Source: Microbacteriaceae bacterium | Lineage (GTDB): Bacteria; Actinomycetota; Actinomycetes; Actinomycetales; Microbacteriaceae | Reading direction: 5' to 3' | Assembly (NCBI GenBank): GCA_027490915.1 | Contig: JAIXXG010000071.1 | Span: forward strand, 1-36,525 | Length of the DNA stretch: 36,525 bases | Shown: in pieces, positions 1 to 36,525 of the stretch | How the letters are laid out: each line of letters begins with the position of its first letter | Numbering within the stretch: the first letter of the stretch is position 1 | Program-made: the position numbers and the translations under genes | Notes under the pieces: generated by a model | What the model saw: the letters and a program-made list of their open reading frames with translations, nothing else | Databases searched by the model: none | What the model was told of the DNA's origin: nothing

Positions 1-665
1 AGCGCGTCGGAGTCGGCGAACTCGATCGTCGGCAGGTCGCTGGCGCCCTCGAGCTTGACGACGGCGAGGTCGGCGATGGGGTCGCTGCCGACGAGGGTCG
101 CGTCGAAGATGCGGCCGTCAGAGAGCGTGACCCGGATGCTCGGCTCGAGCGTCGCGCCCTCGAGGGTCGCCACGTGGTTGTTGGTGAGCACGTAGCCGTC
201 GTCCGAGAGGATGACGCCGGAGCCGTTGCCCGACGATCCGCCGCCGGCGACGGTGAGGGTCACGACGGCCGGCATCGCCTTGGCGACGACGGCCGTGACC
301 ATCGTGGCGTCGTCGGGGTCGTTGACGGTGATCGTGGCCGGTGCGCTGGGGGCGCCGGAGACGGCTCCGGGCTGCGAGGCGAGCACCGCGGCGACGACAC
401 CGCCGCCGGCGACGCCGCCGATGAGGGCACCGACGGTCAGCATGCCGAGCAGTGGCACGAGGGCCGGCTTCGGCCGCGCGGCGGCGGGGGCCGCGGCGGG
501 CTCGGGGGCGCTCTGCGGCGCGGGCTCTGCGGTCGAGGCCGCCGGCTCAGCCGTTGCCGGGGCCGCGGCGGGCGCCGCGGCTTCTGCCGAGGCAGTCGCC
601 TCTGCCGGTGCGGAGGGTTCGATGACGGGCTCCGGCACCTCGGGGGTCTCGGGGCTGGTGGTCAT
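1..665 (-). CDS. HtrA/DegP-like trypsin-fold serine protease, membrane anchored (partial, C-terminus off the window)
   Basis: A surface quality-control protease of the S1C family, expected to act outside the membrane on misfolded or specific envelope proteins. The visible 221 residues begin with an Ala/Pro/Glu-rich cytoplasmic region (1-66), then one membrane segment (about 67-96), then the start of a chymotrypsin-fold domain. Visible motifs are [20 protein letters not shown] with the catalytic His at 164, and [10 protein letters not shown] with the catalytic Asp at 199. The catalytic GNSG serine and any PDZ domain lie beyond position 1, so activity cannot be judged. The ATG start has AAAGGAG 7 bases upstream and a TAGAAT -10 box about 50 bases upstream. 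The PKD-protein gene lies 99 bases upstream on the same strand. Family certain, specific role unknown. Confidence 0.88.
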
Positions 666-711
666 GGGAGGGCTCCTTTCGCCGGTGTCAGCGTCCTCCG
701 CAAACCTGTGC

Positions 712-717
712 ATTCTA
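712..717 (-). promoter_or_regulatory. Candidate -10 box of the HtrA-like gene
   Basis: TAGAAT on the minus strand inside a short AT-rich patch in otherwise GC-rich DNA, about 47 bases before the HtrA-like start codon. No convincing -35 box at 17 bases. Confidence 0.4.
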
Positions 718-764
718 TTTGCCGCGCCTTGGTGCCCTCCGACGCTTCGCCCAACCTTCCTTGG

Positions 765-1586
765 TCAGCAGCCGGGGCCGGTCGGGGCCGTCGCGCAGTC
801 GCGGTCGACGAGCACAGTGACCGCCTCGCCAGCGGTCGCGATGAGGTCGTTGGCGGGGCGCACGACGGTTCCGGAGAGCGCACGCCAGCTTCCGCCGGCG
901 AAGCGGTATTCGACGGCGTACTCGACGTCGAGCTCGATCACGTACGTTCCGGATGCCCGGTACACGTGGCTCGTGGGCGTCGCGTCGAACTCGCTCAGGC
1001 CCAGCGCCTGCCAGCTCGCGCCGGGCGTGGTGAGGCGCGCGCTCGTCCCGTCGCCGTACCGCCAGCGGTAGGCGACGGGCGTGAACCGCACCTCGGCCGG
1101 TGCACCCAGCAGCGTGCCCGCGACGACGTGCCGGCTCGTGCTCGCGACGAAATTGGTCGGCAGCCCCACGACCATCCAGCCGTCGGGCTGCATCCACTGC
1201 CGGGGATCCTGCGGGCGGAAGGTCGCGACATCGGCGATCGTGACGCTCGGGATGCCCGGGCTCGCGCTCTCCTCTCCCGGCTTGCCCTGCCCCTCGCCGT
1301 AGCAGAGGCCCGCGAAGACCTCCTCGCACGGCATCGGCGGCAGCGTGGAGATTCCGGTGCCGCCTCCGCCCGAGCCGCCCGACCCGCCTCCGGAGCCGCC
1401 CGGCGACCCGCCGACCGTCAGCTCACCCTCGAGGGTCGCGCCGTCCTCCTGCACGCTGCCACCAACGTCGGGGCACCCGCCGATCGCGACCACGTCGACA
1501 CAACCGCTTGCTTCACCGATTGCGGCATTAATCGGCAAGCCTCCGACGGCGAAGGACAGGGAAAGCGCAACGACTATTGGTCGCAT
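765..1586 (-). CDS. Secreted PKD-domain protein, function unknown
   Basis: A 273-residue exported protein if started at the ATG at 1586. The N-terminus (MRPIVVALSLSFAVGGLP) looks like a signal peptide. A Gly/Ser linker at about residues 55-72 follows. The C-terminal half contains a PKD-like fold: YRWRYGDGTSARL, then TSHVYRASGTYVIELDVEY, matching the W-x-F/Y-GDG ... HxYxxxGxYxVxLxV pattern of PKD domains. Several Cys residues suggest disulfides outside the cell. An ATG at 1604 is possible, but the 1586 start has AGGGAG just upstream and overlaps the end of the upstream lipoprotein gene by 13 bases, which suggests translational coupling. PKD domains often bind sugars or proteins; no enzyme motif is visible. 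Confidence 0.75.
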   Translation of the reverse strand: MRPIVVALSLSFAVGGLPINAAIGEASGCVDVVAIGGCPDVGGSVQEDGATLEGELTVGGSPGGSGGGSGGSGGGGTGISTLPPMPCEEVFAGLCYGEGQGKPGEESASPGIPSVTIADVATFRPQDPRQWMQPDGWMVVGLPTNFVASTSRHVVAGTLLGAPAEVRFTPVAYRWRYGDGTSARLTTPGASWQALGLSEFDATPTSHVYRASGTYVIELDVEYAVEYRFAGGSWRALSGTVVRPANDLIATAGEAVTVLVDRDCATAPTGPGC

Positions 1587-2134
1587 ACATCTCCCTGCGG
1601 CCATGAGTCGCTACGTGCAACGAGAAGACCGCCGGATGCCGCCTGCGAGACAAGGGTTACCTCAAGTGGCACTAGCTCAGACCGATCCGAGGGCGTGACG
1701 TCCTGGCCCTCTGCGTCAAGCAATAGGGCACCAGAGACATCCAGGCACACATAGATCGCGACTTCCGCACCCTCTCCTGTGTGAGCCCATTGCTGGAGCA
1801 CCACACCTTGAATGCGTGTCGAGCCCACAGTCCGCAAGCCATCACGGCGCAGGACCGAGACCGCCTCCGACACCTCGCGGTAGTACTCCGAGGTTGTAAG
1901 GGGCGAGAGCTCTGCCATGTCAACACTGGGATTGGCGGTAACGGCGTTCGACACAGCCAGGTACTCCTCGTACGCCGCCGTCGCCGCCGCGAGCGCCTCC
2001 TCGTCAGAAGCGAAGAGCGGCTCGCCCGACGCCGACGGCTCGGGCGGGGGCAGGCGCGTCGACGGGGTGCAGCCGCCGAGGGCGGCCGCGAGCAGCAGGA
2101 GCGGGACGAGAGCGAGGGCGAGCGGGCGCGGCAT
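1574..2134 (-). CDS. Small lipoprotein, function unknown
   Basis: A 186-residue lipoprotein. The signal peptide MPRPLALALVPLLLLAAALGGC carries a lipobox (LGGC), with Cys 22 as the lipidation site. A low-complexity Pro/Ser linker and a domain of about 150 residues follow, containing ATAAYEEYLAVSNAVTA and SEYYREVSEAVSVLRRDGLR. This resembles uncharacterised actinobacterial lipoproteins often paired with PKD proteins (recalled, not searched). A TACCGT box lies exactly 6 bases before the ATG, so the transcript is probably leaderless. The stop overlaps the start of the PKD gene. The second half and the start of the PKD gene look clearly less GC-rich than the surroundings. Confidence 0.72.
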   Translation of the reverse strand: MPRPLALALVPLLLLAAALGGCTPSTRLPPPEPSASGEPLFASDEEALAAATAAYEEYLAVSNAVTANPSVDMAELSPLTTSEYYREVSEAVSVLRRDGLRTVGSTRIQGVVLQQWAHTGEGAEVAIYVCLDVSGALLLDAEGQDVTPSDRSELVPLEVTLVSQAASGGLLVARSDSWPQGDVCDQ

Positions 2135-2140
2135 GGGTCG

Positions 2141-2146
2141 ACGGTA
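2141..2146 (-). promoter_or_regulatory. Leaderless -10 box of the lipoprotein gene
   Basis: TACCGT, then six bases, then ATG. This is the spacing expected when transcription starts at or next to the start codon. Confidence 0.5.
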
Positions 2147-2181
2147 GGGCGCGCGCGAGCATCCCGGTGCGATGTGTCCAC

Positions 2182-2231
2182 ACGGGCGATCGGGCCCGTT
2201 TGTACCCCGCTGCTGTCCCCCGAAAACGGGG
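2182..2231. promoter_or_regulatory. Two inverted repeats between the divergent lipoprotein and TetR genes
   Basis: ACGGGC/GCCCGT (2182-2187 and 2194-2199) and CCCCG-AAAA-CGGGG (2218-2231) lie between the two divergent start codons. Either may be an operator, perhaps for the TetR protein itself. No experiment or known site supports this. Confidence 0.35.
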
Positions 2232-2256
2232 TGCACAGAATCGTCTGCCGCCCGCC

Positions 2257-2262
2257 TACACT
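2257..2262 (+). promoter_or_regulatory. Candidate -10 box of the TetR gene
   Basis: TACACT about 41 bases upstream of the ATG, giving a leader of about 35 bases with a GGGGGA ribosome-binding sequence. Confidence 0.42.
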
Positions 2263-2303
2263 GGGCGAACCACCTCCCACCACCACCCGGGGGATACTCC
2301 GCA

Positions 2304-2951
2304 ATGACGAAGGCGAACCTCACCGATGTCGAGATCGTTCTCGACGCCGCGAGCGACCTGATCCAGAACGACGGCTACGCCGCCGTGACCCTGCCCGCCA
2401 TCGCGCTGCGCGCCGGCGTGAGCGTCGAGGAGGTCGAGGCGATGTTCCCGACCGCCAACGACGCCATGGTCGCGATGCTGAACCGCGAGTTCCACGGCAT
2501 GTACGGGCTCATCGTGCAGAACATCGAGCGCGACCCGCGAGGTGGACTGCTGTCGCGCATGTACACCTACATCCTCAGCGCGGTGTACGAGCGGCCGCTC
2601 GCGAAGACGCTCTTCGTCATCGACCGCGAGGCCCTCAACTCGATAATGCGCAATGGCAGCAGCTACGCGTACACCCCCAGCATCGGCATCCGCGGAGAGC
2701 TCATCGAGGCGCTGCAGGCGGCCGGCATGGTGCGGCCCGATGTGGATGCGCGGCAGGTGTCGAGCATCCTGTCAGCCGTCTCGGCGGGCCTCGCCCTGAC
2801 GGCGCCGCACGACGACCTCGGGCTCATCATCGATGGGCTCTCGACGTTGCTGTCGCGCGGCGTCGACGCCGATGTGGCCGACACCAGCCCCGGCAAGGCG
2901 GCGTTCTTCGACTGGGCGACGAAGCTCACCCTGCCGAAGGCGGAGGCTTAG
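2304..2951 (+). CDS. TetR-family transcriptional regulator
   Basis: A 215-residue one-component regulator. Residues about 8-53 form the TetR helix-turn-helix: a helix (VEIVLDAASDLIQNDGYAAV), then TLPAIALRAGVSVEEVEAMF, the typical sequence around the recognition helix. The remaining 160 residues are an all-helical ligand-binding and dimerisation domain. The ligand cannot be predicted. Its stop codon overlaps the stop of the convergent 147-residue PAS-like gene by 4 bases. Divergent to the lipoprotein gene, so likely targets are that promoter region or its own. Confidence 0.88.
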   Translation: MTKANLTDVEIVLDAASDLIQNDGYAAVTLPAIALRAGVSVEEVEAMFPTANDAMVAMLNREFHGMYGLIVQNIERDPRGGLLSRMYTYILSAVYERPLAKTLFVIDREALNSIMRNGSSYAYTPSIGIRGELIEALQAAGMVRPDVDARQVSSILSAVSAGLALTAPHDDLGLIIDGLSTLLSRGVDADVADTSPGKAAFFDWATKLTLPKAEA

Positions 2952-3391
2952 GCCGCGACCGGAAACCGGAGGGCGCCCGACTCGGCGTCCACCATCACGG
3001 CGAGGGCCCCGATGATGGGGCGCGCGTCGCTCAGGGTGTCGCGCAGCGGGTGCAGCTCGATGGAGCGCGCGGCCGCCTTGGCACGACCGCCGCGCCACGG
3101 CCAGATGGTCTGGCTGCGACCGTTGAGCACCTGAGCCCAGGCCAGTTCGATCTCGGTCGCGGCGAGGCCGCCGACCAGACGGGTGACAGGCGCGCCGAGC
3201 AGCGGGGCGGCGCTCGCAGCGCCGCAGTCGACGAGGCGGCCAGTGATGTCGACGAGGAACCAGGATGTCCCGGCGTTGCCGACGTGATCGTAGAGCCCGT
3301 TGAGCACGACCGAGAAGCGCAGCACCAGCGCATCGACCGAAGTGGTCGTTCCCGCGTTGATCCAGTCGACCGAGCTCGGGGTCTCGTCCAT
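2948..3391 (-). CDS. 147-residue PAS-like protein, function unknown
   Basis: A soluble protein with no membrane segment or signal peptide. The part SWFLVDITGRLVDCGAASAAPLLGAPVTRLVGG resembles the core of a PAS sensor domain (strand, D-x-x-G turn, helical stretch ending with LLGxPV). The end (IGALAVMVDAESGALR) fits closing strands. No output domain is attached. The ATG at 3391 has GAGGAGA 5 bases upstream. It ends tail to tail with the TetR gene and lies divergent to the c-di-GMP-linked glycosyltransferase gene, so it could be a small sensor partner in that block. The PAS assignment is from pattern only. Confidence 0.6.
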   Translation of the reverse strand: MDETPSSVDWINAGTTTSVDALVLRFSVVLNGLYDHVGNAGTSWFLVDITGRLVDCGAASAAPLLGAPVTRLVGGLAATEIELAWAQVLNGRSQTIWPWRGGRAKAAARSIELHPLRDTLSDARPIIGALAVMVDAESGALRFPVAA

Positions 3392-3577
3392 GGTGGTCTC
3401 CTCGAAGTGCGTGCGCGGCGGGGGTCGCCGCGAGTGATGCGTCGGCGGCCGGGCGCGGTGCGTCCGGCCGCCGACACTGCACGTCCCGCTCTGGGGGGGA
3501 TGGAGGGGCTGCGTGCCACTACCAGGGTGACGGGGCCGCGCAGAACCGGCAAACGGCCGACACGCGGGCTCTTCGCT

Positions 3578-3606
3578 TTGCGTCAAGGGAGCACCTCCTC
3601 GATAGT
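3578..3606 (+). promoter_or_regulatory. Candidate promoter of the glycosyltransferase gene
   Basis: TTGCGT (3578-3583), a 17-base spacer, and GATAGT (3601-3606), followed by an 80-90-base leader to the ATG at 3696. No other gene was seen in the 304 bases between 3391 and 3696; this promoter is the only signal found there. Confidence 0.45.
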
Positions 3607-3695
3607 GAACGGGTTTCGCTGGCGCGCGACCATGGAGGCGGTCGTCGGAGGCGGGCCAGCGCGGCCCGCGCGCGACGCCCGGAAGGACGCTGTCG

Positions 3696-5969
3696 ATGAT
3701 CCCCCGCGGAACCGTCGTGACGGGCCCCTACGCCCCCATCCCCTCCTCCGTCACCCGCACCTCGCTGCGGCTCGGCAGCTGGTTCCAGCGCCACGACGGT
3801 GCGGCGCGAGCGCTCGCGACCCTGGCCGTCGCGCTGGGTGCCGTGTACCTCGCATGGCGCGTCGTCGCCACCTCGGCCGGGGTCGCCCCCGGGCTCTTCT
3901 GGCCGCTGCTCGCCGCTGAGGCGGTCGGCTATGCGAGCTTCGTCATCATGGTCGTCGAGACGTGGCGGCTGCCACCGACACCGCGCCTGCCGGCGCTCGA
4001 CCTCGCGGTCGACATCGTGATCGCCACCTACAACGAAGACGTCGACATCGTCGAGCCGACGGTCATCGGGGCGCTCGCGGTGCGCGGCCGCACCACGGTG
4101 TACCTGTGCGACGACGGACGCCGACCCGAGATGCGGGCGCTCGCCGAACGGCTCGGAGCGGTGTACGTGACGCGCCCGGACAATGCGCACGCGAAGGCGG
4201 GCAACATCAACGCCGTGCTGCCGCGCCTGCAGGGCGACCTGCTGCTCGTGCTCGACGCCGACCATGTGGCCGCGCCGGACATCCTGGAGGCCATGACCGG
4301 CTATTTCGCCGATGATCGCGTGGCCCTCGTGCAGTCGGCCCACTCGTTCCGCAACCACAACTCGGTCATGCACCACGAGTCGGGCCGGCACGAGCAGTCG
4401 CTGTTCTTCGACGTGCTGCTGCCCGGCCGCAACCGGCTCGGCTCGGTCTTCTGGTGCGGATCAGCGGCGGTCATCCGGCTGAGCGCGCTGCGGGAGGTGG
4501 GAGGCATCGCCACGGTCACCTCGACCGAGGACTTCGAGACCTCGCTGCTGCTGCAGAAGGCCGGCTACAGCCTGCTGTACCACAACGAGCACCTGATCCA
4601 GGGGCTCGCCCCGGACAACCTGGCCGCCTACTCGGTGCAGCGCGCCCGCTGGGCCGAGGGCACCCTCTCGGCGTTCCACTGGCGGTTGCGCATGCCGTTC
4701 GGGCGAGGCCTGCGCCCGTCGCAGAAGCTCTCGTACGTCGGAACCCTGCTGCACTACCTGACTCCGCTGCAGCGCCTGACCTTCGCCGTCTACGTCGTGC
4801 TGGTGGGTGCGCTCGGTGCGATCCCGGTCGCGATGCCGGGCATCGAGGGGGTCGCGTTCTGGGCACTCTGGATGCTCGTCGCGGGCCTCACGGCGACCGC
4901 CCTGCATCGGGGTGTCACCGGGCGGGTCGAGGGCGTTCGATCGCTCATGCTCACGCTCGAGCCGCACCTGCGCGCCCTGCCGGCTCTCATCAGCCGCCGC
5001 CCCATGCGTTTTCACGTCACCCCGAAGAACGAGCCGGATCTCGGCGGCTGGGAGGCCGTGCGGTTCGTGCGGCTTCCGCTGGTGGTCGCGCTCGCGCTGC
5101 TGGCTATTCTCGTCGCGCGCGGGGTCGACACCACGGTGATAGCGTTCGGCGGGCAGGGTGTGCTGCCGCCGCTCTCGCTCGCGGCGTTCGCGGTGATCAG
5201 CGTTTTCAGCGTGCTCGACATCGCCGTGACCCTGCAGCTCGCCGTGCGCGCCCATCGGCGACGTCAGCACCGCACGCTGTGGCGCTTTCCCGTCTCGCTG
5301 CCGGCCCGGGTCGACGGCACGGTCGGTCAGTGCGTCGACCTGCACCAGCGCGGCGCGGCGATCGTGGTCGAGCGGTCGGTCGCCGAGCTGGCGACCCAGG
5401 TCGAGATCGAGGTGGAGTGCCGCGCGCTGGACGGCAGTCCGACCCCGGCTCGCGGTGTGCTGACGATCACCTCGCGCTCGGCGATCGGCCCGTCCGGCGC
5501 TCGCGTGCGCATCGGGGGTCCGGTCACCTGGCACGACGACGCGTCGCGCGACCGGGTCAGCGCGCACTGCTACGTCGTCGAGCCCTACCAGGCCCGCAAC
5601 CGGGTGTGGATGCGCCGCGCACCGCGCGTGCCGGTCAGCCTCACCGCGACCATCGGTGCGAGCGACTCGACGTGCGTGGACGTGAGCATCGGCGGCGCCG
5701 CGTTCCTCACCCGATCAACCGATGTCGCGCTGCATCAGCGCCTGCCGATCGAGCTGGTGCTCGACCGCGGCGAGCGCGTGAGCGGCCAGCTGCAGGTGCG
5801 CAACGTCACCGCAGTCAGCGACGGCATGCTGCGGATCGGTGGGGTTGCCGACTGGAGCCACACCGCCTGGCTCACGCGGTACGGGGCAGTGGTTCACGCA
5901 CCCGAGTCGCGGGGGCGCACCCGGGCTGCGTCGCGGCGCAGCGCGAGCGCGGCGCTCAGCGGCCGCTGA
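3696..5969 (+). CDS. BcsA-like membrane glycosyltransferase (family GT2) with two PilZ domains
   Basis: A processive polysaccharide synthase of 757 residues in the cytoplasmic membrane, resembling cellulose synthase subunit A. Membrane helices lie at about 40-60 and 65-88, with more at about 350-400 and 455-515. The catalytic domain has DDG (139-141), DAD (187-189), TED (277-279) and QRARW (315-319), matching the D, DxD, TED, QxxRW set of GT2 synthases. The C-terminus has two PilZ-like domains. The second is canonical for c-di-GMP binding (R640-R644 as RxxxR, D662-G667 as DxSxxG). The first keeps RxxxR (526-530), but the Ser of DxSxxG is His 550. No bcsB or export partner is adjacent, so the polymer is unknown. 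It is convergent with the c-di-GMP phosphodiesterase gene, overlapping it by 14 bases. Confidence 0.87.
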   Translation: MIPRGTVVTGPYAPIPSSVTRTSLRLGSWFQRHDGAARALATLAVALGAVYLAWRVVATSAGVAPGLFWPLLAAEAVGYASFVIMVVETWRLPPTPRLPALDLAVDIVIATYNEDVDIVEPTVIGALAVRGRTTVYLCDDGRRPEMRALAERLGAVYVTRPDNAHAKAGNINAVLPRLQGDLLLVLDADHVAAPDILEAMTGYFADDRVALVQSAHSFRNHNSVMHHESGRHEQSLFFDVLLPGRNRLGSVFWCGSAAVIRLSALREVGGIATVTSTEDFETSLLLQKAGYSLLYHNEHLIQGLAPDNLAAYSVQRARWAEGTLSAFHWRLRMPFGRGLRPSQKLSYVGTLLHYLTPLQRLTFAVYVVLVGALGAIPVAMPGIEGVAFWALWMLVAGLTATALHRGVTGRVEGVRSLMLTLEPHLRALPALISRRPMRFHVTPKNEPDLGGWEAVRFVRLPLVVALALLAILVARGVDTTVIAFGGQGVLPPLSLAAFAVISVFSVLDIAVTLQLAVRAHRRRQHRTLWRFPVSLPARVDGTVGQCVDLHQRGAAIVVERSVAELATQVEIEVECRALDGSPTPARGVLTITSRSAIGPSGARVRIGGPVTWHDDASRDRVSAHCYVVEPYQARNRVWMRRAPRVPVSLTATIGASDSTCVDVSIGGAAFLTRSTDVALHQRLPIELVLDRGERVSGQLQVRNVTAVSDGMLRIGGVADWSHTAWLTRYGAVVHAPESRGRTRAASRRSASAALSGR

Positions 5970-5971
5970 GC
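5954..5971. repeat. 18-bp perfect palindrome spanning both convergent stop codons
   Basis: GCTCAGCGG joined directly to CCGCTGAGC. It contains the TGA stop of the glycosyltransferase and the TGA stop of the phosphodiesterase on opposite strands, so both proteins end in Leu-Ser-Gly-Arg. It has no loop or T-run, so it is not a standard terminator. Confidence 0.8.
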
Positions 5972-8313
5972 ATCGCTGAGCGCTCGGCCGCCCAGCCGGC
6001 GATCTCGTCGATCGGCATCGCCTTCGCCGCCCACCAGCCCTGCCCGTAGCGCACGCCGAGCTCGCGCAGCTGCGCGGCGAGCTCGTCGGTCTCGATGCCC
6101 TCGGCCGTGACGTCGAGGTCGAGCGTGCTCGCGATCGACAGGATGTCGCGGATGATCGCCGCTTGCTGAGCGTCGAGCTGCGGGTCGGGCAGGAAGCTGC
6201 GGTCGAGCTTGAGCACGTCGAGCGGCAGGGTGCTCGCCTGCGCGAGGCTCGAGTACCCGGTGCCGAAATCGTCGAGCGCGACCCGCACGCCCCGGGCACG
6301 CAGGCTCTCGAGCTGCTCCAGGGCTCCCTCGCCGACGAGCAGCGCATGCTCGGTGATCTCGACCACGAGGGAGGTGAGCGGCAGGCCGGTGCGCTCGGCG
6401 GCGTTGACGAGGTAGTCGGCGAGCGTGGGCTCCGCCAGCTGCGCCGCATCGAGGTTGATCGACACCGCGATCCCCTCCAGCGCGCCCGCTGCGGCCGCGC
6501 GCTCCGCACCCCAGGCGGTCAGCGTGCCGTCGATGATCTGCCAGCCCAGCTCGACCGTCAGCCCCGCGCGGGCGATCGCCGGCAGAAACTCGTCCGGCCG
6601 CACGAGCCCGACCCCGGGCCGGTTCCAGCGCACGAGGGCCTCGCACGCGGCAATAGCTCCGGACTCGAGATCGATGATCGGCTGCACATGGGTGACGAAC
6701 TCGCCCGAGCGCAGGGCCGACCGCAGGGCCGACTCCTCGCGCATCGCGTCCAGCAGATGCGCGTCGCGGTCGGGAACGAAGTACCGCACGGCCGGGCGCG
6801 GCTCGGTCGCCTGCGCCGCGGCGAGTGCGGCGGCGGCGCGCTGCACGAGGGCATCCGGATGCGGGGCCCCTGCCGTCTCGACGGCCGCGCCGATCGTGGC
6901 CGAGACGGCCACCTGCTCGCCCGAGACTTCGTGCAGGCGCGTGAGGACGGTCGAGAGCGCGGCGATGGCCCGGTCGGCGTCGACGGCGGTGGGGTACGAC
7001 CCGACGACGGCGAACTCGTCGGCCGACAGCCGCAGCACCTCGGCCGTCGTGCTGATCTGCTCGACGAGCGCTCGGGCGACCGTGACGAGCAGGCGGTCGC
7101 CCTCCGCGGGCCCGTAGGCGAGGTTGAAGTCGGCGAAGCGATTGATGTCGACGAGCGCGAGCGCGACGGCACCCTGGCCGGCCTCCGCGCGGAGCGACCG
7201 TGCCCGCTCGGTCGCGGCGGCCACCGCGGGCTGCAGGTGCTCGCGGTTCGGCAGCTGGGTGAGGGCATCGAAGCGGCGGGCCTGATCGAGGGCGTGCTCG
7301 CGGTGGTCGCGCACGTGCACGAGGTGCAGGATCTCGTTGACGCGGTCGATCGCCGCGAGGGCATCCTCGTCGTCGAGGCCATCGTGCGCGCCGTCGGCTG
7401 GGGCCTCGGCATCGGAAGGGACGTGCTCGTCGCGCACGCGCTCGAGTCGAACGGGCGCGTCCTGCTGCTCGATGACCTGCACGGTGAGACCCGGTGCCAG
7501 CTCGGCGAGGTCGGCGAGGGCCGTGCGCATGATCGTCGGGGTCTCGACCCCGGCGGCGACCGCCTCGCTCCATGCTCCCGCGCGATCGGCGAGTCGCTGT
7601 CGCAGCTCCAGGCGCCGTCGAGCCTGCTCGAGACGGGCCGTCTCGGCGCGCAGCCGCTCCGAGGCCTCCCGGTAGGTCGATCTCAGATCGGCGGCGATCC
7701 AGCCGGCCAGCCCCGCGCCGAGCAGGATGATGAGACCGGCGAGGATCGCCTGGGTCTGCTCGGTGATCGCCCGCCGGTTGATCGCCTCGGCGGCCTGTGC
7801 GCGGCGGACCTCCTGGTACACCGTGCTCAGCTCCCGCGTTCGCACCTCGAACTCATCGACGACAGTGTCGGCCGACCGGCGCTGCGCGAGACGCTGCTCG
7901 ACGGTTCCGTCGACGAGCGAGCGCACGAGCCCATCGATCTGCAGGAGGCTCGACCGAAATGCAAGGTCCGTCAACTCGTACGTGGTCACGTCAGAGACGG
8001 TGCGCACCTGAAGGCGCTGGCCCAGCAACGCCCGCGCGATCTGCACATCACGAGCGGTTGCGCCGCCACGGGCCCAGCGGTCTAGCTCGAGGATCACGCC
8101 GAACGATTCCCGCTGCACCAGCGTCACTGCGCTGCCATCCGCCTCCTCGCTGTAGAGGCCCTGCAGCTCGTCATCGTGCGCGGCCACGGAGATGACCGAC
8201 GTCAGCAGCAGCGAGACGACCGCGGCCATGAGCACGCCGAGCAGACCGTACTGCCGACGCTTCAGGCCGAGCAGCCGGCTGCCGCGCGCCATCTCTCCGC
8301 CCCCGGATTCCAT
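5956..8313 (-). CDS. Membrane GGDEF-EAL protein: predicted c-di-GMP phosphodiesterase with extracytoplasmic sensor (DcpA-like layout)
   Basis: A 785-residue protein predicted to cleave c-di-GMP to pGpG. One membrane helix (about 22-46), an extracytoplasmic helical domain of about 140 residues, a second helix (about 188-208), then a coiled-coil-like linker (215-245) and cytoplasmic domains. The GGDEF domain has SADEF (430-434) in place of GGDEF, so it is probably not a cyclase. The EAL domain looks complete: EAL 558-560, N620, E652, DDFGTG 681-686, K702, E738. The ATG at 8313 is 8 bases after the stop of the sulfite-oxidase-fold lipoprotein gene, so the two are co-transcribed; the lipoprotein is the likely outside partner of the sensor domain. 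Alternative: the GGDEF domain is an allosteric GTP-binding module. Confidence 0.88.
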   Translation of the reverse strand: MESGGGEMARGSRLLGLKRRQYGLLGVLMAAVVSLLLTSVISVAAHDDELQGLYSEEADGSAVTLVQRESFGVILELDRWARGGATARDVQIARALLGQRLQVRTVSDVTTYELTDLAFRSSLLQIDGLVRSLVDGTVEQRLAQRRSADTVVDEFEVRTRELSTVYQEVRRAQAAEAINRRAITEQTQAILAGLIILLGAGLAGWIAADLRSTYREASERLRAETARLEQARRRLELRQRLADRAGAWSEAVAAGVETPTIMRTALADLAELAPGLTVQVIEQQDAPVRLERVRDEHVPSDAEAPADGAHDGLDDEDALAAIDRVNEILHLVHVRDHREHALDQARRFDALTQLPNREHLQPAVAAATERARSLRAEAGQGAVALALVDINRFADFNLAYGPAEGDRLLVTVARALVEQISTTAEVLRLSADEFAVVGSYPTAVDADRAIAALSTVLTRLHEVSGEQVAVSATIGAAVETAGAPHPDALVQRAAAALAAAQATEPRPAVRYFVPDRDAHLLDAMREESALRSALRSGEFVTHVQPIIDLESGAIAACEALVRWNRPGVGLVRPDEFLPAIARAGLTVELGWQIIDGTLTAWGAERAAAAGALEGIAVSINLDAAQLAEPTLADYLVNAAERTGLPLTSLVVEITEHALLVGEGALEQLESLRARGVRVALDDFGTGYSSLAQASTLPLDVLKLDRSFLPDPQLDAQQAAIIRDILSIASTLDLDVTAEGIETDELAAQLRELGVRYGQGWWAAKAMPIDEIAGWAAERSAMLSGR

Positions 8314-8321
8314 GTGCTCGC

Positions 8322-8855
8322 CTAGTCGATCACGGCGATCGTGCGCAGACTCCAGTTCCAGGCGTCGAGCAGCGCGAAGGCGGGCGAATCGGAGTCGAAG
8401 ACGATGCGGATCGGGCCGCCCTGATCCATCGGGATGAGCTCGCCATCGCGGAAGACCGCCAGCAGCGCGTCGTTCTCGGTCCACTGCGCGACGGTGTCGG
8501 CGTACCGGTAGTCGTTCAGGGCGATCGTCTCGATGCGCGCCTCAGTGGGAACTCCGGCAGCAGACAGCAGCTCGGCGAGCGGCACGCCGGTGAACGACTG
8601 CTCCTGCTCGACGAAGGGCTCGAGGATCGTGATCTCCACGGTCGCCAGCTGCTGCAGCTCACCGTAGGTGAAATCGACCGTCGTCGCACCCTCGACGGTC
8701 AGCACCACCTCGTCGGTCGCCGGAGGATCGACGGCGAATCCGCCGTACGCGCTCTCGCTCGACGGCTCGGGGGCCGGTTCGGGGCTCGCCGTGCATCCGG
8801 CCAGTGCCAAGACGACCAGGGCGGCCGCGGCCGCCCAGCGGATCGACGTGTTCAT
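8322..8855 (-). CDS. Sulfite-oxidase-fold (molybdopterin/pterin-binding-like) lipoprotein, PruR-like
   Basis: A 177-residue lipoprotein (signal peptide, lipobox LAGC, Cys 21), then an acidic/Pro linker and a small domain typical of the oxidoreductase molybdopterin-binding fold: FTYGELQQLATVEI, FTGVPLAELLSAAGV, LNDYRYAD, DGELIPMDQGGPIRIVFDSD, WNWSLRTI. The family includes sulfite oxidase/YedY enzymes, but short stand-alone forms such as Agrobacterium PruR bind a pterin and control a neighbouring DcpA-type GGDEF-EAL protein. Here the neighbour is exactly such a protein, 8 bases downstream. No molybdenum-ligating Cys was recognised after the lipidated Cys 21, so sensing fits better than catalysis. 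The ATG is preceded by an AG-rich AGAAGAGAGAAG tract. It lies 50 bases downstream of the diguanylate cyclase gene. Confidence 0.78.
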   Translation of the reverse strand: MNTSIRWAAAAALVVLALAGCTASPEPAPEPSSESAYGGFAVDPPATDEVVLTVEGATTVDFTYGELQQLATVEITILEPFVEQEQSFTGVPLAELLSAAGVPTEARIETIALNDYRYADTVAQWTENDALLAVFRDGELIPMDQGGPIRIVFDSDSPAFALLDAWNWSLRTIAVID

Positions 8856-8905
8856 CAGTGCTTCTCTCTTCTCGGGTTCGGAGGCAGTGGTGGCAGGTCA
8901 GGGGG

Positions 8906-10537
8906 TCAGGCGCGGGCGGGGGTGCGCGCGACCGCGCTCGCCCCCCACGCCCGCAGGGTGTCGTCGGAGATGTCGTCGGGGGGTTCGACGACCAGCAGCG
9001 GGGCGTCGACCGTCTGCGCGAGGGCGGCGGCGAGGCGGGCGACGAGGCCGGCCGGGCTCGTGCGGGTGAGATTCAGCACGGCCTCGTGATCGAGACTGAT
9101 GAGCGTCGGCGAGACCTGCGCGATCATCCGCAGGTCACCGCCGTGCACCGCCCCGACGCCGCCGAGCGCCACGCTCACCTGACCGAGCGCGCGCAGCTCC
9201 TCCGCCGCGAGCCGCAGCTCGATCGCCGACGGCTGCGCATCAACGAGCAGGGTGAGACGGGATGCGGGCCGACGCTCGCGGATCGCCGCGACCAGATCAG
9301 CCAGCACGCCGTCGCGGGCCCAGCCCCGGCCACGCGGCTCGAGAACGAGAGCGGTCGGGCGCGCGCGGTCGATCGATCGCAGTGCGTCGAGAACGGTCTC
9401 CGCCGCCTCGTCCGCCGCGACCGTGCAGAGCTCGCCGCGGAGCACGACGTGCGCTCCCCCCTCGACGGCGTCGCCGAGCGGGTCGAGAGGCAGCGCGCGC
9501 ACAGGCGCGCGGCCGCGCTCGACCTCCTCCGGAACAGCCCGACCGTCGAGCGGATCGCGCACCAGGATGCGCCCGGCGCCGTCCTGCATGGCGATGCCGC
9601 CGCCGATGCGCTTCGCCTCGTACATGAGGCCGTCTGCCGTCGCGATGATCGCCTCGAGCGGCTCGCCCTCCGGCCACAGGGCGACACCGGCGCTCGCCGC
9701 CACCGCGACGACCGCGCCCGACTCGAGCACGAGATCGTGCGAGACCGCGCCGATGATGCGCTGCGACAGCGACACCACCGACGACTCGTCGAGCACCTGC
9801 TCGGCGACGATGACGAACTCGTCCCCGCCGAGGCGCGCGACGAGGTCGTGCGGGCGCACCTGCGCGACCAGTCGTTGCGCGGTGCCGACGAGCACCTCAT
9901 CGCCCGCGCCGTGCCCGTGCGCGTCGTTGACCGCCTTGAAGCCGTCGAGGTCGAGGTAGATGACGGCTCGCAGGAAGGAGCCGCTGGGGCGCTGGGCGGC
10001 GAGCTCGTCGAGACCGGGGCGGTTGAGCAGCCCGGTCAGCGCGTCGCGCAGGGCCCCCAGCCGCAGCGCGTCACGCTCGCCCTCCTGACGGATGAGCGTC
10101 GGCAGCAGTGCGGCGCCGGTGCGCAGCGCCTCGATGCCGTCGGGCGAGCGGCGCTGCGCGGCATCGACGGCGAAGACCAGCCGCAGGTCGAACGGGCCGA
10201 CCCCGGCGACGTCCGCCACGATCAGCTCGTCGACCCCGGCCGCGGAGAAGTCATCGACGAGCGCCCGCGTGCAGCGCACGTCGGAGACGGGCACGATCAC
10301 GGGCTCGGGATACCGCTCGGCGCCCGGGTCGACGGGGTCGACGGGGTCGGTGTGCCGCCGCAGGGGGTCGAGCGCCGACGGTGCCGCGGGCGAGACCCGC
10401 CAGGGGTCGATCACCATGCCGCGCTCGTCGACCCACGCGGCACGAGCCGCCCACCATCCGCGCTGGGCGAGGAAGTCGTCGAGGAACGCCGCGACGAGCT
10501 CGCGCGATCGGTTCTGGGTCAGGCGGTCACGATACAA
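8906..10537 (-). CDS. Cytoplasmic diguanylate cyclase: N-terminal sensor-like region, intact GGDEF, degenerate EAL tail
   Basis: A 543-residue soluble protein predicted to make c-di-GMP from two GTP. Residues 1-155 form an unassigned, possibly GAF-like region. The GGDEF domain runs about 160-325 with DALTGLLNR, LDLDGFKAVND and an intact GGDEF (237-241). An inhibitory I-site RPHD (228-231) stands five residues before it, so product inhibition is expected. The C-terminal 200 residues follow the EAL outline (LLVDAQPSAIELRLAAEELRALGQ) but lack the EAL motif, DDFGTG and the catalytic Lys, so this part is probably a dead or binding-only EAL domain. The likely start is TTG at 10537, with GGGAG 7 bases upstream, overlapping the response-regulator gene by 11 bases. 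Upstream codons in frame belong to that gene. Confidence 0.85.
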   Translation of the reverse strand: MYRDRLTQNRSRELVAAFLDDFLAQRGWWAARAAWVDERGMVIDPWRVSPAAPSALDPLRRHTDPVDPVDPGAERYPEPVIVPVSDVRCTRALVDDFSAAGVDELIVADVAGVGPFDLRLVFAVDAAQRRSPDGIEALRTGAALLPTLIRQEGERDALRLGALRDALTGLLNRPGLDELAAQRPSGSFLRAVIYLDLDGFKAVNDAHGHGAGDEVLVGTAQRLVAQVRPHDLVARLGGDEFVIVAEQVLDESSVVSLSQRIIGAVSHDLVLESGAVVAVAASAGVALWPEGEPLEAIIATADGLMYEAKRIGGGIAMQDGAGRILVRDPLDGRAVPEEVERGRAPVRALPLDPLGDAVEGGAHVVLRGELCTVAADEAAETVLDALRSIDRARPTALVLEPRGRGWARDGVLADLVAAIRERRPASRLTLLVDAQPSAIELRLAAEELRALGQVSVALGGVGAVHGGDLRMIAQVSPTLISLDHEAVLNLTRTSPAGLVARLAAALAQTVDAPLLVVEPPDDISDDTLRAWGASAVARTPARA

Positions 10538-11207
10538 GGCTGGTCTCCCGACCGCTGGAGCGGCGCACCCGGATGCGCCCGGACTGCCAGAGACGGATGG
10601 CCTCGACGCGCGGGTTGGACTCGCGGCTCGTGTCGAGCCCGAGCACGGTGTACAGCCGCACGAGCAGGCTCTCGGCGGCCCGCACCGACGTGCCCCGCGC
10701 CTCGGCGAGCGCGCGCGTCGTCGCGCCCGCGGCGAGCATGCGCAGCACCTGCGCCTGCGCCGCATTGATGATGATCACGGGGTCGTCGTCGGGGTCGGGG
10801 GTCTCGATCGCCGTTCCGGTCATGGCGGCGTGCACGGCGTCGAGGATCTGATCGACCGACCGGACCGTCGACTTCACGAGGTAGACGACATCGCTCGGCA
10901 GGAGGTGCGCATCCGAGACCGCGAGCTCGGGCGAGCGGTGGTTCGAGAGCACGACGCAGGCCACCCACGGGCGCTGCTCGCGCACCTCGCCCACGAAGGC
11001 CGCGCCCGACTGCCCGTCGGTGAAGTTGAGGTCGCACATCAGCAGGTGCGGGTCGATGTCGCTGAGCACGAGCCTCGCCTCCTCCGGCGAGGCGGCGACG
11101 GTGACATCGTGACCGTTGAGGCGCAGGCCGTCGGCGACGAGGGCGGCGATGAGCGCATCGTCGTCGACGACGAGGATGCGCCACGGTCCGGATGAGCGCG
11201 GGATCAT
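10527..11207 (-). CDS. Response regulator with receiver and LuxR-type DNA-binding domain
   Basis: A 226-residue two-component regulator. The receiver domain has the acidic pocket D15-D17, phospho-acceptor D59 (LMCDLNF) and K112 (YLVKST). A linker rich in Asp (137-143) leads to a LuxR/NarL-type helix-turn-helix at about 147-200 (NAAQAQVLRMLAAGATTRALAEARG, then a recognition helix). The ATG overlaps the TGA of the histidine kinase gene as ATGA, so the kinase is the likely phosphodonor. It is translationally coupled to the diguanylate cyclase gene downstream, so phosphorylation state and c-di-GMP synthesis may be tied together. The target promoter is unknown; autoregulation of this operon is a reasonable guess. 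Confidence 0.87.
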   Translation of the reverse strand: MIPRSSGPWRILVVDDDALIAALVADGLRLNGHDVTVAASPEEARLVLSDIDPHLLMCDLNFTDGQSGAAFVGEVREQRPWVACVVLSNHRSPELAVSDAHLLPSDVVYLVKSTVRSVDQILDAVHAAMTGTAIETPDPDDDPVIIINAAQAQVLRMLAAGATTRALAEARGTSVRAAESLLVRLYTVLGLDTSRESNPRVEAIRLWQSGRIRVRRSSGRETSLVS

Positions 11208-13930
11208 GAGCGGCCTCCTCTCGGGCGGCGATCGAGGGCCGTGTGCACGGCCATGAGCAGGGTCGAGGTGGTGAGCGGCTTGACGAGGAAGCCCGCGCAC
11301 CGAGCACGCACCTCGTCGGGGATCGATCCGGCATCCTCCCGGCCGCTCATGAGCACGATGGGCACGGATGCGGCGCTCGCCATGAGCCACCGCACGAGGC
11401 CGACGCCGTCGCCGTCGGGCATGGTCACGTCGCTCAGCACCAGATCGATCGAGCGCGTCATGGCGAGCTGGCGCTGCGCCTCGCCGCCGCTGCGCGCCAC
11501 GATCACGCGGTAGCCGTGGGCGACGAGCAGCTGCCGCACGAGCCGGCGGATCGCCGGCTCGTCGTCGACGACGAGCACGGTGCGCCCGTCGCCGCGCACG
11601 AGGTCGTCGTCGACCGTGACCGGCGCGTCGGGGGCGGCCCCGTCGGCGGCGGGCAGGGTGAGGGTGAAGCGCGAGCCGGTGCGGCCGTCGCTGTCGACAT
11701 CGATCGAGCCGCCGTGCGCGCGGATGATCGCCGCGACCATCGGCAGGCCGAGCCCGGTTCCCTTGCCGACGGGCTTGGTGGTGAAGAACGGCTCCCACAG
11801 GCGGGCGATCACCTCGGGGCTCATGCCGTGGCCGGTGTCGATGACGTCGATCACGAGAACAGAGCCGCTCTCGTCGTCGCGCGGCTCGAGGCGGGCATCC
11901 ACGGTGATGACCCCCGGCGCCGTGATGGCATCGTTGGCGTTGCTCACGAGGTTGGCGAGCACCTGCAGCAGCTGGGTGGCGTCGCCGACCACGACCGTGC
12001 CGGCCGGCGGCGGCGAGATCGCCAGGTGCACGCCCTCGGCGAGGGTCTCGCCGACCATGCGCTCGAGCTCGGCGAGCAGCGCCCCGACATCGACGGGGTC
12101 GGTGCCGCTCTCGACGCCGCGCGCGAAGGTGAGCACCTGGCGCACCATCGCGGCCCCGCGACGCGCCGCCGTCTCGATCATCTCGGCGGTCTCGGCGTCG
12201 GGAGTGCCGGCGAGGGAGTGCCCGAGCAGCTGCGCGGCCAGGGTGATGGGCGTCAGAACGTTGTTGAGGTCGTGCGCGATACCGCCCGCGAAGGTGCCGA
12301 GCGACTCCAGCCGCTCCGCCCGCCGCAGGGCCTCCTCACGCGCGAGCTCCTCGGTGATGTCGACCGCGACCGAGAGGATCGACTCGGGCTGCCCCGCGTC
12401 ATCGCGCATGAGCTGCCACCGGGAGGCGACGACGAGGTCGCGGCCGTCGGGCGTGCGCACGGCGACCCGCCCGGCCCAGTGCCCCTGCGCGAGCACGGCC
12501 GTGGTGGCCTGAACCCGCACCTCGCTGTCGATCTCGAGCAGCTCATCGGCGGTGAAGCCGATCACGGCATTCGCATCCCAGCCGTACAGCGCGATCGCGC
12601 CCGCATTGGCGTAGCGGATGCGGTGATCGAGGTCGCGCACGACGATGGCGTCGCGCGAGATGTCGAGCAGACCACCGAGAGTGGCCAGCTGATCCTGCGC
12701 CTGCTCGTAGGCCTGCCGCGCGGTCTCGGCCTCGGTGATGTCGCGCAGGTGCACGGCGAGGCCCTGGCCAGTCGGATACGCCGTGACGTCGATCCAGATG
12801 CCGCGCTCGGTCCACCAGCCCCGCGCCTGCACGGTCGACGACTGCTCGACGGCGTCGCGGAACGGTCGCTCGAACTCGCTTCCGGCGATCTCGGGGATGA
12901 CCTCCCAGATCGGCTCGCCGATGATCGCTTCCCGATCGAGGCCGACGAACTCGACCATGCGGTCGTTGACGAAGCTCACCCGCCACTGCGCGTCGATGAC
13001 GGCGAAGCCGTCGGTCATGGCGTTGACCGTGCTCGACAGCAGCTGCTCGACGGCGATGCGCTGGCGCTGCTCGACGACCGCCGCCGTCACGTCGTGGGCG
13101 GCACCGCTGAGAACCCGGCTGCCGTCGGAACGGCTGGCGGAGACCCGGCCGACGAGCCGCACGTGGCGCTCGCCGGGAGCGCTCTCGTCATGGGGATACC
13201 CGGCGTCCGAGACCGCCTGGGCACCATCGGCGCGATCGGGGTTCAGCGCGAGGGTGATGTCGAGCGTGCGCTGCTCGCGGGCGCAGCGCTCGAGGGAGCG
13301 TGCCAGTCGAGCGGCGTCGGCCGGGCCGAGCATGGCCGTGAGAGCCGCGAGGTCGCGGGGCGTGCGCCCGCGCAGCTCAGGAAGCTCCCCCGACCAGCCG
13401 AGGGCGCCCGTCGCGAGGTCGAGCGTCCATCCCACAACGCCGGCGATGCGGCTGGCGAGCTCGAGCAGCGCGGTGTCGCGCTGGCGGTCGCGCTCGGCCT
13501 CGGATGCCTCGCTGAGGTTCTGGGTGATGACCAGGGCGCCGACCACGGTGCGCCCGTCGTCGAAGAGCGGCACGAAGGTGATCGCGAGATCGCAGAGCTC
13601 GCCCGAGCGCTTGACGCCGTCGGCACGCGCCCGCACCCCGTCACCCGCGAGCGCGTCGTCAATCGCCGCCTGGATGCGGCGCCGCTGGGCAGGCACGATG
13701 ACGTCGATCATCGGGCGGCCGAGCACCTCGCCGCGGGCGTAGCCCGTTCGTCGGCTGAGAGCGAGGTTGCCGTCGATGATGACGCCCTGCGCATCGATGA
13801 CCATGACCCCGTCGTCCTGGCTATCGGCGAGGAAGCTGTCGAGCCGCGCCGCGTGCAGGGCGCGGAAGACCGGGCTCGGGCTCGCCCCCTCCGGCGCCGC
13901 CTGCCACTTCTCGTAGGCGAGCGGCATCAC
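11204..13930 (-). CDS. Soluble multi-PAS hybrid histidine kinase with C-terminal receiver
   Basis: 908 residues with no membrane segment, so it senses a cytoplasmic or diffusible signal. About four PAS domains lie at 30-155, 160-290, 300-410 and 420-540. The dimerisation/phospho-acceptor helix has GGIAHDLNNVLTP with the catalytic His. The ATPase domain has ANLVSNANDAI (N box), DTGHGM (G1) and GKGTGLGL (G2). The C-terminal receiver has DDEP, Asp 834 (LVLSDVTMPDG) and Lys 884. This is an NtrB-like histidine kinase core in a hybrid. The first codon could be GTG at 13930 or ATG at 13927; a GAGG lies upstream of both. It is the first gene of the five-gene run that ends with the phosphodiesterase. 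The receiver may pass phosphate on or damp signalling to the LuxR-type regulator. Confidence 0.88.
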   Translation of the reverse strand: MMPLAYEKWQAAPEGASPSPVFRALHAARLDSFLADSQDDGVMVIDAQGVIIDGNLALSRRTGYARGEVLGRPMIDVIVPAQRRRIQAAIDDALAGDGVRARADGVKRSGELCDLAITFVPLFDDGRTVVGALVITQNLSEASEAERDRQRDTALLELASRIAGVVGWTLDLATGALGWSGELPELRGRTPRDLAALTAMLGPADAARLARSLERCAREQRTLDITLALNPDRADGAQAVSDAGYPHDESAPGERHVRLVGRVSASRSDGSRVLSGAAHDVTAAVVEQRQRIAVEQLLSSTVNAMTDGFAVIDAQWRVSFVNDRMVEFVGLDREAIIGEPIWEVIPEIAGSEFERPFRDAVEQSSTVQARGWWTERGIWIDVTAYPTGQGLAVHLRDITEAETARQAYEQAQDQLATLGGLLDISRDAIVVRDLDHRIRYANAGAIALYGWDANAVIGFTADELLEIDSEVRVQATTAVLAQGHWAGRVAVRTPDGRDLVVASRWQLMRDDAGQPESILSVAVDITEELAREEALRRAERLESLGTFAGGIAHDLNNVLTPITLAAQLLGHSLAGTPDAETAEMIETAARRGAAMVRQVLTFARGVESGTDPVDVGALLAELERMVGETLAEGVHLAISPPPAGTVVVGDATQLLQVLANLVSNANDAITAPGVITVDARLEPRDDESGSVLVIDVIDTGHGMSPEVIARLWEPFFTTKPVGKGTGLGLPMVAAIIRAHGGSIDVDSDGRTGSRFTLTLPAADGAAPDAPVTVDDDLVRGDGRTVLVVDDEPAIRRLVRQLLVAHGYRVIVARSGGEAQRQLAMTRSIDLVLSDVTMPDGDGVGLVRWLMASAASVPIVLMSGREDAGSIPDEVRARCAGFLVKPLTTSTLLMAVHTALDRRPRGGRS

Positions 13931-13980
13931 GACCGTGCCTCACGCACTGCGCGGGGATGCGTCACGATGGGCCTCTTCGG

Positions 13981-14006
13981 GTTCGGGTCGGGTGCGGCAC
14001 CCGAAC
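13981..14006. promoter_or_regulatory. 8-bp inverted repeat in the kinase operon leader
   Basis: GTTCGGGT, a 10-base loop, then ACCCGAAC, about 50 bases upstream of the kinase start. It could be an operator for the response regulator or an RNA hairpin in the leader. No T-run follows it on either strand. Confidence 0.4.
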
Positions 14007-14086
14007 TGCTGCCGGGAACCTCTCCCAGTGTGCGCAATGCGCCAATGTCCGCCTAATGGGGGACACGGCATCATATGCGTATTACG

Positions 14087-14111
14087 AAGGTGACCCCGTT
14101 TCGTTCACCTT
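14087..14111. promoter_or_regulatory. 7-bp inverted repeat upstream of the aminotransferase gene
   Basis: AAGGTGA, an 11-base spacer, then TCACCTT, centred about 48 bases before the aminotransferase start and inside the divergent intergenic region. Candidate operator. Confidence 0.35.
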
Positions 14112-14134
14112 TCGGGCGCGAATGAGCGCCCGGC

Positions 14135-14140
14135 TACGCT
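14135..14140 (+). promoter_or_regulatory. Leaderless -10 box of the aminotransferase gene
   Basis: TACGCT, six bases, then GTG. No ribosome-binding sequence precedes the GTG, so this box supports the chosen start. Confidence 0.55.
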
Positions 14141-14146
14141 GATCGG

Positions 14147-15367
14147 GTGAGCGCTGAGGCAGCAGGAGCCGGCACCGACCGCCCGTGGATACGGGCCGCC
14201 CGCGCGGCCGGCCTGCTCGACGCGGACGGTTCCGCGCGACCCACGATCTTCGCCGAGATGTCGGCTCTCGCCGCCGAGCACGGGGCCGTCAACCTCGGCC
14301 AGGGTTTTCCCGACGAGGGCGCGCCCGCCGCGGTGCTCGCGGCGGCGGCGGCCGCCATCGAGTCGGGGGTCAACCAGTACCCGCCGGGCCGCGGCATCGC
14401 CGAGCTGCGGCACGCGATCGCCGAGCACCAGCAGCGCTTCTACGGCCTGACGCTCGACCCCGCCACCCAGGTGCTCGTCACCGCGGGTGCGACCGAGGCG
14501 CTCGCGGCGAGCATCCTGGCCCTGGCCGGCCCCGGCGACGATGTCGTGACCCTCGAGCCCTTCTACGACGCCTACGCCGCCGTCACGGGCCTCGCCGGCG
14601 CGCGGCACGTGACGATCCCGCTCACCGAGCCCGGATTCCAGCCGACTCCGGCGGCGATCGACGCCGCGATCACCGACCGCACGCGCATTATCGTGCTGAA
14701 CTCGCCGCACAACCCCACCGGCTCGATGCTCGCCCTCGAGCACGTCGAGCGCATCGTCGCGCTCGCCGCGCGCCACGACGCCGTCATCGTCAGCGACGAG
14801 GTGTACGAGCACCTCGTCTACGACGGCCGCCGTCACGTGCCGGTCGCGACCCTGCCCGGCGCCGCCGAGCGCACCCTCACGATCTCGAGCGCGGCCAAGA
14901 CCTTCGCCGTCACGGGCTGGAAGATCGGCTGGGTTACCGGGCCGGCGACGCTCATCGACGCGGTGCTCGGCGTCAAGCAGTGGCTGACCTACGTCAACGG
15001 CGCCCCCTTCCAGGGAGCGATCGCCGCGGGCCTCCGGATGCCCGACGAGACGTTCGCCGCCCTCCGAGAGACCCTGCAGCACCGGCGCGACCTGCTCGCC
15101 GCCGGGCTCGTCGAGGCCGGCTTCACCATCAGCCCGACCGCCGGCTCGTACTTCATCGTCGCCGAGCCCCCCGCGCGCCTCGGCCTCGGCGGCGCCGCGG
15201 CGAGCGCGCGCGCCCTCGCGGTCGACCCCGGCGTCGTGGCGATCCCGCTTAGCGCCTTCGGCCGCCCCGGCGGGCCGGTCAGCGCGACGGCGCTGCGGTT
15301 CGCCTTCTGCAAGCCCGAGGCGTCGATCGCCGAGGCGGTGCGGCGCCTGCAGGCGTACGGCCGCTAG
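14147..15367 (+). CDS. PLP-dependent class I aminotransferase (DapC / glutamine-transaminase-like)
   Basis: A 406-residue cytoplasmic transaminase. Motifs: TIFAEMSALA and NLGQGFPDE near residues 33-57, SPHNPTG (186-192), SDEVY (216-220), and SSAAKTFAVTGWKIGW with the PLP-binding Lys at 251. The overall sequence recalls M. tuberculosis Rv0858c, described as N-succinyldiaminopimelate aminotransferase DapC in lysine/peptidoglycan synthesis. The same subfamily includes kynurenine/glutamine transaminases. The neighbouring convergent gene is an omega-amidase-like nitrilase. That pairing is known for glutamine transaminase plus omega-amidase, for example in methionine salvage (MtnE/MtnU), so a keto-acid repair role is a real alternative. 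The start is a leaderless GTG. The stop shares CTAG with the nitrilase stop. Confidence 0.85.
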   Translation: MSAEAAGAGTDRPWIRAARAAGLLDADGSARPTIFAEMSALAAEHGAVNLGQGFPDEGAPAAVLAAAAAAIESGVNQYPPGRGIAELRHAIAEHQQRFYGLTLDPATQVLVTAGATEALAASILALAGPGDDVVTLEPFYDAYAAVTGLAGARHVTIPLTEPGFQPTPAAIDAAITDRTRIIVLNSPHNPTGSMLALEHVERIVALAARHDAVIVSDEVYEHLVYDGRRHVPVATLPGAAERTLTISSAAKTFAVTGWKIGWVTGPATLIDAVLGVKQWLTYVNGAPFQGAIAAGLRMPDETFAALRETLQHRRDLLAAGLVEAGFTISPTAGSYFIVAEPPARLGLGGAAASARALAVDPGVVAIPLSAFGRPGGPVSATALRFAFCKPEASIAEAVRRLQAYGR

Positions 15368-16191
15368 CGGAGAGCATCCGGCGCGCCGGGCTCGACCCGG
15401 AACCTCCGGAGGCGCAGGGCCGGGTTGACCGTGCGCACCTCGTCGAGGTGGGCGCGGCTCACGGCGGCGACCACCGCATCGGTCTCGTCGTCGAGCGCCG
15501 CGAGCAGCTCGCCGCGGGCATCCACGATCATGCTCGTGCCGACTCCCACGGGCGGCGGATGATCGGCAGCGGCGACGTAGACGGTGCTCTCGATCGCCCG
15601 GGCGGTGACGAGCGTGCGCCAGGCGTGCACCTTGCCCGGGCCGGCCACCCACTCGCTCGGCACCAGGACGAGCTCAGCACCGGCATCCACGAGCCGGCGC
15701 GTCACCTCGGGGAAGCGCAGGTCGTAGCAGGTCTGGATGCCCACGCGCAGGCCCTCGGCTGCGAGCGGGAAGAGCTGCGGCGGCTCGATCGCCCCCGGCT
15801 CGGCCCACGCCGACTCGGTCGCGCCGAACGCGTCGTAGAGGTGCAGCTTGCGCGAGACCGCGAGCAGCGCGCCGTCGGGCCCGACCGCCGCGATCGTGTT
15901 GCGGAAGCGGTCGGGGCGCGTGCCGAGCTCGATGAACCCCGCCACGATGATCGCCCCGACCTCGGCCGCGATATCCGCCAGGCCGGCGACGAACGGCCCG
16001 TTGAGGGGCTCGGCCGCGGCGAGCCAGTCGGGGCCCATGGTCGGCGTGAAGTACGACGCGTACTCGGGAAACAGCACGAGGTCGGCGCCCTGCTCGGCGG
16101 CGCGCAGGGCGAGGGCGCGCATCCCGGCCAGATTCGCCGTGCGGTCGGCCCCGGGGGCGAACTGGGCGACGGCGACGGATGCGGAGCTCAC
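15364..16191 (-). CDS. Carbon-nitrogen hydrolase of the nitrilase superfamily (Nit/omega-amidase-like)
   Basis: A 275-residue cytoplasmic amidase with the full nitrilase triad: E43 (LFPEYASYF), K115 (SRKLHLYD) and C155 (IQTCYDLRFPE). The CYDLRFPE context is typical of the Nit branch, which includes omega-amidase and deaminated-glutathione amidase; these hydrolyse amides such as 2-oxoglutaramate. The convergent neighbour is an aminotransferase that could produce such keto-amides. The GTG at 16191 is preceded by TACGCT and seven bases, so it is probably leaderless; GGGAGG sits too close for normal use. A longer N-terminal reading would begin inside the divergent DoxX-like gene and is rich in Gly/Asp, so it is unlikely. 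Confidence 0.85.
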   Translation of the reverse strand: MSSASVAVAQFAPGADRTANLAGMRALALRAAEQGADLVLFPEYASYFTPTMGPDWLAAAEPLNGPFVAGLADIAAEVGAIIVAGFIELGTRPDRFRNTIAAVGPDGALLAVSRKLHLYDAFGATESAWAEPGAIEPPQLFPLAAEGLRVGIQTCYDLRFPEVTRRLVDAGAELVLVPSEWVAGPGKVHAWRTLVTARAIESTVYVAAADHPPPVGVGTSMIVDARGELLAALDDETDAVVAAVSRAHLDEVRTVNPALRLRRFRVEPGAPDALR

Positions 16192-16198
16192 GCCTCCC

Positions 16199-16227
16199 AG
16201 CGTACGCCGCACCCCGCCCGCCACACT
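16199..16227. promoter_or_regulatory. Back-to-back leaderless -10 boxes (nitrilase, minus; DoxX-like, plus)
   Basis: Minus strand TACGCT (16199-16204), seven bases before the nitrilase GTG. Plus strand CACACT (16222-16227), six bases before the DoxX-like ATG. The two start codons are only 42 bases apart, so the two polymerases would compete for this site. Confidence 0.42.
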
Positions 16228-16233
16228 GGGGGA

Positions 16234-16698
16234 ATGACCGCCTCCCCCTCCGCCGGCGCTCTCGTCGCCCGGCACATCGCCCGCTGGCTGCTCGGCCTCG
16301 CCCTGCTCGTCGCGGGCACCGGGCATCTCACCGTCGGGCGCGAGGAGTTTCTCGCCCAGGTGCCGCCGTGGCTGCCGCTCGACCCCGACCTCGTCGTCGT
16401 CACCTCGGGCGTGGTCGAGCTTGCGCTGGGCCTCGCACTCCTGGTCGCGTGGGGGCGCGCGCGGGTGTGGGTCGGCTGGACGGTCGCGCTGTTCTTCCTC
16501 GCGATCTTCCCCGGCAACATCGCGCAGTTCACCGAGGGGCGCGACGGCTTCGGACTCGACACCGATGTCGCGCGGGGCATCCGGCTGCTGTTCCAGCCGG
16601 TGCTCGTCGCGTGGGCGCTGTGGTCGACCGGGGCGTGGCGGGCCTGGCGCGACGCGCGGGCTCGCCGCGCGGCGCCCTCTGCCACGATGGAGCCATGA
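16234..16698 (+). CDS. DoxX-like small integral membrane protein
   Basis: A 154-residue membrane protein with about four hydrophobic segments: ARWLLGLALLVAGTGHLT (about 15-33), LVVVTSGVVELALGLALLVA (about 52-72), VWVGWTVALFFLAIFPGNIAQF (about 77-98) and RLLFQPVLVAWALWS (about 115-130). The GxxHLT motif near the first helix and the FPGNIAQ stretch are usual in DoxX-type proteins. These are linked to redox or quinone processes in some bacteria, but no specific function can be assigned. Its TGA overlaps the ATG of the ribokinase gene as ATGA, so the two are coupled, though a functional link is not obvious. Confidence 0.75.
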   Translation: MTASPSAGALVARHIARWLLGLALLVAGTGHLTVGREEFLAQVPPWLPLDPDLVVVTSGVVELALGLALLVAWGRARVWVGWTVALFFLAIFPGNIAQFTEGRDGFGLDTDVARGIRLLFQPVLVAWALWSTGAWRAWRDARARRAAPSATMEP

Positions 16699-17579
16699 CC
16701 GCTTCGCTCATCGTTCTCGGCTCGGCCAACACCGACTACACGGTGCTCGTCGACCGGCACCCGCTGCCCGGCGAGACGCTGCTCGGCGATGAGCTCGTCA
16801 TCGCGACGGGCGGCAAGGGCGCCAACCAGGCGCTCGCGGCGGCGCGCTCGGGCGCGATGCCGGTCTTCCTCGGCGCGGTCGGCGCCGACGGCAACGGGCG
16901 GCAGCTGCTCGACGCGCTCGGCTCGGGCGGCGTCGACGTGTCGAGCGTCGCGGTCGTCGACGACGCTCCCACCGGCATCGCGCTCATCACGGTGTCGCGC
17001 GACGGTGAGAACACGATCGTCGTCGCGGCGGGGGCGAACGGCCGGGTCAACGCGCACGAGGTCGAAGCGGGAATCCGCGCCGTCGGCGGTGCCGACACGG
17101 TGCTGCTGGCCCAGCTCGAGATCCCGCTCGCGGCCGTGCTCACCGGCGCCGAGACGATCGCCGAGCTGGATGGGCGCACCGTGCTGAACCTCTCCCCCAG
17201 CCGTGCCGTGCCCGACGCGCTGCTCGCCCTGTGCGACCCGCTCGTCGTCAACGAGGCCGAGGCGCACGACCTCACCGACCTGCCCGTCGGCTCGGTCGAC
17301 GAGGCGCTCGCAGCCGCCGCGGCGCTGCGCGCGCGATGCCGCAGCGTCGTGATCACCCTCGGCGGCGACGGCGCCGTCTGGGCCGATCAGACGGATGCGG
17401 GGCACCACGCCGCACCGCGCGTGACCGTGGTCGACACCACCGGGGCCGGAGACGCCTTCGCCGGCGCCCTGGCCGCGGCCCTCGCCGACGGCGAGAGCCT
17501 CGACGCCGCGGTCGAGCGCGGCGTCGCCGCCGGAGCCGCCGCCGTGCAGTGGCTCGGCGCGCAGCCCCCGCGCGGCTGA
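16695..17579 (+). CDS. rbsK: Ribokinase, PfkB-family carbohydrate kinase
   Basis: A 294-residue cytoplasmic sugar kinase that would phosphorylate ribose (or deoxyribose or a related sugar) with ATP. The substrate-binding signature GGKGANQA lies at 39-46. The ATP/anion-hole signature DTTGAGDAF at 247-255 includes the catalytic base D253. Length and motif spacing match RbsK. No ribose transporter or LacI regulator is adjacent, so the sugar is unproven and it may serve nucleoside salvage. The ATG is fused to the stop of the DoxX-like gene. A GC-rich palindrome and a short tandem repeat follow the stop. Confidence 0.85.
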   Translation: MTASLIVLGSANTDYTVLVDRHPLPGETLLGDELVIATGGKGANQALAAARSGAMPVFLGAVGADGNGRQLLDALGSGGVDVSSVAVVDDAPTGIALITVSRDGENTIVVAAGANGRVNAHEVEAGIRAVGGADTVLLAQLEIPLAAVLTGAETIAELDGRTVLNLSPSRAVPDALLALCDPLVVNEAEAHDLTDLPVGSVDEALAAAAALRARCRSVVITLGGDGAVWADQTDAGHHAAPRVTVVDTTGAGDAFAGALAAALADGESLDAAVERGVAAGAAAVQWLGAQPPRG

Positions 17580-17584
17580 CGCGC

Positions 17585-17632
17585 GCAGGCCCTGCCGCGA
17601 GCAGGCCCTGACGCGCGCAGGCCCTGCCGCCG
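17585..17632. repeat. Three tandem copies of a 16-bp unit
   Basis: Units start at 17585, 17601 and 17617, each beginning GCAGGCCCTG followed by six variable bases. It lies directly after the ribokinase stop and before the heliorhodopsin promoter. Too short and without spacers, so not CRISPR. Confidence 0.75.
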
Positions 17633-17639
17633 GCGGCAG
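17624..17639. terminator. 16-bp GC-rich palindrome, possible terminator after ribokinase
   Basis: CTGCCGCC joined directly to GGCGGCAG. There is no T-run. It could help stop transcription between ribokinase and heliorhodopsin, but its form is not diagnostic. Confidence 0.35.
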
Positions 17640-17648
17640 CGCGGGTGC

Positions 17649-17654
17649 TACCGT
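17649..17654 (+). promoter_or_regulatory. Candidate -10 box of the heliorhodopsin gene
   Basis: TACCGT, giving a leader of about 38 bases with AAGGAG at 17686-17691, seven bases before the ATG. Heliorhodopsin therefore has its own promoter and a strong ribosome-binding site. Confidence 0.5.
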
Positions 17655-17698
17655 GGCGCAACCCGTCGGGAGCATCCGACGCACGAAGGAGTGACGTC

Positions 17699-18502
17699 AT
17701 GGCGAAGAAGGTCTACACCCCCGAGCAGCAGATCGACCGGTTGCGCGTCTACAACATCGTCGCGGGCAGCCTGCACCTGCTGCAGGCCATCGGCTTCGTG
17801 GTGATCCTGACGATGCTGAGCACGCAGGTGCTGTTCGCGGTCACCGCCGACTACCTGGCGGGCCCTCCCGGTGTTCCGCTGCCGCCCGAGCGGGTGGTGC
17901 TGTTCGAGGTCAACATCGGCGTCGGCGTCGTCGCCTTCCTCGCGCTCAGCGCCTTCTTCCACTTCCTCATCTCGAGCCCGTGGTTCTTCGGCCGCTACAA
18001 GAACGGCCTGCTGCAGAACCGCAACTACTTCCGCTGGACGGAGTACGCACTCAGCTCGTCGATCATGATCTGGCTGATCCTCGCCATCAACGGCGTGACC
18101 GACGTCGGCGCCCTGTTCGCGGTCTTCGCGGTCAACGCCGCCATGATCCTGTTCGGCGCGCTGCAGGAGAAGTACGAGCAGCCCGGCTCGGGCGGTCTGC
18201 TGCCGTTCATCTTCGGCTCGATGGTCGGTATCGTGCCCTGGCTCGTGATTCTCGTCTACTTCTTGCGCATCGGAACCGAGAGCGACGTCGAGACCCCCGG
18301 CTTCGTCATCGGCATCGTGATCTCGCTGTTCGTGTTCTTCAACACGTTCGCGATCAACCAGTGGCTGCAGTACAAGCAGGTCGGCAAGTGGAAGAGCTAC
18401 CTGCAGGGCGAGCGCAGCTACATCACCCTGAGCCTCGTCGCCAAGACGGCGCTCGCGTGGCAGGTGTTCTCGGGCGCGATCATCCCGGCGCTCACGAGCT
18501 GA
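17699..18502 (+). CDS. Heliorhodopsin (retinal-binding seven-helix membrane photoreceptor)
   Basis: A 267-residue seven-helix protein closely resembling heliorhodopsin 48C12 from memory. The Schiff-base Lys is K249 in SLVAKTALAWQVFSG (helix 7). The counterion is E115 in RWTEYALSSSIMI (helix 3). Other family hallmarks are HLLQA (H26), SAFFHFL (H88), NAAMILFGALQEKYEQP, FIFGSMVGIVPW and QWLQYKQVGKWKSYLQGERSYI. Heliorhodopsins bind all-trans retinal, have an inverted topology with a cytoplasmic N-terminus, show slow photocycles and usually do not pump ions; a signalling or enzyme-regulating role is suspected. The gene is alone, bounded by repeats and a strong hairpin. No carotenoid or retinal synthesis gene is in the window. 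Confidence 0.95.
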   Translation: MAKKVYTPEQQIDRLRVYNIVAGSLHLLQAIGFVVILTMLSTQVLFAVTADYLAGPPGVPLPPERVVLFEVNIGVGVVAFLALSAFFHFLISSPWFFGRYKNGLLQNRNYFRWTEYALSSSIMIWLILAINGVTDVGALFAVFAVNAAMILFGALQEKYEQPGSGGLLPFIFGSMVGIVPWLVILVYFLRIGTESDVETPGFVIGIVISLFVFFNTFAINQWLQYKQVGKWKSYLQGERSYITLSLVAKTALAWQVFSGAIIPALTS

Positions 18503-18526
18503 GCGCACGCCTTCCTCGAGACAAGG

Positions 18527-18569
18527 GGTCGGTGCCCGGAGCCAACCCGAATGGCTCGGGGCACCGACC
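18527..18569 (+). terminator. Hairpin terminator after heliorhodopsin
   Basis: A 17-base left arm (18527-18543) and right arm (18553-18569) complementary except for one position, around a 9-base loop, starting 24 bases after the stop. There is no T-run, which is common in high-GC actinobacteria. Confidence 0.65.
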
Positions 18570-18765
18570 GTGCCGGGCGGCGTGCTGTCACGTACCTGAA
18601 GGGGGGCGATCGCACGCCGGGGCGAATCCCCGCACCCGGCTCCTCCATGGTGCTGCCCGGGGGCTGCCGCAGCAACCGGCCGCCGCGCCCGCGATTCGCA
18701 TTCCGAACACGGTGCGATACCAGCTGGGCACGGCATCGCCGGTGGGCCGTACCAGCGGGGAAAAT
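18570..18765. other. Intergenic stretch with no assigned gene
   Basis: This is the core of the 316 bases between the heliorhodopsin stop and the tRNA. It contains small GC-rich inverted repeats (for example CGGGG-CGAAT-CCCCG near 18620) but no convincing ORF with a ribosome-binding site and no recognisable RNA gene. Confidence 0.5.
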
Positions 18766-18800
18766 GGCGAAGGCCCGGTCGCAATGACCGGGCCTTCGCC
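18766..18800 (-). terminator. Intrinsic terminator of the initiator tRNA gene
   Basis: A perfect 15-bp stem (18766-18780 with 18786-18800) and a 5-base loop. On the minus strand it is followed by ATTTT. It begins 18 bases downstream of the tRNA CCA end. Confidence 0.8.
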
Positions 18801-18818
18801 CACCGGATGACCGGCGAC

Positions 18819-18895
18819 TGGTTGCGGGGACAGGATTTGAACCTGCGACCTCTGGGTTATGAGCCCAGCGAGCTACCGAGCTGCTCCACCCCGCG
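18819..18895 (-). tRNA. Initiator tRNA-fMet (anticodon CAU)
   Basis: 77 bases including an encoded CCA end. The acceptor stem is CGCGGGG with CCCCGCA, leaving an unpaired C1-A72, the hallmark of bacterial initiator tRNA. The anticodon loop is CTCATAA on a stem with three consecutive G-C pairs (GGG/CCC), the second initiator hallmark. The T-arm GGTTCAAATCC is standard. It has its own -10-like box (18906-18911) and an intrinsic terminator. The upstream SGNH-like gene ends inside it: the TAA stop of that ORF is the last part of the anticodon loop. Confidence 0.96.
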
Positions 18896-19633
18896 GCGTA
18901 GCTTCAGGGTAGCAGGCTCGGAGGCGCGGCCGCGAATCAGGGCCGTCGAGAGCTCGGCGGCGAGCTGAGCACCCCACAGGGCGTAGGCCTCGGCCGTCGG
19001 CCGGCCGCCCACGCGGTCGGTGCGCGGGAGAAGCGTGGTCTGGGCGCCGGGAACACCGCGGACGAGCTGCTCGGTGGCGTCGTTGTACCGCACCGCGAGA
19101 TGCTCGGCGAGCCAACCGTGCACCGATCCGACGCCGGACTCATCCGCCATGCCTCCGACCCCGACGATCAGCAGGGGGCGCGGGTGCGGCATGCGCCGCT
19201 GCCAGAGCGCGAGGGCCGCCGACCAGCGCTCGCGCCAGTTCTCGACCCCCAGCCCCCGCAGAGCATCCACGTCACCGATGCACACCACCACGGCGTCGTA
19301 GAGCGCCAGATCATGCCGGGCGAGCACCGGCGCCACGCAGGCGACGGTCATGCTCGAATCGACGGCGGCCTCGACGACGGCACCCCGTGCGGTCGCGCTG
19401 CGCAGTGCACGGGCGAGGGCACCGGTGAGCGCGAGGTCGTGCGAGGTCGTTCCCCGTCCGGCCGCGGGGCCGCTGCCGATGAGCAGCACGCGGTGCGGGT
19501 CGGGGCCCTCGGCGACCGCAACAGCGGTGTCAGTGGGCTGCGGAGCAGTGTGCAGCTGCGCCGACGCGTCGTCGGCCCACTCCGTCATCGATGGGCGAGC
19601 AAGGTGCAGTGCAGCGGCGGCGAGTGCCGACAT
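18857..19633 (-). CDS. Divergent SGNH/GDSL-like hydrolase family protein, ending inside the tRNA gene
   Basis: A 258-residue protein with an SGNH-hydrolase outline: VLLIGSGPA (50-56; Ser 54 in place of the GDS serine), YDAVVVCIGDVDAL (112-125; the GxND position) and a Rossmann-like alternation of strands and helices. No clear C-terminal DxxH pair was found, so catalysis is uncertain. No signal peptide is obvious. The ATG at 19633 has GGAAGGAAG just upstream. The last 13 residues are encoded by the initiator tRNA gene on the same strand, and the stop TAA lies in the anticodon loop, so the C-terminal tail is fixed by tRNA sequence. Substrate unknown. Confidence 0.72.
   Translation of the reverse strand: MSALAAAALHLARPSMTEWADDASAQLHTAPQPTDTAVAVAEGPDPHRVLLIGSGPAAGRGTTSHDLALTGALARALRSATARGAVVEAAVDSSMTVACVAPVLARHDLALYDAVVVCIGDVDALRGLGVENWRERWSAALALWQRRMPHPRPLLIVGVGGMADESGVGSVHGWLAEHLAVRYNDATEQLVRGVPGAQTTLLPRTDRVGGRPTAEAYALWGAQLAAELSTALIRGRASEPATLKLRRGVEQLGSSLGS
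18906..18911 (-). promoter_or_regulatory. Candidate -10 box of tRNA-fMet inside the SGNH-like gene
   Basis: TACCCT ends 10 bases before the mature tRNA 5' end, on the same strand, inside the coding sequence of the upstream gene. Confidence 0.45.
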
Positions 19634-19712
19634 TGGGCTTCCTTCCAAGCCCCCCTTCGCCCCCGACTCTAGGCAGGTGAGCGTTGGTCGGGTCAGCCCC
19701 AGACCGGGGCCT

Positions 19713-19756
19713 CCCTAAACGGGGGACACACCGATCTGTCTACCCAGTGTCTACCC
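19713..19756. promoter_or_regulatory. Upstream region of the SGNH-like gene with a C-rich/G-rich motif and a direct repeat
   Basis: CCCTAAACGGGGGACACA at 19713-19730 resembles a site at 14052-14068. Next to it TGTCTACCC is repeated at 19737-19745 and 19748-19756 (11-base period, one helical turn), as expected for tandem regulator binding sites. Confidence 0.35.
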
Positions 19757-19785
19757 CGCGGGCCGGTCATGACCCGAGCACGCGG

Positions 19786-20667
19786 CTAGCCGAGACGCGT
19801 CGCGCCGAGGCTCATGCCGAGCGGCAGCCACCGGGTGCCGGGCCACTGCCACAGCCCGTCGCCGCGCGGCTCGAGCGCCGTGAACATCGGCCACGGCACG
19901 GCATCGTGCTCGTGCACGAAGTCGAGGCGCAGGCCCGCCTCGATGAGCGCGGTCAGCGTCTGCCCGAGCGGATGCATGAACTCGATCGTTCGCGAGACCT
20001 CGAGCACCGCATCCGGATCGGCGTAGTCGGCCGACTCGTCGAGCTGCAGCGGCGCGGTCTCGAAGTACGAGAAGCGCGGGGCGGGGAAGAGCGCGGGGCC
20101 GCCGTCGAGCAGGGCCGCGGGCGCGCCCTCGGGCACCTCGTCGAACACGAACGCCGAAGGATGCCCGTCGGCGAAGTACAGCCGCCCGCCGGGCTTCAGG
20201 AACCACGCGATGATGCGCGCCCACTCGGCGATGTCGGGCAGCCAGCCGATGGTGCCCCACGTCGTGTAGACGACGTCGAAGCCCTCCGGATCGGGCAGCG
20301 CGTGGCGGGCGTCGTACACGTCGGCGCACACGAAGCGGCTGCGGTCGGCGAGCCCGAGCTCGTCGGCGAGGGCGCGCGCCTGCTTCACGGCGGGCATCGA
20401 GAAGTCGAGACCCACGACCTCGGCGCCGCGCTGGGCGAGCACGAGCGTGTCGGCACCGAAGTGGCACTGCAGGTGCAGCACGCGCAGGCCTGCCCACCCG
20501 TCGGGCGCGATGCGCGGCAGCTCGGCCTCCTCGATCGGGTAGAGCCGCCCCTCCCCCGCGCGCAGCGGCGAGAGGTCGTAGAACTCGCTCGCGACGTGCA
20601 CGGGCACGACCGCGTCCCAGTGGGCCCGGTTCAGCCGGGCCCACTCGGGCTCATCGGTGCGTGCCAC
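19786..20667 (-). CDS. Class I SAM-dependent methyltransferase
   Basis: A 293-residue soluble methyltransferase. Motif I is VLHLQCHFGADTLVLAQRGAEVVGLDFS (about 63-90), with the acidic residue after the second strand for the SAM ribose. FDVVYTTWGTIGWL is motif IV, and FLKPGGRLYFADG is motif VI. The rest is typical of small-molecule methyltransferases, but the substrate cannot be inferred. The first codon is GTG at 20667, 16 bases after the stop of the UPF0182 gene, so the gene is probably read through from it. No good ribosome-binding site is visible before the GTG. Confidence 0.83.
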   Translation of the reverse strand: MARTDEPEWARLNRAHWDAVVPVHVASEFYDLSPLRAGEGRLYPIEEAELPRIAPDGWAGLRVLHLQCHFGADTLVLAQRGAEVVGLDFSMPAVKQARALADELGLADRSRFVCADVYDARHALPDPEGFDVVYTTWGTIGWLPDIAEWARIIAWFLKPGGRLYFADGHPSAFVFDEVPEGAPAALLDGGPALFPAPRFSYFETAPLQLDESADYADPDAVLEVSRTIEFMHPLGQTLTALIEAGLRLDFVHEHDAVPWPMFTALEPRGDGLWQWPGTRWLPLGMSLGATRLG

Positions 20668-20683
20668 CAGCCGCTCTGCCCAC

Positions 20684-23572
20684 TTACTCGCTCAGAGCGA
20701 GGGCGCGCTCGAGAGCCGCCTGCAGGCGCTCGTCGGCCTCGGCCGCGCGCACCAGGTCGTTCTCGGCGTACGCCGCCTCGCGGTCGAGCAGGGCCTGGCG
20801 GGCATCCTGCAGCGCCGCCGCCAGCTCGGCCGAGATCTCGACACCCGGCTCGGTCGGGTCGGTCGGCTCGGTGGGGTCGGTCGGCTCCGTCGGGTCGGTG
20901 GGATCGGTCGGGTCGACGTCGCCGTCGCCCGCGTCGGCGCCCGAGTCGCCGCCGAAGAGGGCGTCGAGGGCCTCGTCGAGGGTGTCTTCGAACGCGATCG
21001 AGTCACCGAAGGCGACGAGCACCTTGCGCAGCAGCGGGAAGCTCGTCTCACCCGTCGACCGCACGTAGACCGGCTGCACGTAGAGGAAGCCGCCGCCGAC
21101 CGGGAGGGTCAGCAGGTTGCCCTGCAGCACCTCGGTCTCGCCGCGCTGCAGCAGCGCGAGCTGGTTGGCCACCTCGGTGTCGGAGTTGAACTGGTTCTGC
21201 ACCTGGCCGGGGCCGGGGATCGTCTGCGACGGGAGCGTCAGCAGGGTGAGCTTGCCGTAGTCCTCCCCCGCATCCGCATTCGCCGCGAGGTAACCGGTGA
21301 GCACGTTGCGCTCGTTCTCGCTCGCGGTGCGCGGAATGAAGGTCGAGTACAGCGTGAAGCCCGGCTCGTCAGCCCCCGGAACCTGCATCGTCAGGTAGTA
21401 CGGCGGCTGCAGGGTCGGTGCCGCGGCGGGCGACGTCGGGTCATTGGGCGTGCGCCACTCGTCGTCGGTCGAGAAGAACGAGCCCGGGTCGGTCACGTGG
21501 TACGCGCCGAGGATGTTGCGTTGCACCTTGAACAGGTCGGCCGGATAGCGCACGTGCGACAGCAGCTGCTCGCTCATCTCCGACGCCGGCTCGAGCGTGG
21601 TCGGGAAGATGTTCTGCCACGTCTGCAGGATCGGGTCCTCCGTGTCCCACGCGTACAGCGTCACGCTGCCGTCGTAGGCGTCGACCGTGGCCTTCACCGA
21701 GTTGCGGATGTAGTTGATCTGGTCGAGCGGGAAGGCCGGAGCCGGCGTGTACGTGTCGGCGATGGCCTGACTGAGCGCCACCGTCGTCGAGTACGGGTAG
21801 TTCGCCGTGGTCGTGTAGCCGTCGACCACCCAGACCACACGCCCGTCGACGATCGCCGGGTACGGGTCGGAGTCGAGCGTGAGGTACGGCGCGGCCTTCT
21901 GCACGCGGTCGAGCGGGTGGCGGTCGTAGAGGATCTGCGACTCGTCGGTCACCGCCTCCGACAGGAAGATCTGCTCCGACTGGAACTTCATCGCGTAGAG
22001 CAGGCGCTTGAACACGTTGTCGAGCGCCGGGCCGCCGTCACCGGTGAAGGTGTAGGTGGCGTTGCCCTCCTGCTCGCCGCTGCCCTCCGAGGGGAAGTCG
22101 AGCTCGAGGTTCTCGCCGCCGCCGACGATCGAGTATGCGGGCGAGAACTCGCCGAAGTAGATGCGCGGCTGGTACTCGCCGAGCTCGCCGGTGAGCGAGC
22201 CGTCGGCCGGGATGCCGCCCTCGAGGAACAGCGGGCGGCCGTCGTCGGTGCGCTGGTTGCCGTAGGCCGCCACCACGCCGTAGCCGTGCGTGAAGACGAT
22301 CGTGTTGTTGTACCAGTTCTGCGAGGTCTGCCCGTCGGGGTTCAGCTCGCGCACCGAGATCACGGTGTCTTGCGTGCGGCCGTCGATCTCGTAGCGCCCC
22401 ACGTCGAGGAACTCGGGGAACTGGTAGTACTGACGGAACTGCTCGAGCTGCGCGAACGCGTCCGACACCAGAGCGGGGTCGATGATGCGGATGTTCGCCG
22501 TCGTCTCCGCGTCCTCCCGCAGTGCGCCCTGCTCGGCGTCGGTGACCGCGTCGTACGAGATCTCCTCGATGCCCGAGACGTTGTACGCGTCGCGGGTGGC
22601 CTCGATGTTGCGCTCGATGTACGGCGCCTCGACGGTGCGGGCGCTCGGTTCGACCTGGAAGCGCTGCACGATCCACGGGTAGACGCTGCCGATGAGCAGC
22701 CCGCTGATGACGAGCAGGGCGGTGCCGACGATCGGCAGCCGCCAGCGGCCGATGACCGCGGTGATGAGGAACAGCACCGCGACGAGCATCGCGATGCCGG
22801 CGAGGATCGCCCGGCCCGGGATGGTCGCGTTGACCTCGGTGAAACCGGCGCCGATGGCGAGGAAGCCGTCGCTCGGCTGCACGACCGTGGCGTACTGGTC
22901 GAGCCAGATGCTGACGCCCTGCAGCGCGGCGTAGAGCGCCGCGGTGATGGCGAGCTGGATGCGCGCCGTGCGCGAGATGCGGATCTCGCGGCCGTTGATG
23001 CGCAGTGCGCCATAGAGGTAGCTCGTGGCGAGCGCGGCGAGCCCGGCGAGCAGCACGACGGCCGAGGCGAAGGCGACCACGCCGCGCCAGAACGGCAGTT
23101 CGTAGACGAAGAACGAGATGTCGAGACCGAACTGCGGGTCGGTCTGGCCGAAAGACGTGCGGTTCCACCACTGCAGCACGAGCTGCCACTGGCCGGCGGC
23201 GGTCACGCCCGCGAAGAGGCCGAGCACGGCGGGGATGCCGAGCATCGCGACCTTGCGCAGCGGCTCGACGACCTCCTGGTAGCGGTCGAGCTGCGAGTTG
23301 AGCTTCGCGTAGACCGGCCGCGAGCGGTAGGCGATCTGCAGGCTCGCCCAGACCGGCAGGAACATCGCGAGGAAGCCGACGAGGAACATGCCGCCCGTCG
23401 CGATCCACTGCGTGGTCAGCACGGTGAGGAACCCGAGCTGCTCGTACCAGAGCACATCGGTGTAGACGTTCGCGAAGACGAAGAACAGCACGACCAGCAC
23501 ACCGAGGATGGCGGCGGAGATCGCGAGGGTCGAACGGGAACGATTGGCGGGCGGCGCTGCGGCGGTCGTCAC
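20684..23572 (-). CDS. UPF0182-family large integral membrane protein
   Basis: A 962-residue protein of the actinobacterial UPF0182 family (M. tuberculosis Rv3193c type). The N-terminal third has about seven membrane helices (first at 17-38; VLWYEQLGFLTVL and PVWASLQIAYRSRPVYAKL are family landmarks). The remaining 600 residues form an extracytoplasmic domain. It ends with an acidic low-complexity linker of repeated Asp-Pro-Thr/Glu-Pro-Thr (nucleotides about 20852-20920) and a coiled-coil-like helix. The biochemical function is unknown; no catalytic motif was recognised. The start is GTG at 23572, preceded by an AG-poor leader. It follows the PDZ-Lon protease gene on the same strand after 143 bases. 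Confidence 0.9.
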   Translation of the reverse strand: MTTAAAPPANRSRSTLAISAAILGVLVVLFFVFANVYTDVLWYEQLGFLTVLTTQWIATGGMFLVGFLAMFLPVWASLQIAYRSRPVYAKLNSQLDRYQEVVEPLRKVAMLGIPAVLGLFAGVTAAGQWQLVLQWWNRTSFGQTDPQFGLDISFFVYELPFWRGVVAFASAVVLLAGLAALATSYLYGALRINGREIRISRTARIQLAITAALYAALQGVSIWLDQYATVVQPSDGFLAIGAGFTEVNATIPGRAILAGIAMLVAVLFLITAVIGRWRLPIVGTALLVISGLLIGSVYPWIVQRFQVEPSARTVEAPYIERNIEATRDAYNVSGIEEISYDAVTDAEQGALREDAETTANIRIIDPALVSDAFAQLEQFRQYYQFPEFLDVGRYEIDGRTQDTVISVRELNPDGQTSQNWYNNTIVFTHGYGVVAAYGNQRTDDGRPLFLEGGIPADGSLTGELGEYQPRIYFGEFSPAYSIVGGGENLELDFPSEGSGEQEGNATYTFTGDGGPALDNVFKRLLYAMKFQSEQIFLSEAVTDESQILYDRHPLDRVQKAAPYLTLDSDPYPAIVDGRVVWVVDGYTTTANYPYSTTVALSQAIADTYTPAPAFPLDQINYIRNSVKATVDAYDGSVTLYAWDTEDPILQTWQNIFPTTLEPASEMSEQLLSHVRYPADLFKVQRNILGAYHVTDPGSFFSTDDEWRTPNDPTSPAAAPTLQPPYYLTMQVPGADEPGFTLYSTFIPRTASENERNVLTGYLAANADAGEDYGKLTLLTLPSQTIPGPGQVQNQFNSDTEVANQLALLQRGETEVLQGNLLTLPVGGGFLYVQPVYVRSTGETSFPLLRKVLVAFGDSIAFEDTLDEALDALFGGDSGADAGDGDVDPTDPTDPTEPTDPTEPTDPTEPGVEISAELAAALQDARQALLDREAAYAENDLVRAAEADERLQAALERALALSE
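20852..20920 (-). repeat. In-frame repeat coding Asp-Pro-Thr / Glu-Pro-Thr
   Basis: A short run of near-identical 9- and 18-base units inside the UPF0182 gene, encoding alternating DPT and EPT. It is a candidate site of length variation between strains. Confidence 0.75.
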
Positions 23573-23715
23573 GAGGGGCTCCCAGAGTCGGCGGGCGAAC
23601 CCGCTCAGACTATCGGCCCGAGTCTTGGAAGCACCCTCGACCGAGGGCCCTGTTCGCCCTCAGCGTTCGCCCTCCGCGCTCGCCGAACCCGACCGGCCGG
23701 GAGGGCACGTGGAGG

Positions 23716-24855
23716 TCAGCCCTCGCAGCGCGGAAGCTCCTCGAGGTCGTCACCGTCGGCGATCGCCTCGAGCACCCCGATCGCCTCATCGAGCGTGCCG
23801 ACCGCGAACACCTCGAGACCGCTCGGGATGCTCCCCGCGACCTCCCCGCAGTTCGCCAGCGGAGCCAGGAACCAGTCGGCACCCGCGCCCACCGCGCCGT
23901 GCATCTTCTGCACGATCCCGCCGATCGGCCCGACGGTTCCGTCTGCCGCGATGGTGCCCGTGCCCGCCACCTCGGCCCCGCCCGCGAGCGAGTCCGGCGT
24001 GAGGGTGTCGATGATGCCGAGCGCGAACATCATGCCCGCGCTCGGACCGCCCACGTTCTCGAGCTCGATGGTCACCTCGAATGGGAAGACGTACTCGCCC
24101 GCGATGAGCACGCCGATGACGGGAACGCGCGGCTCGGCGTCGCTGAGCTGGGGGGTGACCTCGATGGTGCGCTCCGAGCCGTTGCGCAGGAGGGTGAGCG
24201 TCGCGGGCTCGGCCGTGCCGTTGTCGGCGATCGCGGCGCGCAGCGCCGTGACATCCCGAACCGGCTCGTCATTGACCTCGAGGATGATGTCGTCGCCGCG
24301 CACGACCCCCTCGGCCGGGCTGCCCTCGAGGGTCTCGACGACGCGCAGCTGGCTCTCGTAGGGCTCGCCGAGCGTGCGCAGCGCGGCGGCGATGGCCTCC
24401 TGCTGCGAGTTCTCCATGTCGATGCGGCTCTGCTCGCGGCGGTCCTCCGTGCTCACGCCGGGCGGGAACACCGCGTCGATCGGCACGACGGCCTGGCTGG
24501 GGTCGAGCCAGGCGCGGATGACCTCGAACCACGACGGCGGCTGCTCGCGGTTGCCGTAGATGGTCACGGTCGTGAGGCTCAGCGTGCCCGCGGTGTCGTA
24601 GGTGGGCTCGGTCGGGATCTCGATGAGCGGCACCTCCTCATCGCCGACGGTGACCGAGCCGAGGGTGTCGATGACGGGCCCGGGCCGCTCGATCACGTAG
24701 GGCGAGGGCAGCACGGCGAGGCCGAAGACGCCGAAGAGCGTCAACGACAGCAGCAGCCAGCCGACCCGGCGCCCGCGCTGGCGCGCGTCGACGACGATGG
24801 GGTCGTCGTGCGGGTCGACCGCGTCGCCACGGGCATCGACGGTGAACAGGCTCAC
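23716..24855 (-). CDS. Membrane-anchored PDZ / Lon-type serine protease (YlbL-like)
   Basis: 379 residues: a cytoplasmic start, one membrane helix (about 32-52), a PDZ domain (about 168-240) and a Lon-like proteolytic domain (about 245-370). The Ser-Lys dyad is visible as S272 in GGPSAGMMFALG and K317 in GGIVQKMHGA. The family includes Bacillus YlbL and M. tuberculosis Rv3194c, surface proteases involved in envelope or division control. The start is GTG at 24855 with GAGAGGAG upstream. It is divergent to the DUF2342 gene and precedes the UPF0182 gene, the same arrangement as in Mycobacterium. Confidence 0.88.
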   Translation of the reverse strand: MSLFTVDARGDAVDPHDDPIVVDARQRGRRVGWLLLSLTLFGVFGLAVLPSPYVIERPGPVIDTLGSVTVGDEEVPLIEIPTEPTYDTAGTLSLTTVTIYGNREQPPSWFEVIRAWLDPSQAVVPIDAVFPPGVSTEDRREQSRIDMENSQQEAIAAALRTLGEPYESQLRVVETLEGSPAEGVVRGDDIILEVNDEPVRDVTALRAAIADNGTAEPATLTLLRNGSERTIEVTPQLSDAEPRVPVIGVLIAGEYVFPFEVTIELENVGGPSAGMMFALGIIDTLTPDSLAGGAEVAGTGTIAADGTVGPIGGIVQKMHGAVGAGADWFLAPLANCGEVAGSIPSGLEVFAVGTLDEAIGVLEAIADGDDLEELPRCEG

Positions 24856-24974
24856 CGGGCTCCTCTCGGGGGCTCTGCGGGGCCGCGGAGGGCCTCGGGC
24901 GGGTGTTCGCCCACGGCGCAGAGCCGCGGGGGTCAGCCTAGGCGAAAACCCATCGGTCGCCGAGGCGTGCGCAC

Positions 24975-24980
24975 TAGCGT
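24975..24980 (+). promoter_or_regulatory. Leaderless -10 box of the DUF2342 gene
   Basis: TAGCGT, seven bases, then ATG. No ribosome-binding sequence of usual spacing. Confidence 0.5.
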
Positions 24981-24987
24981 AGGAATC

Positions 24988-26391
24988 ATGGCTGAGGATC
25001 CCCTAGGCGGGCCGGAGGACGAGTTCCGCGAGCTGCTGCGCCGCTTCCTGTCGGGGCAGGGCGACCTCGACCCCTCAAAGCTGGCGGGCGCCGCCGGGCT
25101 GCCGACCGACCCGCTGATGGTCGCGCGCCTCATGGGGCAGCTGCAGCGCGCGATGAACGCGAGCGGCGACGGCATCGACTGGCAACTGGCCCGCGACGAG
25201 GCCGGGCGCATCGCCGCCCAGGGCTCGATCCGCGCGAGCGCCGACGAACTCGACCAGCTGCGGCAGGCGCTCAACGTCGCCGCCCTCTGGCTCGACGAGG
25301 CCACGAGCATCACGCAACTGACGGCCGAGCCGACTCTCATCACGCGGGCGGACTGGGCGCGGCTCACGCTGCCGGTCTGGACCGAGCTCGCCGAGCCGGT
25401 CGCCACCTCGATCGCCGATTCGCTCACCTCCGCGCTCGATCAGCAGGTGCCGGAGGAGCTGAAGGGGATGATCGCCAACGCCGGCCAGCTGATGCGGTCG
25501 CTCGGCGGCACCCTGTTCGCCCTGCAGCTCGGGCACATCGTCGGCCAGCTCTCGGCCGAGGTCGTGTCGGGCGGCGACATCGGAATCCCGCTGCTGCCGG
25601 GCCGCGACGACACCGACGTGCAGGCCGCTCTGCTGCCGCAGAACCTCGCCGCGTTCGGCGCCGGGCTCGACATCGCCGCCGACCAGGTGCAGCTCTATCT
25701 CGCCGTGCGCGAGCTCGCGCACGCCCGGCTCTTCCGGCACGCCCGCTGGCTGCGGCAGCACCTCATCAGCGCCATCACCGACTACGCGCGCGGCATCACC
25801 ATCGACACCGCGCGCATCGAGTCGCTCGCCGCCGAGTTCGACCCCGCCAACCCCGAGAGCCTGCGCGAGGCCCTCACGAGCGGCGCGCTCATCCCGCCGA
25901 AGACCGAGTCGCAGGTGGCGGCGCTCGCGCGCCTCGAGACGACCCTGGCCCTCATCGAGGGCTGGGTCGATGTCGTCACGGCCCGGGCGACGGCCCGACT
26001 GCCGAAGGCCGACGCGGTCGCCGAGACCGTGCGCCGCCGGCGCGCCTCGGGCGGCCCCGCCGAGAGCGCGTTCGCCACGCTGGTCGGGCTCGAGCTGCGG
26101 CCGCGGCGCCTGCGCGAGGCTGCCGCGTTCTGGCAGCGCATCACCGACGAGGCCGGCGCCGACGCCCGCGACAGCCTCTGGGCGCACCCCGACCTGCTGC
26201 CGACCGCCGACGACATCGACGACCCCGCGCGCGTGCTCGCCGCGATCACCGGCGGCGGCGCGGCGGCTCCCGACGCGCTCGACGAGGCGCTCAGCGCGCT
26301 GCTCGCCGATGAGTCGGGCGACCGGCCGATCGAGCGCGGGCCGGGCGAGACGCCCGACGAGCCGGAGGGCTCGGGCAAGCCGACCGCCTGA
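24988..26391 (+). CDS. DUF2342 / zinc-metalloprotease-like protein (Rv3195-type)
   Basis: A 467-residue soluble protein of the actinobacterial zincin-like family next to the PDZ-Lon protease and UPF0182 genes. The expected metal-site helix reads LAVRELAHARLFRHARWL (238-255). Position 241 is Arg, so the classical HExxH is RExxH; from memory this R is usual for the family, with E242 and H245 kept. A long helical N-terminal half and an acidic, Pro-rich tail flank it. Peptidase activity is not established. The ATG at 24988 is leaderless. It is followed 69 bases later by the ThiF-like gene on the same strand. Confidence 0.82.
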   Translation: MAEDPLGGPEDEFRELLRRFLSGQGDLDPSKLAGAAGLPTDPLMVARLMGQLQRAMNASGDGIDWQLARDEAGRIAAQGSIRASADELDQLRQALNVAALWLDEATSITQLTAEPTLITRADWARLTLPVWTELAEPVATSIADSLTSALDQQVPEELKGMIANAGQLMRSLGGTLFALQLGHIVGQLSAEVVSGGDIGIPLLPGRDDTDVQAALLPQNLAAFGAGLDIAADQVQLYLAVRELAHARLFRHARWLRQHLISAITDYARGITIDTARIESLAAEFDPANPESLREALTSGALIPPKTESQVAALARLETTLALIEGWVDVVTARATARLPKADAVAETVRRRRASGGPAESAFATLVGLELRPRRLREAAAFWQRITDEAGADARDSLWAHPDLLPTADDIDDPARVLAAITGGGAAAPDALDEALSALLADESGDRPIERGPGETPDEPEGSGKPTA

Positions 26392-26460
26392 CGGCGAGCA
26401 TCCCCGTCGGGGTGTGGATCGCTCGCACGCCGCAGCGCGACCCCGCCCATCATGTGCGGC

Positions 26461-27387
26461 ATGACGACCGACTTCCCCGTGCTGCGCCTCGACCCCCGTC
26501 GCCCTCTGCTGTGGCGCGACCCGTCCACCCTGCAGGTCGGGGCCGACCCCGTGCTCGCCGTGCTCGCCGACGTCGATGACGCACGGCTGCGCCTGGTCGA
26601 GTCGCTCGCGGTGGGCGTGACGCGTGAGCGGCTGCTCCAGCTCGCCGAGCACCTCGGCGTGCGGAGCACGCAGGTCGACGCGCTGCTGACCGGGCTGGAG
26701 GGGGCGCTGCGTTCCGACGACACGGGCGCGAGCATCGGCGCTGGCGAGCTCACCGGGGCCGCCGCGCAGCCCCTGGCCGTCGTGGGCCGCGGGGTCGGCG
26801 CCGAGCGGGTCGCGGCGGTGCTGGCCGAGGCAGGGCATCCGATCGCCCTCCTCACCCCCGCAGCCGACCTGCCGCGCCCGCGCCGGGCGGCCGCCGTGCT
26901 GGTCAGCACGCACGTCGTCGACCCGCACGAGCACGCTCGCTGGCTGCGGCGCGACGTGCCGCACCTGCCCATCGTCTTCAGCGAGGTCGCCGTGACGGTC
27001 GGCCCGCTCGTGCTGCCCGGCGCGAGCCCGTGCCTCGTCTGCGTCGAACGGCAGCGCGCCCGCCACGACCCCGCGCGCGCGGCGATCGCCGCGCAGCTGT
27101 GGGGCGCTCCGGCCGCCGCCGAGACGCCGACCCTCGCCCTCGAGGCCGCTCTCATCGCCCGCGGGATGCTGCGCTCGCGCTCGACCGCGACGAGCGTGCG
27201 CCTCGACGCCGAGACGGCGACCCGCACCGCCCAGGCGTGGCAGCGCGACGTCGACTGCACCTGCCGCGGGTTCAGCCCTCGCGCGGAGCCCGCAGCTCGT
27301 CGAGAAACCGACTCGGAGCCCGCTCGGCCCGCGCCGCCGACGGCCGCTCGGCCCACGACAGCGCGAGCTCTCGCCGCGCGCGCGTGA
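26461..27387 (+). CDS. ThiF/cyclodehydratase-like protein (TOMM leader-binding type), C-terminus overlapping uvrD2
   Basis: A 308-residue protein related to the E1-like partner proteins of azol(in)e peptide synthesis (bacteriocin cyclodehydratase domain). It has a winged-helix-like N-terminus (about 40-80), a Rossmann-like segment (PLAVVGRGVGAERVAAVLAEAG) and two cysteine pairs, PCLVC and DCTC, that could hold zinc. No ATP-grasp, YcaO or precursor peptide gene is nearby. The gene occupies the position of Rv3196 in the conserved cluster, so a housekeeping role is more likely than bacteriocin synthesis. ATG 26461 is preferred over 26452; neither has a ribosome-binding site. The last 38 codons overlap the convergent uvrD2 gene and encode an Ala/Arg/Pro-rich tail. 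Confidence 0.72.
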   Translation: MTTDFPVLRLDPRRPLLWRDPSTLQVGADPVLAVLADVDDARLRLVESLAVGVTRERLLQLAEHLGVRSTQVDALLTGLEGALRSDDTGASIGAGELTGAAAQPLAVVGRGVGAERVAAVLAEAGHPIALLTPAADLPRPRRAAAVLVSTHVVDPHEHARWLRRDVPHLPIVFSEVAVTVGPLVLPGASPCLVCVERQRARHDPARAAIAAQLWGAPAAAETPTLALEAALIARGMLRSRSTATSVRLDAETATRTAQAWQRDVDCTCRGFSPRAEPAARRETDSEPARPAPPTAARPTTARALAARA

Positions 27388-28990
27388 TGCCGACATAGAG
27401 CAGGCGGCGCTCCTCATCGATCGCCTCGAGCCCCTGGGCGAACACGATCGGCAGCAGCCCCTCGGCGAGGCCCACCAGGTGCACGACGTCCCACTCCAGA
27501 CCCTTCGCGGCGTGGATGGTCGAGAGGGTCACCGCCGAGCGGGTGGGGGCGTGCTGCTGCTCCTGGCGCCGCAGCAGCTCGCGCACGAACACGGGCAGGG
27601 TCGTGCCCGCGGGCGCCTCCTCGGCGAGCGTCAGCAGGGCGGTGAGCGACTCCCACCGGGCACGCTCGGCGCCGCCGCCCGCGGGCGGGTCCTGCTGCCA
27701 GCCGAGCCCGCGCAGCACATCGCTGACGCTCTTGAAGAGGGGCTCGTCGGTGATCGCGATCGACGCGCCGCGCAGCAGCAGGATCGCCTGCCGCACCTCC
27801 GGCTGATCGAAGTAGCGGCTGTCGGCGCGCGACTGCACCGGCACGCCCTGCCGGGCGAGTGCCGCCTCGAGGGCGATGGACTGCGTGTTGATGCGGTACA
27901 GCACAGCGATCGACTCGGGCGGGGTGCCGGCCGCGATGCGGCGGGCGATCGACTCGGCCACCGCGGCGGCCTCGGCCGCGTCGTCGGAGAAGCGCGTGAC
28001 GGTCGGCTCGGCACCGCGGGCGCCCTCGTCGCCCGCCGCGCGCAGCGTCAAGGCGCCCGGTCGACCGCGCATGAGCCGGTTCGCGAGCTGCACGACCGGC
28101 GTCGACGAGCGGTAGTTGGTGTCGAGGCGCACGATGCGGGCATCCGGGTACTCGGTGCCGAACCGCACGAGGTAGTCGCTCGTGGCCCCGGCGAACGAGT
28201 AGATCGTCTGCGAGGCGTCGCCCACCACGCACAGCTCGCGCCGCCCGCCGAGCCACAGCGTCAGCAGATCGTGCTGCAGCGGCGAGACGTCTTGATACTC
28301 GTCGACGACGAAGAAGCGGTACTGCGCCCGCACCTCCTCCGCCACGCGCGGCTCGGCCTCGATCATGCCGGCCGTCGCGAGCAGCACGTCCTCGAAGTCG
28401 ATCTGGCGCCGCTCGTCCTTCAGCCGCTCGTACTCCTGCTGCAGGCTCGCCATGGCATCCACCGTCAGGCGGCCCGGCAGCGGGCGGCTCGCGGCCTGCC
28501 GGGCGTAGGCGTCGATCGAGAGCCGCGAGACCTTGCGCCACTCGATCTCGGCGGCGGCATCCCGCAGCGCCGCGGTGTCGAGGCCGAGCTTGAGCGACGA
28601 CGAGGCCTGGCCGAGCAGGGCGCCCTTGCTGTCGAGCACGCGCGGCGGGGTTCCGCCGACCACGGTCGGCCAGAAGTAGTGCAGCTGACGCAGCGCGGCC
28701 GAGTGGAAGGTGCGCGCCGCGACGCCCTCGGCGCCCAGGGCGCGCAGCCGGCCGAGCAGCTCGCCGGCGGCGCGCGTCGTGAAGGTCAGCGCCATGACGC
28801 GGCGCGGGTCGTAGGCGCCGGTCGCGACCCCGTAGGCGATGCGGTGCGTGATCGCGCGCGTCTTGCCGGTGCCGGCACCCGCGAGCACGCAGACCGGGCC
28901 GAGCAGGGCCTCAGCCACCTGCCGCTGCTCGTCGTCGAGGGCGGCGAGCAGGCGGTCGGCCGCCGGGGCGGAAGGGGCGGACTCGCTCAC
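27272..28990 (-). CDS. uvrD2: UvrD2-type ATP-dependent DNA helicase (superfamily 1)
   Basis: A 572-residue 3'-5' SF1 helicase. Motifs in order: Q motif near 20 (LDDEQRQVAEA), Walker A GAGTGKT (K43), TFTTRAAGEL (Ia), VVDEYQDVSPLQ (II), VGDASQTIYSFAGA (III), LDTNYRSS (IV), STIHAAKGLEWDVVHL (V) and LLYVGITRARRELALSWA (VI). The protein ends soon after motif VI. M. tuberculosis UvrD2 is longer and carries an HRDC domain and a tetracysteine segment, which are absent here. The start is GTG at 28990, overlapping the nudC stop as GTGA, so the two are translationally coupled. The 3' end overlaps the ThiF-like gene by 116 bases. Confidence 0.88.
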   Translation of the reverse strand: MSESAPSAPAADRLLAALDDEQRQVAEALLGPVCVLAGAGTGKTRAITHRIAYGVATGAYDPRRVMALTFTTRAAGELLGRLRALGAEGVAARTFHSAALRQLHYFWPTVVGGTPPRVLDSKGALLGQASSSLKLGLDTAALRDAAAEIEWRKVSRLSIDAYARQAASRPLPGRLTVDAMASLQQEYERLKDERRQIDFEDVLLATAGMIEAEPRVAEEVRAQYRFFVVDEYQDVSPLQHDLLTLWLGGRRELCVVGDASQTIYSFAGATSDYLVRFGTEYPDARIVRLDTNYRSSTPVVQLANRLMRGRPGALTLRAAGDEGARGAEPTVTRFSDDAAEAAAVAESIARRIAAGTPPESIAVLYRINTQSIALEAALARQGVPVQSRADSRYFDQPEVRQAILLLRGASIAITDEPLFKSVSDVLRGLGWQQDPPAGGGAERARWESLTALLTLAEEAPAGTTLPVFVRELLRRQEQQHAPTRSAVTLSTIHAAKGLEWDVVHLVGLAEGLLPIVFAQGLEAIDEERRLLYVGITRARRELALSWAERPSAARAERAPSRFLDELRAPREG

Positions 28991-29937
28991 GGCGCGTCCA
29001 GCGGCCCGCCGAACCAGTCCTCGATGATGGCGCGGGCGATCGAGGTGCGGCCCGGCAGCAGGATCTCGCCGAGGCTCGCCGCCAGCTCGTCGCGGCTGAA
29101 CCAGCGCAGGTCGAGGATCTCGGAGCCGTCGGGCCGCAGCTCGTTCGCGTGCTGCGGGTCGAGGCGCGCGCGAAAGCCGAGCATGAGGGATGCGGGGAAC
29201 GGCCACGGCTGCGACCCGAGGTACACCGGCTCGATGACGCGCAGCCCGGCCTCCTCGTGCACCTCGCGCACCACCGCCGCCTCGAGCGACTCGCCGGGCT
29301 CGACGAAGCCCGCGAGCAGCGAGAAGCGGTTCGACTCCCACAGCGCGTTGCTGCCCAGCACGAGCCGGTCGTCGGCATCGGTGACGCCGACGATGATCGC
29401 GGCGTCGGTGCGCGGGAAGATCTCGGCGCCGGTCTCGACGTCGACCCGCACCCAGCCCGCCTTGGTCGAGACCGTGGGGTTGCCGGTGCGCGGCGAGAAC
29501 TGGTGGGTCGCGTGCCAGTTGGCCATGCCGAGCGCCTCGATCGCGAGGCCCGCATCCCGATCCCCGAGGCGGTGGCCGAGCGTGCGCGGGGAGGCCCAGC
29601 GCGTGACATCGGGCTCGAGGGCCGGCCCGCTCGCGTCGTCGAGCATGACGGCCGTGACGGGCGTTCCGGCGGGCGCGTCGGCCTCGGCGTCGAGCGTTCG
29701 CCCGAGATAGACCCGCAGGGCGTCGGCGGGGGCGGCATCCCACGGCAGCAGGGCGAGCCGGGGGGCCGTGGCCGCATCCCCCTCGGCGAGAAGCACCTCG
29801 CCCCGCCAGACCGCGATGATGCGGGCCGCCGGATCGGCCGCGAACTCATCGAACAGCGACGGGCGGGCGCGCCGGGTGTCGTCGCGATCGATGCGGTAGC
29901 GCGAGAGCGGCAGGGTCGCGGTCAGCGAACGATGCAT
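28987..29937 (-). CDS. nudC: NudC-like NAD(H) pyrophosphatase, zinc ribbon cysteines lost
   Basis: A 316-residue Nudix hydrolase expected to split NADH/NAD+ to NMN and AMP, and possibly remove NAD caps from RNA. The Nudix box is complete at 210-232 (G, E216, R224-E225, E228-E229, G231). The NudC-specific SQPWPFPAS follows at 242-250. The usual four-cysteine zinc ribbon between the N-domain and the Nudix domain is recognisable by position (NWHATHQFSPRTGNPT ... GWVRVDVETG), but all Cys positions are Ser, Thr, Asp or similar. Zinc is therefore probably not bound, although catalysis could remain. Same neighbours as Rv3199c. Confidence 0.85.
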   Translation of the reverse strand: MHRSLTATLPLSRYRIDRDDTRRARPSLFDEFAADPAARIIAVWRGEVLLAEGDAATAPRLALLPWDAAPADALRVYLGRTLDAEADAPAGTPVTAVMLDDASGPALEPDVTRWASPRTLGHRLGDRDAGLAIEALGMANWHATHQFSPRTGNPTVSTKAGWVRVDVETGAEIFPRTDAAIIVGVTDADDRLVLGSNALWESNRFSLLAGFVEPGESLEAAVVREVHEEAGLRVIEPVYLGSQPWPFPASLMLGFRARLDPQHANELRPDGSEILDLRWFSRDELAASLGEILLPGRTSIARAIIEDWFGGPLDAP

Positions 29938-29953
29938 CGTCGACCCTCTCGGC

Positions 29954-29992
29954 GCGGTGGGGTGTGCAGGCGGTGGGTGTGCAGGGCGGTGG
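29954..29992. repeat. Direct repeat in the nudC upstream region
   Basis: GCGGTGGGGTGTGCAG (29954-29969), GCGGTGGGTGTGCAG (29970-29984) and a partial third copy to 29992. It lies between nudC and the divergent phosphotransferase-like gene. It may be slippage or a binding array. Confidence 0.7.
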
Positions 29993-30082
29993 CTCGGCCG
30001 CGGCCGGGCACGTGCTCGCCGGGCGGCTTGGGTGGTCTCGCCGCCATCGCGTGGCGCGAGCCCGAAGCGCACGGTAGCGACC

Positions 30083-30088
30083 TACCCT
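30083..30088 (+). promoter_or_regulatory. Leaderless -10 box of the phosphotransferase-like gene
   Basis: TACCCT, six bases, then ATG at 30095. Confidence 0.52.
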
Positions 30089-30094
30089 GAGAGC

Positions 30095-31102
30095 ATGGCC
30101 CGCCGCTCGCCCCTCACTCTAGCCGCGCTCGCCACGGCGGCCGTGCCGGGGCTCGACGTCGCCAGCGCGGCGCCGCTGGGCGGAACGGGCGGCGAGGTCG
30201 ACTCGGCCCTGCTCGGGGCGCGCGACGGCCGCACGCTCGTGATCCGGGTTCCGCGCACCCCCGCCGCCGAGAGCGAGCAGTCGGCCGATCTCGTGGCGAT
30301 CCGCGCGCTGAGCGACGGTGTGCGCGCCCGCCTTCCGTTCGGGGTGCCCCGGATGCTCGGCCAGACGCCCATCGACGGCACGCGCGCGATCGTCTCGGAG
30401 TTCGTCGATGGCACTCCCCTGCGCCTCGCCGCCATGACGCCGGGCCTCGCCGCGTCGGTGGGCCGCGCGGTGGCGGCGATCCACGCGCTGCCGACGAGCG
30501 TCGTCGCCGACGTCGGGCTGCCGCAGCTGCGCGCCATCGATGTGATGCGCGAGGCCGTCACCACGCTCGACCGCGCGGCGGCGACGGGGCTCGTTCCGGC
30601 GGCTCTGCTGCAGCGCTGGGAGCGCGCGGCCGACGACAGCGGCCTGTGGCAGTTCACCCCGACCGTCGTCAACGGCTCGCTGGGCGCCTCATCGTTCCTC
30701 GCTGTCGGCGACTCGGTGACGGGCCTGCTCGGCTGGGCGCGCCTGCACGTCGGCGACCCCGCCCGCGACCTGTTCTGGCTGCTCGGCGCCGACGACCCCG
30801 AGCTGCCCGAGATCGCCTTCGACGCCTACCACCAGGCGCGCGGGGTGCACGACCGCGACATCGCGCGCCGGGCGACCTTCGCCGCCGAGCTCGAGCTGGC
30901 CCGCTGGCTGCTGCACGGCGCCGACCGCCGCTCGACCGAGATCGTCGACGATGCGGTCGGGATGCTGCACGCCCTGCTCGACCGCGTCAGCGGTGACCTC
31001 GTGCACCCGCTCGCGAGCGAGCCGGCGGCCGCGGTCGGCATGGCCGAGGTCGATGACCTACTCGAGCGCGGGGTGCCGCGCGGCCCCGGTTCGGCCGCCT
31101 GA
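30095..31102 (+). CDS. Aminoglycoside-phosphotransferase-fold protein with altered catalytic loop
   Basis: A 335-residue protein with the APH/choline-kinase outline: an N-lobe with TLVIRVPR (the Lys position appears to be Arg), then RAIVSEFVDGTPL (hinge), a helical C-lobe, and GDPARDLFWLL, which carries the metal-binding Asp (D221). The catalytic loop, normally HGD in this family, reads VVNGSLGASSF (NGS at 193-195), so the catalytic base is missing. It is thus probably a pseudokinase or binding protein, not an antibiotic-resistance enzyme. In many actinobacteria such a gene accompanies uvrD2/nudC (recalled). It is divergent from nudC. Confidence 0.78.
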   Translation: MARRSPLTLAALATAAVPGLDVASAAPLGGTGGEVDSALLGARDGRTLVIRVPRTPAAESEQSADLVAIRALSDGVRARLPFGVPRMLGQTPIDGTRAIVSEFVDGTPLRLAAMTPGLAASVGRAVAAIHALPTSVVADVGLPQLRAIDVMREAVTTLDRAAATGLVPAALLQRWERAADDSGLWQFTPTVVNGSLGASSFLAVGDSVTGLLGWARLHVGDPARDLFWLLGADDPELPEIAFDAYHQARGVHDRDIARRATFAAELELARWLLHGADRRSTEIVDDAVGMLHALLDRVSGDLVHPLASEPAAAVGMAEVDDLLERGVPRGPGSAA

Positions 31103-31115
31103 GCCGCTACGCAGA

Positions 31116-31131
31116 GCGGGCGGCGGCCCGC
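31116..31131. terminator. Small GC hairpin between convergent genes
   Basis: GCGGGC-GGCG-GCCCGC, 14 bases after the phosphotransferase-like stop and before the end of the convergent 87-residue gene. Possible weak bidirectional terminator. Confidence 0.35.
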
Positions 31132-31140
31132 ACCGGCTGA

Positions 31141-31404
31141 CTAGGCGGCGCCGTGGGCGCGGGCGATGATGGTGCGGGCGCGCTGCAGTGCGCGGACGAG
31201 CTCCGACTGGCGCACGCCCAGCTCTTGACTGACGTCGCTGTAGGTGCGGCCCTGCAGCAGCACGCCGGTGGCGGGCGCCACCAGGTCGTGCGGCAGGGCG
31301 GCGATCGACGCCTCGAGGGTCGGGCGGTCGAGTGCGGCGACGAGCTGCTCGAGGTGAGCATCCGCGTGCTCGGTGACATCGAGGTCGAAGTCGTCGTCGC
31401 GCAT
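31141..31404 (-). CDS. 87-residue sigma-region-4-like helix-turn-helix protein
   Basis: A small acidic-N-terminal protein (MRDDDFDLDVTEHADAH). Its second half (GRTYSDVSQELGVRQSELVRALQRARTIIARA) resembles sigma factor region 4 or another simple helix-turn-helix. There is no region 2, so it is not a full sigma factor; it may be a DNA-binding accessory protein. The ATG at 31404 has GGAGA about 5 bases upstream. It sits downstream of the permease gene on the same strand, but a hairpin separates them. The function is not known. Confidence 0.62.
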   Translation of the reverse strand: MRDDDFDLDVTEHADAHLEQLVAALDRPTLEASIAALPHDLVAPATGVLLQGRTYSDVSQELGVRQSELVRALQRARTIIARAHGAA

Positions 31405-31441
31405 GGGGTTCTCCGTCTCTCTCGCCCCGCCTCTCGGGGGT

Positions 31442-31473
31442 GCGGGGGCGACCGCCTCGGCGATCGCCCCCGC
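31442..31473 (-). terminator. Hairpin after the permease gene
   Basis: GCGGGGGCGA with TCGCCCCCGC around a 12-base loop that can pair further inside. It begins about 20 bases after the permease stop on the minus strand. No T-run. Confidence 0.5.
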
Positions 31474-31495
31474 GGGGTGCTGCACGCTCAGCGGA

Positions 31496-32983
31496 TCAGG
31501 ACGCGAAGTCCTTGACCAGCTGCTCGTTCTCCTTCTTGTTGATGAGCGCCACCACGTAGCCCACCACGAGTGCGATGAACGGCAGCAGCACCAGGAACCA
31601 GCCGAGGCCGTTGAGCGCCCAGGCGCTCTCGGGCAGCGACGGGTCGACACCGTCGGGCACCGTGCCCGCCAGCAGGTTGAAGCGCGACATGAGCAGATAG
31701 AGGCCCAGGCCGAGCAGCACGATCGACAGCGCGGGGGCGATCTTCGTCGTCCAGACGTTGCCGCCCTCGTTCTTCATGAAGTAGCGGATGACCGCGACGC
31801 TCACGAGGATCTCGACGAGCACGATCGCGATGACCGTGACCGCGCTCATCCACGAGAACAGGTTGGCGAACGGGTCGAGGCCCGCGACCGCGAAGATGAT
31901 CATGACCAGCGCCGCGAGAGCCGAGGTGATGATCACGCCGGTCTGCGGGGCACCCGCCTTGTTGACCTTCGCGACCGAGGCCGGCAGCACCCCGCCGCGC
32001 CCGAGCGCGAAGAAGTAGCGCGACGCGGCGTTCTGGAAGGCGAGCAGGCCCGCGAACAGGCTCGTGAGCACGAGGATGCCCATGGCGAAGGTCAGCCACG
32101 ATCCGACGTACTGCTCGGTGAGGCCGAAGAGCACGCCCGCGGGGTCGGCCAGGCCGCCCGACAGCTCGATGACCTTGTCGGCCACCTGCGAGGCGCCCAT
32201 GCCGGTGACCATCGCGAACGAGACGAGGGCGAACAGCACGCTGATCACACCGATCGAGACGTAGGTCGCGATCGGAACGGTGCGCTTGGGGTCTTTCGCC
32301 TCCTCGCCGTAGATCGCGGTGGCCTCGAAGCCGATGAAGCTCGCGAAGGCGAAGGCCAGGGCGATGCCGGCCGTGCCCGCGAAGCCGCCCGCGAAGATCT
32401 CGGTGGGGCTGAACGAAGCGGCGAGGTTCCAGCCCTCGGGGCCGCCGTTGGCGAGCATCGCGATCGCGGCGATGACGAGCACGAGCACCTCGAGCACGAG
32501 CATGACACCGAGCACCTTGGCCCCGACGTCGACGCTGAGCAGCGAGAGGCCCGTGACGATCGCCCAGACGAGCAGCGACCACACGTACCACGGCAGCTCG
32601 AGGCCGAGCCCGGCCGCGAAGCCCGACATGACCACGCCGAAGAAGCCGTAGATGGCCAGCTGGATGGTCACGTAGGCCACGAGCGCGGCGAACGCGGCAG
32701 CGACACCGGCGTTGACGCCGAGGCCCTTGCCGACGTAGGCGAAGAACGCGCCCGAGTTGGTCATGCTGCGGCTCATCGTCGCGTAGCCGACCGAGAAGAT
32801 CAGCAGGGTGATGCCGACCGCGAGGTACGCGCCCGGAACGGCCGCGCCGTTGCCGAGCAGCATCGCCACGGGCACGGCACCGGTGATGCCGATGAGCGGT
32901 GCCGACGCGGCGACGACGAAGAACACGATGCCGAAGACGCCGAGCCGACCCGATTTCAGGGTCGATTGGGGGGTGTCAGTCAT
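31496..32983 (-). CDS. APC-family amino acid/amine permease
   Basis: A 495-residue secondary transporter with about 12 membrane helices. The family signature near helix 1 is visible: GVFGIVFFVVAASAPLIGITGAVPVAML. FASFIGFEATAIYGEEAKDPKRTVP in helix 6 and the following loop is a hallmark of the APC superfamily. A C-terminal Lys-rich cytoplasmic tail follows. The substrate is unknown. The neighbours (glutamine-synthetase-like ligase and amidotransferase) and a shared operator suggest uptake of an amine or amino acid that is then gamma-glutamylated. ATG 32983 is chosen because GAGGAG lies upstream; ATG 33001 would add six residues. Confidence 0.85.
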   Translation of the reverse strand: MTDTPQSTLKSGRLGVFGIVFFVVAASAPLIGITGAVPVAMLLGNGAAVPGAYLAVGITLLIFSVGYATMSRSMTNSGAFFAYVGKGLGVNAGVAAAFAALVAYVTIQLAIYGFFGVVMSGFAAGLGLELPWYVWSLLVWAIVTGLSLLSVDVGAKVLGVMLVLEVLVLVIAAIAMLANGGPEGWNLAASFSPTEIFAGGFAGTAGIALAFAFASFIGFEATAIYGEEAKDPKRTVPIATYVSIGVISVLFALVSFAMVTGMGASQVADKVIELSGGLADPAGVLFGLTEQYVGSWLTFAMGILVLTSLFAGLLAFQNAASRYFFALGRGGVLPASVAKVNKAGAPQTGVIITSALAALVMIIFAVAGLDPFANLFSWMSAVTVIAIVLVEILVSVAVIRYFMKNEGGNVWTTKIAPALSIVLLGLGLYLLMSRFNLLAGTVPDGVDPSLPESAWALNGLGWFLVLLPFIALVVGYVVALINKKENEQLVKDFAS

Positions 32984-33014
32984 GGGTCCGGAACTCCTCA
33001 TTGAGTTGGGGTGG

Positions 33015-33043
33015 ATCGTTCGTGTCGAAACGACCTGGCACAA
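33015..33043 (-). promoter_or_regulatory. Permease promoter with overlapping 18-bp operator (site 1)
   Basis: Minus strand TTGTGC (33038-33043), a 17-base spacer, and AACGAT (33015-33020). The operator TCGTTCGTGTCGAAACGA lies at 33016-33033, filling the spacer and the -10, which suggests repression. The same 18-bp pattern occurs at 33120 and 35515. Confidence 0.58.
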
Positions 33044-33119
33044 GAGTGGTGCAGACCGCCCCGCGCGTCAAGCGCGGCGCGGGGGCGGCGAGCGTTCGGC
33101 GAGCATCCGAAACTGCCTA

Positions 33120-33148
33120 TCGTTTGTTCACGAATGATTCGGTAACGT
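33120..33148 (+). promoter_or_regulatory. Promoter of the acetoacetate-decarboxylase-like gene with 18-bp operator (site 2)
   Basis: TCGTTT (-35, 33120-33125), 17 bases, then TAACGT (-10, 33143-33148), then seven bases to the ATG (leaderless). The operator TCGTTTG-TTCA-CGAATGA covers 33120-33137 with one mismatch in the right arm. The geometry is identical to that at 35515-35543. Confidence 0.6.
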
Positions 33149-33155
33149 GGCCCGC

Positions 33156-33968
33156 ATGGCTGACCTCACCGGATTCCTCGCCCCGAAGACCCCCAGCGGC
33201 GCGAGCGCGATCGTGCCCGACATGCCCTGGTACTACTCGGGCACCCTGCTCACCGCCGAGTACCGCACCGACCCGGCCAACGTCGCCGCCCTGCTGCCCG
33301 AGGGCCTCGAGCTCGCCGACGACGACCCCGGCGCCGTCGCGCTCATCTGGGCCGACTGGCAGTCATGCTCAGCCTCCGGCGCCGAGCTGCTCGACCCGCA
33401 GCGCTCGCAGTACCTCGAGACCTTCGCCGTCGTGCGCGTCAAGCACGAGGGCGTGACCTACTCGCGATGCGTGGCCATCTGGGTGACGAAAGACTTCGCG
33501 ATCGCCCGCGGCTGGTTCCAGGGCTACCCCAAGAAGCTCGGATCGATGGCCGTCACCCGCGTCATGAACGTGGGCCGCGCCGCGCCTCGCCTGGCTCCCG
33601 GCGCGAAGCTGGGCGCGTCGCTCGCCGCCTACGACCACCGCCTCGCCTCACTCGTCGTGACCCTGCGCGAGCCGAGCGAGACGAACGGCTTCGTCAACGG
33701 CCACGCGATGCTGCATTCGCGGTGGATGCCCTCCATCACCCCCGGCGCCGGCAACAGCCTCGACCAGCTCATCACCATGGGCGGCGTCGACGCCGAGATC
33801 GGCGCCACCTGGGTCGGCGACTTCGAGCTCGAGCTGCACGACTCGCCCTGGGACGAGCTCGCGTCGATCCTGCCCGTCAAGGAGAAGATCGCGGCCTACT
33901 ACCGCGAGGTCGGCGTGACGTTCAACGGTGGAAAGCTCGTCGCGGATCGGTCGAACCCGGCCGTCTAG
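33156..33968 (+). CDS. Acetoacetate-decarboxylase-family protein
   Basis: A 270-residue soluble enzyme-like protein of the ADC superfamily. The active-site segment RGWFQGYPKKLGSMAVTR contains adjacent lysines K126-K127, matching the Schiff-base Lys and its neighbour in acetoacetate decarboxylase. Other landmarks are MPWYYSGTLLTAEYRTDP near the start and VNGHAMLHSRWMPSITPG later. Related proteins include true decarboxylases and aldolase-dehydratases, so the reaction is unproven. It would act on a beta-keto acid or related carbonyl compound. The ATG is leaderless. It is divergent to the permease and carries the same operator type, so it probably belongs to the same pathway. Confidence 0.83.
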   Translation: MADLTGFLAPKTPSGASAIVPDMPWYYSGTLLTAEYRTDPANVAALLPEGLELADDDPGAVALIWADWQSCSASGAELLDPQRSQYLETFAVVRVKHEGVTYSRCVAIWVTKDFAIARGWFQGYPKKLGSMAVTRVMNVGRAAPRLAPGAKLGASLAAYDHRLASLVVTLREPSETNGFVNGHAMLHSRWMPSITPGAGNSLDQLITMGGVDAEIGATWVGDFELELHDSPWDELASILPVKEKIAAYYREVGVTFNGGKLVADRSNPAV

Positions 33969-33988
33969 CCCACGGCCGTCACAGCGAC

Positions 33989-34092
33989 GACCCGGCCCTC
34001 CGGGTCGGAGCAACGACGGAGACGGCGTGTGCAACAGCCGAGAGAACAGGAGACGGGGGTGTGGAACACCCCCGTCTCCGTCGTTGCTCCGA
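33989..34092. terminator. Nested hairpins between two convergent genes, bidirectional terminator
   Basis: Three inverted repeats: GACCCGG/CCGGGTC (33989-34006), a 14-bp perfect stem with a 3-base loop (34049-34062 with 34066-34079), and a 21-bp perfect long-range pair (34005-34025 with 34072-34092). The last two share bases and cannot form fully at the same time. The 135-base gap separates the decarboxylase-like and ligase stops. Confidence 0.7.
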
Positions 34093-34103
34093 GCACGTGC
34101 CCG

Positions 34104-35453
34104 TTACAGATCCAAGAAGTACTCCCGCACCTCCCACGGCGTGACGTCGCGGGTCGTCGGGTCGGGCACCTCTTCGGTGTAGCGCTCGATCTCGTCGCGC
34201 TTCATGACTTCGAAGACGTTGACGAGGTCGCCGCCGAGCAGCTCGATGAGGGCGCTGTCGGCGCGGAGAGCATCCAGGGCCTCGCCGAGGCTCATGGGAA
34301 GCACCGCCTGCGACTCGTCCTCGTAGCTGTAGCCGACGGCGGCGGGCGGCGCGGCGAGCTCGCGGCGGATGCCGTCGAGGCCGGCCGCGAGCAGGGCGGC
34401 GGTCATCAGGTAGGCGTTGGCCGCGCCGTCGCCGAGGCGCATCTCGAGGCGGGTGCCGCCCCCGCGCTCGGGCGGAACGCGCAGCATCGCGCTGCGGTTG
34501 TCGTAGCCCCAGTTGGCGCGGTACGGCGCGAGGGTGTCGGGGCCGAGGCGCTTGAAGGCGTTGATCGTGGGGTTGCAGAACGCGGTGAGCGCCGCGGCGT
34601 GCTCGACGATGCCCGCGATCATGTGCTGCGCGAGGGCGCTGAGCTGGTCGCCCTCGTGCATGAGGTTCTCGCCCTTCGCATCGATGAGCGACATGTGCAG
34701 GTGGAAGCCGCTGCCGCCCTCGTCGCTCCACGGCTTGCCGGCGAAGGTCGCCGCCTGGCCGACGCGCGCGATGACATCTTTCACGCCCGCCTTGAGCATG
34801 AACGCGCGGTCGCAGGCGTCGAGCGCCTCGCCGTGCCAGATGTTGATCTCGTACTGGCTGGGGCTGAACTCGTGGTTGCCGGCGAAGACGCCGATGCGCA
34901 ACTGGTCGAGCATGCGCAGCAGGTGCAGGAAGGTGCCCTTGGGATCGACCGTCGCGCCCGTCGTGTAGACGCGGCCGGGCTGCGTGAGCGCCCGCGAGAA
35001 GCCGCCCTCGGGGTTGCGGTCGGCGATGTAGAACTCGAGCTCGGGGCCGACGAGCGGGGTGTAGCCGAGCTTCGCGTACTCGCCGACGATGCGCTCGAGC
35101 AGCACGCGCGGCGAGAGCGGACTCGGGGTGCCGTCGGGGTTGTTCGCGCCGGCGACGACGAAGGCCACGCCGGGCTCCCAGGGCAGCGCGCGCCAGCTGC
35201 CCGGAACGATCTGGCTGATGAAGTCCTCCAGCCCGTTGCTGAGCACGTCTGCCCCATCGAGCACGCCGCCCTGCGTCGTCGTCACCCACACGCCCTGGCA
35301 GAAGGCCGGGCCGCCGTGGCTGATCTTGTCGAGCTCGCTCACCAGCAGGTCTTTCGACCGCACGGTGCCGATGATGTCGGCGTAGATGACGCGCAGCACG
35401 TCGATCTTGGCCGAGAGCAGCTCGCTCTGCAGGGCGGACAGGCTGTGGCTCAT
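34104..35453 (-). CDS. Glutamine-synthetase-like ligase (GlnA3/PuuA-type gamma-glutamylamide synthetase)
   Basis: A 449-residue type I glutamine synthetase fold. Landmarks: GPELEFYI (136-143, metal-binding glutamates), EFSPSQYEIN, GSGFHLHMSL (His of the ATP/Glu site), NPTINAFKRLGP, and NRSAMLRVPPERGGGTRLEMRLGD. The adenylylation segment NLYDLP of housekeeping GlnA is absent; the protein ends WEVREYFLDL. The group includes enzymes that join glutamate to polyamines, ethanolamine or monoamines. The divergent amidotransferase could later remove glutamate from a pathway intermediate, and the permease could import the amine. ATG 35453 has AAGGAG 7 bases upstream. Preferred call: amine gamma-glutamylation; true glutamine synthesis is less likely. 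Confidence 0.85.
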   Translation of the reverse strand: MSHSLSALQSELLSAKIDVLRVIYADIIGTVRSKDLLVSELDKISHGGPAFCQGVWVTTTQGGVLDGADVLSNGLEDFISQIVPGSWRALPWEPGVAFVVAGANNPDGTPSPLSPRVLLERIVGEYAKLGYTPLVGPELEFYIADRNPEGGFSRALTQPGRVYTTGATVDPKGTFLHLLRMLDQLRIGVFAGNHEFSPSQYEINIWHGEALDACDRAFMLKAGVKDVIARVGQAATFAGKPWSDEGGSGFHLHMSLIDAKGENLMHEGDQLSALAQHMIAGIVEHAAALTAFCNPTINAFKRLGPDTLAPYRANWGYDNRSAMLRVPPERGGGTRLEMRLGDGAANAYLMTAALLAAGLDGIRRELAAPPAAVGYSYEDESQAVLPMSLGEALDALRADSALIELLGGDLVNVFEVMKRDEIERYTEEVPDPTTRDVTPWEVREYFLDL

Positions 35454-35504
35454 GTGCGACTCCTTCGTGGCACTGGTGTTGGCGCGGATGGCCCGCAGGC
35501 GGCT

Positions 35505-35543
35505 CGAACGAAAATCGTTCGGACTCAAACGAGATAGTAGACT
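35505..35543. promoter_or_regulatory. Ligase/amidotransferase divergent control region with operator (site 3) and overlapping palindrome
   Basis: Plus strand TCGTTC (-35, 35515-35520), 17 bases, TAGACT (-10, 35538-35543). The operator TCGTTCGGACTCAAACGA is at 35515-35532. A second perfect palindrome, CGAACGA-AAA-TCGTTCG (35505-35521), shares its arm, giving three half-sites in a row. This could let one regulator control both divergent genes. Confidence 0.62.
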
Positions 35544-35569
35544 ACCCATCGACTCGATGGGGAGGTCTG

Positions 35570-36286
35570 ATGCGCGCTCTGTTCATCCAGCACGATCACG
35601 TGAGCCCGCTGGGCCCGGTCGGCGAGCGCTTCGCGCATCACGGCTTCGACATCGACGCGCACCTGGTCGTGCCCGAGGAGTCGTTCGCCTCGCCCAACAT
35701 CGCGACGTCGTTTCCGGCCGCAGCCGACTACGACGTGCTGATCCCGCTCGGCGCCCCCTGGGGCGCGTGGGACGACGCGTGCATCGGCCGCTGGCTGCTG
35801 CCCGAGATCACGTGGCTGGGCGACGCCGTTCGCAGCGGGATGCCCGTGCTGGGCATCTGCTTCGGCGGCCAGCTGCTCGCCCGCGCCCTGGGCGGCTCGG
35901 TGGCGCCCGCCCCCCGCGGTGAGATCGGCTGGACCTCGGTGTGGAGCGACGACCCCGCCCTCGTCGGTGAAGGGCCGTGGTTCCAGTTCCACTACGACCG
36001 CTGGGTCGTGCCGCCCGGGGCCGTCGAGATCGCGCGCACGCCGTCGGCCTCGCAGGCCTTCGTCGTGGAGCGCGCGCTGGCCGTGCAGTTTCACCCCGAG
36101 CTCGATGCCGCAGGACTGCAGGGGTGGCTCGACTGGGGCGGAGCATCCAAGGTGCGCGACGACGGGCAAGACCCGGACGTCATGCTCGCGCAGACGGTCG
36201 CGACCGCCGCGGCGGCCCGTGCGCGCACGTTCGCGCTCGTTGACGCCTTCCTCACCGACGTCGCGGCGCTCCTCCCCCGCGCCTGA
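35570..36286 (+). CDS. Class I glutamine amidotransferase-like hydrolase
   Basis: A 238-residue stand-alone GATase (GMP-synthase amidotransferase type). The triad is C97 in LGICFGGQLLA (nucleophile elbow), H175 and E177 in AVQFHPELD. No synthetase domain is attached. Such proteins next to a glutamine-synthetase-like ligase can act as gamma-glutamyl hydrolases, as in glutamylated amine breakdown (PuuD/IpuF-type logic; inference by context). ATG 35570 has GGGGAGG five bases upstream. Its promoter shares the operator with the divergent ligase. Confidence 0.83.
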   Translation: MRALFIQHDHVSPLGPVGERFAHHGFDIDAHLVVPEESFASPNIATSFPAAADYDVLIPLGAPWGAWDDACIGRWLLPEITWLGDAVRSGMPVLGICFGGQLLARALGGSVAPAPRGEIGWTSVWSDDPALVGEGPWFQFHYDRWVVPPGAVEIARTPSASQAFVVERALAVQFHPELDAAGLQGWLDWGGASKVRDDGQDPDVMLAQTVATAAAARARTFALVDAFLTDVAALLPRA

Positions 36287-36299
36287 GCGTCGCCGAGAG

Positions 36300-36361
36300 C
36301 GTCGATCGGTCACTCGTTGGCGTTGCGTGACGGCGACATCGCAACGAGTGACCGATCGACG
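36300..36361. repeat. 20-bp perfect inverted repeat between convergent genes
   Basis: Arms 36300-36319 and 36342-36361, with a 22-base loop that contains a further possible GTTGCG/CGCAAC pairing. It lies 13 bases after the amidotransferase stop and before the end of the P450 gene. It may serve as a bidirectional terminator, or be a dispersed palindromic repeat. No T-run. Confidence 0.75.
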
Positions 36362-36417
36362 GTGCTCGGCGCACGCAGGCGCCTCGGCAGGTCGCGGCGC
36401 GTGGGCGGGACCGCGGC

Positions 36418-36525
36418 TCAGACCACGCGCACCGGCATGCGCTTGATGCCGTGCACGAAGTTCGAGCGCAGGTAGTCGATGTCGCCGGCGCGCTCGAGGC
36501 GCACGTCGCGCGTCAGCAGGTCTTC
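36418..36525 (-). CDS. Cytochrome P450, C-terminal fragment (5' part off the window)
   Basis: Only the last 35 residues are visible. They end YLRSNFVHGIKRMPVRVV, which matches the C-terminal strand of bacterial cytochrome P450s (usual form LRSNFVRGIKxxPVR). The heme-binding Cys loop lies outside the window. It is convergent with the amidotransferase gene. The subfamily cannot be told. Confidence 0.72.
   Translation of the reverse strand, partial: EDLLTRDVRLERAGDIDYLRSNFVHGIKRMPVRVV

Follow-up and report, generated by a model that had tools for sequence, protein, structure and literature searches.

The 36,525-nucleotide stretch of a Microbacteriaceae genome analysed here (the window) encodes, on its minus strand, a PruR-like lipoprotein directly followed by a DcpA-like membrane protein, and by its sequence features the pair appears to be a real lipid-anchored actinobacterial variant of the PruR-DcpA system. 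The gene order given in the initial annotation, a lipobox lipoprotein 8 nt before a two-helix membrane protein with a SADEF-type GGDEF and an EAL domain, agreed with the ORFs, Pfam matches and hydropathy.

The PruR-like lipoprotein

Features of the lipoprotein gene were as follows.

8322..8855, minus strand: PruR-like lipoprotein with a SUOX-type pterin-binding fold (ORF, Pfam, PDB matches, predicted fold, tree)
8793..8804, minus strand: lipobox LAGC, residues 18-21 (sequence; Cys21 is the sole cysteine of the lipoprotein)
8508..8516, minus strand: N114-D115-Y116, counterpart of A. tumefaciens PruR N102 and Y104 (motif and alignment)
8406..8408, minus strand: Arg150 of GGPIR (common to SUOX enzymes, not to Proteobacterial PruR)
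8352..8360, minus strand: W166-N167-W168, with W168 at the position of pterin-site Trp160 (alignment)

The ORF codes for 177 amino acids including an N-terminal signal sequence that ends in LAGC (Cys21), and by inspection corresponds to the exported protein of about 170 residues looked for in a PruR; the lipobox indicates that it is probably lipid-attached. The oxidoreductase molybdopterin-binding family PF00174 was matched over the family cut-off (8.7e-10). In both sequence and predicted-fold searches the top PDB matches were the four solved PruR proteins, and the SUOX-type fold of the predicted model was nearer to solved PruR than to the enzymes. A tree of hand-picked rows (24 actinobacterial, 14 Proteobacterial, one Deinococcus and 17 SUOX-type) placed the lipoprotein with Proteobacterial PruR and away from the SUOX-type rows with support of 100/98, a split at which the program warned of long branches. 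All three lines, sequence, predicted fold and tree, identify the lipoprotein as PruR-like.

The pterin site was defined by Trp160, Tyr104 (or Phe) and Asn102 (or Asp) of A. tumefaciens PruR, with the role of N102 and Y104 taken from PMC13259868. Residues W168, Y116 and N114 occupy these positions in the lipoprotein, and the 40-row PruR alignment A5 had tryptophan at W168 and tyrosine in every row, together with Asn in 28 and Asp in 12. A lipoprotein of pterin fold, as initially proposed, was recovered both as a PruR-fold model and as the known site residues, and pterin binding is probable, with pocket geometry assessed through aligned residues and fold, not coordinates. The column of the Moco cysteine was a gap in 24/24 actinobacterial and 14/14 Proteobacterial PruR rows, and the lipoprotein has no cysteine past residue 21. 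Two A5 rows (L115 and L132) carry one cysteine somewhere in the core. The GGPIR arginine was found in 24/24 actinobacterial PruR and 17/17 SUOX rows and in 0/14 Proteobacterial PruR rows.

Ligand class

MoaC is an enzyme of Moco synthesis, while GTP cyclohydrolase I starts pterin synthesis. GTP cyclohydrolase I was detected in all fifteen PruR-carrying genomes tested and MoaC in eight of them; the MoaC search was positive in 11 of 14 control genomes. MoaC was not found in the window's genome (99.98% complete), in G012, G022, G139 and G061 (each at least 99% complete), or in the draft genomes G020 and G025, leaving the draft G015 (4% contamination) as the sole MoaC carrier among the eight Microbacteriaceae tested. 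With five near-complete Microbacteriaceae genomes lacking MoaC and GTP cyclohydrolase I present in all, the cells could make a pterin as ligand themselves but hardly Moco, which argues for a simple pterin as the ligand in Microbacteriaceae. All seven PruR carriers tested outside the family had MoaC, so the argument about Moco holds for Microbacteriaceae only. Of the "pterin or cofactor" sensing suggested initially, the simple pterin was therefore retained for this family and the cofactor was not.

A Moco-dependent SUOX enzyme was rejected because the Mo-ligating cysteine is missing and no MoaC was found in the genome; unlike the SUOX/MsrP-type Moco enzymes of PF00174, the lipoprotein also has a shorter C-terminus. 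A related reading makes the lipoprotein a small or degenerate Moco oxidoreductase with a redox role, placed before the EAL gene by operonic convenience. The Pfam domain is named for molybdopterin oxidoreductases, an NCBIfam sulfite dehydrogenase model gave a weak match far under its cut-off, and Arg150 is common to all 17 SUOX rows, whereas the only cysteine is that of the lipobox, the Moco cysteine position is a gap, the near-complete genome yielded no MoaC, the nearest structures are PruR and the gene is linked to that of a sensor protein. This reading is very improbable.

The partner membrane protein

The partner gene starts with an ATG at 8313, 8 nt beyond the end of the lipoprotein stop codon, and contained the following features.

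5956..8313, minus strand: DcpA-like protein of 785 aa with TM, extracytoplasmic sensor, TM, degenerate GGDEF and EAL (Pfam, hydropathy, sequence)
7747..8178, minus strand: extracytoplasmic sensor, residues 46-189, a predicted helical bundle (hydropathy, predicted fold)
8107..8109, minus strand: Glu69, the Glu of WX7E (hydropathy/hhalign register)
8131-8133, minus strand: Ser61, at the position of the WX7E Trp (hhalign register)
7012..7026, minus strand: SADEF, a degenerate GGDEF signature (sequence; kept in sister copies)
6634..6642, minus strand: EAL signature of the phosphodiesterase domain (Pfam and alignment)

A hydropathy script placed one TM helix near residues 27-45 and the other near 190-208, separated by 144 residues, so the protein has the DcpA layout of TM-sensor-TM-GGDEF-EAL directly downstream of a PruR-like gene. 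Pfam identified GGDEF (4.6e-23) and EAL (2e-58) and gave no family over its cut-off in the region N-terminal to GGDEF. Aligned with solved EAL proteins, the EAL domain retains EAL, N (SINLD), E (EITEH), DDFG, K (LKLDRS), AEGIE and GQG, which we take to be its catalytic residues. SADEF replaces the GGDEF signature in the window copy and in each of the five genus relatives compared (one truncated), and by motif only the signature was SADEF or SSDEF in the window and Microcella/Rhodoluna-type copies and intact in mycobacterial and other copies. Judged by motif only, the window copy is accordingly not the dual diguanylate cyclase and phosphodiesterase that DcpA is, and an EAL-only phosphodiesterase activity would be expected. 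A PDB search with the GGDEF stretch had no match at 1e-8.

The sensor had no match in PHROGs, and a fold search with the predicted sensor gave no match at E <= 0.001, those listed being weak. TorS was absent among the listed fold matches, which proves nothing either way.

Possible kinship of the sensor to DcpA-type sensors

Direct hhalign comparison of the actinobacterial with the Proteobacterial sensors was weak, at P 0.022 with a 37-row actinobacterial set (L120 and L126 excluded by the helix rule) and P 0.09 with the 35-row set also used in the bridging runs. The Proteobacterial set comprised 15 rows from 18 loci, excluding Roseibium, Deinococcus and the wrong ORF of L138. Through three bridging rows, chosen after being seen, the match rose to P 7.8e-6 and 1.9e-4 with a score of 30.5, where 60 column shuffles reached no more than 16.3, and joint sensor sets scored 22.2-23.9 (P 0.0055-0.0033), with shuffles not exceeding 16.5. 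As the bridging row L089 carries a Proteobacterial-like PruR, the bridge was rerun without it and held; L089 alone fitted neither actinobacterial set (P 0.28 and 0.15). The MAFFT register of window-type against Proteobacterial sensors, which paired the WX7E Trp with Tyr53 and gave no matching Glu, was rejected and the hhalign register, where E69 is the Glu, was used instead. In the sensor rows Glu or Asp was present in 35/36 and Trp in 0/36. These comparisons are consistent with distant homology, dependent on the bridging sequences, in which the sensor would be a divergent DcpA type that kept the Glu of WX7E and lost the Trp.

Alignment A6 combined the window with 35 of the 38 partners (near copies L113, L117 and L118 excluded); A7 likewise had the window plus 35 of the 38, without the truncated L096 and without L101 and L123, both interrupted by contig ends.

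The sensor might instead bind a small ligand of its own, in the manner of NarQ or a chemoreceptor, and the lipoprotein might only deliver, stabilise or sequester something, with no PruR-type gating. The predicted sensor does resemble the ligand domains of NarQ, QseE and chemoreceptors, the WX7E Trp is lost, and one sensor copy lies on a GGDEF-only protein with no adjoining PruR (the second copy of G751, for which 5 kb of sequence contained no PruR motif). Such a sensor is judged unlikely.

Distribution, linkage and anchoring

PruR-DcpA-like gating remains the preferred reading, and it gains from the co-occurrence of the two genes in relatives, which the initial annotation had set as a test. 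Among 26 genus genomes, the PruR gene and the N-terminal region of the partner were present together in six and both missing in 20, and they were adjacent in all five further genus genomes carrying them. In 398 family genomes, a draw evidently without the other five genus carriers, full-length PruR-type matches (E < 1e-30) occurred in G000, G139 and G061; the remaining matches among those listed stop before the C-terminal Trp region and had E values of 1.2e-12 or worse. Nine of 396 phylum genomes, including the window's own, had full-length PruR-type matches (E < 1e-26), the next best being 3.4e-14.

In a search of 396 phylum genomes with the sensor alignment, seven had strong matches (E of 8e-9 or lower), all of them PruR-positive and two of them found by construction, since the A6 query includes the window sensor and that of L131 (G448). 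Ten other phylum genomes had partial sensor matches (1.9e-4 to 1e-3), and the PruR-positive G595 and G675 (2/9) had none in this search. G675, a draft genome, probably contains a stray Proteobacterial contig here, and its locus L094 was left out as an actinobacterial row.

A scan of named genome records gave 39 loci, 38 of them titled as actinobacterial, including Microcella, Rhodoluna, uncultured actinobacteria, Mycobacterium, Mycolicibacterium and others. The partner ORF was next door in 38 of the 39; L125 is without one because its contig ends 448 nt on. With script-chosen starts, 34 of the 38 gaps between the two genes fell between -4 and +8 nt, the others being 28, 93, 76 and -50. Among 36 partner proteins scanned (window included), EAL was matched in 30, GGDEF in 30 and HisKA in 6. 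This synteny and co-occurrence ruled out a chance neighbourhood, and the genetic linkage of the PruR-like gene and its partner is strong.

A lipobox-type cysteine was present in 33/39 loci by a loose rule and in 27/39 by a stricter pattern. Among the six loci without it, five precede a kinase-type partner (by motif) and the remaining one lies where its contig ends. At least one kinase-type partner, that of L133, accompanies a lipobox PruR. The lipid-anchored Gram-positive setting that had been envisaged would apply here and reach wider than Microbacteriaceae without being universal.

Neighbouring genes

The genes around the pair were as follows.

3696..5969, plus strand: cellulose-synthase-like glycosyltransferase with PilZ (PilZ 5.8e-9; convergent, 14-nt overlap with the dcpA end)
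8906..10765, minus strand: diguanylate cyclase with intact GGDEF and an EAL match under cut-off (upstream neighbour; listed ORF start probably too early)
10527..11213, minus strand: response-regulator protein (Pfam)
11204..13930, minus strand: PAS hybrid histidine kinase (Pfam; first gene of the putative operon)

The glycosyltransferase matched BcsA structures in the PDB at 9e-55 and TIGR03030 with 291 bits, under the model cut-off of 699. The gene block was in identical order, kinase end included, in four further genus genomes, while in the fifth a 4.2-kb contig had the three genes that fit, with the partner gene interrupted. A PilZ glycosyltransferase flanked 6/41 loci (L085, L086, L095, L097, L129 and, in part, L098), and in Microbacteriaceae it adjoins the PruR-partner pair; none was found beside the mycobacterial loci. 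The flanks read spanned at most ~6 kb at any locus and less at contig ends.

Comparison with known systems

In A. tumefaciens, PruR carrying a reduced pterin binds the periplasmic domain of DcpA and tips it towards breakdown of c-di-GMP, which limits attachment and cellulose (PMC13259868). Extracellular pterin signals acting on c-di-GMP are known from one worked pathway, and this 2026 review describes it as conserved in Proteobacteria. The review's similarity network spans 'bacterial and archaeal' proteins, and in its text the terms Gram-positive, actinobacteria, actinomycet-, Firmicutes, monoderm and lipoprotein do not occur. No report of an actinobacterial PruR was among the literature matches listed, a scope outside which the primary PruR papers fall.

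The window pair has in common with PruR-DcpA of A. tumefaciens and other Proteobacteria (PruR structures 7KOS, 7KOU, 7KP2, 7KOM and 7RKB) a SUOX-type fold without the Mo cysteine, the N/D-x-Y and Trp of the pterin site, the gene for an exported protein of ~170 aa just before a TM-sensor-TM-GGDEF-EAL gene, and a tie to a cellulose-type polysaccharide. Unlike Proteobacterial PruR, actinobacterial PruR mostly has a lipobox (loose rule), and the window lipoprotein has F81 where 11/14 Proteobacterial rows have W, the SUOX-type Arg150 and a second Trp (W166). Unlike DcpA, the window sensor has no WX7E Trp and the GGDEF of Microbacteriaceae-type copies is degenerate. In PruR-DTB the DcpA-type sensor is on a histidine kinase, as is a related sensor region in the six HisKA partners, whereas the window partner is a GGDEF-EAL protein with no kinase. 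QseG-QseE (a lipoprotein and a sensor kinase, 9M08) is also among the closest known systems. For the initial description as a PruR-DcpA-like pair, linkage and PruR identity held; the sensor proved divergent. PruR-DcpA was already known, and what appears new from the sequence is a lipid-anchored actinobacterial form with R150 and W166, no sensor Trp and, in Microbacteriaceae, phosphodiesterase-only output by motif.

Proposed mechanism

The lipid tether would hold the PruR-like lipoprotein at the outer face of the membrane where, loaded with a small and probably reduced pterin, it would bind the helical sensor domain on the extracytoplasmic side of its DcpA-like partner and switch the cytoplasmic EAL domain towards c-di-GMP degradation. 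A diguanylate cyclase encoded nearby would supply c-di-GMP and the adjacent PilZ glycosyltransferase, a putative cellulose-like polymer synthase, would read it; extracellular pterin would thereby tune surface polysaccharide. The interaction with the sensor and the direction of control are proposed by analogy with A. tumefaciens, and the enzyme activities and control of the glycosyltransferase are likewise putative. Taken as a whole, this model is considered probable. Points against it are the WX7E Trp missing in 36/36 sensor rows and the weak direct sensor profile match, the locus missing from 20/26 genus genomes and 6/39 relatives without a lipobox-type cysteine, and G595 and G675 without a sensor match alongside the G751 sensor copy without PruR.

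The sign of control could also be opposite, the pterin-loaded lipoprotein inhibiting the phosphodiesterase and so raising c-di-GMP and polymer synthesis. Direction cannot be read from sequence and, as the GGDEF half of the window copy is degenerate, EAL activity is its only expected output, which was counted for this alternative; in A. tumefaciens, however, the PruR-pterin complex promotes degradation (PMC13259868). A reversed sign is quite unlikely, and degradation on pterin loading is the direction kept in the model.

A tentative and rather doubtful extension is that the tethered actinobacterial branch, long separate, has kept the SUOX R150 and would therefore respond to another pterin, probably an anionic or phosphorylated one that the community releases. 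Its sensor interface may have been rebuilt on the conserved Glu without the Trp, and across a range from Microbacteriaceae to mycobacteria one and the same module may drive a phosphodiesterase alone, a GGDEF-EAL protein or a kinase.

Implications

These results suggest that an altered form of the pterin switch described in Gram-negative Proteobacteria operates in Gram-positive bacteria as well. In the actinobacterial branch the switch would have moved to cells that can retain the binding protein only by tethering it, and hosts without MoaC allow a simple pterin to be distinguished from Moco. The natural variants, R150, W166 and the lack of a WX7E Trp, are test material for pterin specificity, and the pair is a candidate input for the c-di-GMP control of polysaccharide in Microbacteriaceae.

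PruR loci in other genomes

Five actinobacterial loci (L120, L123, L126, L128 and L132) encoded a PruR protein without a lipobox, the lipid-attachment motif ending in Cys, and featured a histidine-kinase motif in the membrane partner encoded next to PruR. Judged from these motifs, loss of the lipid anchor is accompanied by a changed output at these loci.

In one draft genome (L017 1-1940 and L096 2235-3845) the partner gene was broken ahead of the EAL part and PruR was missing approximately 10 residues, which may reflect an assembly fault. The reverse strand of L144 (195-1544) encoded a GGDEF-only protein bearing the same extracytoplasmic sensor domain as the partner; no PruR motif was found near this gene in the 5 kb read, and the genome has a PruR pair elsewhere.

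Genes annotated as pterin-type were located close to PruR-EAL pairs on two Proteobacterial plasmids: in Paroceanicella (L019, 2282-2638 and 1275-2042) they encode a 6-carboxytetrahydropterin synthase and an SDR, and in Paracoccus (L024, 1711-2763) the gene is folE2.

Genomic context and family range

The contig carrying the c-di-GMP locus also includes:
17645-18502, + strand, heliorhodopsin gene (PF18761, 1e-92)
20684-23572, - strand, UPF0182 membrane protein (PF03699, 1.1e-271)
23899-26391, + strand, Zincin_2 metallopeptidase (PF10103, 3.1e-111)

A Deinococcus plasmid (L021, 2890-5898) encodes a protein of the PruR type whose N-terminus resembles a lipobox; genes for a PAS protein and response regulators follow it. 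The PruR family therefore reaches beyond the Proteobacteria and Actinobacteria.
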